From positions 2,232,001-2,296,000 of the forward strand of contig NZ_CP041372.2 of the NCBI RefSeq assembly GCF_006965545.2: a stretch of 64,000 bases of DNA. Direction: 5' to 3'. The translations under genes and the position numbers were made by a program. The notes under the pieces are model-generated. The model did not search any database and was not told the DNA's origin. It worked only from the letters and a program-made list of their open reading frames with translations. Positions 1-64,000 of the stretch are shown here, piece after piece. Origin of the DNA: Paenalkalicoccus suaedae. Lineage in GTDB: Bacteria; Bacillota; Bacilli; Bacillales; Salisediminibacteriaceae. Each line of letters starts with the position of its first letter. Within the stretch, counting starts at the first letter, position 1.

Positions 1-581
1 TTTTTATAATCAATGGCAACATCGGCTCCAAGCTCTAGTACATGCTCATGATTATGCTCTTGAGCCGTTGTAAACACGTAGAGCCCAGCTTGCTTTGCAA
101 GTTGTATGGCAAAGCCGCCAACTCCTCCTGCACCAGCGTGAATTAAAATAGATTCACCCGCACGAACTCGAATCTTATCAAACAGCGCTTGATACGCCGT
201 GTACGCAGCTACCGGAAGTGCCGCTGCATCCGTAAATAAGACGTTGTATGGTAGCTTTGTCGCCGTATGTGCTTCAGCAATCGCGTATTCCGCAAAACCG
301 CCTTTTTTAGACATATCATTCAAGAAAACAACATGATCTTGCTCTTTAAATTCGGTCACGCCTTCTCCGATTTCCTCAACAACACCAGCTACATCTAGGC
401 CTAACACATGAGGGTACTCCCAACCAGGATAACCATTTGTACCTGTTTTATAATCAACCGGATTTAATCCAGCGGCTTTTACTCGCACTAATAGCTGCCC
501 AGCCTGTGGCTTTGGCTTTTCAATTTCTTGCACAGTCATGTCGGTCCACTTACCTTTTTCCTCTAATAATAACGCTCTCAC
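1..581 (-). CDS. Zinc-type alcohol dehydrogenase / quinone oxidoreductase family protein (partial, 3' end outside window)
   Basis: About 193 N-terminal residues are visible. The start is a GTG preceded by GGAGGC at 590-596. The N-terminal GroES-like part contains a G-L-N-P-V-D-Y-K stretch followed by a V-L-G-L-D-V-A-G-V-V segment, and the Rossmann part begins with the nucleotide-binding run HAGAGGVGGFAIQLAKQAG, typical of zeta-crystallin/quinone oxidoreductase-like MDR enzymes. These enzymes reduce quinones or enals with NAD(P)H in the cytosol. The zinc-binding cysteines of true alcohol dehydrogenases are not visible, so quinone/enone reductase is more likely than zinc alcohol dehydrogenase. 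The substrate cannot be told from sequence. Confidence 0.88.
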   Translation of the reverse strand, partial: MRALLLEEKGKWTDMTVQEIEKPKPQAGQLLVRVKAAGLNPVDYKTGTNGYPGWEYPHVLGLDVAGVVEEIGEGVTEFKEQDHVVFLNDMSKKGGFAEYAIAEAHTATKLPYNVLFTDAAALPVAAYTAYQALFDKIRVRAGESILIHAGAGGVGGFAIQLAKQAGLYVFTTAQEHNHEHVLELGADVAIDYK

Positions 582-787
582 GTGTATTGCCTCCTTTCGT
601 TCTATGTAAAAAGTATACGTATTCTCTCATCCTTCAGGCAACTTATACGGCTTATGAAAAATGCAAAACAGGGAAAGTACTATATTTTCTTTCCCAAGCG
701 AAGACATTTTTTATCTCATTAGAGAGTCAGAAAGTCTGACAGAAATACATTTTTTGAGGTAAACTGTAAAAGAAATGAGGGATAAAC

Positions 788-1714
788 ATGTCTGATTATA
801 AACAAGGATTACTAGCTGGTGTAGGTGCCTACTTACTTTGGGGACTATTGCCCATCTACTGGAAGCTTGTTGAGAGTGTACCAGCTACGGAAGTACTCGC
901 CTTTCGCATTATATGGTCCTTTATCTTTTTAGTTGTATTATTCATTTTCATGAGAAAGCTCCCTCAGCTACATGACGACATTCGCTACATCGTGACTCAT
1001 CCAAAAATAATCGTGGGAATATCTCTATCAGCGCTTCTTATTAGTGCTAATTGGATCATTTTCATTTGGTCAGTTGCGAATGAACGAATGGTTGAGGTAA
1101 GTCTCGGATACTACATAAATCCACTTCTAAATGTTGTTTTAGGGGTTCTCTTTTTTAAAGAAACGTTGTTAAAAAAACAGTGGCTCGCGATTGGACTCGC
1201 GACACTAGGTGTCCTAGTCCTTACTCTATCTTTTGGTCAAATTCCTTACTTAGCGTTAACACTAGCATTGACGTTTGGACTATATGGACTTGTAAAAAAA
1301 CAAACGAAATTGTCTTCTATGACAGGACTCATTATTGAGACCTTGCTTTTGATGCCTATTGCATTAGCATTTATCATGATTGTGCATCCAAGCCTATCAT
1401 CGGCACTCTATTTACAAAACGGCTTAAGCTATGCCATTTTATTAGCCGGTACAGGGGTAGCTACAGCTATTCCACTTATTTTATTTGGCTTTAGCGCACA
1501 GCGTATTCCGTTCTCCTTACTTGGGCTCTTACAATACGTCGCACCAACGATTATGTTAGGATTAGGAGTTCTATTATATGGAGAGCCCTTCACGATCTAT
1601 CACACAATAGCCTTCCTATGCATATGGATAGCACTAGGTATGTATTCGCTCTCTCGGAAATCAACATCTTTAAAACATGTTAATAAGCCTCTGAAAGAGG
1701 GTACAAGTAACTAG
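788..1714 (+). CDS. rarD: EamA-family transporter RarD
   Basis: A 308-residue integral membrane protein with about ten hydrophobic segments in two EamA repeats. The start M-S-D-Y-K-Q-G-L-L-A-G-V-G-A-Y-L-L-W-G is the RarD signature. GAGG lies 8 bases before the ATG. RarD proteins (chloramphenicol-sensitive protein family) belong to the drug/metabolite transporter superfamily; the natural substrate is unknown. The downstream DUF4870 gene follows after 23 bases and is probably co-transcribed, both ending at the hairpin at 2083-2114. Confidence 0.92.
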   Translation: MSDYKQGLLAGVGAYLLWGLLPIYWKLVESVPATEVLAFRIIWSFIFLVVLFIFMRKLPQLHDDIRYIVTHPKIIVGISLSALLISANWIIFIWSVANERMVEVSLGYYINPLLNVVLGVLFFKETLLKKQWLAIGLATLGVLVLTLSFGQIPYLALTLALTFGLYGLVKKQTKLSSMTGLIIETLLLMPIALAFIMIVHPSLSSALYLQNGLSYAILLAGTGVATAIPLILFGFSAQRIPFSLLGLLQYVAPTIMLGLGVLLYGEPFTIYHTIAFLCIWIALGMYSLSRKSTSLKHVNKPLKEGTSN

Positions 1715-1737
1715 TACCAATAAAGGGAGGGATAACG

Positions 1738-2079
1738 TTGCATACAGCACAAGATGTATCCGTTTCACAAGAAGATAAACTAGTAGCCGCGTTAATTTAT
1801 GGAATTAGTTTCTTTACGGCATTTATCGGACCACTTGTCATATGGATCCTTAAGAAAGACAGTTCTGATTTTGTCGATCATCACGGACGTGAATATTTAA
1901 ATTTCTTTATTAGCTATACAATTTATGGACTTATTGCATCTTTATTAGCACTTATATTAATTGGGTTTTTAATTCTAGGTGTTCTTGGGATCGCAGCTTT
2001 TGTTATCACAGTTGTTGGAATCGTGAAGGCGATTCAAGGAGACAGATTTCGCATCCCATTTATCTTCCGACTCCTTTAA
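1738..2079 (+). CDS. DUF4870-family small membrane protein
   Basis: A 113-residue protein starting at TTG; GGGAGGG sits about 8 bases upstream, and no ATG lies near it. The layout matches DUF4870 (Tic20-like fold) proteins: a soluble start, a first hydrophobic segment (A-L-I-Y-G-I-S-F-F), a conserved D-H-H-G-R-E-Y-L-N-F block near residue 50, then two more membrane segments ending in a V-K-A-I-Q-G-D motif. Function of the family is not known. It lies in one transcription unit with rarD. Confidence 0.85.
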   Translation: MHTAQDVSVSQEDKLVAALIYGISFFTAFIGPLVIWILKKDSSDFVDHHGREYLNFFISYTIYGLIASLLALILIGFLILGVLGIAAFVITVVGIVKAIQGDRFRIPFIFRLL

Positions 2080-2082
2080 TAC

Positions 2083-2114
2083 AAAAAACAGACCTCTTAG
2101 GGTCTGTTTTTTTT
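2083..2114. terminator. Bidirectional intrinsic terminator
   Basis: Stem ACAGACC / GGTCTGT (2088-2094 and 2101-2107) flanked by A and T runs on both sides, placed between two convergent genes ending at 2079 and 2117. Confidence 0.9.
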
Positions 2115-2116
2115 GC

Positions 2117-4423
2117 CTATACACCTAACTTTTCTTCTAACAACTCAAATAGCTGAGGCTTTGCAAAGTAGTATCCTTGTAACGTATCACAATTATGCTT
2201 TGTTAAATATTGCACTTGCTCCTTCGTTTCTACCCCTTCTGCGACTACTTCTAGCTTCATCTCATGAGCCATAGAGACAATCGAAGCAATAATCATTCGT
2301 GGGTGATGTTCAATTAAAATGTCATCAATAAAGGATTTATCTATTTTTAATGTATCAATCGGAAGCTTTCGTAAATAGCTGAGTGACGAAAAGCCTGTTC
2401 CGAAATCATCTAACGCTATGCGAACCCCAAGTGCCCGAAGCTCCTTTAGCTTCTCCACGATACTATCAAATTGATCTATTAATATTGATTCAGTAATCTC
2501 TATTTCCACAAACTCTGGAGCTAGATCTACTTCTTGTAAAATAGAGGTAATGTTTTTGATAAAATGAATATCTTTAAATTGTATTGGTGAAATATTAATG
2601 GACATAATTGTTCTAGCTCCAGTTTTCACTTGGTAGCGCTTGTTCTCTAAACAAGCTTCTCGAAACACCCACTCTCCATAAGGAATAATGAGTCCGGTCT
2701 GTTCTAAAACAGGAATAAATTTGTCAGGGAATACGTGGCCAAGCTTCGTTGAGTTCCATCTCATCAGAGCTTCGAAGCCTCTTAAAGTGGAAGTCCCTGC
2801 GTCATAGAGTGGCTGATAGTGTATCGAGAGCTCCTGATGGTTGAGCGCTTCACGAAGCTCTGCCTCAACGAGGATACTTTCGTTTATTTCTATTTTCATG
2901 TGATTCGAATAAAAGCGATATTGGTTTTTCCCACCATTTTTCGCACGGTACATAGCTGCGTCCCCATTTTGCATGAGCTCTTCAAAGCTTTGCCCGTGCT
3001 GTGGATACATGACTATACCAACACTTGCACTTAAATAAAACAACATATCGTGAATTTTAACAGGTTCGCCAACTAGCTCTAAAATTCGTCTCGTCAAGCT
3101 CCTCAGTGCTAAAGGAAAGTCTTCAACCTCCGTCTTTTTATACATGATGAGTAGAGCAAACTCATCGCCACCCATTCTAGACAGCATTTCTCCACTTGTT
3201 AGAGCCGGTTTTAAGCGCTCTGTAATGGTGCGCAATAAATCATCTCCAGCATCGTGCCCCATTGTGTCGTTGACCTTTTTGAAATTATCTAAGTCTAAAT
3301 ATAAAATCCCAATATGGTAATCGTCAGCATGTGACGAGAGCCTACTTGTTACTTGTTGCTCAAACAATACTCGATTAGGTAATTGAGTCAGTTGATCAAA
3401 ATAAGCTAACTGTTTAATCTTCTCTTCCTTCTCAACTAAGGTTGAGACATCGTGCGCTCTGCCAGTAATCAGGAGAATCTCGTTTTTTGCATTAATGACT
3501 GGTGTTAGCTTCACATGATAGGTACCATTGCTAACGTCTTGAATCCTTACTTCTGTTATGTATTCTACTGACCCTCTTGAATTCAGGAGCTTTGCTAAAT
3601 GCTCATTAAATAATTGAACGTTTTTACTATCTGGTAGCACAGTAGAGACTTTTTGTCCTACTAATTGATACTCTTTTTTATTTACAAGCTTTAATAGTGA
3701 ACTATTTACCGACGTGAGTTCCCCAGTGGCATCTAAACTAAAAATGGCATCATCCGTATTCTCAACGAGCACCTCGTACTTATGGTCAGCAAACTTTGCA
3801 TGCTCACGATTATATAAAAGCTCATTGTATTGTTCCCTAACCTGCTCTTCTTTTTCAGAAAGAGTTTGGTTGGTATCACCTAATTTTTGCAAGGAATCGA
3901 CCAAAAAGTCGATGATTCGATATTGATTAAGTAAAATTAACCCCCCAAAAAAGAGTAACGTCATCATTCGTGATACGTACGTTTCGAATGAGGTGGAGTA
4001 AGGAATCACATCAAAGTTAAATTGTCTTACCTCAAGTACCCATAAGAGGTTGTACACAGTAAATGTTAGAAAGCTAACGGCTATAAACGTCAATGCCGCT
4101 TTGCGTTCAAGTAGTACTGTCCCAATAAAGCTAGATGCTAAAAAGAACATCATCCCAGGACCGATCATTCCGTAAAAATGTACACTTAAAAGCCCGACTA
4201 AAAAAACAGCAATTAAATTGATATATACACGAATAGAGTAAGATAATTTTTTTTTGAAGAAAAATGCTCCAAGGACGACGATAAAGATAGGACTCACGAG
4301 CAATGATAATGAATTATCTCCAAGAGCCTGTTCATTAAGGAAATTCGCAAGAAATAGGAGTGCTCCGAATGTTAATAGTGAAATCGACATGACGTCTAAT
4401 ATTTTGTATTTCATAGCCGTCAA
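2117..4423 (-). CDS. Membrane-anchored PAS-GGDEF-EAL cyclic-di-GMP signalling protein
   Basis: 768 residues. The first ~180 form six or seven membrane segments, then a coiled linker, a PAS domain (about 215-330), a GGDEF domain with M-G-G-D-E-F (about residue 420), and an EAL domain with E-A-L-M-R-W, a D-D-F-G-T-G-F-S-S-L block, L-K-I-D-K-S-F and the end motif Q-G-Y-Y-F-A-K-P. Both GGDEF and EAL motifs look catalytically complete, so it could both make and break cyclic-di-GMP. I see no RxxD product-inhibition site five residues before GGDEF. The membrane part and PAS domain presumably sense an input. Monocistronic. Confidence 0.93.
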   Translation of the reverse strand: MTAMKYKILDVMSISLLTFGALLFLANFLNEQALGDNSLSLLVSPIFIVVLGAFFFKKKLSYSIRVYINLIAVFLVGLLSVHFYGMIGPGMMFFLASSFIGTVLLERKAALTFIAVSFLTFTVYNLLWVLEVRQFNFDVIPYSTSFETYVSRMMTLLFFGGLILLNQYRIIDFLVDSLQKLGDTNQTLSEKEEQVREQYNELLYNREHAKFADHKYEVLVENTDDAIFSLDATGELTSVNSSLLKLVNKKEYQLVGQKVSTVLPDSKNVQLFNEHLAKLLNSRGSVEYITEVRIQDVSNGTYHVKLTPVINAKNEILLITGRAHDVSTLVEKEEKIKQLAYFDQLTQLPNRVLFEQQVTSRLSSHADDYHIGILYLDLDNFKKVNDTMGHDAGDDLLRTITERLKPALTSGEMLSRMGGDEFALLIMYKKTEVEDFPLALRSLTRRILELVGEPVKIHDMLFYLSASVGIVMYPQHGQSFEELMQNGDAAMYRAKNGGKNQYRFYSNHMKIEINESILVEAELREALNHQELSIHYQPLYDAGTSTLRGFEALMRWNSTKLGHVFPDKFIPVLEQTGLIIPYGEWVFREACLENKRYQVKTGARTIMSINISPIQFKDIHFIKNITSILQEVDLAPEFVEIEITESILIDQFDSIVEKLKELRALGVRIALDDFGTGFSSLSYLRKLPIDTLKIDKSFIDDILIEHHPRMIIASIVSMAHEMKLEVVAEGVETKEQVQYLTKHNCDTLQGYYFAKPQLFELLEEKLGV

Positions 4424-4588
4424 TGATTTTTGAAAGTGACCTTGCCCTTTTTGAAAAATAGTGAACGCCCCCCTGCTCCAAGCCTACGTAAGACCTATAA
4501 TATGTCTATATTATACCTTTCTATTTTGCGAATTCCTAGTAAATATTTATCATAAACAAGGCTTTATTATCAATTTCCACAAGAATAA

Positions 4589-4614
4589 AGAGCGACGCTA
4601 GGTAGCGACGCTCT
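4589..4614 (-). terminator. Hairpin downstream of the c-di-GMP gene promoter region, at the end of the ABC operon
   Basis: Imperfect inverted repeat AGAGCGACGCT / AGCGACGCTCT with one mismatch and a 4-base loop, followed on the minus strand by CTTTATTCTTG. It lies just after the stop of the leftmost gene of the 4.6-7.3 kb operon. The remaining part of 4424-4627 holds only the promoter region of the GGDEF-EAL gene. Confidence 0.65.
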
Positions 4615-4627
4615 CTGGAACGTTATG

Positions 4628-5350
4628 TTATCGAACGGTCACTTCATTCTCAATCATTACGCCGCTTATAAGTAGGTCCTCAGGAACTGTAAGTAGAAGA
4701 CTAGCATGAGCCACACTTGCGCCATTTCCTCGAACAAATATAGGTTCGTCTCTCTCTTCATCTAAGCCCTCTCTGACATTGCTGCCGATAATCGGTCCCG
4801 ATAAACTTTCGTAACGAATGGTTGTATCATACATTGTTGATAATACGAGCTGGTCATCATAAAACGTAACATCTGTTTTAGGTATTTGATCGGGATCAAT
4901 GACTCTACTTCGTTCACCAAATGAGACTTGCACTCTAGGGTAGATATACATCCACTCTACTTGTGTTGCCTCAGGAACGCGCCTTACATAGACCGGTGTA
5001 TACTCACTTTGATTCGTCTTCACAATCATTAAATCTTCTTGGTCGTAGTCAAAGCTTCCTGATTCTTTCCTTAGAGGATCAAGCTCCTCTAAGCGATTAT
5101 TTAAAAAGGATTTATCTACACGAACAAAGTCCTGACGCAACTCTTCGTTCCCATCGTACACTCTCTCTTGTTTTAAGACGTAATACGTTGGAATACTAAG
5201 TAGTAATAAAATCAAATACCCCGCAAAGATTTTATACGTTGTCTTAGGACTTAGCCGCTTTGTTGGCCAAACTGCTATTTTTCTTAAAAGTGTAATGACA
5301 ATAATACTACCTACAAAGGCAATAATAACTGCGATAAAACTTCTTATCAT
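4628..5350 (-). CDS. Unrecognised membrane protein of the YtrA-type ABC operon
   Basis: 240 residues: two membrane segments near the N-terminus (about 5-22 and 42-60) and a ~180-residue extracytoplasmic domain of beta-rich character (for example P-V-Y-V-R-R-V-P, V-Q-V-S-F-G-E-R). No family recognised. It is the last gene of a GntR-ATPase-permease-this gene operon and follows the permease after one base, so it probably acts with the transporter, for instance as an accessory or sensor subunit. That role is inferred from position only. Confidence 0.75.
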   Translation of the reverse strand: MIRSFIAVIIAFVGSIIVITLLRKIAVWPTKRLSPKTTYKIFAGYLILLLLSIPTYYVLKQERVYDGNEELRQDFVRVDKSFLNNRLEELDPLRKESGSFDYDQEDLMIVKTNQSEYTPVYVRRVPEATQVEWMYIYPRVQVSFGERSRVIDPDQIPKTDVTFYDDQLVLSTMYDTTIRYESLSGPIIGSNVREGLDEERDEPIFVRGNGASVAHASLLLTVPEDLLISGVMIENEVTVR

Positions 5351-5351
5351 C

Positions 5352-6086
5352 CTACATCACCTCCGTATGTTTTGTAGAAAAGTACGCACATATAAATAAT
5401 CCAACTGTGACAACCCCAATTTTTAGCGTGAAGAGAATAACACTTGTTTCTCCAAAAAAGAAAGTAAATAAAACCGATCCTATATTAGGAAAGAAAAGAA
5501 GCGAAAATAGAGCAGCCACAATAACGCCACCAATTAAGATGAAAGGTGCAAATTTTGATCGTAGTAGACCCATAATGGTGTACGCTAATGCCCCTGCAAA
5601 TAGCGCTAATAAAAATGTCGTAAGTATACTCGTAAGTAAAATTGGCACGCTCATGAACGTTTCAATTTCTGCACTATGGAAGATCACCGTATATAAGCCT
5701 AATATAAAAACGGATAAATTTGATGTTACCGCACCGATTAATGCAAATAGAACTAAAAGCGACATGTTGGCACCTTGTCTCACACGATGATTTTGCACAA
5801 ATGCCGCATCTATCTTAGCTATATGCCGCTGGTTTAACATGACTGCTATACTGAATGTCCAAATAATTGTAACTGCAATAACGCTATCCGCTGTGTATGT
5901 TGCCGTTAAGATATTAACTCCTGATAAGGACATAGAGCCTGAGGAGACGCCATTTAGTGAAAAAATCATAAATAGTACTTGCAGAAATAGTAAGATCCAA
6001 ACGGTACCGGACATAGTAAATAATCGTAGCTGTAATAGAAATAGGATTCGTTTACTCGTTTCTGTTAGATGTGAATACATCGTCAA
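5352..6086 (-). CDS. ABC transporter permease, YtrA-type operon
   Basis: 244 residues with six predicted hydrophobic segments in an ABC-2-like layout. It overlaps the ATPase gene by 35 bases, so the two are translationally coupled. With the ATPase it should form the membrane transporter. Substrate unknown; related Bacillus operons respond to cell-wall antibiotics. Confidence 0.8.
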   Translation of the reverse strand: MTMYSHLTETSKRILFLLQLRLFTMSGTVWILLFLQVLFMIFSLNGVSSGSMSLSGVNILTATYTADSVIAVTIIWTFSIAVMLNQRHIAKIDAAFVQNHRVRQGANMSLLVLFALIGAVTSNLSVFILGLYTVIFHSAEIETFMSVPILLTSILTTFLLALFAGALAYTIMGLLRSKFAPFILIGGVIVAALFSLLFFPNIGSVLFTFFFGETSVILFTLKIGVVTVGLFICAYFSTKHTEVM

Positions 6087-6951
6087 TGTCCCCCCTTTTC
6101 TCGTTGACCATCGCTAAATAAATTTCTTTTGTCGATAGGCTTTTTGTTGTAAAGCTTTCTGGAACGTCGGGTTTTCCTTTATGCTCAATAATGACACTTG
6201 AGGCGTGATGGAATGTTTTTGAGCCTGAATCTTTTACAAGTACCTTTTTTTGATTCGCCCATCTATGCAACTCTTCTTTATTGCCACTGACTCTCCAAAC
6301 CGATTCCTGCAAACTTGCAATATTATCATACGTAACAACTTTTCCATGGTGGACGATCATGATTGATTCTAATACATTCTCTACTTCCTCCACGTAGTGA
6401 GTAGCAAAAAGAATCGTTCTTGGGAAGGCGATATAGTCTTTAAGTATCGCTTTATAAAAATCGTCTCTCACTGCTTCGTCCATTCCGTTCGTCGGTTCAT
6501 CGTAAATGGTGAGCGGAGCTCTAGTTGCAATACCGATAACAGCTATCAAAGCACCATGCTGACCGCGAGATAGCTCTCTTGGTTTTTTCGTTACATCAAG
6601 GGTAAAATGACTCGCTAACTTATGAGCAAGCTCTTGATTCCAATTCTCATAGCTTTTAGCATAGAGGTCAAAGATCATAGTAATGGGTAGTGATTCAGGC
6701 AATTCTAATCCGTCATATATAAATATGGTATTAGCAGATGCGTGTAGGTTATTAAATGGCGCTTCGTCATTTATTTTAATCGTGCCTGAGGAAGGCTTTT
6801 TTAAACCAGCCAGCAGCTGTAAAAAGGTCGATTTCCCAGCCCCGTTTTTACCAATTACTCCTGTAATCGAATTTCGCTCGATCGTCACTGAAATATTCCC
6901 TAAAACGACATTGTCCCCAATTCGCTTCGTTACATTTGTACATGTAATCAT
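6052..6951 (-). CDS. ABC transporter ATP-binding protein, YtrB-like
   Basis: 299 residues. Walker A G-K-N-G-A-G-K-S-T at about 36-44, signature L-S-R-G-Q and Walker B L-T-I-Y-D-E-P-T, D-loop N-G-M-D. The signature is LSRGQ instead of LSGGQ, as common in this subfamily. The C-terminal ~80 residues are the extension seen in drug-type ABC ATPases. Its start overlaps the GntR regulator gene by 4 bases (ATGA). Confidence 0.93.
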   Translation of the reverse strand: MITCTNVTKRIGDNVVLGNISVTIERNSITGVIGKNGAGKSTFLQLLAGLKKPSSGTIKINDEAPFNNLHASANTIFIYDGLELPESLPITMIFDLYAKSYENWNQELAHKLASHFTLDVTKKPRELSRGQHGALIAVIGIATRAPLTIYDEPTNGMDEAVRDDFYKAILKDYIAFPRTILFATHYVEEVENVLESIMIVHHGKVVTYDNIASLQESVWRVSGNKEELHRWANQKKVLVKDSGSKTFHHASSVIIEHKGKPDVPESFTTKSLSTKEIYLAMVNEKRGDIDDVFTSNRNE

Positions 6952-7331
6952 GACTCCGCCCCCCTAAATTCTTTTCGTAGCATGTCAATCAGCTCTTCCT
7001 CTGTAACGTGTAAGGATTTCGCGTCGCGAATGACTTCCTTCATTTTTTGTGGTAACACTTCTGTACGTCGCTTCTGTATGATTAACTCCTTTGCTCCAAT
7101 CGAAATAAACATTCCGAGCCCTCTCTTTTTAAATAAAATTCCTTGATCCAATAATAAGGACAACCCCTTACCTGCAGTAGCGGGATTTACTGTGAACATA
7201 TCCGCCAGCTGATATTGAGAGTACATTTTACCTTCTTCAACTAACTCTTCAGACATGATCTGTCCCTCTAACCACTCGGCAATTTGAATGTAAATTGGCT
7301 TTGACGCATGTTCTTCCAGCAATTTCATCAC
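6948..7331 (-). CDS. GntR-family transcriptional regulator, YtrA subfamily
   Basis: 127 residues: winged-helix domain starting K-P-I-Y-I-Q-I-A-E-W-L, recognition region Q-Y-Q-L-A-D-M-F-T-V-N-P-A-T-A, wing K-K-R-G-L-G-M-F, then a short helical tail with no ligand domain. This short-tail layout is typical of YtrA-type repressors that control an adjacent ABC transporter. First gene of the operon; an inverted repeat at 7342-7359 immediately upstream is its likely own operator. Confidence 0.92.
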   Translation of the reverse strand: MMKLLEEHASKPIYIQIAEWLEGQIMSEELVEEGKMYSQYQLADMFTVNPATAGKGLSLLLDQGILFKKRGLGMFISIGAKELIIQKRRTEVLPQKMKEVIRDAKSLHVTEEELIDMLRKEFRGAES

Positions 7332-7341
7332 CTCTCAAGCA

Positions 7342-7359
7342 TAGTGCATTACTACACTA
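7342..7359. promoter_or_regulatory. Probable operator of the YtrA-like regulator
   Basis: TAGTG-8 bases-CACTA dyad, with further TAGTA/TACTA-like sequence up to 7372, located 11-28 bases before the regulator start. Position and spacing fit autoregulation by a GntR/YtrA dimer; this is an inference. Confidence 0.55.
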
Positions 7360-7444
7360 ATGTACTATTAGTTTATTCTGCTTTTTATCATTTTGCAACC
7401 ATTTTTTTCTACCTCCGACATACAATGAATAGCGGAAGGGAGAG

Positions 7445-8323
7445 ATGGTTGTGATTTCACCGGTAAATTTTGATCATCAAGTACTTATGAGTCATGTAGA
7501 TGACCTAATACAAGCGGGATTTCATCGTCACATATTCGGACGATCCTTATTAGGTCGAGAGTTAGTTGAGCTAGAATTAGGCGATAAAGGGCCACTCGTT
7601 CATTTAAACGCTGGTTTTCACGCACATGAAGCCATCACGACACCAGTCTTAGTAGAAGCCGTTCTACAATTACTTCCTGAAATGCAGATTGCACCGATGC
7701 GTTTTTCTATCGTACCGATGGTTAATCCAGATGGTATTGAGATATTTCTGCATGGGCCGCCTGAGCAAGAGCCTCTTCACACGATGGTTGCTATGCTAAA
7801 TTATCCTCATCCAACATTCGATACGTGGAAGGCAAATGCAAGAGGGGTTGATTTAAACAACCAATTCCCAGCGAAATGGCACGTTGAAAAGAAACGGAAA
7901 CCGCCTTTACCATGTCCTCGCGACTTCCCTGGATATGAACCTTTAACAGAGCCAGAGGCACTTGCTATGGTGGATCTCGCCAAGCAACGACTATTTGATT
8001 ATGTATTCGCTTTTCATACGCAAGGCCGAGAATTTTATTGGGGATATGAGAAAGAGGAGCCATTAGAATCTGTTAAATTAGCGCTCCATTTAGAAGCGTT
8101 AACGGGATATAAATCGGTGCCCTATATAGATAGCTTTGCTGGATTTAAAGATTGGTTTATTCATACGTATAAAAAACCAGGTTTTACTGTAGAGTTGGGA
8201 TTGGGAAAGAACCCTTTACCTGTAGACGACTTCGAGGATTTAGTGAACGATACGAAGGCATTTATACGAGGTACGATCTCCTTTATTTCTCAGCGAAAAG
8301 AAAAACGAGCCGACAATAGTTAG
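7445..8323 (+). CDS. M14-family zinc carboxypeptidase
   Basis: 292 residues. The first zinc motif is H-A-H-E (about residue 59-62), then V-N-P-D-G, the substrate-binding A-R-G-V-D-L-N-N-Q-F-P, a second-half zinc histidine in F-A-F-H-T-Q-G, and the catalytic glutamate in F-T-V-E-L-G. This is the gamma-D-glutamyl-L-diamino-acid peptidase type of M14 known from Bacillus peptidoglycan turnover. There is no signal peptide or LysM domain, so it probably acts in the cytosol on murein peptides. Start ATG at 7445 follows GGGAGAG. Track of neighbours does not suggest an operon. Confidence 0.9.
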   Translation: MVVISPVNFDHQVLMSHVDDLIQAGFHRHIFGRSLLGRELVELELGDKGPLVHLNAGFHAHEAITTPVLVEAVLQLLPEMQIAPMRFSIVPMVNPDGIEIFLHGPPEQEPLHTMVAMLNYPHPTFDTWKANARGVDLNNQFPAKWHVEKKRKPPLPCPRDFPGYEPLTEPEALAMVDLAKQRLFDYVFAFHTQGREFYWGYEKEEPLESVKLALHLEALTGYKSVPYIDSFAGFKDWFIHTYKKPGFTVELGLGKNPLPVDDFEDLVNDTKAFIRGTISFISQRKEKRADNS

Positions 8324-8340
8324 GCGGCTCGTTTTTTTTT
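8303..8340 (+). terminator. Intrinsic terminator after the M14 peptidase
   Basis: AACGAGCCG / CGGCTCGTT stem followed by nine T; it overlaps the end of the peptidase gene and faces the convergent HD-GYP gene. Confidence 0.92.
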
Positions 8341-8344
8341 ATGA

Positions 8345-9850
8345 TCAGGCACGAAGCTTTTTCTCCTCATTCATGAGCTGAATGAATACGTCTGCAAAAT
8401 AAGGGTCAAACTGCGACCCTTTTTCTGCATCAATAATGGCAAGTGCCTCGTCAAAGGACTTCCCCTTTACATAGGGCCGGTCAGAAGTCATAGCATCAAA
8501 TGCGTCGGCTACTCCAAGTAGTCTGCCAAGAAGTGGAATGTCATCTCCTCTCAGCCCCTCGGGATACCCTCTGCCATCGTAGCGCTCATGATGGTATTTA
8601 ACACCAGGTAAGATTGGTAATAATTCATCTGGTAAGCCGATATCCTCAAGCATTCTTGCTCCTAATCCTGGATGCTCTTTAATAACATCAAATTCTTCCT
8701 TCGTAAGCTTACCTGTTTTAAGTAATATGCTATCTGAAATACCTATTTTGCCAATGTCATGCAGGAGTGCTGAACGTCGAACGACATCAATTTGATCTTC
8801 TTCCATATTAAGCGTCTCTGCAATTTTAACCGAATAGTCTGCTACTCGGAACGAGTGTCCAGCCGTATATTCATCTCTAGCATCTAAAGTTGTTGCAAAA
8901 ACAGCGAAAAGTCCGTCTAAGAGCTCTTCATTGCGTTCATCACGTAAATTAATTCCTGTTACCATCGTATTAAATCCACTGACAAGATCATCAAATTCAT
9001 CTGCATATGTTTGCTCCATTTTTTCAAAAGTGCCTTCGGAAGCACGAGTGAATTGTGAGGACAAACGTTCGATAGGCTCTTTTATACTCATGTATAGTAG
9101 TACAGAACATGCTAATGATACTGCTAAGATGACGACTAAAATAACAGATGACCAGCTCCAATAGCTATCTAACATATTATTTGATGCAGCTATCGTTCGT
9201 ATCTGTAAAGCGAGTAGCATTAAGACAACAGGAAACGTAGCTGTAAAAATAATACTTAAAAATAATTTTGTACGAATACTCAGAAAATATCTACCATTTA
9301 AAAAGATTGGTCGATTGTACATTCTTTTTGCGTATAGATTTATTTGCTGTCCGAGCTCACGACTTGGTCTAGCGCATAAGAAGAATTCAATAAATCCATG
9401 CATAATCGCAATCAAAATAGCTCCCACCCACGCATAACCTATGTAGTAATACGGAAAGGAAAGGATATTCATCTCGATAAAAACAATCGTTAAGATCGTC
9501 GCTGGAATACCTAAACCGAATAAGTGCGGTCCAATAATTCGAATAAACGTCAGCTTTGGAAAGCGATAAGCAGTTATAAATGCTTCTTCTAACTCCTTAT
9601 AAGACGGATTACTTTTAATAAAAACATTGTAAATAGACTTCGTATGTTTTTTATATAAGACTAACTCTGCTGAAATCATAATAGTTGCTGATAGAACCAT
9701 AATTATTAACAAGTATAAGACCTCAGAGGCGCTAAGTATGAGCGTTCGAAAAATAAAAACACTTCCAACTCCGAATACCGCTAGAACAGAGCCGAGTACG
9801 TAGCTTATAATAATTTGTCGTTGAAATCTCTGTATAATAGTCTGTTCCAT
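8345..9850 (-). CDS. Membrane HD-GYP domain protein (probable c-di-GMP phosphodiesterase)
   Basis: 501 residues. Two blocks of membrane segments (about 15-165 and 195-255), a HAMP-like linker (about 255-310), and a C-terminal HD-GYP domain with L-L-H-D-I-G-K-I-G, K-E-H-P, K-Y-H-H-E-R-Y-D-G-R-G-Y-P-E-G and A-D-A-F-D-A-M-T. The GYP motif is complete. HD-GYP enzymes hydrolyse cyclic-di-GMP, so this is a second c-di-GMP gene within 6 kb of the GGDEF-EAL gene. Monocistronic, with terminators on both sides. Confidence 0.92.
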   Translation of the reverse strand: MEQTIIQRFQRQIIISYVLGSVLAVFGVGSVFIFRTLILSASEVLYLLIIMVLSATIMISAELVLYKKHTKSIYNVFIKSNPSYKELEEAFITAYRFPKLTFIRIIGPHLFGLGIPATILTIVFIEMNILSFPYYYIGYAWVGAILIAIMHGFIEFFLCARPSRELGQQINLYAKRMYNRPIFLNGRYFLSIRTKLFLSIIFTATFPVVLMLLALQIRTIAASNNMLDSYWSWSSVILVVILAVSLACSVLLYMSIKEPIERLSSQFTRASEGTFEKMEQTYADEFDDLVSGFNTMVTGINLRDERNEELLDGLFAVFATTLDARDEYTAGHSFRVADYSVKIAETLNMEEDQIDVVRRSALLHDIGKIGISDSILLKTGKLTKEEFDVIKEHPGLGARMLEDIGLPDELLPILPGVKYHHERYDGRGYPEGLRGDDIPLLGRLLGVADAFDAMTSDRPYVKGKSFDEALAIIDAEKGSQFDPYFADVFIQLMNEEKKLRA

Positions 9851-9897
9851 TCGGCCACCACTCCCCTTGCATTAGTATACTCCGAAAAGCAAAAGAA

Positions 9898-9941
9898 ATC
9901 ACGAGGCTTTTGCAAAAAAACTCCTGCAAAAGTCTCGTGAT
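9898..9941 (-). terminator. Terminator of the phn operon
   Basis: Long near-perfect inverted repeat ATCACGAGGCTTTTGCA / TGCAAAAGTCTCGTGAT with a short A-rich loop, 5 bases after the phnC stop on the minus strand. Confidence 0.8.
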
Positions 9942-9945
9942 GAAG

Positions 9946-10689
9946 TTACCTGTAAATGGAAGTAAGTACCTCTTCTGTTAAGCTTTCAACCGAACCATCA
10001 AAAACGACTTTTCCTTCTCGCAGCCCAATGATTCGTGATGCATATTTTTTTGCAAGCTCCACATCATGTACATTAATTATTGTTGTTAATTCTTTTTCGT
10101 CATGCATACGTTTTAAAATCTGAAAAATATAATCTGATGTTGTTGGATCTAAACTTGCAACTGGTTCGTCACCTAATAAAATCGATGGTTCTTGCACCAT
10201 TGCACGCGCGATTCCAACACGCTGTTTTTGACCACCGCTTAAACGTTCTACCCTGCGATCCTCAAACTCTTTTAGACCAACCTCAGACATATAATATTTA
10301 GCTAGCGCTTTATCGTTATCACTAAAGATACCTAATATATTTCGCCAGTTTTTATTTTTGCCAAATCTACCAGTCATTACATTTTGCTTCACCGTCATTC
10401 TTGGTATGAGATGGAAATGTTGAAAAATCATTCCGATTTCAGAACGTACTTTTTTTAGTTTTGAATCCTGATTCCCTCGGATTAATTGACCATTGACCTT
10501 TACCGAGCCTGCTGTCAATAATTGAAGGCCGTTAATGGTTCGAATAAATGTCGACTTGCCTGCTCCACTTCGACCGAGTACACAGACAAATTCTCCTTTA
10601 TGAATCTGCAAGCTCATATTTTTAAGAGCATGATCTTTACTACCGGGGTATTTGACGGAAGCTCTTTGCCAATCTAATATAACGGTCAT
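9946..10689 (-). CDS. phnC: Phosphonate/phosphite ABC transporter ATP-binding protein PhnC
   Basis: 247 residues. Walker A G-R-S-G-A-G-K-S-T, Q-loop G-M-I-F-Q-H-F-H-L-I, signature R-L-S-G-G-Q-K-Q-R, Walker B I-L-L-G-D-E-P-V-A-S-L-D, H-loop N-V-H-D. The V-A-S-L-D sequence after Walker B and the R-T-I-N-G-L motif are PhnC hallmarks. It drives uptake of phosphonate, phosphite or a related phosphorus compound. Stop and start overlap with phnE by one base. Last gene in the operon, which is unusual because phnC often comes first. Confidence 0.94.
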   Translation of the reverse strand: MTVILDWQRASVKYPGSKDHALKNMSLQIHKGEFVCVLGRSGAGKSTFIRTINGLQLLTAGSVKVNGQLIRGNQDSKLKKVRSEIGMIFQHFHLIPRMTVKQNVMTGRFGKNKNWRNILGIFSDNDKALAKYYMSEVGLKEFEDRRVERLSGGQKQRVGIARAMVQEPSILLGDEPVASLDPTTSDYIFQILKRMHDEKELTTIINVHDVELAKKYASRIIGLREGKVVFDGSVESLTEEVLTSIYR

Positions 10690-11450
10690 TAGATCACCCT
10701 CTTTCTTACAATTCCGCCAGTTACATCAACTATAATAACGAGAACCATAATAATAACGATCGCTGTTGCCATGGAGTTATACGCAAGGCTATTGTAATAG
10801 TTCATTAAGCTTTGACCTAGGCCTCCGCCTCCAATCATCCCTAACACTAAGGATGTCCTGATTGCTACCTCAAAACGGTAGAAGTACTGAGACAAAATGT
10901 TTGGCCAAATTTGTGGAATGATGGCAAAGACTTGTCCGATTCTTCTAGAAGCACCTACAGAACGCATCGCTTCCTGCGGTCCACTGTCGGAGGACTCTAC
11001 AAGCTCCGCTATTAATTTTGCAAGAACTGCCACATTATGAAGAAAGATAGCTAGGAGTGCTGCAAAAGGACCTAATCCTACCGATACCACAAATATTAAT
11101 CCAAACACAATTTCTGGAATGGATCGTACAAGGCTTAAGAAAAAGCGAGAGCCATAAAACGTAATGGAAGAACCAGACGTATTCTCGGCTGCGATAAAAC
11201 TAAGCGGGATAGCAATAAGAAGCGCAGTAAATGTCCCAAAGAATGCCACCGCGAGCGTTATCAAAGATTGTTGCAGTAAATATGGGATAAGGTCTGTTTG
11301 AAGCGGTACAAAGCTACGCCCAATAAAGTCGATGGTGTTCTCTAATTCAAAAAGCTCAGAAAAAGAAAATTCTGAGCCTCTAGCACTTAACCATAGGAAA
11401 ACTCCTAATAAAAGTGCATAAACGATGATTCGTTTACGAAACCACATCAT
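10689..11450 (-). CDS. phnE: Phosphonate/phosphite ABC transporter permease PhnE
   Basis: 253 residues with about six membrane segments and the permease EAA loop at E-A-M-R-S-V-G-A-S-R-R, which docks with PhnC. Family features S-I-P-E-I-V-F-G-L and G-M-I-G-G-G-G-L-G are present. Only one permease gene is present, so the transporter is probably a PhnE homodimer. Confidence 0.93.
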   Translation of the reverse strand: MMWFRKRIIVYALLLGVFLWLSARGSEFSFSELFELENTIDFIGRSFVPLQTDLIPYLLQQSLITLAVAFFGTFTALLIAIPLSFIAAENTSGSSITFYGSRFFLSLVRSIPEIVFGLIFVVSVGLGPFAALLAIFLHNVAVLAKLIAELVESSDSGPQEAMRSVGASRRIGQVFAIIPQIWPNILSQYFYRFEVAIRTSLVLGMIGGGGLGQSLMNYYNSLAYNSMATAIVIIMVLVIIVDVTGGIVRKRVI

Positions 11451-11459
11451 GAATACGAC

Positions 11460-12497
11460 CTACTCATTGCTGTCGTTAGCGTTTGATTCCTCTTCAGCCT
11501 CATCTTCTTCCTCAGGCTCAGGATCAAGTAATCCGAACGCTCGCGCTGCTTCAAGGATGCTTTCATATTCATCTGATGATGCTTCTACAAATGCACTTGC
11601 TCCACCGAAAATAGAGAGAATTTCAGGCTCTTCAATTTCCATAAATGCTGCCTGAACTTGTTCGATTAGTGCTTCATCTGTTCCGTTTGGAACTGCCCAT
11701 GGATACTGATAAATTTGATCAGACTCCCAAATAATCTTGTAGTCGTCCTCATTAATCATACCGTCCGCAATTAAAGCATTAAAAATAGCGCTATCAATGG
11801 CACCAGCATCTACGTCACCGTTGGCAACCGCATTAGCTGTAATATCATGAGAGCCAGTAAATCTTACACTATTAAAATCATAAGACCCTTCGTTCTCGTA
11901 AACGCCACGCTGTAAAAGTTCATAACCAGGTACTGCAAACCCTGATGTAGAGGATTGGCTACCGAAAGCAAAGTCCACCTCTCCTACATTTTCTAAAAGA
12001 TCATCAAGACTGTCGTAAGGGGCATCCGGTTGCGTGATCATATAAGAATAATAGTAAGGGCTCCCGTCGATCTCCTGCGTAATAATAGCTTCCGCACCAG
12101 ACTGCTCGTACGCAATTAAGTACGTAACTGGACCGAAGTATGCCAAATCAATTTGGCTGTAATTCAATGCTTCTACAACTGCGTTGTAGCTAGGATAATG
12201 CGTCACTTCTACTTCCATATCTAATGACTCTGCTAGATGTTCTTCTAAAAGATCTAAGCCTGTTTGCATTTCTCCTATAGATTGAGAAGGAATGACAGCT
12301 ACCTCATACACATCAGGATCACCAGCTAGTTGCGTATCCCCTGTGCTGTCGTTTGTAGCCTCGTTTGCGTCAGCATTCGTTGTCGTCTCTTCATTTGTCG
12401 TATTAGCTAAGTTCGTCGTGTTGCCCTCGTTATCACCACATGCGGCGAGTAGTAGTGCTCCTGATGCTAGAGTAGTAAGTAATAAGCTTTTTTTCAT
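11460..12497 (-). CDS. phnD: Phosphate/phosphite/phosphonate ABC transporter substrate-binding lipoprotein PhnD
   Basis: 345 residues from the ATG at 12497, chosen because it starts the signal peptide M-K-K-S-L-L-L and GGAAGG lies about 10 bases upstream; an upstream in-frame TTG at 12506 is less likely. Lipobox L-L-A-A-C. A ~45-residue linker rich in N, T, E and D follows, then the PhnD fold (Y-E-V-A-V-I-P-S-Q-S, Y-F-G-P-V-T-Y, S-S-T-S-G-F sugar-phosphate type loops). A very acidic C-terminal tail (E-E-E-D-E-A-E-E-E) is unusual and fits a surface exposed at high pH or salt. Confidence 0.93.
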   Translation of the reverse strand: MKKSLLLTTLASGALLLAACGDNEGNTTNLANTTNEETTTNADANEATNDSTGDTQLAGDPDVYEVAVIPSQSIGEMQTGLDLLEEHLAESLDMEVEVTHYPSYNAVVEALNYSQIDLAYFGPVTYLIAYEQSGAEAIITQEIDGSPYYYSYMITQPDAPYDSLDDLLENVGEVDFAFGSQSSTSGFAVPGYELLQRGVYENEGSYDFNSVRFTGSHDITANAVANGDVDAGAIDSAIFNALIADGMINEDDYKIIWESDQIYQYPWAVPNGTDEALIEQVQAAFMEIEEPEILSIFGGASAFVEASSDEYESILEAARAFGLLDPEPEEEDEAEEESNANDSNE

Positions 12498-12502
12498 TTG
12501 GA

Positions 12503-12802
12503 TCAATCCTTCCGTTTTGAAATATAAGATGTGACGGTAAAAGCGAGGTCTTCATTGCCAAACAGTGATAAAACGCCAAGTAATTGACTATCATCAATTG
12601 GTCCTGCTTCCTCTTTAGAGACCGTAAGCTCCATAGCTTCTGATAAAACATCATTGTTCTTTTGGGTTGGATAGGCTTCTTTATAAATCTCTACCGGGTC
12701 TAAATCATGGTTAATACACCACTGGGCAAAGACTAAAACCATCATTTTTTCTTCTTTTTGATAGCCTTCAATAATCTGTTTTTCAACAGAATCTTTATCC
12801 AT
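12503..12802 (-). CDS. Unrecognised small protein leading the phn operon
   Basis: 99 residues from the ATG at 12802 (GGGGG about 12 bases before; an in-frame TTG at 12811 sits too close to that site). Helical, charged, no membrane segment, no motif I can name. Its stop lies 5 bases before the phnD ATG, so it is translated together with phnD. A regulatory or accessory role in phosphonate uptake is only a guess from position. A TATAAT box on the minus strand at 12843-12848 is the likely operon promoter. Confidence 0.8.
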   Translation of the reverse strand: MDKDSVEKQIIEGYQKEEKMMVLVFAQWCINHDLDPVEIYKEAYPTQKNNDVLSEAMELTVSKEEAGPIDDSQLLGVLSLFGNEDLAFTVTSYISKRKD

Positions 12803-12842
12803 AATCCGCAATTCCCCCTAAAGCTAATCTGTTAACTCCCCT

Positions 12843-12848
12843 ATTATA
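12843..12848 (-). promoter_or_regulatory. Probable -10 box of the phn operon
   Basis: TATAAT on the minus strand, about 40 bases before the first gene. No good -35 box is visible 17 bases upstream, so an activator may be needed. Confidence 0.5.
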
Positions 12849-12873
12849 GTAAAAAAGTGAGGAAATAACGAGA

Positions 12874-12909
12874 AATAAGCATTCTCGTATTCATACGAGA
12901 ATGCTTATT
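12874..12909. terminator. Perfect 16-bp hairpin between two small genes
   Basis: AATAAGCATTCTCGTA and its exact reverse complement separated by 4 bases. It overlaps the stop of the 40-residue gene at 12905-13027 and separates it from the phn promoter. Confidence 0.8.
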
Positions 12910-13027
12910 CACGTGTAGGAGCGTCCGTAACTCCTTTTAAATGATCCGATCCGTATAAAAGTAAAGCGAGCAATACCACTGCTATAACTACTCCAGCAAA
13001 GGAATTGCCATCCACTGCACCACTCAT
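12905..13027 (-). CDS. 40-residue single-span membrane peptide
   Basis: Reads M-S-G-A-V-D-G-N-S-F-A-G-V-V-I-A-V-V-L-L then a charged end D-A-P-T-R-E. A strong AAGGAGGAAT ribosome site lies 4-14 bases before the ATG, which makes the gene credible despite its size. One hydrophobic helix (about residues 11-25). It resembles the size and style of small sporulation membrane peptides, but I cannot assign a family. Confidence 0.7.
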   Translation of the reverse strand: MSGAVDGNSFAGVVIAVVLLALLLYGSDHLKGVTDAPTRE

Positions 13028-13038
13028 TTTATTCCTCC

Positions 13039-13296
13039 TTACAACTGCTGACCACTTAACGTATCTAAGATAAGTTGCATAGACATTTCTTGGTCACCTA
13101 AAATGACTTGTTGCATGACGTCTTCTTTCTTTGTGTCAAACTTGCCAACTAAGGTTATTGTAATGGAGGCGGATCCACGATAAAGTAGGATACCATCTAC
13201 TCGCAATTTGCCCGTTAAAAGTAAAAAAGCAACTAAGATATCTAAACCCGGCCCCTTTGTAAAGTCTGTAAGAGAGTTAACGTCACCGCTAAACAC
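13039..13296 (-). CDS. Unrecognised 85-residue protein
   Basis: Start chosen at GTG 13296, preceded by GAAAGGGTG; longer in-frame starts run across the promoter region of the divergent gene and look non-coding. Sequence features: G-P-G-L-D-I-L-V-A-F-L-L-L-T-G-K-L-R-V-D-G and an I-T-I-T-L-V-G-K-F strand. Ends 11 bases before the 40-residue peptide gene, probably one transcript. No family recognised. Confidence 0.6.
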   Translation of the reverse strand: MFSGDVNSLTDFTKGPGLDILVAFLLLTGKLRVDGILLYRGSASITITLVGKFDTKKEDVMQQVILGDQEMSMQLILDTLSGQQL

Positions 13297-13363
13297 ACGC
13301 CCACACCCTTTCTCTTCATGATATGATATGTAGAGAAGTAAAATGAGTGAGGGGCGACAAACA

Positions 13364-13504
13364 ATGACAAAACGAACGCAGATAGTCGAATATGTAAAGT
13401 CTCTGCCAACTACAGGAAGACTTTTACTCATAGTGGCGCTTGCAGGAATTGGCGCTTTAATTGGATACGGGATAGGACAACTTTTAGGGAATCACATTTT
13501 ATAA
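13364..13504 (+). CDS. 46-residue small membrane protein
   Basis: Basic N-terminus (M-T-K-R-T-Q-I-V-E-Y-V-K) followed by one glycine-rich membrane helix L-I-V-A-L-A-G-I-G-A-L-I-G-Y-G-I-G. GAGGGG lies 9 bases before the ATG at 13364; another in-frame ATG at 13343 is possible. Its 3' end overlaps the convergent gene by six bases. No family named with confidence. Confidence 0.65.
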   Translation: MTKRTQIVEYVKSLPTTGRLLLIVALAGIGALIGYGIGQLLGNHIL

Positions 13505-13750
13505 AATGGATTCCCTTTTTGCTGCTCTGCGATTATTATATTGCTCAAGTAACCCCATATTATCATTTATGATGGTCTCCATTTCACAAAGATCCTCTCT
13601 CGTTACGACAGGATCGTTTTGTGACCATTTAACCGTGTAAATAAAATAATAATTAGGGAACGAACGAAAGATTACTGTTGAGTTTGGAAACTTAGAAAAT
13701 ACTGCTGCGATTGAATAACGTCTTCTATATTCCCAGTCTACGAGTTGCAT
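13499..13750 (-). CDS. Unrecognised 83-residue protein
   Basis: Starts M-Q-L-V-D-W-E-Y-R-R-R-Y with AAAGGTGG upstream. Aromatic- and basic-rich first half (F-R-S-F-P-N-Y-Y-F-I-Y-T-V-K-W), helical second half. Conserved-looking Bacillus-type small protein of unknown role, monocistronic. Confidence 0.7.
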   Translation of the reverse strand: MQLVDWEYRRRYSIAAVFSKFPNSTVIFRSFPNYYFIYTVKWSQNDPVVTREDLCEMETIINDNMGLLEQYNNRRAAKRESIL

Positions 13751-13866
13751 GACGTCACCACCTTTATTTTAGACTAATATGCAGTCCATAAAAAGGCAAG
13801 TAAATTATGGGAATATACGTTCCACTTGTAATAATCACTACTCATTTCATAGGTGTTTAGCGCTAG

Positions 13867-14418
13867 TTATGCTCGCTTAACTTTATCAACCCACATACTG
13901 AATGCTTTCATCGCTCGATCTAGATGCTCTATCGTATCCTCATCGACAAGCTTTTCATCCTTTAATTTATCTTGTATTCCACCAATATAAACCTCTGGTT
14001 GTGGCATCGGATATGCTCCACACGCGTGCAAGGTTTGAACGAGCTGAGCTTGAGACGAAATGGTGCCCTGCGCCATCGGTGATGCACCAACGATACAGAC
14101 TGGCTTTTTATCTAAGACATTCTCATTTGCGACACTACCAGCCCAGTCTAACACGTTTTTTAAAACTCCTGGAGTTCCGTGTGAATACTCAGGTGTAGCA
14201 ATTAATAGTCCGTCCGCTTGCATAATTTTAGATTTTAATTCTGCGACTGGACCAGGATCTCCGCCCTCTTCTAAATCACCATTAAAGAGAGGTATCGCGT
14301 CAATAGACACAATTTCTATTTCTAATCCCTCATAGCTTTTCTCCGCTACTTCTTGTAAAATGGCTTTATTAAACGACTTTTTTCGCAAACTACCTGCAAT
14401 TCCTACTATTTTTTTCAT
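13867..14418 (-). CDS. NADPH-dependent FMN reductase family protein
   Basis: 183 residues, flavodoxin-like fold. FMN phosphate loop G-S-L-R-K-K-S-F-N at residues 8-16, and the second flavin contact A-T-P-E-Y-S-H-G-T-P-G-V-L-K-N-V-L-D-W. This family (azobenzene/chromate/quinone reductases) transfers electrons from NAD(P)H through FMN to small acceptors. GGAGGAG upstream. Divergent from the MFS exporter gene; the ~210 bases between them hold both promoter regions and I see no other feature there. Confidence 0.93.
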   Translation of the reverse strand: MKKIVGIAGSLRKKSFNKAILQEVAEKSYEGLEIEIVSIDAIPLFNGDLEEGGDPGPVAELKSKIMQADGLLIATPEYSHGTPGVLKNVLDWAGSVANENVLDKKPVCIVGASPMAQGTISSQAQLVQTLHACGAYPMPQPEVYIGGIQDKLKDEKLVDEDTIEHLDRAMKAFSMWVDKVKRA

Positions 14419-14629
14419 CCTTTTCTCCTCCTATATCTTTTTGTTCCAACACTGATTCATTGACTTCAAGCTTTATCTAGCCGTAAGATTAATAAAGCTA
14501 TCTGGTTCGAAAATAGCCTAATAAGCAGTTTTTTAAACGTATTTTTACACATTTAGACGTGCCATCTCTCATGAGAGCCTATTTCCCTTCTCATGTTTTT
14601 TTGTGCCAAATTTAAAAGGAGTCCTTTTT

Positions 14630-15988
14630 ATGTCTACTAATCCATTAACAAAACAGGCTAAACGACGTTTAACGCTAACAATTGTTATCATATTAACGTT
14701 TACGGTCATGAACGGCACGATGTTTAATGTTGCCATTCCAGATATTGCAGATACATTTAACCTACTTCCATCCCAAGTTACTTGGGTCATGACTAGCTAT
14801 ATTTTAGTATTTGCTATAGGTGCGCTTATGTACGGTAAGCTTGCCGATATTTACCCAATTAAACGTCTATTAACAATAGGGATCATTTTATTTGCAACAG
14901 GAGCAACGATTGGACTATTTGCACAAAACTACCCCATGTTAATTGCAGCACGTATTATCCAAGCTATGGGTGGTGCTACGATTCCCGCCTTATCATTTAT
15001 TATTCCAGCACGCTTTATGCCAGATGAACGCGGTAGAGTTTTTGGTACGATCTCTGCCACTGTAGCTTTTGCCTCTGGACTTGGCCCAATAGCTGGTGGC
15101 CTCGTCGGCGGAGCCTTTGATTGGCGCTATTTATTTATCTTGTCCATCCTCTCCGTCTTTGCTATTCCATTTTTACGAAAATGGATTCCGGATGAAGAAA
15201 CACGACAAGGGAAAGTCGATATTCCAAGTGCCCTTCTTATAGCAATCGCAATTTCTGGACTATTATTCTTCATTACGATGCTAAGCTTTATTGGTCTCGC
15301 TGTCTTTTTACTCATGCTAGGGCTATTCATTTACCGGACAAAAACGGTAGATGCTCCTTTCATTGATCCATCGCTTCTAAAAAGTCGATACTACACAACT
15401 GCTGTCATGACAAGCTTTTTAGGTACGAGTGCGATGTTTGGAATGATCTTTATCGTCCCTATAATGGCACGATCTGTCTATGATTTATCCACTATTCAAA
15501 TTGGCCTTTTGCTTCTTCCTGGCGCACTAGGGGCAGCTTTAATCGGTCAGCGTGGCGGACGGGTTGTGGAAGAGAAAGGTAGCTTCCGAGTGCTACAAGT
15601 AGCTTTTTTATTAGCTATAGCAGGTAGTTTCCTCATATCCACCTTTGTAGGCTTTCCACCATATATTTTAGCTCTTTGCATCGCCGTTCAATACGTTGCC
15701 TTCCCATTAATTCAGAGCTCCACTGCAAATTTACTTACGGATTTAATTCCAAAAGAACGCACTGGTGTAGGCATCGGCATGTTCAACTTAATGAACTTTT
15801 TATCTGGGGCGATCTCGAGCGCATTATTTGGAGCCCTGCTTGATTTAGAAAATGTAACGTTACGCTTTAATCCCTTCGCAGGATCTGAAGTCGCTCTGTA
15901 TTCTAATTTATTTATGATGATCGTTGTCATTACCTTGATTGCTATAACAATGTTTACGCTTGTGTTTAAAAGTCACCGCACATCATAA
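14630..15988 (+). CDS. MFS drug:H+ antiporter, DHA2-type
   Basis: 452 residues from the ATG at 14630, chosen because AAAAGGAG lies 8 bases before it; an in-frame TTG at 14603 is less likely. Fourteen-span style hydrophobic profile. Motif A version K-L-A-D-I-Y-P-I-K-R after the second segment, R-I-I-Q-A-M-G-G-A motif, and the DHA2 motif C-like G-L-G-P-I-A-G-G. Likely exports drugs or toxic organic compounds. Divergent FMN reductase may act in the same detoxification response, but this is only inferred from position. Confidence 0.9.
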   Translation: MSTNPLTKQAKRRLTLTIVIILTFTVMNGTMFNVAIPDIADTFNLLPSQVTWVMTSYILVFAIGALMYGKLADIYPIKRLLTIGIILFATGATIGLFAQNYPMLIAARIIQAMGGATIPALSFIIPARFMPDERGRVFGTISATVAFASGLGPIAGGLVGGAFDWRYLFILSILSVFAIPFLRKWIPDEETRQGKVDIPSALLIAIAISGLLFFITMLSFIGLAVFLLMLGLFIYRTKTVDAPFIDPSLLKSRYYTTAVMTSFLGTSAMFGMIFIVPIMARSVYDLSTIQIGLLLLPGALGAALIGQRGGRVVEEKGSFRVLQVAFLLAIAGSFLISTFVGFPPYILALCIAVQYVAFPLIQSSTANLLTDLIPKERTGVGIGMFNLMNFLSGAISSALFGALLDLENVTLRFNPFAGSEVALYSNLFMMIVVITLIAITMFTLVFKSHRTS

Positions 15989-16062
15989 AAAAAAACGGCT
16001 TACTCATTTGCAAATTATCATGAGTTTTTACTCAGATATCTGCAATAAGTAAGCCGTTTTTT
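15988..16062. terminator. Bidirectional terminator with nested hairpin
   Basis: A-run + ACGGCTTACT and AGTAAGCCGT + T-run form the outer stem; TGAGT-TTTT-ACTCA is nested within the loop. Serves convergent genes ending at 15988 and 16061. Confidence 0.88.
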
Positions 16063-16369
16063 AAATAGTGAGATCCATATAAGATCCTTTATTCATCAAT
16101 TCATTTTCTACTTGCTTCGCTTTTAAGCTTTTTTGCATTCGTACTTGCTCTTTTTGAATCGCTGTCCCTCGTGATGGTACATTCTTTTTACGCTGCTGGA
16201 TAGCGGCATTTCTAGCAAAGTAGTTTTGCTGGTCGTACTTATTCGTGAGCACATCGGTAAATGTGACCCTTTCAGCACCGTGTAACCTAGGAATTAGAGG
16301 GCTATCAGCAGTTTGACGGTTTGCATAGATGGTTGATTGCTCATCTTTAATGGATGATACGTACCCCAT
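16061..16369 (-). CDS. Unrecognised 102-residue basic protein
   Basis: Start chosen at the ATG at 16369 (M-G-Y-V-S-S-I-K-D-E-Q) because AAGGGGTG precedes it. Soluble, with a lysine/arginine/glutamine-rich helical second half (Q-Q-R-K-K-N-V, K-A-K-Q-V-E-N-E-L). No known domain. Monocistronic. Confidence 0.7.
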   Translation of the reverse strand: MGYVSSIKDEQSTIYANRQTADSPLIPRLHGAERVTFTDVLTNKYDQQNYFARNAAIQQRKKNVPSRGTAIQKEQVRMQKSLKAKQVENELMNKGSYMDLTI

Positions 16370-16468
16370 ATGAAACACCCCTTCCTTTATATATCTATTA
16401 CCCATATATAAAGAAATGCAATCCTAAAGTTCACTAAGCACTGAAGGGGTCTTAAAGTCCATTCTTAA

Positions 16469-16549
16469 TTAGCAAACGTACGCTGCTCCGACGATAACTA
16501 ATAAAATAAACAAGACAACAATAAGTGTAAAGCTGTTATAGTAGCTCAT
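16469..16549 (-). CDS. YjcZ-family sporulation micro-protein
   Basis: 26 residues: short Y-Y-N-S-F start then T-L-I-V-V-L-F-I-L-L-V-I-V-G-A-A-Y. The L-I-V-V-L-F-I-L-L-x-I-V-G-A-A core is the signature of the YjcZ family of small spore-associated membrane peptides in Bacillaceae. GGGGTGA before the ATG. It supports a spore-forming host. Confidence 0.8.
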   Translation of the reverse strand: MSYYNSFTLIVVLFILLVIVGAAYVC

Positions 16550-16616
16550 GATGTCACCCCCTCCATTCCATATATATGTGAGTATAAGGAATTGGGAAGG
16601 GTAAAAACCTAAGAAA

Positions 16617-16643
16617 GCGAGTACTCTATAAAAGAATACTCGC
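16617..16643 (-). terminator. Host terminator next to attL
   Basis: GCGAGTA / TACTCGC stem, followed on the minus strand by CTTTCTTAGGTTTTT. It is placed exactly where it would terminate the host gene whose 3' end overlaps the attachment site. Confidence 0.7.
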
Positions 16644-16649
16644 TAGCTA

Positions 16650-16680
16650 TTACATCATTAATCCGATTCTTTGCCGATAT
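16650..16680. other. attL: left prophage junction (minimum core)
   Basis: From base 16650 the sequence becomes identical to the sequence starting at 53417, right after the integrase gene; immediately left of it the two differ (only GCT before one mismatch is shared). So the crossover core starts here. Its right border cannot be fixed because attR lies outside the window. The core begins TTACATCATTAATCC. Confidence 0.75.
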
Positions 16681-16801
16681 ACACAGACTTATCCACAATA
16701 TCACCTACGCCTATTTTAAGGTGTTTATGACGTGTTTCTTCTATATAATATACACTCGCATCTATCTGCTTATTTTTTTCTGTGATAATTATGTGATAAT
16801 C
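16658..16801 (-). other. 3' coding end carried at the attachment site
   Basis: On the minus strand a 47-codon frame runs open into a TAA at 16658-16660. The predicted residues look like real protein, with K-I-G-V-G-D-I-V-D-K-S-V-Y-I-G-K-E-S-D at the end. There is no start codon, and a stop precedes it. This is what is expected if the phage inserts in the 3' end of a host gene and carries a copy of that end. I do not recognise the host gene. The same frame is at 53425-53568. Confidence 0.6.
16781..16798. repeat. TGTGATA direct repeats, candidate integrase arm sites (left copy)
   Basis: Two TGTGATA copies at 16781-16787 and 16792-16798, about 130 bases from the core. The same heptamer flanks the integrase gene. 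Confidence 0.5.
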
Positions 16802-16823
16802 TTATTGTCATGAGGTGATGGAT

Positions 16824-17084
16824 ATGACGGATGCAGAGCGTAAAGTATTACAAATCATCAAGCACTTACATCAGCAAAAGGATAGAAAGGCTAATTATAA
16901 AGAGCTTGGGCTGTTTACAGGTAAGGATAAGAGCGACCTTATTAAGGTGCTTAAGTCATTGGAGACTATCGGTGAGATAGAAGTGGACTATGAGGCTCAG
17001 GTGGCGAGTCTTCCTGTAGAGTATCGTCACGAGAAACGAGCTCGATGGGATAGTGAATTTAATGAGCTTAATAAGAATATGTAA
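16824..17084 (+). CDS. Small phage protein, possible DNA-binding helical protein (first copy)
   Basis: 86 residues from the ATG at 16824, chosen for the GAGGTGAT site just upstream. Helical throughout: A-E-R-K-V-L-Q-I-I-K-H-L, then Y-K-E-L-G-L-F-T-G-K-D-K-S-D-L-I-K-V-L-K-S-L, then I-G-E-I-E-V-D-Y, which reads like a winged-helix (helix-turn-helix plus wing) arrangement. It is on the opposite strand to the lytic genes and sits between attachment site and lysis genes, a usual place for genes expressed in the lysogen. Identical in the second copy. Confidence 0.75.
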   Translation: MTDAERKVLQIIKHLHQQKDRKANYKELGLFTGKDKSDLIKVLKSLETIGEIEVDYEAQVASLPVEYRHEKRARWDSEFNELNKNM

Positions 17085-17109
17085 GGGGCATAACGCCCCT
17101 CTTTTTTAT
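17084..17109. terminator. Hairpin terminator between convergent genes
   Basis: AGGGGC-ATAA-CGCCCCT stem followed by CTTTTTTATTT on the plus strand; also ends the endolysin transcript. Confidence 0.85.
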
Positions 17110-17756
17110 TTGTCCAATAACCCTGCTCGATCAAACATAGCAGCCATTTCTTGACGAGTTACAGGCTCTTGCGGTCTGTTTCCGTCTACAATGCCTGCCT
17201 TCGTTGCTTTTTCCCATGTCGCTTTAGCCCACGCTGATGGTTCGTTATTTGGTTTTGCACTCACATTAGTCACCCCCATATATTTTTGTACTCGTCTGCG
17301 AAAATCTACCATGTCAAAGTTGCGACCTGGGCAGTCGGTTGAACCGACATCCCTGTGACCTCGTACCGTTGTAGCGTTTACTGGTAGGTTAGCTTGCTTT
17401 AATACCCACGCTGTAAACTCTGCCATACTCTCGAGCACAACATCGCTTGGCTTCGCGCTATTAAAGTTGCCGGGTGTTGCGATACCAAAGTGATTGCCGT
17501 TATATCCTCTAGCGTGCGCCCCTTGCCTAAACATTCTCCCTTGCACCTTTGTCCCATCTGTATCAACTAAACCATTATAACCAATACCAGAGCTTATGCC
17601 AGCGCTGTTGCGGCGCACATCACTATGGTCACGTTGAGCGTTCTCAATGGTATAGCTAAAGGGAGCGCCAAAGTGGTGTATAATGACGCCTCTTACGGCT
17701 GATGGTGTCATGGCAGCTACGTTGCCGATCTTAAACCCTCTATCAACGATATTCAT
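17106..17756 (-). CDS. Endolysin: N-acetylmuramoyl-L-alanine amidase (first copy)
   Basis: 216 residues. Amidase_2 domain (about 15-150) with zinc ligands at H27/H28 (I-I-H-H-F), the histidine in R-G-H-R-D-V-G and the cysteine in D-C-P-G-R. The last ~50 residues (A-W-A-K-A-T-W-E-K-A-T-K-A-G-I-V-D-G, V-T-R-Q-E-M-A-A-M) look like a single SLH-type wall-binding repeat. Cleaves peptidoglycan at the end of infection after holin opens the membrane. The ATG follows the holin stop directly. Confidence 0.93.
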   Translation of the reverse strand: MNIVDRGFKIGNVAAMTPSAVRGVIIHHFGAPFSYTIENAQRDHSDVRRNSAGISSGIGYNGLVDTDGTKVQGRMFRQGAHARGYNGNHFGIATPGNFNSAKPSDVVLESMAEFTAWVLKQANLPVNATTVRGHRDVGSTDCPGRNFDMVDFRRRVQKYMGVTNVSAKPNNEPSAWAKATWEKATKAGIVDGNRPQEPVTRQEMAAMFDRAGLLDK

Positions 17757-17990
17757 CTATTTATCCTCCCTTGGCTCTTTGTAGTTAAGGGCTCGTTTGC
17801 TGTCGCCAATACCCCTCACGACTGGATCGTTTATGACCCCAAGTGTCACGGCAATATAACTGAGGTACTCCACATAGCGCCAGTACGCCTCTGTTGATAG
17901 TCCGAAGTCTCCTAATATCATTGCAATTAAACCTGCTATCGCTGCCAAAAAATAAGGGTTCTTAAATCGTACTTTCCAATTTATCTTCAT
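17757..17990 (-). CDS. Holin, phi-LC3 type (first copy)
   Basis: 77 residues. Starts M-K-I-N-W-K-V-R-F-K-N-P, two membrane segments, then the family motif N-D-P-V-V-R-G-I-G-D-S and a charged tail. This is the phi-LC3 holin family layout. Next to the endolysin; ends with TAG directly before its start. Confidence 0.92.
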   Translation of the reverse strand: MKINWKVRFKNPYFLAAIAGLIAMILGDFGLSTEAYWRYVEYLSYIAVTLGVINDPVVRGIGDSKRALNYKEPREDK

Positions 17991-17991
17991 G

Positions 17992-18421
17992 TTAGCCTCC
18001 TGCTAATGCTAGAATGATCGTTAGGATAAAACCTGCGAATGCTGTCACACCTGTTGCAATTAAGCCAATTAACCATCTGCGGTGTATCACTTGTTCTTTT
18101 TTCTGTTCGTCTATCCTGTCGTTGATTTCAGTTTTGTTTTCTCGGTCTCTTGTGTACAATCGCTCAATATGAACAGATTGCTCCTATCTTTTCCAAAGCC
18201 TTTCGTGCTTGGTTTTCTGCCGACTCTGCTTGACTGGATGCCTCGGAGGCTAGTGTTTTTGTATCTCGTATATCGTCATATACACGGTCTATTTTTTTGT
18301 CAAAATGACTCATAGTAGTCATGAGCTCTCTGATATCGGCCCGAATGCCCGACATCTCATCAATCATCTTATATGTTAATTCGGTATCTCCTCTCATTTG
18401 CTTTTGCTCCTCGCTACTCAT
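17992..18421 (-). pseudogene. XhlA-like membrane-anchored coiled-coil protein, frameshifted in this copy
   Basis: The start M-S-S-E-E-Q-K-Q-M-R-G and coiled coil are intact, but two bases are missing near 18183 relative to the second copy and the frame ends after 85 residues at I-C-S-Y. The second copy (54759-55190) encodes a full 143-residue protein with a C-terminal membrane segment. I regard this as more likely a sequence error than true decay. Confidence 0.8.
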
Positions 18422-18477
18422 GATTTCCCCCTAAATTCTCTCTATTTGTAACAGTAAAAGAGCCCTCGAATGGAGAG

Positions 18478-19641
18478 TTACGTCCTCGCCTCAACTGTAC
18501 TGCGATTGATTAGCTTTTTTATCGTTTCTGCTGTTGTTTGGATTGTCTTGCCAAACTTTAAATCAAGATCAAACCCACTTTGCGAGTAGGTTTCGACACA
18601 CTCCACAATGCGGTCATTAAACGAGATGCCCCATTCCTTAACCTGTATTGTCACAATATCACCTAAGTCGTAATCGACCTCATAGACAAAAGAGCTTTTG
18701 CGCAATGCTTCGCCCTCAAAATAAACCTCTTGCCGTAAGTCATTAAGAGCTTGCTCACCTCGCGCGACTAGTGTATCAATGATATCTTGCTCAGGTATTG
18801 GCTCACCGTCCTCGTCCTCTTCTTCCACGTCTCGCGCATCGACAAAGACCTCGTAACGTTCGCCACCTTCCGATTGGTCCACCTCGACGATCGTACGATC
18901 AATGCCCTCACCCTGCCCTGCAACGATTGCAACGTTACGAAAGTTCCAGTTGCTTTCAAAGTAGTTGGCCGCCTTTAAACTGCGATAGGTAGGATCAGGA
19001 GAAAAGATAACAGGCTTTACCTCATCTTGGTCTGCGGTGCGGTCGACACCCTCAGCGACGTCTAAAATAACCTTTTCAGCGTCAAAATTAACCGATGCTC
19101 TCATTCCAATTCCACCAAAATCAGCAATGTCCGCGCACTCGTCTAACAAGTTTTTAAAACGTGTTTGGTAGATCGTCTGTGTACCTCTCCCCTCGTCAGG
19201 AGCTAGTTGTAAGATGGGATTGTTATTAGCCTCAATAGGCGAGTTAATCACGTTGTTGTCGATGTACGTCTTGATAATCGTCTCGGCGTTACTGTTAACA
19301 TAATCGTAAGAGCGCCCGGTAGGTGGCAACGTAAGCACACGCGACAAAAAACCAAGCACATGCTGCGCTCGGACAATGATGTTTTCGGTGATTTTACCTG
19401 CTTGATCTAGCTCGCTCTCGACACTACGGATTAGATACGCTTTATGGAGTTGGTTTTGGATAAAGACGATGCGATCCATCTTGAGTAGATCCGCACCTTT
19501 TTTGTGACGATTAATTTTTACCTCTAACTCACCAGCTGTATAAAAGCGCCTTGTGAGCTTTAATGACTCATATAGATCCACGTCACCTAAAAATAAAAAT
19601 GACTGGTCGATAACTCGTATTGGCTTGCGCATCGTGCTCAC
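18478..19641 (-). CDS. Tail-tip protein, siphovirus ReqiPepy6 Gp37-like (first copy)
   Basis: 387 residues, starting M-R-K-P-I-R-V-I-D-Q-S-F-L-F-L-G-D-V-D-L-Y-E-S-L after a few residues, then F-Y-T-A-G-E-L-E-V-K-I-N and D-R-I-V-F-I-Q. This is the Gp37-like family found at the tail tip/baseplate hub in place of a long Tal protein. Overlaps the collagen-like fibre gene by 4 bases. Identical in the second copy. Confidence 0.85.
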   Translation of the reverse strand: MSTMRKPIRVIDQSFLFLGDVDLYESLKLTRRFYTAGELEVKINRHKKGADLLKMDRIVFIQNQLHKAYLIRSVESELDQAGKITENIIVRAQHVLGFLSRVLTLPPTGRSYDYVNSNAETIIKTYIDNNVINSPIEANNNPILQLAPDEGRGTQTIYQTRFKNLLDECADIADFGGIGMRASVNFDAEKVILDVAEGVDRTADQDEVKPVIFSPDPTYRSLKAANYFESNWNFRNVAIVAGQGEGIDRTIVEVDQSEGGERYEVFVDARDVEEEDEDGEPIPEQDIIDTLVARGEQALNDLRQEVYFEGEALRKSSFVYEVDYDLGDIVTIQVKEWGISFNDRIVECVETYSQSGFDLDLKFGKTIQTTAETIKKLINRSTVEART

Positions 19642-20245
19642 CTCGCTATCACTAATACATAGATATTAACGGACGCCGCCGAACGTAATGTCGTGGTTAT
19701 ACCTAATAAACTACCTGTTATGCCTGTCGAGGCTCGTAGCACACAACGAGTGGCGTATTGCTCGATGACAGAGACAAACACCATCTCAGGTGAATTGGGC
19801 GACCTTTTAACTGGCGTTGCTTGGATATTAATAATGGAGGTAAACGTTTGACCAAATGGCACATTAACGATCCCGTTAGAGTCCGTTACAGCCTCATATA
19901 AGTGCAATTTATACCCTTCATCTAGCCCAATATTGGCGGCGTCTCCTTTATTACCTCTATCTCCTCTAGGACCCTGCTCACCTTTATCGCCACGTTCTCC
20001 CTGTGGACCTTGCGGACCTTGTGAACCCTTATCCCTTTATCACCTTTAGGACCACGTCTTTGCTCTTGCATGTGCTCTCGTTTGAGCATCGGAGTAATAT
20101 GCATTAAATTTACATTACCGTGAGCAAACACGACACCGGCATTGGTTAAAATAGGATGTCGCTCTCGGTCTGTCTCCACGCTATCATTGTTGTTTATCGT
20201 CATGATGACTGACCCGGTCATTTGATCAAAGTAGATTTTACGCAT
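19638..20245 (-). pseudogene. Collagen-like tail fibre protein, frameshifted in this copy
   Basis: One C is missing in the run at 20033-20035, which splits the gene into an N-terminal part (to 19922) and a C-terminal part (19638-19907). The second copy (56407-57015) is intact at 202 residues with 13 Gly-X-Y triplets. Likely an assembly indel. Confidence 0.85.
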
Positions 20246-20272
20246 GCCTCACCCACCTTTTTGTAATAAAAA

Positions 20273-20294
20273 AGAGCCCTCAAATGAGGGCTCT
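20273..20294 (-). terminator. Terminator inside the tail-fibre region (first copy)
   Basis: AGAGCCCT / AGGGCTCT stem followed by TTTTTTATT on the minus strand. It lies between the 43-residue gene and the collagen-like gene, so fibre and lysis genes may need their own promoter or read-through. Confidence 0.8.
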
Positions 20295-20300
20295 CGACAT

Positions 20301-20432
20301 TTAGATAACGCGATCATTAATTGCAAACTGGCGACCGAACCACATGCGCCACTGAACATAGTGTTTCTGTCCCTTTTCCTCATAGATTGTGTGATACTTA
20401 AGTGGTAGTAATTGCATGAGATACCATTTCAT
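20301..20432 (-). CDS. 43-residue unrecognised phage protein (first copy)
   Basis: Reads M-K-W-Y-L-M-Q-L-L-P-L-K-Y-H and contains V-Q-W-R-M-W-F-G-R. GAGGAGG lies 8 bases before the ATG. Tryptophan-rich and basic. Lies between the tail-tip genes and the fibre gene. Identical in the second copy. Confidence 0.65.
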   Translation of the reverse strand: MKWYLMQLLPLKYHTIYEEKGQKHYVQWRMWFGRQFAINDRVI

Positions 20433-20473
20433 TTTGTCGTCCTCCTCGTTTTAGTTGTTGCGCATAAGGCGTC

Positions 20474-20628
20474 TTATGCGTTGTTGAGCGACTCTGTCAG
20501 CTCGTTGTACTCATCTTGGCTAATACGACTATTAAGCAAAAGATGTCTAGCTTCTGCTGCATGTCCTCCACTGATGCGTATGAGCGTCTATCTATCATTG
20601 ATTTACAGCCTCTATATGTTAATGACAT
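20474..20628 (-). pseudogene. XkdX-like small tail protein, frameshifted in this copy
   Basis: One A is missing in the run at 20538-20541 compared with the second copy, where the gene (57244-57399) encodes 51 residues. In this copy the frame is lost after about 29 residues. Confidence 0.7.
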
Positions 20629-20638
20629 AGTGACCTCC

Positions 20639-20968
20639 TTATAGTCCTAGCTCGACCATTGAAAGTCTAAAATCAATGTCTACTAGGTAATCTGAATAGT
20701 TTCCTTCTTGATCATCTTGAGGGATTTGCGCGACTTCCCACGTACGTACCACCTTATTCTCTTGTACCTCCGTTTGAGGATTCGTTGCGTAGTGAGTATC
20801 CGTATCATACTCCTCAACGACTTCCTCGACAGGAAGCCAACCGTGGGATTTATGCACTTCATGTGGCAGTAAGTTAAATCCACTGATCGTCTGACCGTCC
20901 TCTAACCGTAAAACTTTAGGTAAACTGGCGAATCGATCAATCTCACCGTTCTTAATATGTGCGTACAA
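20639..20968 (-). CDS. Unrecognised tail-region protein (first copy)
   Basis: 109 residues from the TTG at 20968, chosen because AGGAGG lies 8 bases before it; the in-frame GTG at 20977 overlaps that site. Starts Y-A-H-I-K-N-G-E-I-D, contains L-P-H-E-V-H-K-S-H-G-W-L-P-V and ends in D-F-R-L-S-M-V-E-L. Features of small tail-fibre-associated proteins, but no family named. Identical in second copy. Confidence 0.7.
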   Translation of the reverse strand: MYAHIKNGEIDRFASLPKVLRLEDGQTISGFNLLPHEVHKSHGWLPVEEVVEEYDTDTHYATNPQTEVQENKVVRTWEVAQIPQDDQEGNYSDYLVDIDFRLSMVELGL

Positions 20969-20980
20969 GGCGCTCACCTC

Positions 20981-21477
20981 CTATTTCTCTAGCCATAGAT
21001 TAAATACCGAAGTAGTGTAAGAAATATCTGTCCCTGATGTGTTTTCTGGCATATACAGCTATAAAAAAACTCACCGTTAAAACTTGATATATCAATTTCA
21101 TCCGTTCTTCTAGCAAAGTTTCCTGTTTGTAAAACTTCTGCTAAATTAGTTGTTCTTGGGTTAACATCTCTCTGGTTCATAATGACAAAACCAGTCGTTC
21201 TTAATCCACCAGAAGTTTGATTTTCCCAATCTATATACGCTTTAGAATATGGAGACAAGTCAAATGCTACTTCTGTAACTGCTGTTCTAGTTGCGCTAAT
21301 ATCTAATCTTCTCGCATTAATAAGCATTCTTCCGTTCAGTGGAAAACTTAGACTTCCTGCACCTTCTGCGAATCCTTGTATGAATGGAGCGTTATTATTA
21401 AATAATTCATAAAGATACAACTCTCTTGGTATCCCTCCACCTGCATAGCGCAATTTATCAGCTAACATCGAAATCAC
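20981..21477 (-). pseudogene. Tail/baseplate protein, double frameshift in this copy
   Basis: Two single-base insertions (T run at 21042-21045, A run at 21063-21069) change the C-terminus after F-N-G-E-F-F. The second copy (57752-58246) reads through to A-V-Y-A-R-N-T-S-G-T-D and ends N-L-W-L-E-K. The frame as found here stops at 20989. Confidence 0.8.
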
Positions 21478-22606
21478 CTGCTAAGAAGCCTAGCCACGTT
21501 GTGCCTCCGTTGTATGTGATAAACGTTAGCGCATACGTAAAGTTAGGCTCGGACACATCAGGGATCTCACCACCACGCCATTTGATTGCAGAACTAAACG
21601 TAATAGGATGGGCTGTGCCCCCTTGCTCTAAAAACACGGATAGGGAGACAACCTCGCTACTTGTAGTAGATAGATTGAGTGTTGTTGTGCCTGCCATCGT
21701 TAAACGATATGCAGGGGAGTTATCAGCGTTTAGTGTAACTGTTCCAGTGCCTGATACGGTGGATATTTCTTCTCGGTATGCGCCAAATAGAGGTTCATGC
21801 GCTTCGGTGACAGTCTTACCTTCGTGTTGCGTAAATTCTTCCTTATGCGCAATAGCATCATCGTACGTTTCAACGCCGCCTGGTTGTCCCTTTTCGGAAG
21901 CCAGCACAAATCCCTCAGTCTGCTGTTGGTCAAACCAATCTCTAAACTCCTGTTCAAAATCTAGTAGATCTTGTTGTAATTGAGCTCTAGCATCTTCTAT
22001 TTCTTGTTCGTATTCATCAGTAGCACCATCTAAGCTCGCTTGCAAACCAGTAAAATACGTTTCCCATTCCTGTAAAAACTGACTTGTCGGGATAGTTATA
22101 AGTGACGATACGATACCGCAAAGCTCCTCATCTAATCTCTCGTCCGTCACGTCTGTAGCAGGAATAGTGGATGTGTTAGCTGTTAGGTACACCTGCGCAA
22201 GTGATAGCTCATAAACCAAGCTAGTGCGTGTTAATTCAGGTGGTTCGGGAGTTGCCGACGGCTCTCCTTTAACAATAAAAGCTCGTATAAAACGATTCTG
22301 AGCCGATTTATCGAGACGTAGGACAACACGATCAATACGGTCGGTATCAGCCTCTGGTAAGTCGTGTGTGAGTTGTAGTGGTGTCGTGTTGGTGTATTGG
22401 TAACCCTCCATGAGAGCACCACCAACATCGACCGTCGTTTGCATGTTTGTACCATCTGCCGTTACTCGTAAGCCTGCCTCGTTATCGATCGAAATAATAC
22501 CGGTTGAGAGCACTTGCGAAAAATAATTAGCAAAATCAGCCGCCTGCACAAAGCGACGATCATCAATTGCTGGGTTACTGTTAAAAAACTTGAATATCTC
22601 TGCCAT
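21458..22606 (-). CDS. Baseplate/tail fibre protein (first copy)
   Basis: 382 residues starting M-A-E-I-F-K-F-F-N-S. The N-terminal half (D-A-N-Y... R-I-D-R-V-V-L-R-L-D style) resembles the attachment part of Gram-positive upper baseplate/fibre proteins, followed by a coiled coil (about 190-240) and a beta-rich C-terminal part. Probably part of the host-binding device. Overlaps the next gene by 20 bases. Confidence 0.75.
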   Translation of the reverse strand: MAEIFKFFNSNPAIDDRRFVQAADFANYFSQVLSTGIISIDNEAGLRVTADGTNMQTTVDVGGALMEGYQYTNTTPLQLTHDLPEADTDRIDRVVLRLDKSAQNRFIRAFIVKGEPSATPEPPELTRTSLVYELSLAQVYLTANTSTIPATDVTDERLDEELCGIVSSLITIPTSQFLQEWETYFTGLQASLDGATDEYEQEIEDARAQLQQDLLDFEQEFRDWFDQQQTEGFVLASEKGQPGGVETYDDAIAHKEEFTQHEGKTVTEAHEPLFGAYREEISTVSGTGTVTLNADNSPAYRLTMAGTTTLNLSTTSSEVVSLSVFLEQGGTAHPITFSSAIKWRGGEIPDVSEPNFTYALTFITYNGGTTWLGFLAGDFDVS

Positions 22607-22618
22607 GCTGTACCTCCT

Positions 22619-23473
22619 TTATGCTGTGGTGTAGCGCTTTTTGTAGAAGATGTTGACGACAGCCATATCAATGCCATCATCTGCGCTATATTCAATGTCG
22701 TTTTCACCGATCCCCAAACTAAAAAAGGTGCTTGCAAGATCAATCCACGCTGTGACGTCCTCTCTTGTACCGTCTGAGAGGATTAAACTGACCTCACGAG
22801 TGTTAGGGTTCGTATCGATGTAAAGCTCGTCACCCTCCTCTAGCGTCCGCCTGACTCTGATAAACTCTCCTGTTGTGAGGTTTGTGATCGTCGGATTGAC
22901 GGCAGGACCGAAAAACTCGATCATGACAGGTGCTGGTGCGTCGCTATCGTTGTTGATGATGCGCCGTTCTTGTTGCTCTCCCATCTCAACCTCACCTTCA
23001 AACGGAAATTCGAATAGAGGCAAGATAGCAGGCTGTTCTTCGATGTTTTCGCTATTAAAGTACGGATCAGGTGCCAATAGATTGACGATAGCCGATTGAA
23101 AGCTTTGATTCTGATTAGATAGACCGGATGCAAACATAGGCACAGCAGATGATACGCACGCAATTTCGCGCACGTAATCATCTTTTTGTACTCGTAATGT
23201 ACCTAGCCCAAGCTTAGGGTTCATGATCGCCCCTAGCCTATTGCGATTAGCAACAATATCGCGATAGCTAGAGCCTTTAACTCGTAGCGTCAATGCGATA
23301 TCTCGCTCTTGCAACAGCACATCGAGTAGTACCGATCCATCTAAAAAGGGTGCTGACTCGGTTTGGACATCTGCATCGACACCACCTAAGCCGTCAATGG
23401 CGATAAGACGATAAATAGGCCCAGTAAAGTCAATTACCGCGCCCTGGCTGTTACGATATGTGATTGTCTCCAC
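22619..23473 (-). CDS. Distal tail protein (Dit), SPP1-like (first copy)
   Basis: 284 residues, GTG start with AGGAGGG upstream and directly after the tape-measure stop. Typical Dit layout: N-terminal beta domain with I-D-G-L-G-G-V-D and F-L-D-G-S-V-L, R-D-I-A-L-T-L-R, R-N-R-L-G-A-I-M-N-P-K-L-G-L-G-T-L, then a C-terminal galectin-like part. Forms the hub ring between tail tube and tip. Confidence 0.88.
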   Translation of the reverse strand: METITYRNSQGAVIDFTGPIYRLIAIDGLGGVDADVQTESAPFLDGSVLLDVLLQERDIALTLRVKGSSYRDIVANRNRLGAIMNPKLGLGTLRVQKDDYVREIACVSSAVPMFASGLSNQNQSFQSAIVNLLAPDPYFNSENIEEQPAILPLFEFPFEGEVEMGEQQERRIINNDSDAPAPVMIEFFGPAVNPTITNLTTGEFIRVRRTLEEGDELYIDTNPNTREVSLILSDGTREDVTAWIDLASTFFSLGIGENDIEYSADDGIDMAVVNIFYKKRYTTA

Positions 23474-26400
23474 CTACAACCCTCCTAGTCGTAATGATAG
23501 CTCTCGATCGCGTCTGTTTAAGATGCGCTGTAGCTCACGCTCGGACATGCTATTGTTGTTGATTGTCGTTTGATTCGTAATGCTACGAGAGTAATCGTTG
23601 TTACCACCCATACCTTGCGTGCCATTTAGACTGCGCATCATGTCAGTTGTAAGCAAATTACTCATAGCTGCCTCGACAGATACCTCACCTTTTTTGATAC
23701 TGTCCATGATAGGTCCTGCGAAGTCTAGCTTGTCTAAGTCGCTCAAAGGACCAACTTTAGCCGGAGAGAATGGAAGGAAGTCTCGAACCTTGCCGACGAC
23801 ATCACCAATGGCGCTAGTAACTACCCCTACAGCAGCCTTAATACCTGCTGCCATCATTTCAATTAGTCCTCTACCTGCGGCTCTAAATGACTCTCCCATG
23901 TTCTTAACCACATTCAATGCTCCTGTCAATCCAGAACTAACCGCATTACGCACGCCATTCATCGCGCTCGAGACAATACCACTCAAGGCATTAAACACGC
24001 TTGAGACCGTATTACGGATAGCTCCTGTTACTGATGTAAATAAACTACTGATAGTATTAAGCACCGTGTTCACGACTGTACGTATCGCATTTAAGATGGT
24101 AGTAACGATATTTTGCATCGTATTAAAGTTTGTTCGTACTGTGTTAGACACCGTATTGAGCACGCTACTAAAGGTGCTTGATATCGCGTTAAAGATCGTT
24201 TGCACCGTGGTACGAATGGTGTTTAGTACGGTTGTGATCGTCGTTCGAATCGTATTAAATACTGTAGTAACTACGGTTCTAATTGCATTTAAAACGGTAG
24301 TGATAACTGTCTGTATCGCTGTCCATACCGTTTGCATAAGACTTCTAATCGCGTTCATGATCGTGGTGATTGTAGTACGCACAGCACTAAACGTGTTTGT
24401 CACGCTTGTTCGCATTGATGTAAAGATGCCGTTTAAAAAGCTCATGATACCGTTCCATATTGTGGATATAACGGTACGTATGGCGTTCATCACGGTTGTT
24501 ATTGTCGTTCGTATACCATTGAATACCGAAGTTACAAGGTTACGAATGACGTTAAGAATGTTTGTGAAGATCGTACGCACACCATTCATAATGTTTTGAA
24601 TGACACCACGAATAGCGTTCATGACATTCGTCACAACGCCTCGTATTGCATTTAGTGCTCCAGTAAATAGACCTTGAATACTTGACCAACCGGCAGATAC
24701 AATGCTTCGTAGTCCAGTGAATAGCGCCATACCAGCTTTGATTAAGCGACCATATAGGAGTAAGTTGAACGCGTTCCACAAGAACTGTATCGCCCCTGTA
24801 AAGACATTCTTAATTCCTTCCCACATCAAACTGAAGTCACCAGTAAACAGTCCGGTAAACACTTGGATCAGACCTTGGATAAACGTTAAGGCGCCCTCGA
24901 TCGCCCCTTTAATGTTATTCCATACCGAGATCACAATAAATTGGATAACAGGCCAAATCGCACTAAATACTGCTGCTATGACATCGACAGCACCAGCAAC
25001 AAACGTTTTGATAAATTCCCAAACGTTGCGAGTCGCTTCCATGATCTGATCTTGGTGCGTGATCCAAAACTCGACTAACATGCCCCACACCTGCATAGCA
25101 AAATCTACAATGCCCTGGACGGCTGTTTTTATGACGGAGACAATAGCCTCCCAGATAGCATTAACCTTATCTCTAAATTCTTCGTTTGTTTTATACAGAT
25201 ACACAAACACGGCAATAAAACCTACGATAGCAGCAACAATCAACCCGATCGGACTTAATAAAGCCAATATAAACGTTTTTATGAGTGCAAAACCTTTTCC
25301 GATCTTGGCGAAGATTGGTATTAAGCTACCGAATACGCCGATAATCTTGCCTACTGCTGTGATCATCAATCCAAAGAGTATGAGTAGAGGTCCAAGTGCC
25401 CCTAATACAAGACCTGCTATAACGACGATGTTTTGAAACTCAGGCAACAATTCCGCCACTCTTAGCGCAAATTCTGCTACTTTGTCGGCAACTGCCGCAA
25501 TAATCGGTAAAAAGATATCTCCGAACTGCGCGGCCGCATTCTGCAAACGCACAAAAGCCCGAGCCATTTTAGCTCCGGTTGTTTCGTTCATTGTTTCAAA
25601 TGCGGCGTCTGTTGCACCTGCCGATTCTCCCATAGAGTCTAGGATGTCCGCAAAGTCTTTTCCCTCACCAGATAGCAAGGACATAGCCGCGATACCTGCC
25701 TCTTTTGATCCAAACATATCTGATAATGCTAGGTCATTGGCTTCTGCTTCACCTGCGATGATCTGGAGCACGTCAGCTACCGTCATACCCTCTTCTTGTA
25801 ACTGAGCAAAGGATTTACCCGTCTTTTCACGTAAGATTTTATCTGTCTTTGATCCGGCAGACCCTAATTCTCCGAGCATGGAGCTCATATACGTTCCTGC
25901 TTCGGCTGTCGCAAGACCGTTCTTTGTTAATACAGCGTAACCAGTTGCTAATTGCTCGAATGATACGTTGTTGGCGTTTGCGATAGGGATAACTTTACCC
26001 ATCGATGCAGATAGTTCATCAACCGTTGTCTTACCCATGTTTTGAGTATTGATAAGCATGTCGCTTAATCTATCTGCGTCTTTACTTTCTAACCCATAAG
26101 CGTTGATTGCTGTTGTGAGTAAATCTACCGCCGTTGCCGTTTGTGTGAATCCACCCTTAGCAAGTTTGGCAGCTGTGGTTGTAAACTCAATCGCTTTACC
26201 TTGATCGACACCTGCCGAGATCGATTGATAAACAGCCTCACTATACTCACCAAACGATACGCCCATGTCACTAGACGCGGTACGTATATCATTTTTGTAC
26301 TTTTCGTAATCTGCGCTAGATCCACTTAATAATGTTTGTACCTTTGCAAACGCTGTCTCTTGATCGATTGCGAATTTAGCAGTGGCAATACCTGCTCCGA

Positions 26401-26551
26401 CGATTGGTAGCGTTAGCCCCTTCGTAAGCTTTGTGCCGGCGCCCATCAGTTTGCCACCTAAACCTTCTAGCTTAGATTGAGCCTGGTTAATACCTTGATC
26501 TATCCCCGACTGGTCTATCTCGGTGTCAATGACGATTTTCCCATCAGCCAT
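23474..26551 (-). CDS. Tail tape measure protein (first copy)
   Basis: 1025 residues. N-terminal tape-measure domain (about 60-350) with S-A-S-M-G-K-V-I-P-I-A, membrane segments at about 375-480, and from about 640 to 900 a long run of 11-residue repeats of the N-A-I-R-T-V-x-T-T-V-x type. Sets tail length and passes into the host membrane. At about 0.15 nm per residue a tail of about 150 nm is expected (general rule for siphophages). Identical in the second copy. Confidence 0.95.
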   Translation of the reverse strand: MADGKIVIDTEIDQSGIDQGINQAQSKLEGLGGKLMGAGTKLTKGLTLPIVGAGIATAKFAIDQETAFAKVQTLLSGSSADYEKYKNDIRTASSDMGVSFGEYSEAVYQSISAGVDQGKAIEFTTTAAKLAKGGFTQTATAVDLLTTAINAYGLESKDADRLSDMLINTQNMGKTTVDELSASMGKVIPIANANNVSFEQLATGYAVLTKNGLATAEAGTYMSSMLGELGSAGSKTDKILREKTGKSFAQLQEEGMTVADVLQIIAGEAEANDLALSDMFGSKEAGIAAMSLLSGEGKDFADILDSMGESAGATDAAFETMNETTGAKMARAFVRLQNAAAQFGDIFLPIIAAVADKVAEFALRVAELLPEFQNIVVIAGLVLGALGPLLILFGLMITAVGKIIGVFGSLIPIFAKIGKGFALIKTFILALLSPIGLIVAAIVGFIAVFVYLYKTNEEFRDKVNAIWEAIVSVIKTAVQGIVDFAMQVWGMLVEFWITHQDQIMEATRNVWEFIKTFVAGAVDVIAAVFSAIWPVIQFIVISVWNNIKGAIEGALTFIQGLIQVFTGLFTGDFSLMWEGIKNVFTGAIQFLWNAFNLLLYGRLIKAGMALFTGLRSIVSAGWSSIQGLFTGALNAIRGVVTNVMNAIRGVIQNIMNGVRTIFTNILNVIRNLVTSVFNGIRTTITTVMNAIRTVISTIWNGIMSFLNGIFTSMRTSVTNTFSAVRTTITTIMNAIRSLMQTVWTAIQTVITTVLNAIRTVVTTVFNTIRTTITTVLNTIRTTVQTIFNAISSTFSSVLNTVSNTVRTNFNTMQNIVTTILNAIRTVVNTVLNTISSLFTSVTGAIRNTVSSVFNALSGIVSSAMNGVRNAVSSGLTGALNVVKNMGESFRAAGRGLIEMMAAGIKAAVGVVTSAIGDVVGKVRDFLPFSPAKVGPLSDLDKLDFAGPIMDSIKKGEVSVEAAMSNLLTTDMMRSLNGTQGMGGNNDYSRSITNQTTINNNSMSERELQRILNRRDRELSLRLGGL

Positions 26552-26570
26552 GTTGTCGTCACCCCCTTAC

Positions 26571-27182
26571 CTATTTGCTAGGACGGAAGAAGTTAGCCAG
26601 CTTGTTCCAACCGTTTTCGACACGCTGCTCGATCAAGTCGGGATCCTCGATACCTTTTAGCTTGTAGATGCGCTTGAGCTTAAGCGTGTGTTCTCGATCC
26701 TCTTTGTTGTACTTGGTTGGAGCAGGTACTTTTTGCGCCCTTATCCCGACAACCTCTTTAAAGTCGCGATCAATGGCCATAGACAATAACGCGCGAAACT
26801 TAATAAAGTGGAGCTTGCCATGTTGCTCAAAGAGATCGATGTCGTACTCCTTGATAAATGAGGCATAGATGCGCTCTGCGTCCTCGTATAGGTCGTAAAA
26901 CTTCTCTGTATTGACGTTTGGATCGCTCTTTTCCCTGATGTCGATATCAAGAAAGTCCAAAAAGACGTGGTAGACGACTTTGTCTTTCGTCTCCAAGTCC
27001 AGTTGGTTCTCACCTATGAAAAGTTCGCAAGCAAGGGCAATTCGCTCGATCGGGTGAAATTCCTCGTCGCCAAATAGCTCGAAAATACGTAGGACGTTAT
27101 CAAACGCGAGATCTAACTTGTACGTCACACCATCAAGCTCAAGCTCATCATCGAAACGTTGTGTTAAGCTAAACGGCTTCAT
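26571..27182 (-). CDS. Tail assembly chaperone, downstream (T) part (first copy)
   Basis: 203 residues from the ATG at 27182. Lies between the G chaperone and the tape measure, the fixed place of gpG/gpGT-type chaperones. The frame is open upstream to 27236, overlapping the G gene, which is the usual sign of expression by ribosomal frameshift as a fused GT protein. In this copy the A run before the ATG has five A on the minus strand; the second copy has six. Confidence 0.8.
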   Translation of the reverse strand: MKPFSLTQRFDDELELDGVTYKLDLAFDNVLRIFELFGDEEFHPIERIALACELFIGENQLDLETKDKVVYHVFLDFLDIDIREKSDPNVNTEKFYDLYEDAERIYASFIKEYDIDLFEQHGKLHFIKFRALLSMAIDRDFKEVVGIRAQKVPAPTKYNKEDREHTLKLKRIYKLKGIEDPDLIEQRVENGWNKLANFFRPSK

Positions 27183-27567
27183 TTTTCTTCTTGTAGTAGG
27201 CTTGTTTCTTGTTTTCGCGGTTCTTCTCTTGCTCACGAGTCACAATGATTTGCACAGCCTCTACAATCTGCTCGATGACCTTAGACATAACATAAGATGA
27301 TCGATTGACTTCCTCGAAAATCTCGTCATAGGCGCCATTACCGAAGAAAATGCCGATCAAATCTTTTGTAGCTTCTTCAACTTCTCTGAGGGCGTCAACC
27401 AGTTCTAGATCGTCCTCTTTTCCTCGTGCTTCCTCGGATTTGGATACCACTTCATTGATCTTTGCGTTGTACTTAACTAGCTTTTCGTTCTGTAGCTCTA
27501 ACTCAAATGTTTTTGAACCGATCTCAAATTTCTCCACGTCGCGTTTTATGTCAATTTTGAAAGCCAT
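27169..27567 (-). CDS. Tail assembly chaperone, upstream (G) part (first copy)
   Basis: 132 residues in this copy, ending K-K-K-N-E-A-V. With the extra A seen in the second copy the protein would end K-K-K-K and its TGA would overlap the ATG of the T part (ATGA). Acidic helical protein, good GGAG site before the ATG. Chaperones the tape measure before tube assembly. Confidence 0.82.
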   Translation of the reverse strand: MAFKIDIKRDVEKFEIGSKTFELELQNEKLVKYNAKINEVVSKSEEARGKEDDLELVDALREVEEATKDLIGIFFGNGAYDEIFEEVNRSSYVMSKVIEQIVEAVQIIVTREQEKNRENKKQAYYKKKNEAV

Positions 27568-27603
27568 GTCCGATCACTCCTAAAGTAGGTTATAAATAAA
27601 AAA

Positions 27604-27624
27604 GAGAGAGCGATGCCCTCTCTC
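27604..27624 (-). terminator. Terminator between tail tube and chaperone genes
   Basis: GAGAGAG / CTCTCTC stem and a run of seven T on the minus strand. It would reduce chaperone and tape-measure expression compared with the tube protein, as in many siphophages. Confidence 0.85.
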
Positions 27625-27627
27625 GTC

Positions 27628-28074
27628 TTAAGGTGTTGGTTCTGGTGCTGGTGTGTATTCTGGTTTACCGTTGAAATGGATCTCGAAGCTAAACTCACCT
27701 TTGGCACGAGCCTCGCCGCCTGGACCTTCGATGTTAGCGATAGTTACATTGCCCTCGAACAACTCGCCCGATGGTGTTTCCCACTCGAATCGCGTTCGTC
27801 GTGCGTCACCAACCTCAAGATACTTGGAAAAAATGTAGTCTTGAGCAGCATCGCCAACTTTACGATGTCCAGATACGGATAATACGAGCTGAGCGCCAAT
27901 TACATCCGTCTCGGAAAAGCCTTCTCCGTCGAAGTAAGCTGTCTGATCAAGCTCCTCGTTGTTTGCAGGCTCTACAGATGAGATACCGGCAGCTAGAGTC
28001 TCGAAAGATGGTTCTTCAGCATCTGGTGTTACATCGAGCTTAAATTGATTTTTGTAGTTTAATTCAAATGCCAT
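27628..28074 (-). CDS. Major tail (tube) protein
   Basis: 148 residues. Acidic beta-rich protein starting M-A-F-E-L-N-Y-K-N-Q-F, with A-K-G-E-F-S-F-E-I-H-F-N-G near the end and a proline-rich tail. Size and position (after the tail terminator, before the chaperones) fit the tail tube protein. No added Ig-like domain. Confidence 0.85.
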   Translation of the reverse strand: MAFELNYKNQFKLDVTPDAEEPSFETLAAGISSVEPANNEELDQTAYFDGEGFSETDVIGAQLVLSVSGHRKVGDAAQDYIFSKYLEVGDARRTRFEWETPSGELFEGNVTIANIEGPGGEARAKGEFSFEIHFNGKPEYTPAPEPTP

Positions 28075-28464
28075 TTATGTCGCCTCCCTATAGATGGTCG
28101 CTTCAAAGAGCGCCGTGTATATTTGTTGATTGCGGTCTGTCTCCTCCACCCAGTTGGGGAGGGTGCTACACTCGATATTGACCAATAGAAAAGAGCCGTC
28201 ATCCGATGTGACACCGGTTAACGACTCTAAGTAATCTGTTATCGACTGTATAGTGTTTCGTGCTGTGGTACCGTTAGCGTGCTTTACGAGTACCTGAATC
28301 CCAAACGTATCATCACGGCTGTTATCAAAAAACCTTGTGCCGGGTGACGTCGGAAATTGCCTGATTGCAATGCTGTTGTCAGGATCTAAGTTGCCAATCC
28401 TTACGATGTCAAACAGCGTTAAATCAGCCTCCATCGCATCAATGACTCGGTCTAAGAAATCCAT
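28075..28464 (-). CDS. Tail terminator / minor capsid 3-like protein
   Basis: 129 residues, starting M-D-F-L-D-R-V-I-D-A-M-E. Follows the Minor_capsid_2-like gene by 10 bases and precedes the tube gene directly, the fixed position of the tail terminator ring protein. F-G-I-Q-V-L-V-K and L-F-E-A-T-I-Y are the expected strands. Confidence 0.78.
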   Translation of the reverse strand: MDFLDRVIDAMEADLTLFDIVRIGNLDPDNSIAIRQFPTSPGTRFFDNSRDDTFGIQVLVKHANGTTARNTIQSITDYLESLTGVTSDDGSFLLVNIECSTLPNWVEETDRNQQIYTALFEATIYREAT

Positions 28465-28474
28465 GCGTCACCTC

Positions 28475-28822
28475 CTAAAAGAATTTTTTGAATGCCGCCT
28501 CTGTGATACGTAACCAAGCAGGTAACTCTTGCGACTTTGCGCGTTCAAACCACAATCCACCAGCTTGAGAATTTTTATCCTTGCTAAAGTTAAACTGCGG
28601 ATTGTAGTAAAGTTTCCTAGCATAAGGCATTTGCCACGTCACCTTGCCAGATCCGGGGTTCGTCATTCGTATCCCTGATTGCGCTAGATCACCTCGATCG
28701 AATGGGATAAACTTATTACCGCCTTTAACAACCTCGTTATCTAGTACCATTTGGGCTTGTTTCTTTGCACCTGACGCCTTAGCCTTTATTTTTGCTGCGT
28801 TAAAATCCACTCGCGCTTTCAT
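28475..28822 (-). CDS. Minor capsid 2-like head-tail joining protein
   Basis: 115 residues. F-I-P-F-D-R-G-D-L-A-Q-S-G, W-Q-M-P-Y-A-R-K-L-Y-Y and W-F-E-R-A-K are diagnostic of the Minor_capsid_2 / HK97 gp10-like neck family. Overlaps the preceding gene stop by one base. Confidence 0.88.
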   Translation of the reverse strand: MKARVDFNAAKIKAKASGAKKQAQMVLDNEVVKGGNKFIPFDRGDLAQSGIRMTNPGSGKVTWQMPYARKLYYNPQFNFSKDKNSQAGGLWFERAKSQELPAWLRITEAAFKKFF

Positions 28823-29154
28823 CAGATCATCTCATTTTCATAGTGATGGACATTGGACGACCTAGCGTATAACGAATCAACCTTGTTTACGATGTACTCG
28901 TCTTCGTCAAAGACCACGATGTCTTGCTCACTCATCTTGATTACTGGATCGGAGTTACGAGCATCGATAAAGAGTGTTGAGCGCTTAAGCACCTCTTGAC
29001 CGTTATTATCACGAGTTAAAGAGGATGAGGGCTCCATGCGGACGTGCTTGATCTCTTGCTCCTCCGCATACTCAATGCCCTCTCTGCCTTTACCAAGATA
29101 CTTTTTATACCCAATAGTATGGGGGAGTAATCGCTTCGGAATCGGTCGCGCCAT
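28822..29154 (-). CDS. Minor capsid 1-like protein (head-tail stopper)
   Basis: 110 residues, M-A-R-P-I-P-K-R-L-L-P-H-T-I-G-Y at the start, matching Minor_capsid_1-type proteins. Closes the head after packaging. The frameshift-corrected connector gene before it overlaps its start. Confidence 0.85.
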   Translation of the reverse strand: MARPIPKRLLPHTIGYKKYLGKGREGIEYAEEQEIKHVRMEPSSSLTRDNNGQEVLKRSTLFIDARNSDPVIKMSEQDIVVFDEDEYIVNKVDSLYARSSNVHHYENEMI

Positions 29155-29529
29155 ATGCCCTCACTCCTCCTGCGTACAACAGACCTGTCGGCCCGAGATA
29201 TCGGATCACCTCCGGTGCAAGTTGCACCCCATATTTTGTGATGCTTGCCCTTTACCTGCCGAGAACTTACCTACCGTAACGGATTGCAGATTGTCACCAA
29301 GTAACTCCTCTACGCCCCCTGCTATCTCGATATACTCTACCTGTGACGCAACCGCCTTTTTAACAAGCGATTTTTGCAAGTCTGTTAGGGTGTCAAAGTC
29401 TTTGATCTTATACCTTGTCACCATGTCGATCGTGTCACTGGCACGTCGGATAAATCGCGGTAGGTCAGCCTCATCTACCGGCGTACCCATAAACTCATCG
29501 TTGTAGTAATCTGCGTCGATGTAAGGCAT
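29105..29529 (-). pseudogene. Head-tail connector (gp6-like), frameshifted at 29234-29237
   Basis: As written, the frame is 107 residues and ends N-L-H-R-R at 29206. A shift of one base in the A run (TTTT at 29234-29237 on plus) gives Y-G-V-Q-L-A-P-E-V-I-R-Y-L-G-P-T-G-L-L-Y, the well-known C-terminal block of Gram-positive gp6-like connectors, and ends at 29105. So the gene has lost one base, most likely a sequence error. Confidence 0.82.
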
Positions 29530-29541
29530 TGCCTACACCTC

Positions 29542-29859
29542 CTATTTGTCTGTCTTAGCTTCCTCTGCTGCCTTTGCTTTAGCCTCAGCGTCAGTTTTTT
29601 CCTTTTGTAGCTTTGTGATTTGCTTCTTAAGAGCATCATTCTCTTTTTCGAGGTCTGCATTCGGGCTATTCTGCTTCTTTAGTCGCTCATTTTCCTCAAC
29701 GACCTTGTTATACTCCGCAGCCGAAATGGATTTACCGCCAGTAGCACGCTTAACGACTTCACCTTTATCGCCAATCAGATCAAAACCTTGTTTTAAGTAG
29801 CTACCTACTGCTTTATCGTCTACGTGCAAGACTTTATTGCCCTTTTTTACTTTAGCCAT
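29542..29859 (-). CDS. Unrecognised head-associated protein with coiled-coil tail
   Basis: 105 residues. A small N-terminal domain (residues 1-45, G-S-Y-L-K-Q-G-F-D-L-I-G) then a Lys/Glu/Ala-rich coiled coil to the end. It lies between capsid and connector, where many phages have a head fibre or completion protein. No family named. Confidence 0.7.
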   Translation of the reverse strand: MAKVKKGNKVLHVDDKAVGSYLKQGFDLIGDKGEVVKRATGGKSISAAEYNKVVEENERLKKQNSPNADLEKENDALKKQITKLQKEKTDAEAKAKAAEEAKTDK

Positions 29860-29904
29860 GTGTGATACCTCCTCAAATTAATAGAGAGCGCGATATGCGC
29901 CCTC

Positions 29905-30813
29905 TTATTCCTCTTCTTCTGCAGATGGTGTTGTGTGAAAAGCTACAGCTGGTGCCTTGCGCTCAAACACAAATACATCCCAGTAAGAGCGCTCGTAGTA
30001 CGTTCGCTTCCCTTTAGAAAGCGCGGAAGGTTCACCTAGCAACACCTGCTCATATTTCATAGGAGACAGTACAGCTCGTGGATGCACTAGGATCATGTTG
30101 ATCTGATCTGCTTCATCGTCCGCAACAGCGCCAACTGTAAAGTCATAGACCGTCTTCATGCGGCTGGACGGTACGCGCTTAAGTTGTACATCATCAAGGG
30201 AACGAACAGAACGGTTAATAGCTCCGTTATTGGCTTGCACTTGGATAGTGCGCTCAAGCTTTTCAGCGTTTTTAAGGATTGTGTACGTGACAGGAGTAAC
30301 ATACAAGATACGACCCTCAGCAGGTACCTCTGCCTCATCCATATCCTCCATCATCTGATCAAAGATTTGTAGAGCATTAGCCTCCGATAAAGCAGTAGTT
30401 ACTGGCGTCACACCGAAGCCAGTAGCCTCCGCATATAACTTGGATGCCATGTACTTGTCCATCTCAGGGATCTTTTGCTCCTCGTTAAATACACGAGTTG
30501 TGTTTGCGATTGTTACAGCATCGTTTGTCTCATCAACGTCCATTGGGTCAATAAATGTGCTAAACTCACGGTCGTGATCTAGTGTCTTTGTCTCCCAATC
30601 GTTGTCAACCTTACGTGTGAATCCTGTAATCGCGTCACGGTTCGTATCGGTCATACCTGTTACATCAATGCGTGGAATTTGAATTGTCTTTGCGTTAGTA
30701 AAACGGATACGAGAGTTGTTTGGAGAGTTGTAAAGCTCCACAAACATAAGTTCCTTACTAAATTTCTGTTCGAGCGTTTTTTGATACAGTTCAGCATAAT
30801 TTAATTCTGCCAT
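29905..30813 (-). CDS. Major capsid protein
   Basis: 302 residues, M-A-E-L-N-Y-A-E-L-Y-Q-K start, I-P-R-I-D-V-T-G-M, W-E-T-K-T-L-D-H-D-R-E-F and L-S-P-M-K-Y-E. HK97-fold capsid of the type accompanied by a Gp20-like scaffold. Length and position after the scaffold fit. A weak hairpin (AGAGAGCGC / GCGCCCTCT) lies over its end at 29883-29905. Confidence 0.92.
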   Translation of the reverse strand: MAELNYAELYQKTLEQKFSKELMFVELYNSPNNSRIRFTNAKTIQIPRIDVTGMTDTNRDAITGFTRKVDNDWETKTLDHDREFSTFIDPMDVDETNDAVTIANTTRVFNEEQKIPEMDKYMASKLYAEATGFGVTPVTTALSEANALQIFDQMMEDMDEAEVPAEGRILYVTPVTYTILKNAEKLERTIQVQANNGAINRSVRSLDDVQLKRVPSSRMKTVYDFTVGAVADDEADQINMILVHPRAVLSPMKYEQVLLGEPSALSKGKRTYYERSYWDVFVFERKAPAVAFHTTPSAEEEE

Positions 30814-30854
30814 GTGTTATTCCTCCTAATAATTAAATGTGGTATAAGTGCGAA

Positions 30855-31463
30855 TTACTTAAATGCCTGCATGAATTTCTCTTCATCGGTCAGCTGTTGC
30901 TTACTATGCTTACCTTGAACAAACGTCGGCTTCTTCTCTTCCTCTGCTGACGATCCGGCAAAGTGTGGGTAGTCCTCTACGACTTGCTTGATTGCACCGG
31001 CGATATCTAACTCGTCCGATACCATCGATTTAGCGAGTGTCATAACGGCTTTTAAGTTCTTGTCGTCTGTGATTCCACTACGAATAGCTGCATTCTCCGC
31101 CTGCAAGTCTGTCAACGTCTGGTCCTTCTCTGTTAGCTGTGACTCAAACGTTTTTAGCTTGTCGTTGAGCTTCTCAGACTCCGTTTTCTGGCTTTCCTCC
31201 CACTCTTTGTGCTTGGCTAGCGTGTTTTTGAGCGTGTCGAAGTTATCAACCCCTAAACTCTTCAAAAACTCCGCCTCTGCCATCTTCTTAGCCTCGTCAG
31301 CGCTTAGTTCACCCCCTTTCTCCGTTGGCTCTTGCGACTGGCTCTGATCCTCTTGCGTTGGTTGCTCCGGGGTTGGTTCGCCCGCGCCCGGAGCTTGTGG
31401 TTCGGCTGCTGGTTCCTCAGCGAAATACTGTAGGTTGAGTGGTAAAAATAGTGTTTTATTCAT
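30855..31463 (-). CDS. Capsid scaffolding protein, Gp20-like
   Basis: 202 residues: the N-terminal L-N-L-Q-Y-F-A-E motif typical of phage scaffolds, an acidic proline/glutamine-rich linker, a long coiled coil (about 55-125) and a basic end. Directs capsid assembly and is then removed. Directly upstream of the capsid gene. Confidence 0.9.
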   Translation of the reverse strand: MNKTLFLPLNLQYFAEEPAAEPQAPGAGEPTPEQPTQEDQSQSQEPTEKGGELSADEAKKMAEAEFLKSLGVDNFDTLKNTLAKHKEWEESQKTESEKLNDKLKTFESQLTEKDQTLTDLQAENAAIRSGITDDKNLKAVMTLAKSMVSDELDIAGAIKQVVEDYPHFAGSSAEEEKKPTFVQGKHSKQQLTDEEKFMQAFK

Positions 31464-31647
31464 CTGCTAGTCCCTCCAACTCTTTGATACCTTCAATGAT
31501 TTTTTGATAATGAAAGTTCGTTTTTAACTGGTTTCCGTTTTCATCCTTAAACTCCGAAATTTCTATTTGCTCTATCAGGTCGCTAAGTTGATGCATAATC
31601 TCTTTAACAGGCTCCATGTCAGCGACTTTCACTTGAATTTGAAGCAT
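31456..31647 (-). CDS. 63-residue unrecognised head-region protein
   Basis: Starts M-L-Q-I-Q-V-K-V-A-D-M, helical (I-M-H-Q-L-S-D-L-I-E-Q-I). Overlaps the scaffold gene by 8 bases and follows the minor capsid gene closely. Role unknown. Confidence 0.7.
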   Translation of the reverse strand: MLQIQVKVADMEPVKEIMHQLSDLIEQIEISEFKDENGNQLKTNFHYQKIIEGIKELEGLADE

Positions 31648-31649
31648 GG

Positions 31650-32771
31650 TTAAACACTCCTTTGGATTTGTTCTCTGCCGTAGCGTCTCGTGCGCCCCGA
31701 CTCATCAATAAAGCCACGCATACGTCCCTGTCTCTGTCTGATAAGCTTTCTTGCTTGCTCTGCGCCTACCACGTCACCAGATGCGGCCAAGATGTCTTGA
31801 CGGTTCTTAGCTTTGCGTATGTCACGCTCTAGCTGGCGTTGACGTTGACTCTCTTTGTAGGCCTCTGCGTTTTGCTCGGCTGTTTGTTTTGGTGGCTCTG
31901 GCGCAACGCTCAATCCCTCAAAAAACGGATAGATTTGATGGCCACAATTAACGCCTAACAACCCTGCCGCCTCTCCGTAGCTGGTAGAGGACCATGCAGG
32001 GTAACGATTGCTATTTCCAGACAACGAAAAAATGCGCCCTTGGAAAGGTGCGCACCGTGGTCTTGCTCCTATGTGACTCGACACCTCGATGAGGTCGTTG
32101 CCGTACTGTTGGATACGCGTCATTTGCATATCGTTTGTAACGTCGTTTGTAACGGACCGGACGATCATGCTTACATAGCCCTCGGCTGATAGCGTGGCAC
32201 CATCTGATCTAGTCAGGGTTGGTATACCTTTGTCCGACCACTTGGACAGCGTCGATCGTATCGCTCTATCTGCTGTCATTTGTCCTGTCAGCACCCTAGA
32301 GGTCGTCTCGCTGATTATGTTGCGGTATACCTGCTGTGAGCCGTTTAAAACGGACGTGTTAATCATGTTGAGGTCACTTCGTGCTCGTTGCTGGTAACTA
32401 GACAAGATAGAGAGCATTTGCGGATCGTCTCGGAGCCTCTCTGGCGACACTGGCACAATCCCTTTGTCAAATGCCTCCTGCAACGCCTTTTCGCCTATCT
32501 CAATATGATCTAGCGCCGTCTTGCTTAACGTCTGCCGAAGCTCTCTCTCAGCTTTTGGCGCTTGGGCGATGATAAACCGTCGCTGTCGTTGGTAAAACTC
32601 CGCAAGCTCACCGAATCGGTTAGACTGCCACAACGCAGGATTGTCCTGTAGTTCCTCGATCGTAGAACCTAAACGCTCTGCAATGTTAATCATGATTGCA
32701 AGCTCAATGCCACTGTAGATGTCTGTTACTGGCTTCGCGCTGTTTTGTAGCTGTTGCGGTGTGAGTGCCAT
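31650..32771 (-). CDS. Phage minor capsid protein (Phage_min_cap2 family)
   Basis: 373 residues. Helical first half, then the conserved second part S-H-I-G-A-R-P-R-C-A-P-F-Q-G-R and G-V-N-C-G-H-Q-I-Y-P-F, which mark the minor capsid / SPP1 gp7-like family. Binds the portal inside the head. Basic C-terminal tail. Confidence 0.92.
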   Translation of the reverse strand: MALTPQQLQNSAKPVTDIYSGIELAIMINIAERLGSTIEELQDNPALWQSNRFGELAEFYQRQRRFIIAQAPKAERELRQTLSKTALDHIEIGEKALQEAFDKGIVPVSPERLRDDPQMLSILSSYQQRARSDLNMINTSVLNGSQQVYRNIISETTSRVLTGQMTADRAIRSTLSKWSDKGIPTLTRSDGATLSAEGYVSMIVRSVTNDVTNDMQMTRIQQYGNDLIEVSSHIGARPRCAPFQGRIFSLSGNSNRYPAWSSTSYGEAAGLLGVNCGHQIYPFFEGLSVAPEPPKQTAEQNAEAYKESQRQRQLERDIRKAKNRQDILAASGDVVGAEQARKLIRQRQGRMRGFIDESGRTRRYGREQIQRSV

Positions 32772-32776
32772 TTAGA

Positions 32777-34258
32777 TCACTCCAAGTCCTCGTTATTAAA
32801 AACCTCAGCATCTTGCATTGCGTTCTGCTCTTTCGCAATTTGCTCCAAGATCACTATCGCTTCTTCTTCGGTGACCTTTTGCACCTTTTGGATCGCTTGG
32901 AGCTTCGATGCTAGTCCAGATCCTACGAGTGACGTCCAGTAGCTGGCATTTGTTGATCGGTCCTCTGCGATAGAGTCGTCGAAGTTTACCTTAACCTCGT
33001 ATTTGTCTGGTCCAGTAAAGATGTTATACAAAGCAGCCACATCTTTGATCGTTGCGATGAGCTCCTTTATGCCCTCCTCAATCAGTGTGATGTGGCTAGA
33101 ACGTGTCTTATAGGTCTTGCTGTTTTCGCTGATGACCTCCGTAGCCGTCTTAAGTCCAGTAGCTTCAAACGTAAACGTCCCAGGACTAAAACCAGTCTGC
33201 AAGCATAAGATCTCTAGTTGCGCGTTGATCGCCTCGATGTGCTCGTTTACTCGCAAATCAAAATTGATCTCTTTTATCATGTCTTCGGATGCATCACCAA
33301 AGTTAAACGCCTCGTACACCTCATTGTCGGTGTCAAAGTACTGTCTGCTATCACCGTCTGCATCTATATGGTGTTTGATCGCTTGAGCTCCTACGATAAT
33401 CTTCTTTTTACCAAGCTTGAACTCGCGGTAAAACGAGTCGACTAGGTCGTCGATCGTATGGATCGTGTCTAACGCATTGGCAAATAGCGAGATACCCATG
33501 TTGCTGTCGATCTCGATGTTATTGGCGATGTTGGGCTTCGTGTAGACAAACATCGGACGGCTCATGTCCTTTATAACGACCTCGTCCTCTAAATCCTCGT
33601 AGAGCGTTGATAATGGTACGAGTGTTCCTAAGTCCTTACTGCCTTTAGCGTCTCTATACAGCTCATTACGGATCGTATAGTTACCATCAATCCATAAGTG
33701 AGACTCCACAAGCGTAAATTTGTAGTCTTTATGAGTGGTAACGGTTAAAAAGGCGCCCTCTGTGACGGTACGACCGTTGTAAGTGATCGGCACAAAGCAC
33801 TCAGCAGATACATAGCTAATCTTGATCTCCTTGTCCTCGACATACACTTTTGTGACCATGCCACCCATCGCAAACATGTATTCGAGGTAGTTTTGATAGT
33901 GTTTGTCGAAACCGTTTGCCTCTAAGACGTCTTTCACACTGTCCGCAAACGCACCCTCACCAGTATCAATGCTAATATCGCACTTTTCGTTAAATACGAG
34001 CGTCGCCATCTCCTGTGAGAGCACTTTAGGCAGGTTGAGCGTCTTCATTTTACGTTTTTGCTCCCCGTTGAGCGTATGGTATCGAACATCGTGCCATTCG
34101 CTGTAATGCCCTTGGTAGAGCTGACGCCATACGTCTATGTGATCGTAAAACTTTTCTGTTGCGACAACGTCCTCACGCTTCGTGATCTTTTGTACGCTTT
34201 TAATGAGCTTCATCTTGTGCAGCCACCCCCTTATCTTTGATACGACGTTTGCAAACAT
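32777..34258 (-). CDS. Portal protein, A118/SPP1 gp6-like
   Basis: 493 residues. N-terminal region W-R-Q-L-Y-Q-G-H-Y-S-E-W, then T-L-N-L-P-K-V-L-S-Q-E-M-A-T-L-V-F-N-E, F-T-F-E-A-T-G-L-K-T-A-T-E-V as the clip/stem part. Forms the dodecameric channel at the capsid vertex; binds terminase. Confidence 0.92.
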   Translation of the reverse strand: MFANVVSKIRGWLHKMKLIKSVQKITKREDVVATEKFYDHIDVWRQLYQGHYSEWHDVRYHTLNGEQKRKMKTLNLPKVLSQEMATLVFNEKCDISIDTGEGAFADSVKDVLEANGFDKHYQNYLEYMFAMGGMVTKVYVEDKEIKISYVSAECFVPITYNGRTVTEGAFLTVTTHKDYKFTLVESHLWIDGNYTIRNELYRDAKGSKDLGTLVPLSTLYEDLEDEVVIKDMSRPMFVYTKPNIANNIEIDSNMGISLFANALDTIHTIDDLVDSFYREFKLGKKKIIVGAQAIKHHIDADGDSRQYFDTDNEVYEAFNFGDASEDMIKEINFDLRVNEHIEAINAQLEILCLQTGFSPGTFTFEATGLKTATEVISENSKTYKTRSSHITLIEEGIKELIATIKDVAALYNIFTGPDKYEVKVNFDDSIAEDRSTNASYWTSLVGSGLASKLQAIQKVQKVTEEEAIVILEQIAKEQNAMQDAEVFNNEDLE

Positions 34259-34270
34259 AGTCTCACCGCC

Positions 34271-35578
34271 TTAAAATTTAAGTCCTAACTTACGTAAGTT
34301 ATCCATCACGTAATATTGCAAAGCGTCACAAGTGTGATCGTCCTCTTTGATAACTTTGGGATCGTCACTCTGCAAGGTATCTGCATCCCACTGGTATCGT
34401 TCGTGCTCCGTTTTAACTATTTGATTGTTGCTCGTATTTAGCATAAAAAAACGACCTTGCGCAAGTAGGTCTTGTACGTTTTCGATCATTGTTACTTTCT
34501 TTTTCTTCGCTACTGGATGTAACCGAACGCCATAATCCTTAAAATACTGGTTTCTAAGCGCACCCTCAGCCGAATCGATCGTTTGCTGGTCAATCGGTTT
34601 ACGGTACGTTTCTCGTATTTTCTTCGTGAACTCAGCTAGGTCATTACTAAACTCACTAGGAGCCTTTTTCTCGACCTTGTTAGCTGGCGAGTAGTAGTAA
34701 GTGTCCAACAAGACGACATTACGCCTCTTCGTTAAACCTAGCGCCAGATACGTTGTCGCAGACACTTGGTGTCCTGTATCAATCGCTAAGTCGACCATGA
34801 TAATATCATCGTTTTTAGGTAACTCATCAATTTCATGAAAGTGAGCCATGTTGTAGACCGTATCACCAAGGCCTATGACTTCTCCCGAGTACATCCATCG
34901 CCAGTAATCATAATCATTACCCTTGTAGGTTTCGATCTTACGGAGCAACTGACTTGATAAAAAGCCTTTCTCATCATCCATGTAGGTTGAATGGTGCAAA
35001 AAGTAACTAGGATCGTTTACTTTGCTATCCTTCCACTGATTCACCCACGAATAAGGGTTTCTTGGTGGATTGTAGCTGTAATAAATCTTAACTTGCTTAC
35101 CATCGCCTAGATCCTGACGGATGAACGTATCTTCGACTACGTCAATATCCTCAACGCCCGAAAACTCTGCTAACTCTTCGTACCACAACGCCATATAGTA
35201 GCCTTTTGCGATATTCATAGACTTTAGCTTTAGTGGATCATCAACCCCGTGAAAGTAAAACCCTGTGCCTGTGGGCTTGTGTTTAATGACCAAAGGCGAG
35301 CGCCCGAAGAAAAACTCATGTTCGACGCCCAACATATAAATCGCCCACTTTATTTGTTCGTACACGGATCCACTCAAGTACTTCGCAACCTTACGCAAGC
35401 AAACAACATTGCCTTGGTCATCGCCCAAGAAGTCCGTCACGAGCTTTAACGAGATGACAGATGATTTCATGCTTGAACGCCCACCAGACAAAATGCTGTT
35501 CGGTCGATCATTTAGCCAGAACGAGTAGAAGTTGCGATTCATGAGCTCCATAATATTAATTGTTCGCTCAGCTATCAT
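34271..35578 (-). CDS. Terminase large subunit, PBSX family
   Basis: 435 residues. Walker A-like G-G-R-S-S-M-K-S-S at about 32-40, Walker B A-L-W-Y-E-E-L-A, and nuclease-part acids in D-L-A-I-D-T-G and I-D-S-A-E-G. ATP-driven packaging motor and headful or cos cutting nuclease. Overlaps the small subunit gene by 11 bases. Confidence 0.93.
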   Translation of the reverse strand: MIAERTINIMELMNRNFYSFWLNDRPNSILSGGRSSMKSSVISLKLVTDFLGDDQGNVVCLRKVAKYLSGSVYEQIKWAIYMLGVEHEFFFGRSPLVIKHKPTGTGFYFHGVDDPLKLKSMNIAKGYYMALWYEELAEFSGVEDIDVVEDTFIRQDLGDGKQVKIYYSYNPPRNPYSWVNQWKDSKVNDPSYFLHHSTYMDDEKGFLSSQLLRKIETYKGNDYDYWRWMYSGEVIGLGDTVYNMAHFHEIDELPKNDDIIMVDLAIDTGHQVSATTYLALGLTKRRNVVLLDTYYYSPANKVEKKAPSEFSNDLAEFTKKIRETYRKPIDQQTIDSAEGALRNQYFKDYGVRLHPVAKKKKVTMIENVQDLLAQGRFFMLNTSNNQIVKTEHERYQWDADTLQSDDPKVIKEDDHTCDALQYYVMDNLRKLGLKF

Positions 35579-36071
35579 CTTCCATCGCCCTCCTCATCGC
35601 ATCCTTATCGTTAATGATGATCGTTCGTGTCCCTGCTTCTTCGTTCTTGGTTTCTGCCTCAGTCTTCGTTATTTGAGCTTCTAACAGGCGTTCTTTTAGC
35701 TCGTCCATCTTATTCATCGGGTAGCGTTTGAGAAGCTCTTTAGCAGCGTCCTTACGTTGGTTTATATCTGGCGGTTTGTTAATTACCTCGTACCCCCAAC
35801 CTCCACTCACTACGACCGAATCACTCAGCTCGCCTCTTGCTATTTTTGTGAGTAACTCAAGCGCTTCATCTGCTTTCATGACTCTTTTTTCGTCCAGTTC
35901 TGCGAGTCGAGTGTCGATGTAAGCCTTAATGTGAGGTTTGGTGAGGTTCTCATATCCAGTCTCTTTCGCTGTCTTCTTGCTGTAACCAGCCTCAATAGCA
36001 GCCTGCGTAGCATTACCAAGCTCGATGTACTTTTCAGCAAAACGTTTCTGTTTTTCCCTCAGTTTTATCAT
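35568..36071 (-). CDS. Terminase small subunit
   Basis: 167 residues. N-terminal helix-turn-helix block: R-F-A-E-K-Y-I-E-L-G-N-A-T-Q-A-A-I-E-A-G-Y-S, the Terminase_2 signature, then T-R-L-A-E-L-D and a C-terminal coil that meets the large subunit. Recognises the packaging site, which is often nearby; the inverted repeat at 36113-36158 is one candidate. Confidence 0.92.
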   Translation of the reverse strand: MIKLREKQKRFAEKYIELGNATQAAIEAGYSKKTAKETGYENLTKPHIKAYIDTRLAELDEKRVMKADEALELLTKIARGELSDSVVVSGGWGYEVINKPPDINQRKDAAKELLKRYPMNKMDELKERLLEAQITKTEAETKNEEAGTRTIIINDKDAMRRAMEDDS

Positions 36072-36112
36072 TACATCTCACCTTCAACTCCTTATCTATT
36101 TGTTTTACCCTC

Positions 36113-36158
36113 CTATCAGGGCTGAGCTCTATGTGTCTCAATCAATGTGCCCTGATAG
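36113..36158. promoter_or_regulatory. Inverted repeat before the terminase operon
   Basis: CTATCAGGGC / GCCCTGATAG, a perfect 10-bp dyad 26 bases apart, in the non-coding segment 36072-36301. It lies upstream of the late operon and downstream of the late activator gene. It may be the activator site or the packaging site; sequence alone cannot decide. Confidence 0.5.
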
Positions 36159-36166
36159 CAACGTAA

Positions 36167-36196
36167 AAAGCCACCCACGATGTCGTAGATGGCTTT
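36167..36196 (-). terminator. Hairpin separating early and late operons
   Basis: AAAGCCA / TGGCTTT with a nested ACGA-TG-TCGT dyad, followed on the minus strand by TTTTTACG. It would stop early transcription before the late promoter. Bases 36198-36301 hold only small partial dyads (AGGTA-CAT-ACCT) and no gene. Confidence 0.65.
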
Positions 36197-36301
36197 CGGT
36201 CTTGCCTTATTCGGTTGGTCTAACGAGATAGGTACATACCTAGCCGACCAGCCTTCCATGGTACTATATTACAACAGATTAACGAGCAAAAAGTGCAGTC
36301 T

Positions 36302-36721
36302 TTACCAACCTAACACCTCAATCGTCGCCTGGATGATCTGATTACGCCATACGATCGCCTGTCTCCTACTTACGTGACACCTGTTAGCGACACCATCCCA
36401 ATTAAGGTTCTCACGCCCCCAATATTTGACTTGCACAAGCTTCTTGTGGTCCTTTGGCAAGGCGTTGTACACTTCCTCTATAGCTGCAACAATCTTTTCT
36501 CGGTGCTGTAGCTTACGGCTGGCGATCAGGTTAATAGCTGTCCTCTCTGTTGGCGCAGAGATAAAGCCTGATCGTCCGCCACCTGTATTTGTGTCAATCT
36601 CTTGGTAAGGGGTCTCGATTTCTTCTCGTAGGTCTCTGATCTCTTGGATTGTCTTATAGTAATCGCTCCACTCGCCCTCAACGTGCCTAAATGTGGATCT
36701 CTTTGCTTTAATCTTTGTCAT
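36302..36721 (-). CDS. RinA/ArpU-like late transcription activator
   Basis: 139 residues. Helical N-terminal part, then a sigma-70 region-4-like helix-turn-helix (V-Y-N-A-L-P-K-D-H-K-K-L-V-Q-V-K-Y-W, D-G-V-A-N-R-C-H-V-S-R-R-Q-A). This family switches on packaging and structural genes in Gram-positive phages. It is the last gene of the early block, next to the terminase operon, as expected. Confidence 0.88.
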   Translation of the reverse strand: MTKIKAKRSTFRHVEGEWSDYYKTIQEIRDLREEIETPYQEIDTNTGGGRSGFISAPTERTAINLIASRKLQHREKIVAAIEEVYNALPKDHKKLVQVKYWGRENLNWDGVANRCHVSRRQAIVWRNQIIQATIEVLGW

Positions 36722-36749
36722 ACTTAACCCCTCCCAGAGTGTTTTGTGC

Positions 36750-36794
36750 TAGAATAACGGTAGGTGGACCGTCCTGAGAGGGGCGGTTTTTTGT
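36750..36794 (+). ncRNA. Plus-strand promoter-terminator unit (candidate short transcript)
   Basis: Extended -10 box TGC-TAGAAT (-10 hexamer 36750-36755) followed by hairpin ACCGTCC / GGGCGGT and six T, ending at about 36794. It points against the lytic genes and no plus-strand gene follows. A similar unit is at 47673-47775. The transcript would be only about 35 bases. Confidence 0.4.
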
Positions 36795-36796
36795 GT

Positions 36797-37074
36797 TTAA
36801 AGAGTGCCCAAGAGTTTGCCGTCTTTTTTGAGCATGACTTTGTGAGTGTTAATCACTTTAATGTCAGTGCCGTTTAAGTCTAACTCCGTTTCCATAGTTG
36901 TTTTCAATACATAGCCCTGATCTCTGGCTTTATTAACATTGATACTTTTTGCTGTCTATCACCGCAAGACTTTAGCCAAGATAGTACATCACCATCTAAA
37001 TCAGAGTGCTCAATTAATAGATCGATAGCTTTCGCTTCTAACACTCGGTCAATGTATTCTGCGATTTGATCCAC
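36797..37074 (-). pseudogene. Small early protein with frameshift at 36946-36950
   Basis: GTG start at 37074 with GGGAGGTGAG upstream. Frame 1 gives V-D-Q-I-A-E-Y-I-D-R-V-L-E ... K-S-C-G-D-R-Q-Q-K then stops soon after; one added A in the A run (TTTTT at 36946-36950) joins it to S-I-N-V-N-K-A-R-D-Q-G-Y-V-L-K and on to the stop at 36797. About 92 residues when joined. No family recognised. Confidence 0.7.
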
Positions 37075-37116
37075 TGCCTCACCTCCCTTTACTGCACATA
37101 ATGGGGTTAATGTGTG

Positions 37117-37440
37117 TTAAATTTTATCGGGGTAGTTTATATTAAGCGCTTCTAAGATATAGTTTCTGAGCTTACTAGTTTCTTCTTCAGGAATGTAAAA
37201 CTTTTTATTGTCCAAGTTAGTGTAGTCATTAAGAACTTCAAGAATGTGATATTCAATTTGGTACTCAAAATCATGCTGATACTCAAGGTTTTTCCAGTCC
37301 TCCCAATCAAGCAATACTTTCTTATTAAATTCGAAAGTTTTATCCTCCACTATAGGTTTTTCTAAAAACTGATTACAGCAGCCACATCTATTTTCTGTAG
37401 TCTGATAATTTATCTTGATATATTCTGTAGCATCCTCCAT
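37117..37440 (-). CDS. Unrecognised early protein with a C-x-C-C motif
   Basis: 107 residues from the ATG at 37440 (M-E-D-A-T-E-Y-I-K), chosen for AAAGGAGAG just upstream. R-C-G-C-C-N-Q-F near residue 20 could bind a metal. Acidic. Lower GC than most neighbours. Confidence 0.68.
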   Translation of the reverse strand: MEDATEYIKINYQTTENRCGCCNQFLEKPIVEDKTFEFNKKVLLDWEDWKNLEYQHDFEYQIEYHILEVLNDYTNLDNKKFYIPEEETSKLRNYILEALNINYPDKI

Positions 37441-37480
37441 ATTTATCTCTCCTTTTAATTTCGTATAATATGTCTTAATA

Positions 37481-37795
37481 TTACTTTTCTGTAATGTCCA
37501 CTTCACAATGATGATCTTCAGCAACAACAACGATGTTGATGTGATGATTTACTTCCTCTGGGTTCTTAGCCCAATACGGTACTTTTCCGTTTTCTAGAGG
37601 GATGCCATAGCCTTCAATATGTCGTCTTCCGAATCTAGCACGCATATTGGCAATGTGCTCTACATGTTCCTCAATAGTGTAATAATCGAAATACACTGAT
37701 CTAAAAGCCTCCATATACTCTTCGGTGAATAAAGACTCGTCTACGCTTACAATAAATTCATCGATGCGTTCTACCTCACAGTTAAAACTTTTCAT
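37481..37795 (-). CDS. Unrecognised 104-residue early protein
   Basis: Starts M-K-S-F-N-C-E-V-E-R-I-D-E-F. Acidic, histidine-rich (E-E-H-V-E-H-I, A-E-D-H-H-C-E). No motif I can assign. GGAGAGA before the start. Confidence 0.7.
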   Translation of the reverse strand: MKSFNCEVERIDEFIVSVDESLFTEEYMEAFRSVYFDYYTIEEHVEHIANMRARFGRRHIEGYGIPLENGKVPYWAKNPEEVNHHINIVVVAEDHHCEVDITEK

Positions 37796-37831
37796 GACTA
37801 TCTCTCCTTCGCTAAATGTCGATTATGCGCA

Positions 37832-38044
37832 CTAACGTTTGTTTTTACGCTTTTCTAACTTCATTTTCTGAATCTGTTTTTGTAATTGCTTCTTTCTCAT
37901 GGGATGCCGTTCGTTCTTTTCCTCTACCTCTAACGACGCTATTGTGACTTGTCCAAAGTATCCACCTTTAGCTAAATTTAAGGCGACGTCGTAAATAGAT
38001 TTATATTCCTCGCGAAGTCGTTCGAGCGTTTCGCCTCTATCCAT
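37832..38044 (-). CDS. 70-residue charged coiled-coil protein
   Basis: L-E-R-L-R-E-E-Y-K-S-I-Y-D-V-A start and a K/R/E-rich helix at the end (K-Q-L-Q-K-Q-I-Q-K-M-K). GGGAGGTAGG upstream. Role unknown. Confidence 0.7.
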   Translation of the reverse strand: MDRGETLERLREEYKSIYDVALNLAKGGYFGQVTIASLEVEEKNERHPMRKKQLQKQIQKMKLEKRKNKR

Positions 38045-38057
38045 GACCTACCTCCCT

Positions 38058-38252
38058 CTAATACCGATACCGACTCTTATCACTCAACTCATAACTGATC
38101 TTTAGCTGCATCATCTTTGCGTCAATCTCCTCCTGCTCGTCAGGCGGTCGCACTCGGCGAGGATATCGCTTCTGTAGCTCCTCTGGATCAGCCTGATAAA
38201 CGATACAATCTGAGGCGTGTGGCGACATGCATTTGATGACTCTAACTTGTTT
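38058..38252 (-). CDS. 64-residue unrecognised protein
   Basis: Start at the ATG at 38252 (M-K-Q-V-R-V-I-K-C-M-S), chosen because GGAGGGC is 7 bases upstream. Basic middle (R-Y-P-R-R-V-R-P), C-terminal helix. The ribosome site overlaps the end of the corrected DUF1064 gene, so the two are coupled. Confidence 0.7.
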   Translation of the reverse strand, partial: KQVRVIKCMSPHASDCIVYQADPEELQKRYPRRVRPPDEQEEIDAKMMQLKISYELSDKSRYRY

Positions 38253-38266
38253 CATAGCAAGCCCTC

Positions 38267-38718
38267 CTATTTTCGTATCCATCCCTTGTGCTTATCCATG
38301 CGGACAATGATTAGCTCCATGCCAGTATTCAGCTCGAACAACTTTTTGCGTAGAGGGAAGTCCTTACTTACTGGCCCCCTTTGACGTCGATCACTTCCTC
38401 ATGACCATCCACATACGTCACTTTAAAATCTGCGGTGTAGATAGATCCTGGTTTGCTCCGTGTTCCTGCACCTTGACACAGTCGACATTTGTTGTAATTG
38501 CTTGTCTTCGTGTTAAGTGTCGATCCATTACCCCCACAGCGCTTACAGGTGACCTTGTACGGGTTGATAATCTGATAGACAGGCTGTAGGTCTATTTTGC
38601 TTACTAGCTTGTTTCTGCGTAGCTCCTGATAGTAGAGCGCCTCTGTCTGGCTGTCGAACTCAATGTCGCCGATGGTGATCTTCTTAGCGTTGTATTTGCG
38701 GTAGCCTTTAGTAGCCAT
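38267..38718 (-). pseudogene. DUF1064-type phage nuclease-like protein with zinc ribbon, frameshifted at 38375-38379
   Basis: Starts M-A-T-K-G-Y-R-K-Y-N-A-K-K; contains D-S-Q-T-E-A-L-Y-Y, and D-V-K-G as in the DUF1064 restriction-endonuclease-like fold. A C-x2-C-G-x-G ... C-x2-C-x-G zinc ribbon is inserted (K-R-C-G-G-N-G, C-R-L-C-Q-G). As written it stops at 38368 after V-K-G-G-Q; one extra base in the G run gives P-V-S-K-D-F-P-L-R-K-K and continues to 38267. About 150 residues in full. Confidence 0.78.
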
Positions 38719-39346
38719 TAGCTTGCCTTTCGTGGTTCACGCGATTCTTTTCCATGTAGGCTTGGGTGATCTGCTTCCATGTGAAGCCGAGCATTTCTCC
38801 AAGAGCTAGGAATCTAGCTACTAAAACCTCGTAAACAACTTGAATGTTCTTATCGTTTAGATTGATTAACAGATTCAATGTGGTGACCGAGTCGAAAACC
38901 TCTGTGAATTGGTGTCTAACGTAGTGTGTATCAGCATGCGTCCAAACTTCATAATCTGTTATCTGTAAGTCATTACCGATTGACAAGATGAAATGCAAGC
39001 AGTCAACGTACTCCTCAAGGAGTGGGTTTTTATCTGTATTAACATCATCACAAACTGGACAACTGACATCTACTTCATAAAGATCAAAACCCTGTTCTTC
39101 GTTTCCAAATTCTGCTGTTGTCGATACTAACTCACTACCTTCACAGAACTTACAAACGTATTCTGTTCTAGCTTCCCGACCCTCCGACCAAAACTTAAAA
39201 CCTCTCCACTCATTAGCTAATTCACCAAGCTCCACAAGTAATGCCAGTACCTTCTCAGGCAAAAGATCTTGCCCCTCTAAGCCTTTCTCCTGCACGATCT
39301 TGTCATCTAGCTTCCGTTGTACCTCAAACAATGGTGTTAGATTCAC
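38708..39346 (-). CDS. Dimeric all-alpha dUTPase with zinc-ribbon insert
   Basis: 212 residues, GTG start overlapping the previous stop. MazG-like all-alpha fold: K-V-L-A-L-L-V-E-L-G-E-L-A-N-E-W-R and E-E-Y-V-D-C-L-H-F-I-L-S carry the EExxD-type metal sites. Between these helices are about 40 extra residues with C-K-F-C and C-P-V-C, a likely zinc ribbon. Hydrolyses dUTP to keep uracil out of phage DNA. Confidence 0.88.
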   Translation of the reverse strand: MNLTPLFEVQRKLDDKIVQEKGLEGQDLLPEKVLALLVELGELANEWRGFKFWSEGREARTEYVCKFCEGSELVSTTAEFGNEEQGFDLYEVDVSCPVCDDVNTDKNPLLEEYVDCLHFILSIGNDLQITDYEVWTHADTHYVRHQFTEVFDSVTTLNLLINLNDKNIQVVYEVLVARFLALGEMLGFTWKQITQAYMEKNRVNHERQANGY

Positions 39347-39510
39347 TACTTCGCCCTCCTCTTAATCTCCTGCGCACCCCTCTTGTGATCTGGATGCGTT
39401 AATGTATAGCGCTGCCCACTGATCTCCACGACCGTAGGTACTCCCTTTTTAGCTTTAGCGACGGTTACGACTGGTCTGTAACGATCTCCTTTATCCCGTA
39501 GCACCGGCAT
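39346..39510 (-). CDS. 54-residue unrecognised protein
   Basis: Start ATG at 39510 with GAGGTG 6 bases before. Reads M-P-V-L-R-D-K-G-D-R-Y-R-P-V-V, P-T-V-V-E-I-S-G-Q-R-Y, ending in a basic helix. Overlaps both neighbours (20 bases and 1 base). Confidence 0.65.
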   Translation of the reverse strand: MPVLRDKGDRYRPVVTVAKAKKGVPTVVEISGQRYTLTHPDHKRGAQEIKRRAK

Positions 39511-39796
39511 CGTCATCACCTCTCAGTTGCGGCACTCTCATCACGATGTTGTCCTTGCGATCTTTCCTGTTTTTAAACGACAAGTGAAATACCGCGAGAA
39601 ACACCTCATTTTTGTCCCTGTTCAAACGTTTTGCGATTTGAATGGTAGTATAACCCTCAACCCATAATTGACGAATCTCGGCTAATTCTGACACACTGAA
39701 CGCTAAATCCATCCCATCGAAGAGTAATTCCGTTGTGCCAAACTCTCTAATCATGTGCTTACGCTCGATACTTGCGATGTTCGCCTCTTCAAGCAT
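39491..39796 (-). CDS. Small helix-turn-helix protein
   Basis: 101 residues from the ATG at 39796. S-V-S-E-L-A-E-I-R-Q-L-W-V-E-G-Y-T-T-I-Q-I-A-K-R-L-N-R is a clear sigma-like/homeodomain-like helix-turn-helix. Possibly a regulator of early genes. Overlaps its upstream gene by 8 bases. Confidence 0.75.
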   Translation of the reverse strand: MLEEANIASIERKHMIREFGTTELLFDGMDLAFSVSELAEIRQLWVEGYTTIQIAKRLNRDKNEVFLAVFHLSFKNRKDRKDNIVMRVPQLRGDDDAGATG

Positions 39797-39956
39797 TCTC
39801 AGCCACCTCACGTAACTCTGGTAGTCGTACCTGCTCTCTCTTAAGCTCTGACAGTTTAAGCGACTCTAGCGATCTCCCATTTTCGCTGTAGTAGAATCCC
39901 TTTGAATGCAACTCATCGACGATCTGTTTATGCTCGACCATCTTGCTAAGATACAT
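39789..39956 (-). CDS. 55-residue unrecognised protein
   Basis: M-Y-L-S-K-M-V-E-H-K-Q-I-V-D-E-L-H-S-K-G-F-Y-Y, then charged helix. GGAGGGAG directly upstream. Overlaps 39796 and 39946. Confidence 0.65.
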   Translation of the reverse strand: MYLSKMVEHKQIVDELHSKGFYYSENGRSLESLKLSELKREQVRLPELREVAENA

Positions 39957-40128
39957 GTGACTCCCTCCTCATTTTTGCTCGTGCCTCCTGGAGCAACCTC
40001 TCAATGCGTGCCTTTGACCGTTGTTTCCGTGCCTCTCTCACGTCTGGCGGACAGTCAGGGCAAGGGGCGACGATCATGACCGACCCGTCAACCTCGTAGC
40101 GTCTGCCTTCTCCGTTGCAGTTACACAT
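39946..40128 (-). CDS. 60-residue protein with paired cysteines
   Basis: M-C-N-C-N-G-E-G ... C-P-D-C-P: C-x-C and C-x2-C pairs 20 residues apart suggest a small zinc-binding domain, followed by a basic helix. It overlaps the end of the RyR-type gene by 8 bases. Confidence 0.72.
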   Translation of the reverse strand: MCNCNGEGRRYEVDGSVMIVAPCPDCPPDVREARKQRSKARIERLLQEARAKMRRESHVS

Positions 40129-40478
40129 GTTGCTGACCTTTAAAGCTATCTACGACTGACTTAAATAGCTTGTCTTTTGCTTGCTGTCGCTTCGGCAGCT
40201 CGTCATATCGCATAATGCATGGATGTGTTTTAAGCTCAGCGTCCTTCTCTTTGCCATACACCCAACCCTCTTCTAGTTTTCTGCTTTAACCAACTCTCAT
40301 GTGACTGCTCGGGCGTTACGTCGTTTTCTAGGTGATACTTCACACCGTTGATAGCAGAATCAACTTGCCATTCTGGAGCATCCTCCCAATCCACCTGTGA
40401 AAAGTCGTTGATACTCTCGCAATATGCCTTGTTGACGCTGTGACATACCTTTGCAATTAGCTCGATGTTTTGATTCAT
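40121..40478 (-). pseudogene. RyR-domain protein, frameshifted at 40277-40280
   Basis: ATG at 40478 after GAGGAGGGC. As written, it ends after S-W-L-K-Q-K-T-R-R. Removing one base of the T run at 40277-40280 gives K-L-E-E-G-W-V-Y-G-K-E-K-D ... H-P-C-I-M-R-Y-D-E-L-P, the classic RyR domain, to the stop at 40121. RyR domains in phages are small proteins of unknown role. Likely sequence error. Confidence 0.85.
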
Positions 40479-40479
40479 G

Positions 40480-40842
40480 TTACTCGCCCTCCTCAATTGG
40501 CTTCAAACTGTCTGCGTCTACGCTCCAAAAAGTGCCATCAGAAAGCACATCTACATCAGCAACAACCCTTACCACTTTTACTTTTCCTTTTGTGGGATGA
40601 TGATAAAAATTTCCAACCTGTATTAATTCTGAATTTTTTTTAATTGGTTTTAGGTCTCCATAATCCACATTCACATCACAGCCGATGTTAGGTGCATGCA
40701 CATTAGCAATGTGTGTTGATTTAAACACTTCCTTCTCTCCAGTCACATGCAATGATTTCTCTGCTATTGATGGATATATATTTAAAACTCGTACCATTCC
40801 TAAACCTTCTACTAGCGCCCAATCCCCAACTTGTAGTGTCAT
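40480..40842 (-). CDS. Unrecognised 120-residue early protein
   Basis: Beta-rich, with repeated G-D-W-A-L-V and V-G-N-F-Y-H-H-P-T-K-G-K-V motifs suggesting two SH3-like barrels. Overlaps the next upstream gene by 4 bases (ATGA). Confidence 0.68.
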   Translation of the reverse strand: MTLQVGDWALVEGLGMVRVLNIYPSIAEKSLHVTGEKEVFKSTHIANVHAPNIGCDVNVDYGDLKPIKKNSELIQVGNFYHHPTKGKVKVVRVVADVDVLSDGTFWSVDADSLKPIEEGE

Positions 40843-41153
40843 GATTTGTCCTCCTCCGACCAGTCGAATACGAGGTAATGCTGTGGTTTAGTGATCCTAA
40901 AGAAAGCGCCTATCTCTTCCTCTCTCACTTCATACCGCACCTTGACGCCATCTAAAAACGTTTCTACGATGTTGGCAAAATCTTGTGACCTCATGTATTC
41001 TAGGTCTTCTGAAATAGTAAATTTTTGTTGCGTAAAACCTTTTTTAGCTGTAAATATCAGTTCCATCTGTTTTTGTTCAACTACTTCTCTCGCTTGTTCT
41101 TGAAGAAATGTATCCCTAGCCGTGCGTAAGTCGTGTGCAAAGTTCATTGTCAT
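40839..41153 (-). CDS. Unrecognised 104-residue early protein
   Basis: Starts M-T-M-N-F-A-H-D-L-R-T-A-R-D-T-F; mixed alpha/beta, ends F-D-W-S-E-E-D-K-S. GGAGGAATGAC before the start. No family recognised. Confidence 0.68.
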   Translation of the reverse strand: MTMNFAHDLRTARDTFLQEQAREVVEQKQMELIFTAKKGFTQQKFTISEDLEYMRSQDFANIVETFLDGVKVRYEVREEEIGAFFRITKPQHYLVFDWSEEDKS

Positions 41154-41163
41154 TCCTCCTCGT

Positions 41164-41457
41164 TTAGATCAATCCTGTTTGGATGCTCGTAATCTTTAAC
41201 CTATAAACAGCTTGATGGTTATAAAGCTGATTAATCTTGATTTTGCTGTGTTCGAACTCTGTATCACCACGTTTTGATTTAATCCCCATGACAAGCAATT
41301 CTTTTTCATTCACATTTAGAATGAGATACTTGCTCGTAACCATCGTGCTTCCTGACATGTTATGGACAACAGCAACCTCGATGATGTTTCCTTCTCTGAT
41401 CTGTGTTTCATCAAAAATAGCTGTATTGGTTATTGCCACTCCTGTTTTCAAGGTCAA
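41164..41457 (-). CDS. Unrecognised 97-residue early protein
   Basis: Beta-rich: G-V-A-I-T-N-T-A-I-F, I-I-E-V-A-V-V-H-N, Y-L-I-L-N-V-N-E-K-E-L-L-V-M-G. GGAGG before the start. No family recognised. Confidence 0.68.
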   Translation of the reverse strand: MTLKTGVAITNTAIFDETQIREGNIIEVAVVHNMSGSTMVTSKYLILNVNEKELLVMGIKSKRGDTEFEHSKIKINQLYNHQAVYRLKITSIQTGLI

Positions 41458-41463
41458 TCCTCC

Positions 41464-42273
41464 TTATTTTTCAAACGCCTTAAGCCTGTAGTCCTTGCCG
41501 TACATCTTGATTGGATAGATGCCCTCCATCATTCTGCTAAAGTTTCGAGCGCCTAAAATTTTGCCCAGTCCTTCGGGATCATAGTTCGTCGTGTAAATTG
41601 TATGCTTACCTGCGCGACCATCAATGATCTCCCAAAGCTTCGACACAGCCCACGTTACCTCGTCATCTTTTGCTTTCTTAGTCTGCTCAGCGCCAATGTC
41701 ATCTAAAACAAGACAATCCACCTCTTGGATCGTGCGTAAGATACTAAGCTCGGTGACGTCGCTGTTGCGATTGAACGTACTCTTGATCTTGGTCATCAGC
41801 ATTGGCACCGATATAAAGATCGAGTTAATTCGTTTATCCACGAGCTCTTTCACGATCGATACGGCTAGATGACTCTTGCCAGTACCGTAGCTACCCATTA
41901 GCAGCAGATTCACAGGGTTATCAAAGCTAAAGTTTTCGGCGTAACGTTCACAGTGGCGTTTGGCTTTCTTCAAGTCGTCTTCTTCGGGATGGTAGTTATC
42001 GAATGTCGCCACCTTAAGCCGATCGTTTATCAAGCTCGCATCGTCAAACATGCGTGAGGACTCTAGTAGCTTGCGACGGTGGATCATGTTCTTAGCCTCT
42101 TCCTCTAGTCGTTTGTCCTCTAGCGCTATCTCTTCGCAGTAGAAGCAAAAGACGCTGTCATCGCGGTAGTGCATGTATTTCTTACAGTTAGGACACCTCT
42201 CGTCAGAAAGGGAGGTCATCTGTTTGCGCTGCATCAAAGTCATATCCTGCGTAACTTGGCTTAGGCTGTCCAT
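41464..42273 (-). CDS. DnaC-like helicase loader
   Basis: 269 residues from the ATG at 42273 (AAGGGGG upstream). N-terminal zinc-binding part C-P-N-C and C-F-Y-C, then AAA+ domain: Walker A G-S-Y-G-T-G-K-S-H at about 134, Walker B L-V-L-D-D-I-G-A, sensor region T-T-N-Y. Loads the host DnaB-type helicase at the phage origin. Overlaps the DnaD-like gene. Confidence 0.9.
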   Translation of the reverse strand: MDSLSQVTQDMTLMQRKQMTSLSDERCPNCKKYMHYRDDSVFCFYCEEIALEDKRLEEEAKNMIHRRKLLESSRMFDDASLINDRLKVATFDNYHPEEDDLKKAKRHCERYAENFSFDNPVNLLLMGSYGTGKSHLAVSIVKELVDKRINSIFISVPMLMTKIKSTFNRNSDVTELSILRTIQEVDCLVLDDIGAEQTKKAKDDEVTWAVSKLWEIIDGRAGKHTIYTTNYDPEGLGKILGARNFSRMMEGIYPIKMYGKDYRLKAFEK

Positions 42274-43048
42274 GATGTGCCCCCTTCCTGTCATTCGCCT
42301 TGACCTCTTCGAGAGTTAGCAAGGATTCGTTGTTCCAGTTCTTGAGGATGCCCTCGACGTATTTCAAGTAACGTTTGTTATTCGAGCATGCTATTTTCAT
42401 GGCTTCAAGAATCATTTCAGATGGATTCTTAAATCTAGAGTCATCCAACCACGACAACAACTGGTTTTTTCCATGTACGTTGTTGTATCCAAAGTCGTTA
42501 TCATCCCAAAAATTTACGATGCTCGACACTGCCTCTTTTTCTTCTTCTTTTTCTTCTTCTTTTTCTTCTTCTTTTTCTTCTTCTTTTTCTTCTTCTTGTC
42601 CCCTTATCGTGGTACGACTCGTGGACGACTCGTGGTACGTATCGTACAAAGCCTTGATATCTCTGCGTTCTACGTTTTCTGCGATGATCGGAATGAGAGA
42701 TTTGTCCTTGACCTCTTTCAATTCCGAGTTCACACAGTCGATTACTGGCTTACCTCCACGATCAAGGTTGTATTTGCCCCAATTTTTGATAGCAAGCTCT
42801 CTCGTTTCCTCGTTATAAATCACTAAATTATGGTGGCGAGTAAAACGATCTAAAAGGGCATTGACACTCTCCATTGAATATCCAGTGTCAAAGGCTATTT
42901 GCTTCTTTGTGATCTGATAAATACCAATCTGCGTTGTTTTCGGATTCGTCAGCAGATAAAGAAAGAAGTATTTATCCTCGGGTGTCATCTCCTCTACGAC
43001 TCGGACATCGTTCCAAAAGTCGGTGTGTACCTTTCTAAATTTCGCCAT
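42203..43048 (-). CDS. DnaD-domain replication initiation protein
   Basis: 281 residues from the ATG at 43048 (GAGGGGATGAG). N-terminal winged helix (M-A-K-F-R-K-V-H-T-D-F-W), a middle acidic/lysine tract with five E-E-E-K repeats, and a C-terminal DnaD-like domain F-W-D-D-N-D-F-G ... K-Y-V-E-G-I-L-K-N-W. Binds the phage origin and brings the helicase loader. Phage origins often lie within this gene; I see no clear iteron except the E-E-E-K coding repeat. Confidence 0.9.
   Translation of the reverse strand: MAKFRKVHTDFWNDVRVVEEMTPEDKYFFLYLLTNPKTTQIGIYQITKKQIAFDTGYSMESVNALLDRFTRHHNLVIYNEETRELAIKNWGKYNLDRGGKPVIDCVNSELKEVKDKSLIPIIAENVERRDIKALYDTYHESSTSRTTIRGQEEEKEEEKEEEKEEEKEEEKEAVSSIVNFWDDNDFGYNNVHGKNQLLSWLDDSRFKNPSEMILEAMKIACSNNKRYLKYVEGILKNWNNESLLTLEEVKANDRKGAHHGQPKPSYAGYDFDAAQTDDLPF
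42533..42598. repeat. 12-bp tandem repeat inside the DnaD-like gene
   Basis: About five copies of TTTTTCTTCTTC, encoding E-E-E-K on the minus strand. Copy changes would keep the frame. Confidence 0.92.
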
Positions 43049-43074
43049 ATTGCTCATCCCCTCGTTGCTGTTAC

Positions 43075-43215
43075 TTACTTAACCTCTCGCCAGCCTTGCC
43101 GACGCCTTGCGTTTAGCTCGTCCTTACGAAGTTGCTCATACAGCCAAACTTTGTGATCTCCCTCACGTCTGTACAGCAGCACGCCTTTTCTGCCTCGTTT
43201 GCGGTTGTTAGCCAT
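43075..43215 (-). CDS. 46-residue basic protein
   Basis: Start taken at the ATG at 43215 (M-A-N-N-R-K-R-G-R-K-G-V); a longer frame upstream overlaps YopX and looks like a shadow. Very Arg/Lys-rich, possibly nucleic acid binding. Confidence 0.6.
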   Translation of the reverse strand: MANNRKRGRKGVLLYRREGDHKVWLYEQLRKDELNARRRQGWREVK

Positions 43216-43609
43216 TGGACTGTTCCAGTAATAGTAGTTCTGGATTCTCGTAGATGTTTCCGATGACTTCAAACTCCTCGTCATTAATTAGAGCTTGGTA
43301 CAAATCGTGTTCATTATCATTGCTTTTTACGATCCACATACCGTATGCAAATACGACTTTTCCTGTAATAATGCAGTCGCTTGTTAGACCTCCTGTTCGC
43401 AATGAATCAAAGTCGTTGAATGTTACAACATCTGCCTCGTAAATCTCCACGCCGTTCTTGTCTTTTAATCCTGTGTATTGTAATGGTTTAAAGTTGTCAT
43501 ACTTACCTTCAAAAACTGTCACGATATCGACCAAATATCTTAATACTTGTTTTAGATCTAGCATTTCTTTTGTGTTATCTTTCCAAAAGCGATATTTATG
43601 CTCTCTCAT
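43208..43609 (-). CDS. YopX family protein
   Basis: 133 residues from the ATG at 43609 (GAGAGGAGAGAG). M-R-E-H-K-Y-R-F-W, L-Q-Y-T-G-L-K-D-K-N-G-V-E-I-Y-E-A-D-V-V and E-F-E-V-I-G-N-I-Y-E-N-P-E-L mark YopX, a common phage protein of unknown role. Confidence 0.92.
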   Translation of the reverse strand: MREHKYRFWKDNTKEMLDLKQVLRYLVDIVTVFEGKYDNFKPLQYTGLKDKNGVEIYEADVVTFNDFDSLRTGGLTSDCIITGKVVFAYGMWIVKSNDNEHDLYQALINDEEFEVIGNIYENPELLLLEQSNG

Positions 43610-43778
43610 TGCCCTCTCTCCTCTCACAAATAGCGTTTCTTTGCTTAATCTCGACCAGTACCATGTCGCTGTGATTACGTCTCAAGTACGCTTTTACAAA
43701 CGCCTCGTAGACTGCCTTTTTGTTTTCGCTTGTCGATGCAATGTTGATGATGGGTTGTGGGATGGGGATCTTGTACAT
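43596..43778 (-). CDS. 60-residue unrecognised protein
   Basis: ATG at 43778 inside TGATG, coupled to the stop of the MBL-fold gene. M-Y-K-I-P-I-P-Q-P-I-I-N-I start, helical end. Role unknown. Confidence 0.65.
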   Translation of the reverse strand: MYKIPIPQPIINIASTSENKKAVYEAFVKAYLRRNHSDMVLVEIKQRNAICERREGNERA

Positions 43779-44476
43779 CAAGGTACGTACACCACCTTGC
43801 CAGTGACCTCTTGCACCTCACGTTTAAAGCGTTCCTCGTCGCTGTTGCTGTCACTTAGGTGTAGGAGCCATATCTCCTGTACCTTCGATAAATCGTTGGC
43901 GAGTAAAAACTCCTTCACGTTGTCTAAGCTAAAGTGTGAGCGTAGCAAGCGCTTTTTCTGTGCCTTGTGCGTACGTCCAGTTGAGATGTTTCGATCTAAG
44001 ATGTCCTCCGAGTAATTACACTCCACCATGATGTGTGTTAAGCCTTTAAATCTGTATCGAACAAAGTACGTGTCAGATGCAAACAGCAGCTTGTCACCAT
44101 TCTTCGATGCGATCAAGAAGCCTAGTGGCTCCGATACGTCGTGTTCGACCTCGAATGGCATGATCGTAAGTGTGCCAAGGGTAAAGGGTTGCTTTGCTTC
44201 GATCGTTTTCAGGCGGTGTCCAGTAGCTCCTAACGCTTCTTTGGTGCCAAGGGATAGGTAAATGTCGATGCCTGCCTTGGCGACGTCTTCAATCGCCTTA
44301 CAGTGATCTAAATGCTCGTGTGAGATTAAGCAGCCTGCAAGACTGCTAGTCTCAAAATCTAGCTTGCGCTGTATCTTCTTAAACGGAATGCCTGCCTCGA
44401 TCAGGATGGAGGTAATGCCATCACTGATGTAATAGCAGTTACCTGTTGATCCTGTCGCTAATGTCTTGATGATCAT
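43778..44476 (-). CDS. MBL-fold metallo-hydrolase (phage recombination module)
   Basis: 232 residues. L-I-S-H-E-H-L-D-H-C is the H-x-H-x-D-H metal motif; further ligands in E-H-D and F-A-S-D-T-Y. Family includes YycJ-type 5'-3' DNA nucleases. It follows the RecT-like and Rad50-like genes, as in many Gram-positive phages, so it may be the nuclease of the module. Confidence 0.85.
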   Translation of the reverse strand: MIIKTLATGSTGNCYYISDGITSILIEAGIPFKKIQRKLDFETSSLAGCLISHEHLDHCKAIEDVAKAGIDIYLSLGTKEALGATGHRLKTIEAKQPFTLGTLTIMPFEVEHDVSEPLGFLIASKNGDKLLFASDTYFVRYRFKGLTHIMVECNYSEDILDRNISTGRTHKAQKKRLLRSHFSLDNVKEFLLANDLSKVQEIWLLHLSDSNSDEERFKREVQEVTGKVVYVP

Positions 44477-44478
44477 GA

Positions 44479-45642
44479 TTAAAATCCTAGACCAGGTTGA
44501 TCGGAGTTCTGCGCTTTGTCGAAGTCATCGTATATATCTTGATGCTTGCTATCTTTTTGCGGAGCATCGAATATTTCTCCAGTGTCCACGTCGATCGTTT
44601 CCGTTTGCTTAGGTGGATCTGCTTGCGGTTTCACTTCTGGTTCTGGATCTGGAGTAGGATCGTCATCTACTTCACTATGAGGAATGTCAATAAACGCTTG
44701 ATTAGCATTGCGGCTGATGTCTTCTTGTACTTGTTTCGTGTACTCGTCTGTCGTAGCTCGTTCGTACTGGATAGATGCAAATGACGTAGCAAAGTCTTTG
44801 GGGATTTTCTTTACAACGTTGTTTCGCATTTTACGGATGATCATAGACTCACGGCTTTGTGGATCCTTCCATGCCGGGCTGATATATTGCTGAATATCTT
44901 CACTATCTAGCGCGTCATCTAAGCTCATTTCCTTTACCTTGTTCATGATCTCGTTTTTCTTTGCGTCAATTTCCTGCTTTTGCTTAGGGCTGGCATCGAA
45001 TCGACTTTTCGCAATCCCAAACGTTTCATTCATAAGGTTGTTTTTAATGTGAGCGATTAGGTTACGAACGACGTCCTCGCGTTCTCCGATATGGTATTCC
45101 ACGACGTCGTTTGTCTTGATGATCGGATAAACAACACGTAGCACCTTGCCCTTGCCTGTAGGCGACCAAGATGGTGGAGATAACTCAAGCCCTGTATAAG
45201 TTGGATAGGTAAAGGCATCACCTTCACGAACCAGCCATACTTGTGCTACTTGCTTCACATCTCGACCGAATCGAGAGAGGATGGCATCATTGCCATCGCC
45301 CTCAATCCCCATTTCGATTTGCTTCTTCCATGCGTCCTTTTGCCCTGGAACCTTCACTTTGACGTTACGTGTTTGAAAGTACACCTCGCGTGGATCAGAT
45401 GATGCATTAAGCTTTAAAGCAGACACTTTCAAGAGAATGTCCGTTAGGTTGTTTTGATCTAGGTCAGCGTCGTTCCATTTGATTCCTTTGGTATCAAGTA
45501 CGTTGTTAATAGCTGCAATAGCATTGACGACACATGATTTTGAGTAGTCGTCCATATTTACACCATTGCTTGTTAATTGACGCTCAATCATCGGTGCGTA
45601 CGTGCTACTTACCTTTGCTAATCCAGTTGAAAAGTCTCCCAT
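44479..45642 (-). CDS. Candidate RecT/Red-beta-type single-strand annealing protein
   Basis: 387 residues. The middle part has K-Q-I-E-M-G-I-E-G-D-G, V-W-L-V-R-E-G-D-A-F-T-Y and a W-S-P-T-G-K-G-K segment, similar to the central RecT pattern (substrate strand, then V-x-E-G-D-x-F). The C-terminal ~80 residues are acidic, ending D-Q-P-G-L-G-F, like the tails of annealing or SSB proteins. Assigned mainly by position between a Rad50-like ATPase and an MBL-fold protein. Confidence 0.5.
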   Translation of the reverse strand: MGDFSTGLAKVSSTYAPMIERQLTSNGVNMDDYSKSCVVNAIAAINNVLDTKGIKWNDADLDQNNLTDILLKVSALKLNASSDPREVYFQTRNVKVKVPGQKDAWKKQIEMGIEGDGNDAILSRFGRDVKQVAQVWLVREGDAFTYPTYTGLELSPPSWSPTGKGKVLRVVYPIIKTNDVVEYHIGEREDVVRNLIAHIKNNLMNETFGIAKSRFDASPKQKQEIDAKKNEIMNKVKEMSLDDALDSEDIQQYISPAWKDPQSRESMIIRKMRNNVVKKIPKDFATSFASIQYERATTDEYTKQVQEDISRNANQAFIDIPHSEVDDDPTPDPEPEVKPQADPPKQTETIDVDTGEIFDAPQKDSKHQDIYDDFDKAQNSDQPGLGF

Positions 45643-45643
45643 T

Positions 45644-47656
45644 CTATACCGCCTCCTGTTTGATTGGTGTTTCTACTCGTAGCTCTTTGTCTTGCTCGGA
45701 CACGACTAGGCTAATGAGTTGTGCATCGATGTCGATTAGCTTTGTAACTGCCTCCGCGTTATCAACAAAGATTGGTGCAGACACTTGGTAGTGCTCGGCT
45801 AGTGTGTCGATGATGTCTAGGCCCACGTTGATTCGTGCTGCATTGTTTAAGCCCTTGCTGTAAGGGACGCCATTGTACGTTGTCTCACACGTTTCTTTGA
45901 CTCCCTCATTAATCTGCGTTTCGAAGAGCTTAAAGTTCGCCATCTTAAACTTGCTGTTGATCTTATCCTCTAGGAGCGCAACCTTTGCCTTGATAAACTC
46001 GTCCGCTAGATACACCTCTTGCTCTAGTTTTTCGTATTCGGATGCTAGTGTTCGTTCACGGTCTGCAAGCTCGTCACGGCGTTCCTGTGCGCGCTCATGC
46101 TGATCTAACATATCTAGTTGCTCACGTAATGCGTCACGCTTTGTGATAAGCTCCTGGCGATTCTCTTTAAGCTTTACGATCTGTTCATTTGCTTTCTCTT
46201 TGTTCATGTTTAACGTAAATTCCGTCTCGTTGATTTCGGTCATCTTTTCCTTGTATGCTTCCGTTTCTTCAAACGGCGTGAGGTTTGATTCCTTGTCTTT
46301 AAGTTGCGCCTTTAGCTCGTCAACATCGTTTGCTACCTCGCCGATCTTTTGCTCGACTTCTTTGGCGGCATCGTCCGCATCCTTGTAACGTTGCTCAAGT
46401 GTTTGGTAATCTACTTTTAGTCTTTTGCCTCGTGCATTGATGTCCTCAAGTTGCTGAGACTTACTAGCGTTAAAGGCTTGCTTTCGCTTGTTGTAGTCTT
46501 CTTTTGCCTTCTCGTGAGCTTCTTTGACTTGGTCGGCCGGCAATGCTTGCGCACATGTTGGACATGTATCCTCGCCAGTATGATGAAACTCTTCTTTATA
46601 CTCTTGTGAGTTGATCTCACTAAACTTGTTACGAAGCTTTTGGAGCTCTTGATTTGACCAATTACGATCATTTCCGAGCGATTCCATTTCGCGAACTAAA
46701 CGACTATGTTGCGCTTGGAGATCAGACAGCCTGTCCTTTTTGTCGTTAAGCTCTTTCTTTAAATCCGATGTAGCAGCACGCTCTTTGTCTCCGTGCTCAT
46801 ACTTTAAATTTGTTAGTTGGCCTTTCAACTCCGTGATCTCGTTTTGATAGCTTGCAATTGCGTTACCGTTTCGAACCTGTGTGACCTCATCATCTAGCGC
46901 CTCGATCTTGGCATCTACAACGTCAATATCATCCTTGATCTTTTCTCGCTTAAGACCTGCGATGTCAGGCAAGGTGCGATCGATTTCGTCAATACGTACC
47001 GGGATCGCCTCAAGCTCGTCGTTGATCTTCTTTTTCTTGCTCTTGACGATCGCTTTGATCTCGTCGATTGTGTGCTCTGCTAGGCGTCCTGACAGCTTTT
47101 TTAGCTTGTCATTGCTGTTTAGTACGTCTTCATTCGATACGTCACCACACACCTCTAGGAGGATGTCACGGCGTTGCTCACGCTTAAGGTGTTCGTTAAA
47201 GTAGGCTGGATTGGTCAGGAGCTTAAATGTTTCCTCATCGATAAGCTCAGCCACTTTGGATTGATAGTCTCCTTTTTTGACTGGTACTTCATTAACGAGA
47301 TAGTCTGTCGTGTGTCCAGTAAATTCGGATGTTGCGGCGCCGCGCTTCTTCGTCCACTTTTCCTTATAGATTTTTTGGAGTGTAAGAGGCTTGTTGTCGA
47401 CGGTAAATGATGCGAGTACCTCATGCTCCAAGCCGTGGATCACATTACCGTCGGCATCGACCGTCTTGATTTGGAAGTCTGCGCGGTTGTTGGCGTCCTT
47501 ATCAAGCAGGAGCCACATAGCTGCATCAAAGAGTGTTGTCTTCCCTGTCGCATTGTCACCAAAGATACGAGCATTGTCGCCGTCGGCGTGTAGTTCAAAG
47601 AGCTTAATGCCCTTAAAGTTGCGTAGTTTCATTGTGATTAATTTGATTTTCTTCAT
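45644..47656 (-). CDS. Rad50/SbcC-like SMC-type ATPase
   Basis: 670 residues. Walker A G-D-N-A-T-G-K-T-T at about 34-42, long coiled coils around a C-P-T-C zinc hook (about 365), and a C-terminal half-ATPase with L-N-N-A-A-R-I-N-V-G-L-D (signature-like) and Walker B A-P-I-F-V-D-N-A-E. The residue after the Walker B aspartate is N, with E two further on, unlike canonical D-E. Probably prepares DNA ends for annealing. Confidence 0.88.
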   Translation of the reverse strand: MKKIKLITMKLRNFKGIKLFELHADGDNARIFGDNATGKTTLFDAAMWLLLDKDANNRADFQIKTVDADGNVIHGLEHEVLASFTVDNKPLTLQKIYKEKWTKKRGAATSEFTGHTTDYLVNEVPVKKGDYQSKVAELIDEETFKLLTNPAYFNEHLKREQRRDILLEVCGDVSNEDVLNSNDKLKKLSGRLAEHTIDEIKAIVKSKKKKINDELEAIPVRIDEIDRTLPDIAGLKREKIKDDIDVVDAKIEALDDEVTQVRNGNAIASYQNEITELKGQLTNLKYEHGDKERAATSDLKKELNDKKDRLSDLQAQHSRLVREMESLGNDRNWSNQELQKLRNKFSEINSQEYKEEFHHTGEDTCPTCAQALPADQVKEAHEKAKEDYNKRKQAFNASKSQQLEDINARGKRLKVDYQTLEQRYKDADDAAKEVEQKIGEVANDVDELKAQLKDKESNLTPFEETEAYKEKMTEINETEFTLNMNKEKANEQIVKLKENRQELITKRDALREQLDMLDQHERAQERRDELADRERTLASEYEKLEQEVYLADEFIKAKVALLEDKINSKFKMANFKLFETQINEGVKETCETTYNGVPYSKGLNNAARINVGLDIIDTLAEHYQVSAPIFVDNAEAVTKLIDIDAQLISLVVSEQDKELRVETPIKQEAV

Positions 47657-47672
47657 TGGATAAACCCTCCAC

Positions 47673-47701
47673 TTGTTTAATTTTTCGGGTTGTGCTATAC
47701 T
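47673..47701 (+). promoter_or_regulatory. Strong-looking plus-strand promoter
   Basis: TTGTTT (47673-47678), 17-base spacing, TGC-TATACT (-10 at 47696-47701). Points against the lytic operon; the transcript would meet the terminator at 47737-47775. Confidence 0.55.
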
Positions 47702-47707
47702 AAAGAG

Positions 47708-47775
47708 GACTATATCTTTAGAGGCAACAATCCCTTGATCCGTTCAGTAGTGTAATTACTGGGCGGATCTTTTTT
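47708..47775 (+). ncRNA. Candidate ~70-nt antisense RNA with its own terminator
   Basis: Lies between the promoter above and the hairpin GATCCG-tt-CAGTA...TACTG-gg-CGGATC followed by six T. It is complementary to the 3' end of the 55-residue gene at 47756-47923 and to the leader of the Rad50-like gene. No open reading frame of note. Confidence 0.45.
47737..47775 (+). terminator. Plus-strand intrinsic terminator
   Basis: GATCCG / CGGATC outer stem with an inner CAGTA / TACTG-type stem and six T on the plus strand; no T run on the minus strand. Confidence 0.85.
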
Positions 47776-47923
47776 GGTATAGTTCGCTTTCGCGATACTC
47801 GACTTCACCTGCATACTCCTTAAGTCTTTCTAATTCTTGGATAACGTTTTCCGTCTTGCTAGCAGCAATCTTTGCCTCTCTTATCGCATCGTCTATAAGC
47901 CCAACCAGCTCTGTACCTGTCAT
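47756..47923 (-). CDS. 55-residue helical protein
   Basis: M-T-G-T-E-L-V-G-L-I-D-D-A-I-R-E-A-K; coiled, acidic, with AAGGAGGTGAGACAC before the ATG. Role unknown. Confidence 0.7.
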   Translation of the reverse strand: MTGTELVGLIDDAIREAKIAASKTENVIQELERLKEYAGEVEYRESELYQKRSAQ

Positions 47924-47936
47924 GTGTCTCACCTCC

Positions 47937-48059
47937 TTAAAATGTCTTAAGAAAACTGAACATCATATATAGGGGAATGATGATCGCTACCCACACAATA
48001 CCTTTTGCTGTGACCACATCGAGCAAGTGTAAGATGATTTCTTCCTGCTCATCCGTCAT
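47937..48059 (-). CDS. 40-residue single-span membrane protein
   Basis: M-T-D-E-Q-E-E-I-I-L-H-L start and membrane helix I-V-W-V-A-I-I-I-P-L-Y-M-M-F. ATGA overlap with the upstream gene makes it credible. Confidence 0.65.
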   Translation of the reverse strand: MTDEQEEIILHLLDVVTAKGIVWVAIIIPLYMMFSFLKTF

Positions 48060-48223
48060 TGATACACCGCCCTCTCAAAGCCAATGACCTGATGATCGAT
48101 GTTGCCGATCTTGTCCAACACTGCCTGGTTAACAGCCGGTCTGATTTCTGCCGAGCTATTAATCTCCAAATCTAGTTCCTCACACTTTCCGTTAATCTCT
48201 ACGTAAACTCTTACAAGACGCAT
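48056..48223 (-). CDS. 55-residue unrecognised protein
   Basis: M-R-L-V-R-V-Y-V-E-I-N-G-K-C-E-E-L; AGGAGGG before the ATG. Overlaps the HTH gene by 13 bases. Confidence 0.68.
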   Translation of the reverse strand: MRLVRVYVEINGKCEELDLEINSSAEIRPAVNQAVLDKIGNIDHQVIGFERAVYQ

Positions 48224-48489
48224 ATAAACCCTCCTACAATTCGTGTTAGTGCCTCAAGTACCGGTTGGATCGTTGTTACATCCATGCCTACCATCGCGGC
48301 TATCATTAAGTCCTGTGCGTTTGTGTGACGCATCCAGTTTGTAAACATGCTCAATTCGATTCGTTGCTTGCCTGTCTCCATCTTGCTGACTGCGGATATT
48401 GAGGTATACATATCGTGTGCCATTCGTTCCTGCGAAAATCCGGCACGCTCCCTCGCTTGTCTCATCACCTTGCCAAAATCTAGTTCCAT
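48211..48489 (-). CDS. XRE-type helix-turn-helix protein
   Basis: 92 residues: R-Q-A-R-E-R-A-G-F-S-Q-E-R-M-A-H-D-M-Y-T-S-I-S-A-V-S-K-M-E-T-G is a complete HTH_3 motif, followed by a hydrophobic C-terminal part. Possibly a second regulator of the early operon. Confidence 0.85.
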   Translation of the reverse strand: MELDFGKVMRQARERAGFSQERMAHDMYTSISAVSKMETGKQRIELSMFTNWMRHTNAQDLMIAAMVGMDVTTIQPVLEALTRIVGGFICVL

Positions 48490-48589
48490 CTACATGCACT
48501 CCCTTTCGATAAACGAAATTTTTCGAGAAGAGAAAAGAAATGCCACCACTTTCGTAGTAAGATTTACTTAAGACCTCCTCCCAGGTTGA

Positions 48590-48904
48590 TTACATTGCTT
48601 TAAAGACATGTTTCGTAGAAAACTCTTTACGACGATCAGCGTTTTCTTCCAACCATTGAAAAAATAGTGGCATCACAATCTTAGGGCGACCCAACTCCCT
48701 CGTTACTGGGTAAAATCCTGCTTGATTGATAAGCTGTGAACACTTTGCCCGTGAGATATCGACGTACTCGATAAACTCCGGAATGCTCATAAGATGCTTC
48801 ACACCGTTTGATCGCTTAATCTCCTCTACAATGAGTGGGGCTAGTTGTTTGGAAACCTCACCAGCAATTAGCTTGATCTCATCCTCGCTTAATCCGATCT
48901 GCAT
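48590..48904 (-). CDS. MerR/excisionase-like DNA-binding protein
   Basis: 104 residues. S-I-P-E-F-I-E-Y-V-D-I-S-R-A-K-C-S-Q-L-I-N resembles the HTH_17 winged-helix motif used by excisionases. V-T-R-E-L-G-R-P-K-I-V-M-P forms the wing. Could direct excision or act as an early regulator; not next to the integrase, so not certain. Confidence 0.65.
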   Translation of the reverse strand: MQIGLSEDEIKLIAGEVSKQLAPLIVEEIKRSNGVKHLMSIPEFIEYVDISRAKCSQLINQAGFYPVTRELGRPKIVMPLFFQWLEENADRRKEFSTKHVFKAM

Positions 48905-49058
48905 CTCGCTTTACCTCCTCTCTCTTGCGCTCTGACGCGCCTCCTTTTATCATGAGCAAGCCGTGTTTGTATCTCCCAAAATCCCGTAAAGGATAATTAC
49001 AAATGCGGCAATTCTCGTGCCACTCTTGCGGTTTCCAGTTGCATCTTGGGCAACTCAA
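48879..49058 (-). CDS. 59-residue zinc-ribbon protein (TTG start)
   Basis: TTG start inside TTGA, sharing bases with the stop of the upstream gene. C-P-R-C-N-W and C-R-I-C-N-Y-P-L-R pairs with tryptophans in between form a clear zinc ribbon; a basic helical tail follows. Overlaps the next gene by 26 bases. Not apparent from ATG starts. Confidence 0.72.
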   Translation of the reverse strand: MSCPRCNWKPQEWHENCRICNYPLRDFGRYKHGLLMIKGGASERKREEVKRDADRIKRG

Positions 49059-49261
49059 AACTCTTCCTCATCTACTAATTCATGCAGTGCTTCGTATGTG
49101 ATATCGAGAATGAACTCAAGGTAATACTCTCTATCTCCGTATTCAGTTCGAGTGCCTTTGTGATCGACTATCTCAAACTCGTAAACTGTCTCCTCTGACT
49201 GGTGCGCATGATCGATTGTTTCAAGAAGATTTAGTAATTTGTTGCGTTCTTTGAGGTTCAC
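49055..49261 (-). CDS. 68-residue acidic protein
   Basis: M-N-L-K-E-R-N-K-L-L-N-L-L; D-H-K-G-T-R-T-E-Y-G-D-R-E-Y-Y. Lies directly after the antirepressor (stop/start adjacent). Role unknown. Confidence 0.68.
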   Translation of the reverse strand: MNLKERNKLLNLLETIDHAHQSEETVYEFEIVDHKGTRTEYGDREYYLEFILDITYEALHELVDEEEF

Positions 49262-50035
49262 TTAACGCACCTCCTGCTTAAACTCTTTCAACAAGATAGG
49301 AAGAAACTTAACTTGTCCCTTACCGGTGATCAGTGTGGTCATTCTTTCGTAATCACCTTGAGTGCGTTGAATCAGTGAGGGAGAAAGTTTGAATAAGCCT
49401 TGTTCGATATATTGTTGCTTTGCGTTGTTCTTCTCTCGACCCGATTTGATGAGGTATCCTTTATCTCGCATCCACGCTATCAACTTATTGCGACCGATAT
49501 TGACACCGTGTTTGTCATAAATGAGCTTTGCGTAGGCTCCTAGATTGATAGCTGCGTCTGTGTTGGATACTGCTTTACCAAAGTTAGTAAATGGTTCGTC
49601 TTTCTTCTGTTTCTTTAATAACTGCTCTTTTTCTGCTCGTTCTGTCTTTAGCTGAGTAGCAAGATTGATCAAGGTATCTGGATTCAACAAGGCATCTTCT
49701 ATTGTTTGTGGAGTTAGATAACCTCCGTGCTTTCTAATAGAAGGAATGACTTCCGATGTGATCCACTTTCGAAATTGTTTTGCTATTGGCTTGCGAGAAT
49801 CCAAAATGACATCATACAAACCATCTTCATTAATAGTAGTAACGTACTGCTCTCTTCCTAGTCGATCGATGATGGGGTATGTTGAACATACGTCATCGGA
49901 AATCCTTTGCTTTACGACTCTGTGATTTACTTCTAAGATTTCGCAAACCTCAGATAATAAGAAGAAAATATCACCATTTTCTGTGTAAGCTTTAAAATCA
50001 ATACCTGAAAACTGAAATGTAATTAGATCAGACAT
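49262..50035 (-). CDS. Phage antirepressor (BRO-N + KilA-C type)
   Basis: 257 residues. BRO-N domain (about 1-105): F-L-L-S-E-V-C-E-I-L-E-V-N, Y-V-T-T-I-N-E-D-G-L-Y-D-V-I and R-K-W-I-T-S-E-V-I-P-S-I-R-K-H-G-G-Y; linker with coiled coil; C-terminal ANT/KilA-C domain with N-L-G-A-Y-A-K-L-I and W-M-R-D-K-G-Y-L-I. Overrides the repressor to favour lytic growth. Second gene after the early promoter. Confidence 0.92.
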   Translation of the reverse strand: MSDLITFQFSGIDFKAYTENGDIFFLLSEVCEILEVNHRVVKQRISDDVCSTYPIIDRLGREQYVTTINEDGLYDVILDSRKPIAKQFRKWITSEVIPSIRKHGGYLTPQTIEDALLNPDTLINLATQLKTERAEKEQLLKKQKKDEPFTNFGKAVSNTDAAINLGAYAKLIYDKHGVNIGRNKLIAWMRDKGYLIKSGREKNNAKQQYIEQGLFKLSPSLIQRTQGDYERMTTLITGKGQVKFLPILLKEFKQEVR

Positions 50036-50271
50036 TAGATCGCCTCCTGTTTTAATCTGGACGTTTCGTCCAAGTCGTCATCAAAAAAAATATCATCAAC
50101 GGTGCTGTCTAGCTTGTCCGCAATTTTTTTACCTAGCTCAATATCTGGAGTGCGGATACCTTGCTCGATCTTATAGTAATAAGATTCGGAGATACCGATG
50201 CCCTTAACAAAGTTTCTCACGTTCTTATGACCACTTTCGATGCGCTTACGTCGTAACTTGACTCTCATCAT
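50035..50271 (-). CDS. Cro-like XRE regulator
   Basis: 78 residues, XRE HTH with S-E-S-Y-Y-Y-K-I-E-Q-G-I-R-T-P. First gene of the leftward early operon, directly after the operators. Its C-terminal coding part (D-E-T-S-R) contains another operator copy at 50059-50071. Confidence 0.88.
   Translation of the reverse strand: MMRVKLRRKRIESGHKNVRNFVKGIGISESYYYKIEQGIRTPDIELGKKIADKLDSTVDDIFFDDDLDETSRLKQEAI
50059..50071. promoter_or_regulatory. Operator copy inside the cro-like gene
   Basis: GGACG-TTT-CGTCC, identical to the operator at 50286-50298. Confidence 0.75.
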
Positions 50272-50285
50272 CTCTCACCTCCGTT

Positions 50286-50298
50286 GGACGTTTCGTCC
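50286..50298. promoter_or_regulatory. CI/Cro operator, between early promoter and cro
   Basis: GGACG-TTT-CGTCC, perfect dyad, just downstream of the early -10 box. Confidence 0.85.
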
Positions 50299-50304
50299 TA
50301 TTTG

Positions 50305-50333
50305 ATTATTACTTTACTAGACGTTTCGTCCAA
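50305..50333 (-). promoter_or_regulatory. Early lytic promoter with overlapping operator
   Basis: Minus strand TTGGAC (50328-50333), 17 bases, AATAAT (50305-50310). A variant operator AGACG-TTT-CGTCC (50319-50331) covers the -35 box, so repressor binding should block it. Confidence 0.75.
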
Positions 50334-50347
50334 TTGCAAGTGTTTTT

Positions 50348-50360
50348 ATACATTTCGTCC
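50348..50360. promoter_or_regulatory. Operator variant near the repressor promoter
   Basis: ACATTTCGTCC, half matching the consensus, with a further TTGGACA half-site at 50375-50381. It probably mediates autoregulation of the rightward CI transcript. Confidence 0.6.
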
Positions 50361-50436
50361 AAAATATTTTTATAGTTGGACATATAGTGTAAAATAATTC
50401 TTGTAAACAACAATATAAAAAGTAGAGGTAATGCTT

Positions 50437-50814
50437 ATGAGCTTCGGTAAACGACTTACTCAATTAAGAAAGCGAGAGAAAATGTCTAGAGAAGATTTAG
50501 GCAATAAGCTTGGGATTAGTTACTCTACTGTAGCTAAATACGAAACAGGTCAACGCGAGCCTGACTTTGATAAATTGCAAGCTATCTCTTCATTATTTGA
50601 CGTAACAATGGATTATTTATTAAACGAGGAATACCCACCCAAACTGTCCAACGTCGAACTACTAGTAAGAGAAGCATCTGACCAAGGCATAGACATTGGC
50701 TTCTATAACATAAAAGATTGGGAACTTTTGACTGAGGAAGACGTAGAAGATATGAGAAAGCACATTGAGTTTCTCGTAGCCAAGCGTCGACAAATGCAGA
50801 ACGGCGACGATTGA
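50437..50814 (+). CDS. CI-like XRE repressor
   Basis: 125 residues from the ATG at 50437 (AGAGGT 7-12 bases upstream). N-terminal HTH_3: M-S-R-E-D-L-G-N-K-L-G-I-S-Y-S-T-V-A-K-Y-E-T-G. Short C-terminal part without a self-cleaving peptidase domain, so it is unlikely to be inactivated by RecA-type cleavage; the ImmA/IrrE-like protease at 51587 is a likely inactivator. Confidence 0.88.
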   Translation: MSFGKRLTQLRKREKMSREDLGNKLGISYSTVAKYETGQREPDFDKLQAISSLFDVTMDYLLNEEYPPKLSNVELLVREASDQGIDIGFYNIKDWELLTEEDVEDMRKHIEFLVAKRRQMQNGDD

Positions 50815-50910
50815 TAGGAATTTGTGCAAACATTTTCCTATTTTGTTTACCCATAACTGGGTATTTGTGCTATCATTAGCTTGTAATTTATAAAAAGGGG
50901 TTGTTTTACT

Positions 50911-51516
50911 ATGAAGAAATTGTCACTTGGGTTAGGCGCTATTACACTGGCGACTGTACTCGTAGCTTGTGGAGAGTCAAACGTTTCACAGGTGGAAACA
51001 GAAAATGAAGTTAATGCTGCAGAAAACGTAAACGAAACAGCAACAAACGGCGAAGTGAACGAGGAGCCTTCTAATGAAGAGGAACCAGCTAACGAGCCGG
51101 CAAATGAGCCAGAAGAGGAAGAAGTAGTTGAAGAAACAGTTACAGTCGGAGATACAATGAACTTTGACGGCTTAGAAATCACACTAAACGATGCATATAC
51201 ATCACAAGGCGGAGATTTCGAAGAGCCATCTAACGATCATTTCCTTGTTTTAGATATGACGATTGCTAACACGACTGACGAAGCAGCAAACGTTTCTACG
51301 TTCCTTCAAATGAGCGTACAAGACGACGAGAGCTTTACACACGATCCAACGATCATGCTTGAGGCGGCTGGATCACTCGATGGAGAGATCGGACCAGGAC
51401 GCGATAATCGCGGAGAAGTAGCATTCGACGTGAACGCATCAGAAACATACGAATTTATTTTCGAGAACCCATTTACATCAGGCCAAGCGATCTGGACGAT
51501 CGAAGGCGTAGAATAA
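50911..51516 (+). CDS. DUF4352 lipoprotein
   Basis: 201 residues: signal peptide with lipobox L-V-A-C, a ~60-residue linker of Glu, Asn and Ala, then a beta-rich DUF4352 (immunoglobulin-like) domain with F-L-V-L-D-M-T-I-A-N-T-T. Located between CI and the protease in the lysogeny module, so it is expressed in the lysogen and exposed on the cell surface. Superinfection exclusion is a common job for such phage lipoproteins (inference). Confidence 0.88.
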   Translation: MKKLSLGLGAITLATVLVACGESNVSQVETENEVNAAENVNETATNGEVNEEPSNEEEPANEPANEPEEEEVVEETVTVGDTMNFDGLEITLNDAYTSQGGDFEEPSNDHFLVLDMTIANTTDEAANVSTFLQMSVQDDESFTHDPTIMLEAAGSLDGEIGPGRDNRGEVAFDVNASETYEFIFENPFTSGQAIWTIEGVE

Positions 51517-51520
51517 TAGA

Positions 51521-51546
51521 GGAGCCCACGTAAGGGCTTTTCTTTT
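51521..51546 (+). terminator. Terminator after the lipoprotein gene
   Basis: GAGCCC-ACGTAA-GGGCTT stem followed by TTCTTTT on the plus strand. Confidence 0.75.
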
Positions 51547-51586
51547 AACCATTTAATCGAACATACGTTCTTGAAAGGGTGGTAAA

Positions 51587-52066
51587 ATGTACACGCATAC
51601 GCACAGAGAGGACTATGTATTTAAAATGTATAAGCGTTTGGGTATATACCGAGCGCAGGATATAAACGAAGAGTGGATCGCTAAGCAGTTGCGCATCTAC
51701 ATTAAACATATAGACAGACCGTCTCACTTTGCCCGTGACGGGAGATTTAAGGCGATCCTATTAGATAGTCGGGTAGACCGTAAACAGCGCAGGATGGAGT
51801 TTATGCACGAGTTAGGACACCTCTTACGATCGGCAGATGGATTTAATTACTTAGCACCCGAACTACGCAACTACTTGGAGTGGGATGCACGTCACTTTGA
51901 ATTTTACGCAGCTATGCCCTATCCGATGATGCGCCAATATGATCTAAATGACTGTGACATCATTAATACGTTATCGGATGATTTCGTGGTCCCTCATCAC
52001 TACGTCGAGGACAAGCTCACGTTCATCAAGCAAAAGCAACAACAATATGCACGGGTAACTTTCTAA
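51587..52066 (+). CDS. ImmA/IrrE-type metallopeptidase
   Basis: 159 residues. F-M-H-E-L-G-H-L-L is the HExxH zinc motif (about residue 82); E-W-D-A-R-H-F-E-F-Y-A later supplies the third ligand region. In ICEBs1 and phi105 such proteases cut the repressor on induction. Here it lies two genes after the repressor. Confidence 0.9.
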   Translation: MYTHTHREDYVFKMYKRLGIYRAQDINEEWIAKQLRIYIKHIDRPSHFARDGRFKAILLDSRVDRKQRRMEFMHELGHLLRSADGFNYLAPELRNYLEWDARHFEFYAAMPYPMMRQYDLNDCDIINTLSDDFVVPHHYVEDKLTFIKQKQQQYARVTF

Positions 52067-52083
52067 TTTCGAAAATATTTATA

Positions 52084-52108
52084 TGTGATATTTCGGTAGT
52101 ATGTGATA
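52084..52108. repeat. TGTGATA repeats before the integrase gene
   Basis: TGTGATA at 52084-52090 and 52102-52108, with a further GGTGATA next to the start codon. May bind integrase and allow it to control its own gene. Confidence 0.45.
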
Positions 52109-52122
52109 AAGAGGTGATATTT

Positions 52123-53337
52123 ATGTATATTCGCAAGATAACGACGAAGTCCGGCGAAGAACGTTGGCAGTGTACTGGCGAGGGTCCTCCTGATCCGGTT
52201 ACAGGCAAGAGGCGCCAGGTTGTGAGGCGTGACAAAGGGAAAACTAAAGCGAAACAAAAGGTACTTGATGCACTAGCTGCCTTAAAACTATCTGGTGAGG
52301 ATCGGACGGAGATCGGACGCAAGATCTCTTTTAAAGAGGTAGCCGATGAGTGGATAAAGAATTATGCCATGACAGGCGTGAAGCGTGGGACCATACGAAT
52401 AAGAGAGGACGAATTGAACATCCTATTTAAACGGATAGGCTCTCAAGCTATTGGCTCGATCTCACATGCTAGTTATCAGTCGCTGATTAACAAATTAGCA
52501 AAGGACTATGCACTTAATACAATCCAAGGCGTACACATCACAGCAAACATGGTATTTAAGTTCGCCAAGAATGATGGTCTAATCAAGAAAAAGCCTACGG
52601 ATGATATAAAGATGCCCAAGATCCGTAAGACTGTAGAGGATTTAGAAAACGATGATATCGATGAGGCCTACCTAGAAACAGATGAGCTTAGCGAGTTTTT
52701 GGAGGTTGTAAGACATGATGGCTTGAACCTTGATTTAGAGAGGTTTTACCTCCTAGCCTTTACGGGACTGAGAACTGGAGAGTTATGTGCGTTAAAGTGG
52801 AGTGACGTGGACTTTACTGCGAATACGATCCGTGTGACGAAGTCCATTTTTAGCGAGCGAAACAATATGAAGATCTATGTATTAGAGACCCCTAAAACAA
52901 GTGGATCCGTAAGGACGATACAAGTAGAGTCCGAGATCATGTCATTGCTCTCTACTCTTAAGCGTGACCAGCAAAAGCAAAAGATGAAGTATATGCACTT
53001 TACAGACGACTATCACGACGCTAACTTTGTCTTTTGCCGAGAAGACGGCTATCCATATTTGCAAGGAAACCTTGTGTTGCGTATGAAACGACTAATCAAG
53101 AAGTCCAGCATCACAAAACACGCTACTCCTCACATCCTGCGTCACACCCATATCAGCATGCTAACGGAGGCAGGTGTGGATATCGCAACGATCATGGAGA
53201 GGGTCGGCCACGAGAAAATGGAGACCACGATGAAGATATACACACATGTCACGAAGAAGATGAAAAAGGACGCCTCGGATAAAGTGAGATCACTCCATCT
53301 AGACGCCCTTTCCCAGTTGAAATCAGATATTATGTGA
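52123..53337 (+). CDS. int: Tyrosine integrase
   Basis: 404 residues from the ATG at 52123 (GAGGTG 6 bases before; in-frame GTG at 52114 overlaps that site). N-terminal AP2-like arm-binding part (K-S-G-E-E-R-W-Q-C-T-G), SAM-like core binding domain (about 60-145) and catalytic domain with F-T-G-L-R-T-G-E-L, H-I-L-R-H-T-H, G-H-E-K and nucleophile Y in K-I-Y-T-H. All catalytic residues present. Adjacent to the attachment site. Confidence 0.95.
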   Translation: MYIRKITTKSGEERWQCTGEGPPDPVTGKRRQVVRRDKGKTKAKQKVLDALAALKLSGEDRTEIGRKISFKEVADEWIKNYAMTGVKRGTIRIREDELNILFKRIGSQAIGSISHASYQSLINKLAKDYALNTIQGVHITANMVFKFAKNDGLIKKKPTDDIKMPKIRKTVEDLENDDIDEAYLETDELSEFLEVVRHDGLNLDLERFYLLAFTGLRTGELCALKWSDVDFTANTIRVTKSIFSERNNMKIYVLETPKTSGSVRTIQVESEIMSLLSTLKRDQQKQKMKYMHFTDDYHDANFVFCREDGYPYLQGNLVLRMKRLIKKSSITKHATPHILRHTHISMLTEAGVDIATIMERVGHEKMETTMKIYTHVTKKMKKDASDKVRSLHLDALSQLKSDIM

Positions 53338-53340
53338 TAT
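53334..53340. repeat. TGTGATA copy on the integrase side of attP
   Basis: One heptamer overlapping the integrase stop; a CGTGATA variant follows at about 53346. With 53548-53554 and 53559-53565 it brackets the core at 53417. Confidence 0.5.
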
Positions 53341-53377
53341 TTCCGTGATATTTACTGATTGGATAGCGACCTAATAG

Positions 53378-53409
53378 CTCCAAACCCCTTATGTATCAAG
53401 GGGTTTTTG
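53378..53409 (+). terminator. Integrase terminator next to attP
   Basis: AAACCCCTT / AAGGGGTTT stem with T run on plus; on the minus strand it also ends in TTTGG, so it could terminate the host gene at attR. Confidence 0.85.
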
Positions 53410-53416
53410 CTTGCTC

Positions 53417-53447
53417 TTACATCATTAATCCGATTCTTTGCCGATAT
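53417..53447. other. attP-like junction between the two prophage copies
   Basis: Left neighbour is the integrase end; from here the sequence repeats the left prophage end (TTACATCATTAATCC...). This is what the circular phage junction would look like. The TAA of the host-like 3' coding end lies at 53425-53427. Confidence 0.85.
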
Positions 53448-53568
53448 ACACAGACTTATCCACAATATCACCTACGCCTATTTTAAGGTGTTTATGACGT
53501 GTTTCTTCTATATAATATACACTCGCATCTATCTGCTTATTTTTTTCTGTGATAATTATGTGATAATC
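53425..53568 (-). other. 3' coding end at the attachment site (second copy)
   Basis: Same 47-codon open end as at 16658-16801, ending Y-I-G-K-E-S-D and TAA. Its right half contains the TGTGATA copies at 53548 and 53559. Confidence 0.6.
53548..53565. repeat. TGTGATA direct repeats on the gene side of attP
   Basis: Copies at 53548-53554 and 53559-53565, about 130 bases from the core; candidate integrase arm sites. Confidence 0.5.
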
Positions 53569-53590
53569 TTATTGTCATGAGGTGATGGAT

Positions 53591-53851
53591 ATGACGGATG
53601 CAGAGCGTAAAGTATTACAAATCATCAAGCACTTACATCAGCAAAAGGATAGAAAGGCTAATTATAAAGAGCTTGGGCTGTTTACAGGTAAGGATAAGAG
53701 CGACCTTATTAAGGTGCTTAAGTCATTGGAGACTATCGGTGAGATAGAAGTGGACTATGAGGCTCAGGTGGCGAGTCTTCCTGTAGAGTATCGTCACGAG
53801 AAACGAGCTCGATGGGATAGTGAATTTAATGAGCTTAATAAGAATATGTAA
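53591..53851 (+). CDS. Small phage protein, possible DNA-binding (second copy)
   Basis: Identical to the gene at 16824-17084, 86 residues with the same GAGGTGAT site. In a tandem array this copy would follow the integrase directly on the same strand, but the terminator at 53378-53409 lies between. Confidence 0.75.
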   Translation: MTDAERKVLQIIKHLHQQKDRKANYKELGLFTGKDKSDLIKVLKSLETIGEIEVDYEAQVASLPVEYRHEKRARWDSEFNELNKNM

Positions 53852-53876
53852 GGGGCATAACGCCCCTCTTTTTTAT
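53851..53876. terminator. Hairpin terminator between convergent genes (second copy)
   Basis: AGGGGC / GCCCCT stem plus T run, same as 17084-17109. Confidence 0.85.
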
Positions 53877-54523
53877 TTGTCCAATAACCCTGCTCGATCA
53901 AACATAGCAGCCATTTCTTGACGAGTTACAGGCTCTTGCGGTCTGTTTCCGTCTACAATGCCTGCCTTCGTTGCTTTTTCCCATGTCGCTTTAGCCCACG
54001 CTGATGGTTCGTTATTTGGTTTTGCACTCACATTAGTCACCCCCATATATTTTTGTACTCGTCTGCGAAAATCTACCATGTCAAAGTTGCGACCTGGGCA
54101 GTCGGTTGAACCGACATCCCTGTGACCTCGTACCGTTGTAGCGTTTACTGGTAGGTTAGCTTGCTTTAATACCCACGCTGTAAACTCTGCCATACTCTCG
54201 AGCACAACATCGCTTGGCTTCGCGCTATTAAAGTTGCCGGGTGTTGCGATACCAAAGTGATTGCCGTTATATCCTCTAGCGTGCGCCCCTTGCCTAAACA
54301 TTCTCCCTTGCACCTTTGTCCCATCTGTATCAACTAAACCATTATAACCAATACCAGAGCTTATGCCAGCGCTGTTGCGGCGCACATCACTATGGTCACG
54401 TTGAGCGTTCTCAATGGTATAGCTAAAGGGAGCGCCAAAGTGGTGTATAATGACGCCTCTTACGGCTGATGGTGTCATGGCAGCTACGTTGCCGATCTTA
54501 AACCCTCTATCAACGATATTCAT
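53873..54523 (-). CDS. Endolysin amidase (second copy)
   Basis: Identical to 17106-17756: Amidase_2 domain plus a C-terminal SLH-like segment, 216 residues. Confidence 0.93.
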   Translation of the reverse strand: MNIVDRGFKIGNVAAMTPSAVRGVIIHHFGAPFSYTIENAQRDHSDVRRNSAGISSGIGYNGLVDTDGTKVQGRMFRQGAHARGYNGNHFGIATPGNFNSAKPSDVVLESMAEFTAWVLKQANLPVNATTVRGHRDVGSTDCPGRNFDMVDFRRRVQKYMGVTNVSAKPNNEPSAWAKATWEKATKAGIVDGNRPQEPVTRQEMAAMFDRAGLLDK

Positions 54524-54757
54524 CTATTTATCCTCCCTTGGCTCTTTGTAGTTAAGGGCTCGTTTGCTGTCGCCAATACCCCTCACGACTGGATCGTTTA
54601 TGACCCCAAGTGTCACGGCAATATAACTGAGGTACTCCACATAGCGCCAGTACGCCTCTGTTGATAGTCCGAAGTCTCCTAATATCATTGCAATTAAACC
54701 TGCTATCGCTGCCAAAAAATAAGGGTTCTTAAATCGTACTTTCCAATTTATCTTCAT
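54524..54757 (-). CDS. Holin, phi-LC3 type (second copy)
   Basis: Identical to 17757-17990, 77 residues, two membrane segments. Confidence 0.92.
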   Translation of the reverse strand: MKINWKVRFKNPYFLAAIAGLIAMILGDFGLSTEAYWRYVEYLSYIAVTLGVINDPVVRGIGDSKRALNYKEPREDK

Positions 54758-54758
54758 G

Positions 54759-55190
54759 TTAGCCTCCTGCTAATGCTAGAATGATCGTTAGGATAAAACC
54801 TGCGAATGCTGTCACACCTGTTGCAATTAAGCCAATTAACCATCTGCGGTGTATCACTTGTTCTTTTTTCTGTTCGTCTATCCTGTCGTTGATTTCAGTT
54901 TTGTTTTCTCGGTCTCTTGTGTACAATCGCTCAATATGAACAGATTGCTCCTCTATCTTTTCCAAAGCCTTTCGTGCTTGGTTTTCTGCCGACTCTGCTT
55001 GACTGGATGCCTCGGAGGCTAGTGTTTTTGTATCTCGTATATCGTCATATACACGGTCTATTTTTTTGTCAAAATGACTCATAGTAGTCATGAGCTCTCT
55101 GATATCGGCCCGAATGCCCGACATCTCATCAATCATCTTATATGTTAATTCGGTATCTCCTCTCATTTGCTTTTGCTCCTCGCTACTCAT
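54759..55190 (-). CDS. XhlA-like membrane-anchored coiled-coil protein (intact copy)
   Basis: 143 residues. Coiled coil from about 10 to 115 (I-R-A-D-I-R-E-L-M, V-Y-D-D-I-R-D-T-K, I-E-R-L-Y-T-R-D-R-E-N-K-T-E-I) and one C-terminal membrane helix L-I-G-L-I-A-T-G-V-T-A-F. This layout matches haemolysin XhlA-type proteins found next to holin and endolysin in PBSX-like phages. One base separates it from the holin gene. The first copy is broken by a 2-base loss. Confidence 0.85.
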   Translation of the reverse strand: MSSEEQKQMRGDTELTYKMIDEMSGIRADIRELMTTMSHFDKKIDRVYDDIRDTKTLASEASSQAESAENQARKALEKIEEQSVHIERLYTRDRENKTEINDRIDEQKKEQVIHRRWLIGLIATGVTAFAGFILTIILALAGG

Positions 55191-55246
55191 GATTTCCCCC
55201 TAAATTCTCTCTATTTGTAACAGTAAAAGAGCCCTCGAATGGAGAG

Positions 55247-56410
55247 TTACGTCCTCGCCTCAACTGTACTGCGATTGATTAGCTTTTTTATCGTTTCTGC
55301 TGTTGTTTGGATTGTCTTGCCAAACTTTAAATCAAGATCAAACCCACTTTGCGAGTAGGTTTCGACACACTCCACAATGCGGTCATTAAACGAGATGCCC
55401 CATTCCTTAACCTGTATTGTCACAATATCACCTAAGTCGTAATCGACCTCATAGACAAAAGAGCTTTTGCGCAATGCTTCGCCCTCAAAATAAACCTCTT
55501 GCCGTAAGTCATTAAGAGCTTGCTCACCTCGCGCGACTAGTGTATCAATGATATCTTGCTCAGGTATTGGCTCACCGTCCTCGTCCTCTTCTTCCACGTC
55601 TCGCGCATCGACAAAGACCTCGTAACGTTCGCCACCTTCCGATTGGTCCACCTCGACGATCGTACGATCAATGCCCTCACCCTGCCCTGCAACGATTGCA
55701 ACGTTACGAAAGTTCCAGTTGCTTTCAAAGTAGTTGGCCGCCTTTAAACTGCGATAGGTAGGATCAGGAGAAAAGATAACAGGCTTTACCTCATCTTGGT
55801 CTGCGGTGCGGTCGACACCCTCAGCGACGTCTAAAATAACCTTTTCAGCGTCAAAATTAACCGATGCTCTCATTCCAATTCCACCAAAATCAGCAATGTC
55901 CGCGCACTCGTCTAACAAGTTTTTAAAACGTGTTTGGTAGATCGTCTGTGTACCTCTCCCCTCGTCAGGAGCTAGTTGTAAGATGGGATTGTTATTAGCC
56001 TCAATAGGCGAGTTAATCACGTTGTTGTCGATGTACGTCTTGATAATCGTCTCGGCGTTACTGTTAACATAATCGTAAGAGCGCCCGGTAGGTGGCAACG
56101 TAAGCACACGCGACAAAAAACCAAGCACATGCTGCGCTCGGACAATGATGTTTTCGGTGATTTTACCTGCTTGATCTAGCTCGCTCTCGACACTACGGAT
56201 TAGATACGCTTTATGGAGTTGGTTTTGGATAAAGACGATGCGATCCATCTTGAGTAGATCCGCACCTTTTTTGTGACGATTAATTTTTACCTCTAACTCA
56301 CCAGCTGTATAAAAGCGCCTTGTGAGCTTTAATGACTCATATAGATCCACGTCACCTAAAAATAAAAATGACTGGTCGATAACTCGTATTGGCTTGCGCA
56401 TCGTGCTCAC
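55247..56410 (-). CDS. Tail-tip Gp37-like protein (second copy)
   Basis: Identical to 18478-19641, 387 residues; overlaps the collagen-like gene by 4 bases (ATGA-type), showing coupling. Confidence 0.85.
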   Translation of the reverse strand: MSTMRKPIRVIDQSFLFLGDVDLYESLKLTRRFYTAGELEVKINRHKKGADLLKMDRIVFIQNQLHKAYLIRSVESELDQAGKITENIIVRAQHVLGFLSRVLTLPPTGRSYDYVNSNAETIIKTYIDNNVINSPIEANNNPILQLAPDEGRGTQTIYQTRFKNLLDECADIADFGGIGMRASVNFDAEKVILDVAEGVDRTADQDEVKPVIFSPDPTYRSLKAANYFESNWNFRNVAIVAGQGEGIDRTIVEVDQSEGGERYEVFVDARDVEEEDEDGEPIPEQDIIDTLVARGEQALNDLRQEVYFEGEALRKSSFVYEVDYDLGDIVTIQVKEWGISFNDRIVECVETYSQSGFDLDLKFGKTIQTTAETIKKLINRSTVEART

Positions 56411-57015
56411 CTCGCTATCACTAATACATAGATATTAACGGACGCCGCCGAACGTAATGTCGTGGTTATACCTAATAAACTACCTGTTATGCCTGTCGAG
56501 GCTCGTAGCACACAACGAGTGGCGTATTGCTCGATGACAGAGACAAACACCATCTCAGGTGAATTGGGCGACCTTTTAACTGGCGTTGCTTGGATATTAA
56601 TAATGGAGGTAAACGTTTGACCAAATGGCACATTAACGATCCCGTTAGAGTCCGTTACAGCCTCATATAAGTGCAATTTATACCCTTCATCTAGCCCAAT
56701 ATTGGCGGCGTCTCCTTTATTACCTCTATCTCCTCTAGGACCCTGCTCACCTTTATCGCCACGTTCTCCCTGTGGACCTTGCGGACCTTGTGAACCCTTA
56801 TCCCCTTTATCACCTTTAGGACCACGTCTTTGCTCTTGCATGTGCTCTCGTTTGAGCATCGGAGTAATATGCATTAAATTTACATTACCGTGAGCAAACA
56901 CGACACCGGCATTGGTTAAAATAGGATGTCGCTCTCGGTCTGTCTCCACGCTATCATTGTTGTTTATCGTCATGATGACTGACCCGGTCATTTGATCAAA
57001 GTAGATTTTACGCAT
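56407..57015 (-). CDS. Collagen-like tail fibre protein (intact copy)
   Basis: 202 residues: a ~60-residue N-terminal domain beginning M-R-K-I-Y-F-D-Q-M-T-G-S, 13 uninterrupted Gly-X-Y triplets (about 68-106; G-P-K, G-D-K, G-S-Q, G-P-Q, G-E-R), and a ~95-residue C-terminal beta-rich domain that probably makes the trimer cap and host contact. Collagen-like trimers are known in phage fibres. Between tail-tip and small fibre genes. Confidence 0.88.
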   Translation of the reverse strand: MRKIYFDQMTGSVIMTINNNDSVETDRERHPILTNAGVVFAHGNVNLMHITPMLKREHMQEQRRGPKGDKGDKGSQGPQGPQGERGDKGEQGPRGDRGNKGDAANIGLDEGYKLHLYEAVTDSNGIVNVPFGQTFTSIINIQATPVKRSPNSPEMVFVSVIEQYATRCVLRASTGITGSLLGITTTLRSAASVNIYVLVIAR

Positions 57016-57042
57016 GCCTCACCCACCTTTTTGTAATAAAAA

Positions 57043-57064
57043 AGAGCCCTCAAATGAGGGCTCT
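57043..57064 (-). terminator. Terminator in the tail-fibre region (second copy)
   Basis: AGAGCCCT / AGGGCTCT stem with six T on the minus strand, same as 20273-20294. Confidence 0.8.
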
Positions 57065-57070
57065 CGACAT

Positions 57071-57202
57071 TTAGATAACGCGATCATTAATTGCAAACTG
57101 GCGACCGAACCACATGCGCCACTGAACATAGTGTTTCTGTCCCTTTTCCTCATAGATTGTGTGATACTTAAGTGGTAGTAATTGCATGAGATACCATTTC
57201 AT
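57071..57202 (-). CDS. 43-residue unrecognised phage protein (second copy)
   Basis: Identical to 20301-20432, with the same GAGGAGG site. Confidence 0.65.
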   Translation of the reverse strand: MKWYLMQLLPLKYHTIYEEKGQKHYVQWRMWFGRQFAINDRVI

Positions 57203-57243
57203 TTTGTCGTCCTCCTCGTTTTAGTTGTTGCGCATAAGGCGTC

Positions 57244-57399
57244 TTATGCGTTGTTGAGCGACTCTGTCAGCTCGTTGTACTCATCTTGGCTAATACGACT
57301 ATTAAGCAAAAAGATGTCTAGCTTCTGCTGCATGTCCTCCACTGATGCGTATGAGCGTCTATCTATCATTGATTTACAGCCTCTATATGTTAATGACAT
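57244..57399 (-). CDS. XkdX-like small tail protein (intact copy)
   Basis: 51 residues, M-S-L-T-Y-R-G-C-K-S-M-I-D-R-R, then Y-A-S-V-E-D-M-Q-Q-K-L-D-I-F-L-L-N-S-R-I-S-Q-D-E-Y. Small size, position after the fibre proteins, and the final I-S-Q-D-E-Y-N-E-L pattern recall XkdX proteins, though the usual tryptophan start is missing. First copy is frameshifted. Confidence 0.65.
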   Translation of the reverse strand: MSLTYRGCKSMIDRRSYASVEDMQQKLDIFLLNSRISQDEYNELTESLNNA

Positions 57400-57409
57400 A
57401 GTGACCTCC

Positions 57410-57739
57410 TTATAGTCCTAGCTCGACCATTGAAAGTCTAAAATCAATGTCTACTAGGTAATCTGAATAGTTTCCTTCTTGATCATCTTGAGGGATTTGC
57501 GCGACTTCCCACGTACGTACCACCTTATTCTCTTGTACCTCCGTTTGAGGATTCGTTGCGTAGTGAGTATCCGTATCATACTCCTCAACGACTTCCTCGA
57601 CAGGAAGCCAACCGTGGGATTTATGCACTTCATGTGGCAGTAAGTTAAATCCACTGATCGTCTGACCGTCCTCTAACCGTAAAACTTTAGGTAAACTGGC
57701 GAATCGATCAATCTCACCGTTCTTAATATGTGCGTACAA
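57410..57739 (-). CDS. Unrecognised tail-region protein (second copy)
   Basis: Identical to 20639-20968; TTG start chosen for the same reason (AGGAGG 8 bases upstream). Confidence 0.7.
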   Translation of the reverse strand: MYAHIKNGEIDRFASLPKVLRLEDGQTISGFNLLPHEVHKSHGWLPVEEVVEEYDTDTHYATNPQTEVQENKVVRTWEVAQIPQDDQEGNYSDYLVDIDFRLSMVELGL

Positions 57740-57751
57740 GGCGCTCACCTC

Positions 57752-58246
57752 CTATTTCTCTAGCCATAGATTAAATACCGAAGTAGTGTAAGAAATATCT
57801 GTCCCTGATGTGTTTCTGGCATATACAGCTATAAAAAACTCACCGTTAAAACTTGATATATCAATTTCATCCGTTCTTCTAGCAAAGTTTCCTGTTTGTA
57901 AAACTTCTGCTAAATTAGTTGTTCTTGGGTTAACATCTCTCTGGTTCATAATGACAAAACCAGTCGTTCTTAATCCACCAGAAGTTTGATTTTCCCAATC
58001 TATATACGCTTTAGAATATGGAGACAAGTCAAATGCTACTTCTGTAACTGCTGTTCTAGTTGCGCTAATATCTAATCTTCTCGCATTAATAAGCATTCTT
58101 CCGTTCAGTGGAAAACTTAGACTTCCTGCACCTTCTGCGAATCCTTGTATGAATGGAGCGTTATTATTAAATAATTCATAAAGATACAACTCTCTTGGTA
58201 TCCCTCCACCTGCATAGCGCAATTTATCAGCTAACATCGAAATCAC
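57752..58246 (-). CDS. Tail/baseplate protein (intact copy)
   Basis: 164 residues: helical start (M-L-A-D-K-L-R-Y-A-G-G-G), then a beta-rich domain with L-D-I-S-A-T-R-T-A-V-T-E-V-A-F-D-L-S-P-Y and N-G-E-F-F-I-A-V-Y-A-R-N. Probably a small receptor-binding or fibre-tip protein, since it is next to the fibre gene; no family named. Overlaps 58227-59375 by 20 bases. Confidence 0.72.
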   Translation of the reverse strand: MISMLADKLRYAGGGIPRELYLYELFNNNAPFIQGFAEGAGSLSFPLNGRMLINARRLDISATRTAVTEVAFDLSPYSKAYIDWENQTSGGLRTTGFVIMNQRDVNPRTTNLAEVLQTGNFARRTDEIDISSFNGEFFIAVYARNTSGTDISYTTSVFNLWLEK

Positions 58247-59375
58247 CTGCTAAGAAGCCTAGCCACGTTGTGCCTCCGTTGTATGTGATAAACGTTAGCG
58301 CATACGTAAAGTTAGGCTCGGACACATCAGGGATCTCACCACCACGCCATTTGATTGCAGAACTAAACGTAATAGGATGGGCTGTGCCCCCTTGCTCTAA
58401 AAACACGGATAGGGAGACAACCTCGCTACTTGTAGTAGATAGATTGAGTGTTGTTGTGCCTGCCATCGTTAAACGATATGCAGGGGAGTTATCAGCGTTT
58501 AGTGTAACTGTTCCAGTGCCTGATACGGTGGATATTTCTTCTCGGTATGCGCCAAATAGAGGTTCATGCGCTTCGGTGACAGTCTTACCTTCGTGTTGCG
58601 TAAATTCTTCCTTATGCGCAATAGCATCATCGTACGTTTCAACGCCGCCTGGTTGTCCCTTTTCGGAAGCCAGCACAAATCCCTCAGTCTGCTGTTGGTC
58701 AAACCAATCTCTAAACTCCTGTTCAAAATCTAGTAGATCTTGTTGTAATTGAGCTCTAGCATCTTCTATTTCTTGTTCGTATTCATCAGTAGCACCATCT
58801 AAGCTCGCTTGCAAACCAGTAAAATACGTTTCCCATTCCTGTAAAAACTGACTTGTCGGGATAGTTATAAGTGACGATACGATACCGCAAAGCTCCTCAT
58901 CTAATCTCTCGTCCGTCACGTCTGTAGCAGGAATAGTGGATGTGTTAGCTGTTAGGTACACCTGCGCAAGTGATAGCTCATAAACCAAGCTAGTGCGTGT
59001 TAATTCAGGTGGTTCGGGAGTTGCCGACGGCTCTCCTTTAACAATAAAAGCTCGTATAAAACGATTCTGAGCCGATTTATCGAGACGTAGGACAACACGA
59101 TCAATACGGTCGGTATCAGCCTCTGGTAAGTCGTGTGTGAGTTGTAGTGGTGTCGTGTTGGTGTATTGGTAACCCTCCATGAGAGCACCACCAACATCGA
59201 CCGTCGTTTGCATGTTTGTACCATCTGCCGTTACTCGTAAGCCTGCCTCGTTATCGATCGAAATAATACCGGTTGAGAGCACTTGCGAAAAATAATTAGC
59301 AAAATCAGCCGCCTGCACAAAGCGACGATCATCAATTGCTGGGTTACTGTTAAAAAACTTGAATATCTCTGCCAT
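58227..59375 (-). CDS. Baseplate/tail fibre protein (second copy)
   Basis: Identical to 21458-22606, 382 residues. Confidence 0.75.
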   Translation of the reverse strand: MAEIFKFFNSNPAIDDRRFVQAADFANYFSQVLSTGIISIDNEAGLRVTADGTNMQTTVDVGGALMEGYQYTNTTPLQLTHDLPEADTDRIDRVVLRLDKSAQNRFIRAFIVKGEPSATPEPPELTRTSLVYELSLAQVYLTANTSTIPATDVTDERLDEELCGIVSSLITIPTSQFLQEWETYFTGLQASLDGATDEYEQEIEDARAQLQQDLLDFEQEFRDWFDQQQTEGFVLASEKGQPGGVETYDDAIAHKEEFTQHEGKTVTEAHEPLFGAYREEISTVSGTGTVTLNADNSPAYRLTMAGTTTLNLSTTSSEVVSLSVFLEQGGTAHPITFSSAIKWRGGEIPDVSEPNFTYALTFITYNGGTTWLGFLAGDFDVS

Positions 59376-59387
59376 GCTGTACCTCCT

Positions 59388-60242
59388 TTATGCTGTGGTG
59401 TAGCGCTTTTTGTAGAAGATGTTGACGACAGCCATATCAATGCCATCATCTGCGCTATATTCAATGTCGTTTTCACCGATCCCCAAACTAAAAAAGGTGC
59501 TTGCAAGATCAATCCACGCTGTGACGTCCTCTCTTGTACCGTCTGAGAGGATTAAACTGACCTCACGAGTGTTAGGGTTCGTATCGATGTAAAGCTCGTC
59601 ACCCTCCTCTAGCGTCCGCCTGACTCTGATAAACTCTCCTGTTGTGAGGTTTGTGATCGTCGGATTGACGGCAGGACCGAAAAACTCGATCATGACAGGT
59701 GCTGGTGCGTCGCTATCGTTGTTGATGATGCGCCGTTCTTGTTGCTCTCCCATCTCAACCTCACCTTCAAACGGAAATTCGAATAGAGGCAAGATAGCAG
59801 GCTGTTCTTCGATGTTTTCGCTATTAAAGTACGGATCAGGTGCCAATAGATTGACGATAGCCGATTGAAAGCTTTGATTCTGATTAGATAGACCGGATGC
59901 AAACATAGGCACAGCAGATGATACGCACGCAATTTCGCGCACGTAATCATCTTTTTGTACTCGTAATGTACCTAGCCCAAGCTTAGGGTTCATGATCGCC
60001 CCTAGCCTATTGCGATTAGCAACAATATCGCGATAGCTAGAGCCTTTAACTCGTAGCGTCAATGCGATATCTCGCTCTTGCAACAGCACATCGAGTAGTA
60101 CCGATCCATCTAAAAAGGGTGCTGACTCGGTTTGGACATCTGCATCGACACCACCTAAGCCGTCAATGGCGATAAGACGATAAATAGGCCCAGTAAAGTC
60201 AATTACCGCGCCCTGGCTGTTACGATATGTGATTGTCTCCAC
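59388..60242 (-). CDS. Distal tail protein Dit (second copy)
   Basis: Identical to 22619-23473, 284 residues, GTG start. Confidence 0.88.
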   Translation of the reverse strand: METITYRNSQGAVIDFTGPIYRLIAIDGLGGVDADVQTESAPFLDGSVLLDVLLQERDIALTLRVKGSSYRDIVANRNRLGAIMNPKLGLGTLRVQKDDYVREIACVSSAVPMFASGLSNQNQSFQSAIVNLLAPDPYFNSENIEEQPAILPLFEFPFEGEVEMGEQQERRIINNDSDAPAPVMIEFFGPAVNPTITNLTTGEFIRVRRTLEEGDELYIDTNPNTREVSLILSDGTREDVTAWIDLASTFFSLGIGENDIEYSADDGIDMAVVNIFYKKRYTTA

Positions 60243-63200
60243 CTACAACCCTCCTAGTCGTAATGATAGCTCTCGATCGCGTCTGTTTAAGATGCGCTGT
60301 AGCTCACGCTCGGACATGCTATTGTTGTTGATTGTCGTTTGATTCGTAATGCTACGAGAGTAATCGTTGTTACCACCCATACCTTGCGTGCCATTTAGAC
60401 TGCGCATCATGTCAGTTGTAAGCAAATTACTCATAGCTGCCTCGACAGATACCTCACCTTTTTTGATACTGTCCATGATAGGTCCTGCGAAGTCTAGCTT
60501 GTCTAAGTCGCTCAAAGGACCAACTTTAGCCGGAGAGAATGGAAGGAAGTCTCGAACCTTGCCGACGACATCACCAATGGCGCTAGTAACTACCCCTACA
60601 GCAGCCTTAATACCTGCTGCCATCATTTCAATTAGTCCTCTACCTGCGGCTCTAAATGACTCTCCCATGTTCTTAACCACATTCAATGCTCCTGTCAATC
60701 CAGAACTAACCGCATTACGCACGCCATTCATCGCGCTCGAGACAATACCACTCAAGGCATTAAACACGCTTGAGACCGTATTACGGATAGCTCCTGTTAC
60801 TGATGTAAATAAACTACTGATAGTATTAAGCACCGTGTTCACGACTGTACGTATCGCATTTAAGATGGTAGTAACGATATTTTGCATCGTATTAAAGTTT
60901 GTTCGTACTGTGTTAGACACCGTATTGAGCACGCTACTAAAGGTGCTTGATATCGCGTTAAAGATCGTTTGCACCGTGGTACGAATGGTGTTTAGTACGG
61001 TTGTGATCGTCGTTCGAATCGTATTAAATACTGTAGTAACTACGGTTCTAATTGCATTTAAAACGGTAGTGATAACTGTCTGTATCGCTGTCCATACCGT
61101 TTGCATAAGACTTCTAATCGCGTTCATGATCGTGGTGATTGTAGTACGCACAGCACTAAACGTGTTTGTCACGCTTGTTCGCATTGATGTAAAGATGCCG
61201 TTTAAAAAGCTCATGATACCGTTCCATATTGTGGATATAACGGTACGTATGGCGTTCATCACGGTTGTTATTGTCGTTCGTATACCATTGAATACCGAAG
61301 TTACAAGGTTACGAATGACGTTAAGAATGTTTGTGAAGATCGTACGCACACCATTCATAATGTTTTGAATGACACCACGAATAGCGTTCATGACATTCGT
61401 CACAACGCCTCGTATTGCATTTAGTGCTCCAGTAAATAGACCTTGAATACTTGACCAACCGGCAGATACAATGCTTCGTAGTCCAGTGAATAGCGCCATA
61501 CCAGCTTTGATTAAGCGACCATATAGGAGTAAGTTGAACGCGTTCCACAAGAACTGTATCGCCCCTGTAAAGACATTCTTAATTCCTTCCCACATCAAAC
61601 TGAAGTCACCAGTAAACAGTCCGGTAAACACTTGGATCAGACCTTGGATAAACGTTAAGGCGCCCTCGATCGCCCCTTTAATGTTATTCCATACCGAGAT
61701 CACAATAAATTGGATAACAGGCCAAATCGCACTAAATACTGCTGCTATGACATCGACAGCACCAGCAACAAACGTTTTGATAAATTCCCAAACGTTGCGA
61801 GTCGCTTCCATGATCTGATCTTGGTGCGTGATCCAAAACTCGACTAACATGCCCCACACCTGCATAGCAAAATCTACAATGCCCTGGACGGCTGTTTTTA
61901 TGACGGAGACAATAGCCTCCCAGATAGCATTAACCTTATCTCTAAATTCTTCGTTTGTTTTATACAGATACACAAACACGGCAATAAAACCTACGATAGC
62001 AGCAACAATCAACCCGATCGGACTTAATAAAGCCAATATAAACGTTTTTATGAGTGCAAAACCTTTTCCGATCTTGGCGAAGATTGGTATTAAGCTACCG
62101 AATACGCCGATAATCTTGCCTACTGCTGTGATCATCAATCCAAAGAGTATGAGTAGAGGTCCAAGTGCCCCTAATACAAGACCTGCTATAACGACGATGT
62201 TTTGAAACTCAGGCAACAATTCCGCCACTCTTAGCGCAAATTCTGCTACTTTGTCGGCAACTGCCGCAATAATCGGTAAAAAGATATCTCCGAACTGCGC
62301 GGCCGCATTCTGCAAACGCACAAAAGCCCGAGCCATTTTAGCTCCGGTTGTTTCGTTCATTGTTTCAAATGCGGCGTCTGTTGCACCTGCCGATTCTCCC
62401 ATAGAGTCTAGGATGTCCGCAAAGTCTTTTCCCTCACCAGATAGCAAGGACATAGCCGCGATACCTGCCTCTTTTGATCCAAACATATCTGATAATGCTA
62501 GGTCATTGGCTTCTGCTTCACCTGCGATGATCTGGAGCACGTCAGCTACCGTCATACCCTCTTCTTGTAACTGAGCAAAGGATTTACCCGTCTTTTCACG
62601 TAAGATTTTATCTGTCTTTGATCCGGCAGACCCTAATTCTCCGAGCATGGAGCTCATATACGTTCCTGCTTCGGCTGTCGCAAGACCGTTCTTTGTTAAT
62701 ACAGCGTAACCAGTTGCTAATTGCTCGAATGATACGTTGTTGGCGTTTGCGATAGGGATAACTTTACCCATCGATGCAGATAGTTCATCAACCGTTGTCT
62801 TACCCATGTTTTGAGTATTGATAAGCATGTCGCTTAATCTATCTGCGTCTTTACTTTCTAACCCATAAGCGTTGATTGCTGTTGTGAGTAAATCTACCGC
62901 CGTTGCCGTTTGTGTGAATCCACCCTTAGCAAGTTTGGCAGCTGTGGTTGTAAACTCAATCGCTTTACCTTGATCGACACCTGCCGAGATCGATTGATAA
63001 ACAGCCTCACTATACTCACCAAACGATACGCCCATGTCACTAGACGCGGTACGTATATCATTTTTGTACTTTTCGTAATCTGCGCTAGATCCACTTAATA
63101 ATGTTTGTACCTTTGCAAACGCTGTCTCTTGATCGATTGCGAATTTAGCAGTGGCAATACCTGCTCCGACGATTGGTAGCGTTAGCCCCTTCGTAAGCTT

Positions 63201-63320
63201 TGTGCCGGCGCCCATCAGTTTGCCACCTAAACCTTCTAGCTTAGATTGAGCCTGGTTAATACCTTGATCTATCCCCGACTGGTCTATCTCGGTGTCAATG
63301 ACGATTTTCCCATCAGCCAT
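60243..63320 (-). CDS. Tail tape measure protein (second copy)
   Basis: Identical to 23474-26551, 1025 residues with the same 11-residue repeat block. Confidence 0.95.
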   Translation of the reverse strand: MADGKIVIDTEIDQSGIDQGINQAQSKLEGLGGKLMGAGTKLTKGLTLPIVGAGIATAKFAIDQETAFAKVQTLLSGSSADYEKYKNDIRTASSDMGVSFGEYSEAVYQSISAGVDQGKAIEFTTTAAKLAKGGFTQTATAVDLLTTAINAYGLESKDADRLSDMLINTQNMGKTTVDELSASMGKVIPIANANNVSFEQLATGYAVLTKNGLATAEAGTYMSSMLGELGSAGSKTDKILREKTGKSFAQLQEEGMTVADVLQIIAGEAEANDLALSDMFGSKEAGIAAMSLLSGEGKDFADILDSMGESAGATDAAFETMNETTGAKMARAFVRLQNAAAQFGDIFLPIIAAVADKVAEFALRVAELLPEFQNIVVIAGLVLGALGPLLILFGLMITAVGKIIGVFGSLIPIFAKIGKGFALIKTFILALLSPIGLIVAAIVGFIAVFVYLYKTNEEFRDKVNAIWEAIVSVIKTAVQGIVDFAMQVWGMLVEFWITHQDQIMEATRNVWEFIKTFVAGAVDVIAAVFSAIWPVIQFIVISVWNNIKGAIEGALTFIQGLIQVFTGLFTGDFSLMWEGIKNVFTGAIQFLWNAFNLLLYGRLIKAGMALFTGLRSIVSAGWSSIQGLFTGALNAIRGVVTNVMNAIRGVIQNIMNGVRTIFTNILNVIRNLVTSVFNGIRTTITTVMNAIRTVISTIWNGIMSFLNGIFTSMRTSVTNTFSAVRTTITTIMNAIRSLMQTVWTAIQTVITTVLNAIRTVVTTVFNTIRTTITTVLNTIRTTVQTIFNAISSTFSSVLNTVSNTVRTNFNTMQNIVTTILNAIRTVVNTVLNTISSLFTSVTGAIRNTVSSVFNALSGIVSSAMNGVRNAVSSGLTGALNVVKNMGESFRAAGRGLIEMMAAGIKAAVGVVTSAIGDVVGKVRDFLPFSPAKVGPLSDLDKLDFAGPIMDSIKKGEVSVEAAMSNLLTTDMMRSLNGTQGMGGNNDYSRSITNQTTINNNSMSERELQRILNRRDRELSLRLGGL

Positions 63321-63339
63321 GTTGTCGTCACCCCCTTAC

Positions 63340-63951
63340 CTATTTGCTAGGACGGAAGAAGTTAGCCAGCTTGTTCCAACCGTTTTCGACACGCTGCTCG
63401 ATCAAGTCGGGATCCTCGATACCTTTTAGCTTGTAGATGCGCTTGAGCTTAAGCGTGTGTTCTCGATCCTCTTTGTTGTACTTGGTTGGAGCAGGTACTT
63501 TTTGCGCCCTTATCCCGACAACCTCTTTAAAGTCGCGATCAATGGCCATAGACAATAACGCGCGAAACTTAATAAAGTGGAGCTTGCCATGTTGCTCAAA
63601 GAGATCGATGTCGTACTCCTTGATAAATGAGGCATAGATGCGCTCTGCGTCCTCGTATAGGTCGTAAAACTTCTCTGTATTGACGTTTGGATCGCTCTTT
63701 TCCCTGATGTCGATATCAAGAAAGTCCAAAAAGACGTGGTAGACGACTTTGTCTTTCGTCTCCAAGTCCAGTTGGTTCTCACCTATGAAAAGTTCGCAAG
63801 CAAGGGCAATTCGCTCGATCGGGTGAAATTCCTCGTCGCCAAATAGCTCGAAAATACGTAGGACGTTATCAAACGCGAGATCTAACTTGTACGTCACACC
63901 ATCAAGCTCAAGCTCATCATCGAAACGTTGTGTTAAGCTAAACGGCTTCAT
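63340..63951 (-). CDS. Tail assembly chaperone, T part (second copy)
   Basis: 203 residues from the ATG at 63951, which overlaps the stop of the G part as ATGA after a run of six A. Same protein as 26571-27182. Confidence 0.82.
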   Translation of the reverse strand: MKPFSLTQRFDDELELDGVTYKLDLAFDNVLRIFELFGDEEFHPIERIALACELFIGENQLDLETKDKVVYHVFLDFLDIDIREKSDPNVNTEKFYDLYEDAERIYASFIKEYDIDLFEQHGKLHFIKFRALLSMAIDRDFKEVVGIRAQKVPAPTKYNKEDREHTLKLKRIYKLKGIEDPDLIEQRVENGWNKLANFFRPSK

Positions 63952-64000
63952 TTTTTCTTCTTGTAGTAGGCTTGTTTCTTGTTTTCGCGGTTCTTCTCTT
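63948..64000 (-). CDS. Tail assembly chaperone, G part (second copy, cut by window end)
   Basis: Only the last 16 codons are in the window, ending A-Y-Y-K-K-K-K then TGA at 63948-63950. Corresponds to 27169-27567 but with a different end caused by one more A in the A run. Confidence 0.8.
   Translation of the reverse strand, partial: EKNRENKKQAYYKKKK

Follow-up and report, generated by a model that had tools for sequence, protein, structure and literature searches.

The window analysed here, a stretch of 64,000 nucleotides from the genome of Paenalkalicoccus suaedae, carries a prophage operon on its minus strand that encodes an SbcC/Rad50-like ATPase, a RecT-like annealing protein and also a metallo-hydrolase (phrog_392). 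Upstream of the ATPase gene lies a short promoter-terminator unit that points against the operon (Table 1), together with a small open reading frame (ORF) for which no family match was found at E 0.001 in Pfam or PHROGs. Two prophages stand in tandem (window 16627-21363 and 53394-58132, with a spacing of 36,767-36,771 bp; genome positions G000:C3 2279650 and 2316419). They are 97-100% alike across the five stretches compared, and the SbcC-like gene with its antisense unit is duplicated between them at 100%.

Table 1. Features of the antisense unit and of the operon that it faces (window coordinates).
Feature	Position	Strand	Details
RecT-like annealing protein, next in operon	44479-45642	-	phrog_2185, E 5.1e-141
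SbcC/Rad50-like ATPase gene, opposed cistron	45644-47656	-	phrog_77, E 6.8e-81
Shine-Dalgarno region GGAGGGTT of the SbcC-like gene	47663-47670	-	sequence and fold
Antisense -35 box TTGTTT	47673-47678	+	read from the sequence; aligns with TTG(A/T)NN of most curated relatives
Anti-Shine-Dalgarno AACCC	47687-47691	-	part of the H2 3' arm; its modelled partner, with antisense RNA bound, is 47663-47667
Hairpin H2 in the operon mRNA	47687-47734	-	outer arms 47724-47734 / 47687-47695; z -3.5
Antisense -10 box TATACT	47696-47701	+	TG extension at 47693-47694; spacer to -35 of 17 nt
Predicted antisense RNA, ~67 nt	47709-47775	+	start inferred as ~7 nt past the -10 box
Intrinsic terminator	47737-47775	+	15-pair stem 47737-47769 (G-T allowed), then TTTTTT 47770-47775
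Small upstream ORF, 58 aa from GTG / 55 aa from ATG	47756-47932	-	open reading frame

The initial annotation had described a TTGTTT box, a 17-nt spacer, a -10 box and then a terminator with six T, all on the plus strand, and direct reading of the sequence bears this out. Its proposed plus-strand RNA of ~70 bases agrees with our prediction of ~67 nt (47709-47775), for which fold computation gives a mostly single-stranded 5' part followed by the terminator hairpin; the fold of 47705-47776 outdoes 200 of 200 shuffles (z -3.9). The “strong double hairpin” of that annotation survives in part: the RNA contains one strong hairpin, whereas a start near 47709 deprives it of the left arm of the CTAAAGA/TCTTTAG repeat that spans 47700-47721. 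Both overlaps that had been noted hold, that with the leader of the SbcC-like gene by coordinates and that with the 3' end of the small upstream ORF through its stop codon, which sits in the terminator stem.

Within the window, neither the promoter nor the terminator is significant by itself, and one copy alone is only suggestive. The terminator has the most pairs among seven terminator-like sites in 44000-52000, a number at shuffle level (6.9 +/- 2.4), and a promoter scan of the window did not include the TTGTTT-17-TATACT site among the sites called because TTGTTT fits the -35 consensus at only three of six positions. With each half at chance level, comparison with relatives had to decide. 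Searches with the unit returned only weak matches in phages (E 0.4-5), no match by blastn in a plasmid collection, a second identical copy in its own genome with all others at E 1.7 or worse, nothing besides the identical copy better than E 0.053 in 35 genomes of the family, and, among 397 genomes of the order, two matches 25-30 nt long (E 0.0017 and 0.008). A known Rfam leader was rejected, as no family of Rfam 15 reached its gathering threshold in the window or in 20 relatives; the best sub-threshold match was His_leader (23.3 bits against a threshold of 49). A CRISPR-repeat mimic was also rejected, by eye only.

Relatives of the SbcC-like gene were therefore gathered from IMG/VR (the second search contributing the best 80 of at least 516) and from same-family, same-order and Sporosarcina genomes. 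From 131 upstream regions, one (L151) was dropped as too short and the remainder fell into 109 groups by similarity. A strict scan, demanding a promoter and then a terminator no more than 260 nt upstream of the gene start, identified a unit antisense to the SbcC-like gene in 39 of the 109 non-redundant phage loci, compared with 0/109 in the sense direction, 5/545 in dinucleotide shuffles and 11/456 at other gene starts of the same loci, several of these eleven resembling displaced copies of the same kind of unit. On this sequence comparison, it is recurrence among relatives that raises the window unit above chance.

A terminator-only scan gave 56 loci as the starting set for curation by eye, in which ten were removed (L016, L017, L018, L062, L068, L074, L095, L115, L125, L147), nine were added (L061, L088, L093, L081, L110, L161, L103, L144 and the displaced unit of L074) and the terminator of L067 was corrected, for a curated total of 55 units; excluding six with an unclear -10 box (L110, L121, L127, L144, L070, L023) left a test set of 49. 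In curated units, the -35 box mostly lies 12-20 nt from the start codon, the promoter spacer is mostly 17 nt (16-18 permitted) and the predicted RNA is mostly 45-80 nt long, with terminators at the corresponding place and T-runs on the antisense side. A MAFFT alignment of 21 units chosen as having the unit (A2) held only three invariant columns, T24, A25 and T29, all of them -10 positions. One sub-family (L097, L102, L129, L234, L237, L239) has TACGAT as its -10 box and a common GATTCCCAATC motif in the hairpin.

To capture this variation we built two covariance models, R1 from ten members and R2 from 67 R1 matches. Across 96 sources, R1 produced those 67 matches at E <=1, all antisense to the operon (66 examined by neighbouring ORFs, L172 by strand alone). 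Among the 66, 35 face the SbcC-like gene, 30 an ORF upstream of that gene and one no ORF that was found; an ORF start lies 5-59 nt beyond the -35 box in 65. Counting the curated units (the six with unclear -10 boxes included) and model matches at E <=0.01, with R2 run on 59 sources and model-building sequences among those counted, 78 of the 109 loci carry a unit, either at the gene or at a point higher in the operon (~1.3 kb up in L153), and 31 do not at this threshold. Two units were seen by eye in one operon in L110 and L127, and L092, L097 and L129 would also be double if weak second matches (E 0.01-0.26) were accepted; over all double-unit loci the spacing is ~170-1150 nt. A different arrangement is found in L167, L173, L174 (Bacillus Pagevirus) and L177, in which a terminator sits directly at the SbcC-like start and points away from the gene. 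No promoter was seen by eye before this start-site terminator in the Bacillus Pagevirus relatives and phage BUCT702, and the promoter of these four terminators might lie inside the coding sequence. In two staphylococcal phages (L175, L176) no unit was seen at the gene start.

Beyond these loci, matches were obtained in 50 of 397 genomes of the order (R1, E 0.05) and in 34 of 398 genomes of the class (R2, E 0.01), of which ~20 and ~4 respectively may be chance, as E-values are per genome. Besides SbcC-like genes, units oppose RecE/YqaJ exonucleases that have RecT next to them, a second SbcC-like family, Mu Gam-like proteins, a Rha antirepressor and small ORFs that precede DnaD-like loaders, some of these genes being named by resemblance to tested ones. 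Carriers include Listeria phages A118 and A006 (at RecE), B054 and LP041 (at the SbcC operon), Geobacillus GBSV1 and phiOH2, Parageobacillus JGon-2020a and Psychrobacillus PVJ1, with weak matches in Aeribacillus AP45 (R2 E 0.09) and Brochothrix NF5 (E 0.03), weaker ones in Enterococcus phiFL1A and Staphylococcus pseudintermedius DS3 (E 0.3), and no model match in Lactobacillus phage iA2. In record NC_003216 the antisense unit at the RecE gene occupies 31707-31796, for a predicted RNA of ~55 nt. Eleven phage records carry coding, ribosome-site and terminator features around the SbcC-like gene and no RNA gene annotated in the stretch. Matches in host regions with no recognisable phage genes nearby (L191, L193, L198-L201, L203, L205, L207) were rejected as likely chance hits or unrelated terminators.

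The window unit itself is weak by score and right by position. R1 aligned it end to end (17.6 bits, E 0.0011 over 601 bases, filters off) and R2 gave it 26.1 bits, which is E 0.22 over 522 kb, with E 1.7 when its own genome was searched; it gave no R1 match at E 1 among the 96 sources, and its source genome (G000) had no match in the order-wide R1 or class-wide R2 scans. Its -35 and -10 boxes, H2 and terminator nonetheless follow the family order at the operon start. A further R2 match in the source genome (L208, G000:C3:2497952-2498046, E 0.0145) lies amid HTH and Rha-like ORFs, in what is probably a further prophage.

Folding of the operon leader in silico gives a hairpin, H2, that brackets the antisense -10 box and whose inner stem joins 47715-47721 to 47700-47706. 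Only the operon mRNA has both arms, because the antisense RNA starts too late to include the first. The same layout is present in many units, with one arm in the promoter spacer and the other past the -10 box, often just before the terminator. Across the 49 test units, the inverted repeat folds better than shuffles (mean z -2.6, Stouffer -18), with z below -2 in 28 and below -1 in 33, and a clear H2 is absent from the other 16 (z > -1). When arms were cross-paired between units, no more than two of 48 foreign arms beat or equalled a unit's own in 23 of the 49, where ~3 would be expected; the window's arms are not among the best matched, as nine of 48 foreign arms do as well. RNAalifold predicted no pairs on A2, a null result that we attribute to misaligned arms. 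In ten alignable units with a structure set by hand (A3), 92% of cells pair, against 30-48% with slid partners, and double changes are found in nine of 19 pairs (4/10 in H2, 5/9 in the terminator), amounting to 31 double-change cells against 11.1 +/- 2.6 in shuffles, while the number of pair types showed no excess (168/500). As a hand-set structure favours itself, the cross-pairing test, free of alignment, was run alongside. The arms of H2 co-vary across units.

In many sense leaders the H2 3' arm is rich in C and complements the Shine-Dalgarno sequence. Direct duplexes between the two give a modest signal (3' arm, mean z -0.5 and Stouffer -3.5; 5' side, Stouffer +3.1), and we also calculated the cost of opening the Shine-Dalgarno sequence in the free leader and with the antisense-covered stretch blocked. 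With the block, the mean cost over the 49 units rises from 2.4 to 3.7 kcal/mol (mean +1.3, Stouffer 7.7; spacer shuffles +0.17), increasing by more than 0.5 in 27, so that pairing is predicted in silico to make the target ribosome-binding site inaccessible, with eight units going the opposite way. In the window the cost goes from 3.43 to 7.33 kcal/mol (+3.9), and in the modelled bound state AACCC at 47687-47691 pairs with GGGTT at 47663-47667 and the start codon is covered too. Composition explains part of this effect, given that spacer shuffles of the window average +2.2 +/- 1.3 and five of 30 attain its value.

The rise is larger in 26 further units facing other genes, where the cost climbs from 2.5 to 5.8 (mean +3.3; 20 up, none down; shuffles +1.0; Stouffer 9.6). 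These remained from 30 units hand-picked among model matches, four having been dropped for want of a scored terminator; in all 30 the first gene is not the SbcC-like gene of the first set (two face the second SbcC-like family), weaker or duplicate matches were omitted, and enrichment of H2 is partly selected because the model includes it. At ordinary gene starts that have a Shine-Dalgarno sequence (150 of 343), a comparable block of the first 55 of 105 leader nucleotides changed the cost by a mean of -0.21 (27 up, 42 down). Ten named phages could be scored, and in eight, all but AP45 and NF5, the cost rises by more than 2.4; one more, from Staphylococcus pseudintermedius, was left out because it has no scored terminator.

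The initial annotation had raised antisense control of the recombination operon, and the recurring sigma-A-type promoter, terminator, orientation and position, together with H2 covariation and the predicted Shine-Dalgarno switch, argue in its favour. We consider it fairly probable that a cis-encoded antisense RNA controls the head of the prophage recombination operon through leader fold and translation. In the model, when antisense RNA is scarce the mRNA leader would form H2, tying up the anti-Shine-Dalgarno strand and leaving the SbcC-like gene to be translated. Where it is present, its single-stranded 5' part would meet the H2 loop and pairing would extend into the 5' arm; the 3' arm would be released, its anti-Shine-Dalgarno would close the ribosome site and translation would stop. 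Such a switch could prevent translation of leaky operon transcripts during lysogeny, or could set a ceiling on the recombination proteins while phage copies, and antisense genes with them, increase in number; after induction, strong sense transcription would outrun the antisense RNA.

The best reading is that this RNA would work like RNAI of plasmid pSK41, which, in the passages of PMC5703833 that describe it, is counter-transcribed and proposed to induce a stem-loop hiding the ribosome-binding site of its target gene. The likeness lies in a short RNA counter-transcribed against an mRNA leader, with promoter and terminator counter-oriented within that leader, and in ribosome-site hiding, here predicted. 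As described there (PMC5703833), however, RNAI is ~83 nt long, folds into two stem-loops, binds its target ~100 nt upstream of the translation start and regulates plasmid rep, whereas the phage units are mostly 45-80 nt by prediction, have one strong terminator hairpin and oppose recombination genes. Passages on pMV158 RNAII describe an RNA counter-transcribed just upstream of the ribosome-binding site that blocks translation (PMC4485353, PMC5703833) and resembles ours in having an unpaired tail at its 5' end, a single hairpin and a 3' end rich in U; as described there it differs in its 48 nt, in a promoter inside the target coding sequence, in controlling repB and in a duplex proposed to hinder ribosome binding, in place of the released anti-Shine-Dalgarno strand predicted here. 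No location at a rep gene, as descent from the pSK41 or pMV158 copy-control RNAs would imply, was found, the opposed genes being phage genes.

By analogy, the nearest phage counterpart in layout is lambda OOP RNA, likewise a short promoter-RNA-terminator unit against an early lytic operon that overlaps the 3' end of a small gene, and passages of PMC5869508 report its action on the 3' end of cII, a proposed cleavage of the hybrid and a LexA site at its promoter. The phage unit instead opposes the start of recombination genes; the small upstream ORF has no family match, and no cII was found. LexA control was rejected, as no LexA-like box lies near the unit: none resembling CGAAC-N4-GTTCG, which we take to be the consensus, was found with up to three mismatches in 46885-48020. 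Elsewhere, CGAACATACGTTCT at 51558-51571, upstream of a 159-aa ORF adjoining the repressor region, is one mismatch from what is presumably the Gram-positive LexA box. The c4 antisense RNA of phages P1/P7 (RF01695) is a further phage antisense RNA for comparison; no Rfam family reached its gathering score in the window or in 20 relatives. Searches of an open-licence library turned up no earlier account of this element. Passages of the Listeria papers place antisense RNA of an A118-like prophage elsewhere (anti2330) and mention none where RecE begins, and the word “antisense” is absent from the main text of the SPP1 paper (PMC6316719); the literature covered also comprised passages of PMC2864571, PMC3911899, PMC6907008, PMC4627465, PMC6786865 and PMC7724050.

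Among the alternatives to antisense control, the one to be taken most seriously, though we think it unlikely, is transcriptional interference only, with the promoter firing head-on or blocking polymerase and the short RNA a by-product cut by the terminator. The orientation and the 17-nt-spacer promoters of most curated units suit it, and it needs no RNA structure, as in the 16 units without a clear H2; it does not by itself predict a covarying hairpin confined to the sense strand or a Shine-Dalgarno switch. Head-on interference may nevertheless act as an additional effect. Since the sense mRNA can form both H2 and the stem of the terminator, a sense-strand leader element could also be suggested, either an RNA switch or a protein-binding leader, to which the antisense promoter and terminator are incidental. 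This we regard as quite improbable, as the invariant columns of A2 (whose members were selected for the unit) are -10 positions only, T-runs fall on the antisense side and model matches all share one orientation.

Marginally less probable again is an inverted repeat around the -10 box serving as a DNA operator for a phage repressor of the antisense promoter: the repeat does bracket the -10 box and its arm sequence varies among phages, as in operators, but the distance between arms differs among units (by eye), the inner repeat of the window does not recur there beyond chance, and the Shine-Dalgarno effect would be left unexplained. Promoter-terminator units can also encode trans-acting small RNAs with host or phage targets elsewhere; here the RNA sequence is not conserved, whereas its position opposite an ORF start is, which makes this very improbable. 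Finally, although the counts of promoter-like and terminator-like matches in the window stand at shuffled level, pairing of the two by chance is hardly credible against the strict scan, arm pairing, covariation, model matches and rise in opening energy.

If control by a cis-encoded antisense RNA is right, the gap before the recombination genes gains a reason, and removal of the antisense RNA would offer a handle for studying RecT and RecE expression. It also supplies a testable rule, namely that the antisense -10 box lies within a sense hairpin and that the 3' arm of this hairpin acts as an anti-Shine-Dalgarno. Control of plasmid replication by antisense switches is textbook knowledge; for phages, to our knowledge, such switches are on record in a few cases only. 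Comparative statistics of sequence give the general class a good footing, and more tentatively, with the balance somewhat against it, temperate phages of Bacilli may share widespread, undescribed cis-antisense switches that gate SbcC-RecT, RecE-RecT and Gam-like modules with phage-specific, co-evolving arms. Made from every genome copy, the antisense RNA would in this wider proposal act as a copy-number sensor, capping recombination and keeping it off during lysogeny, in the way that plasmids restrain their replication initiators. Many phages of Bacilli, Listeria phage A118, a model phage, among the carriers, would then time recombination with an antisense switch.
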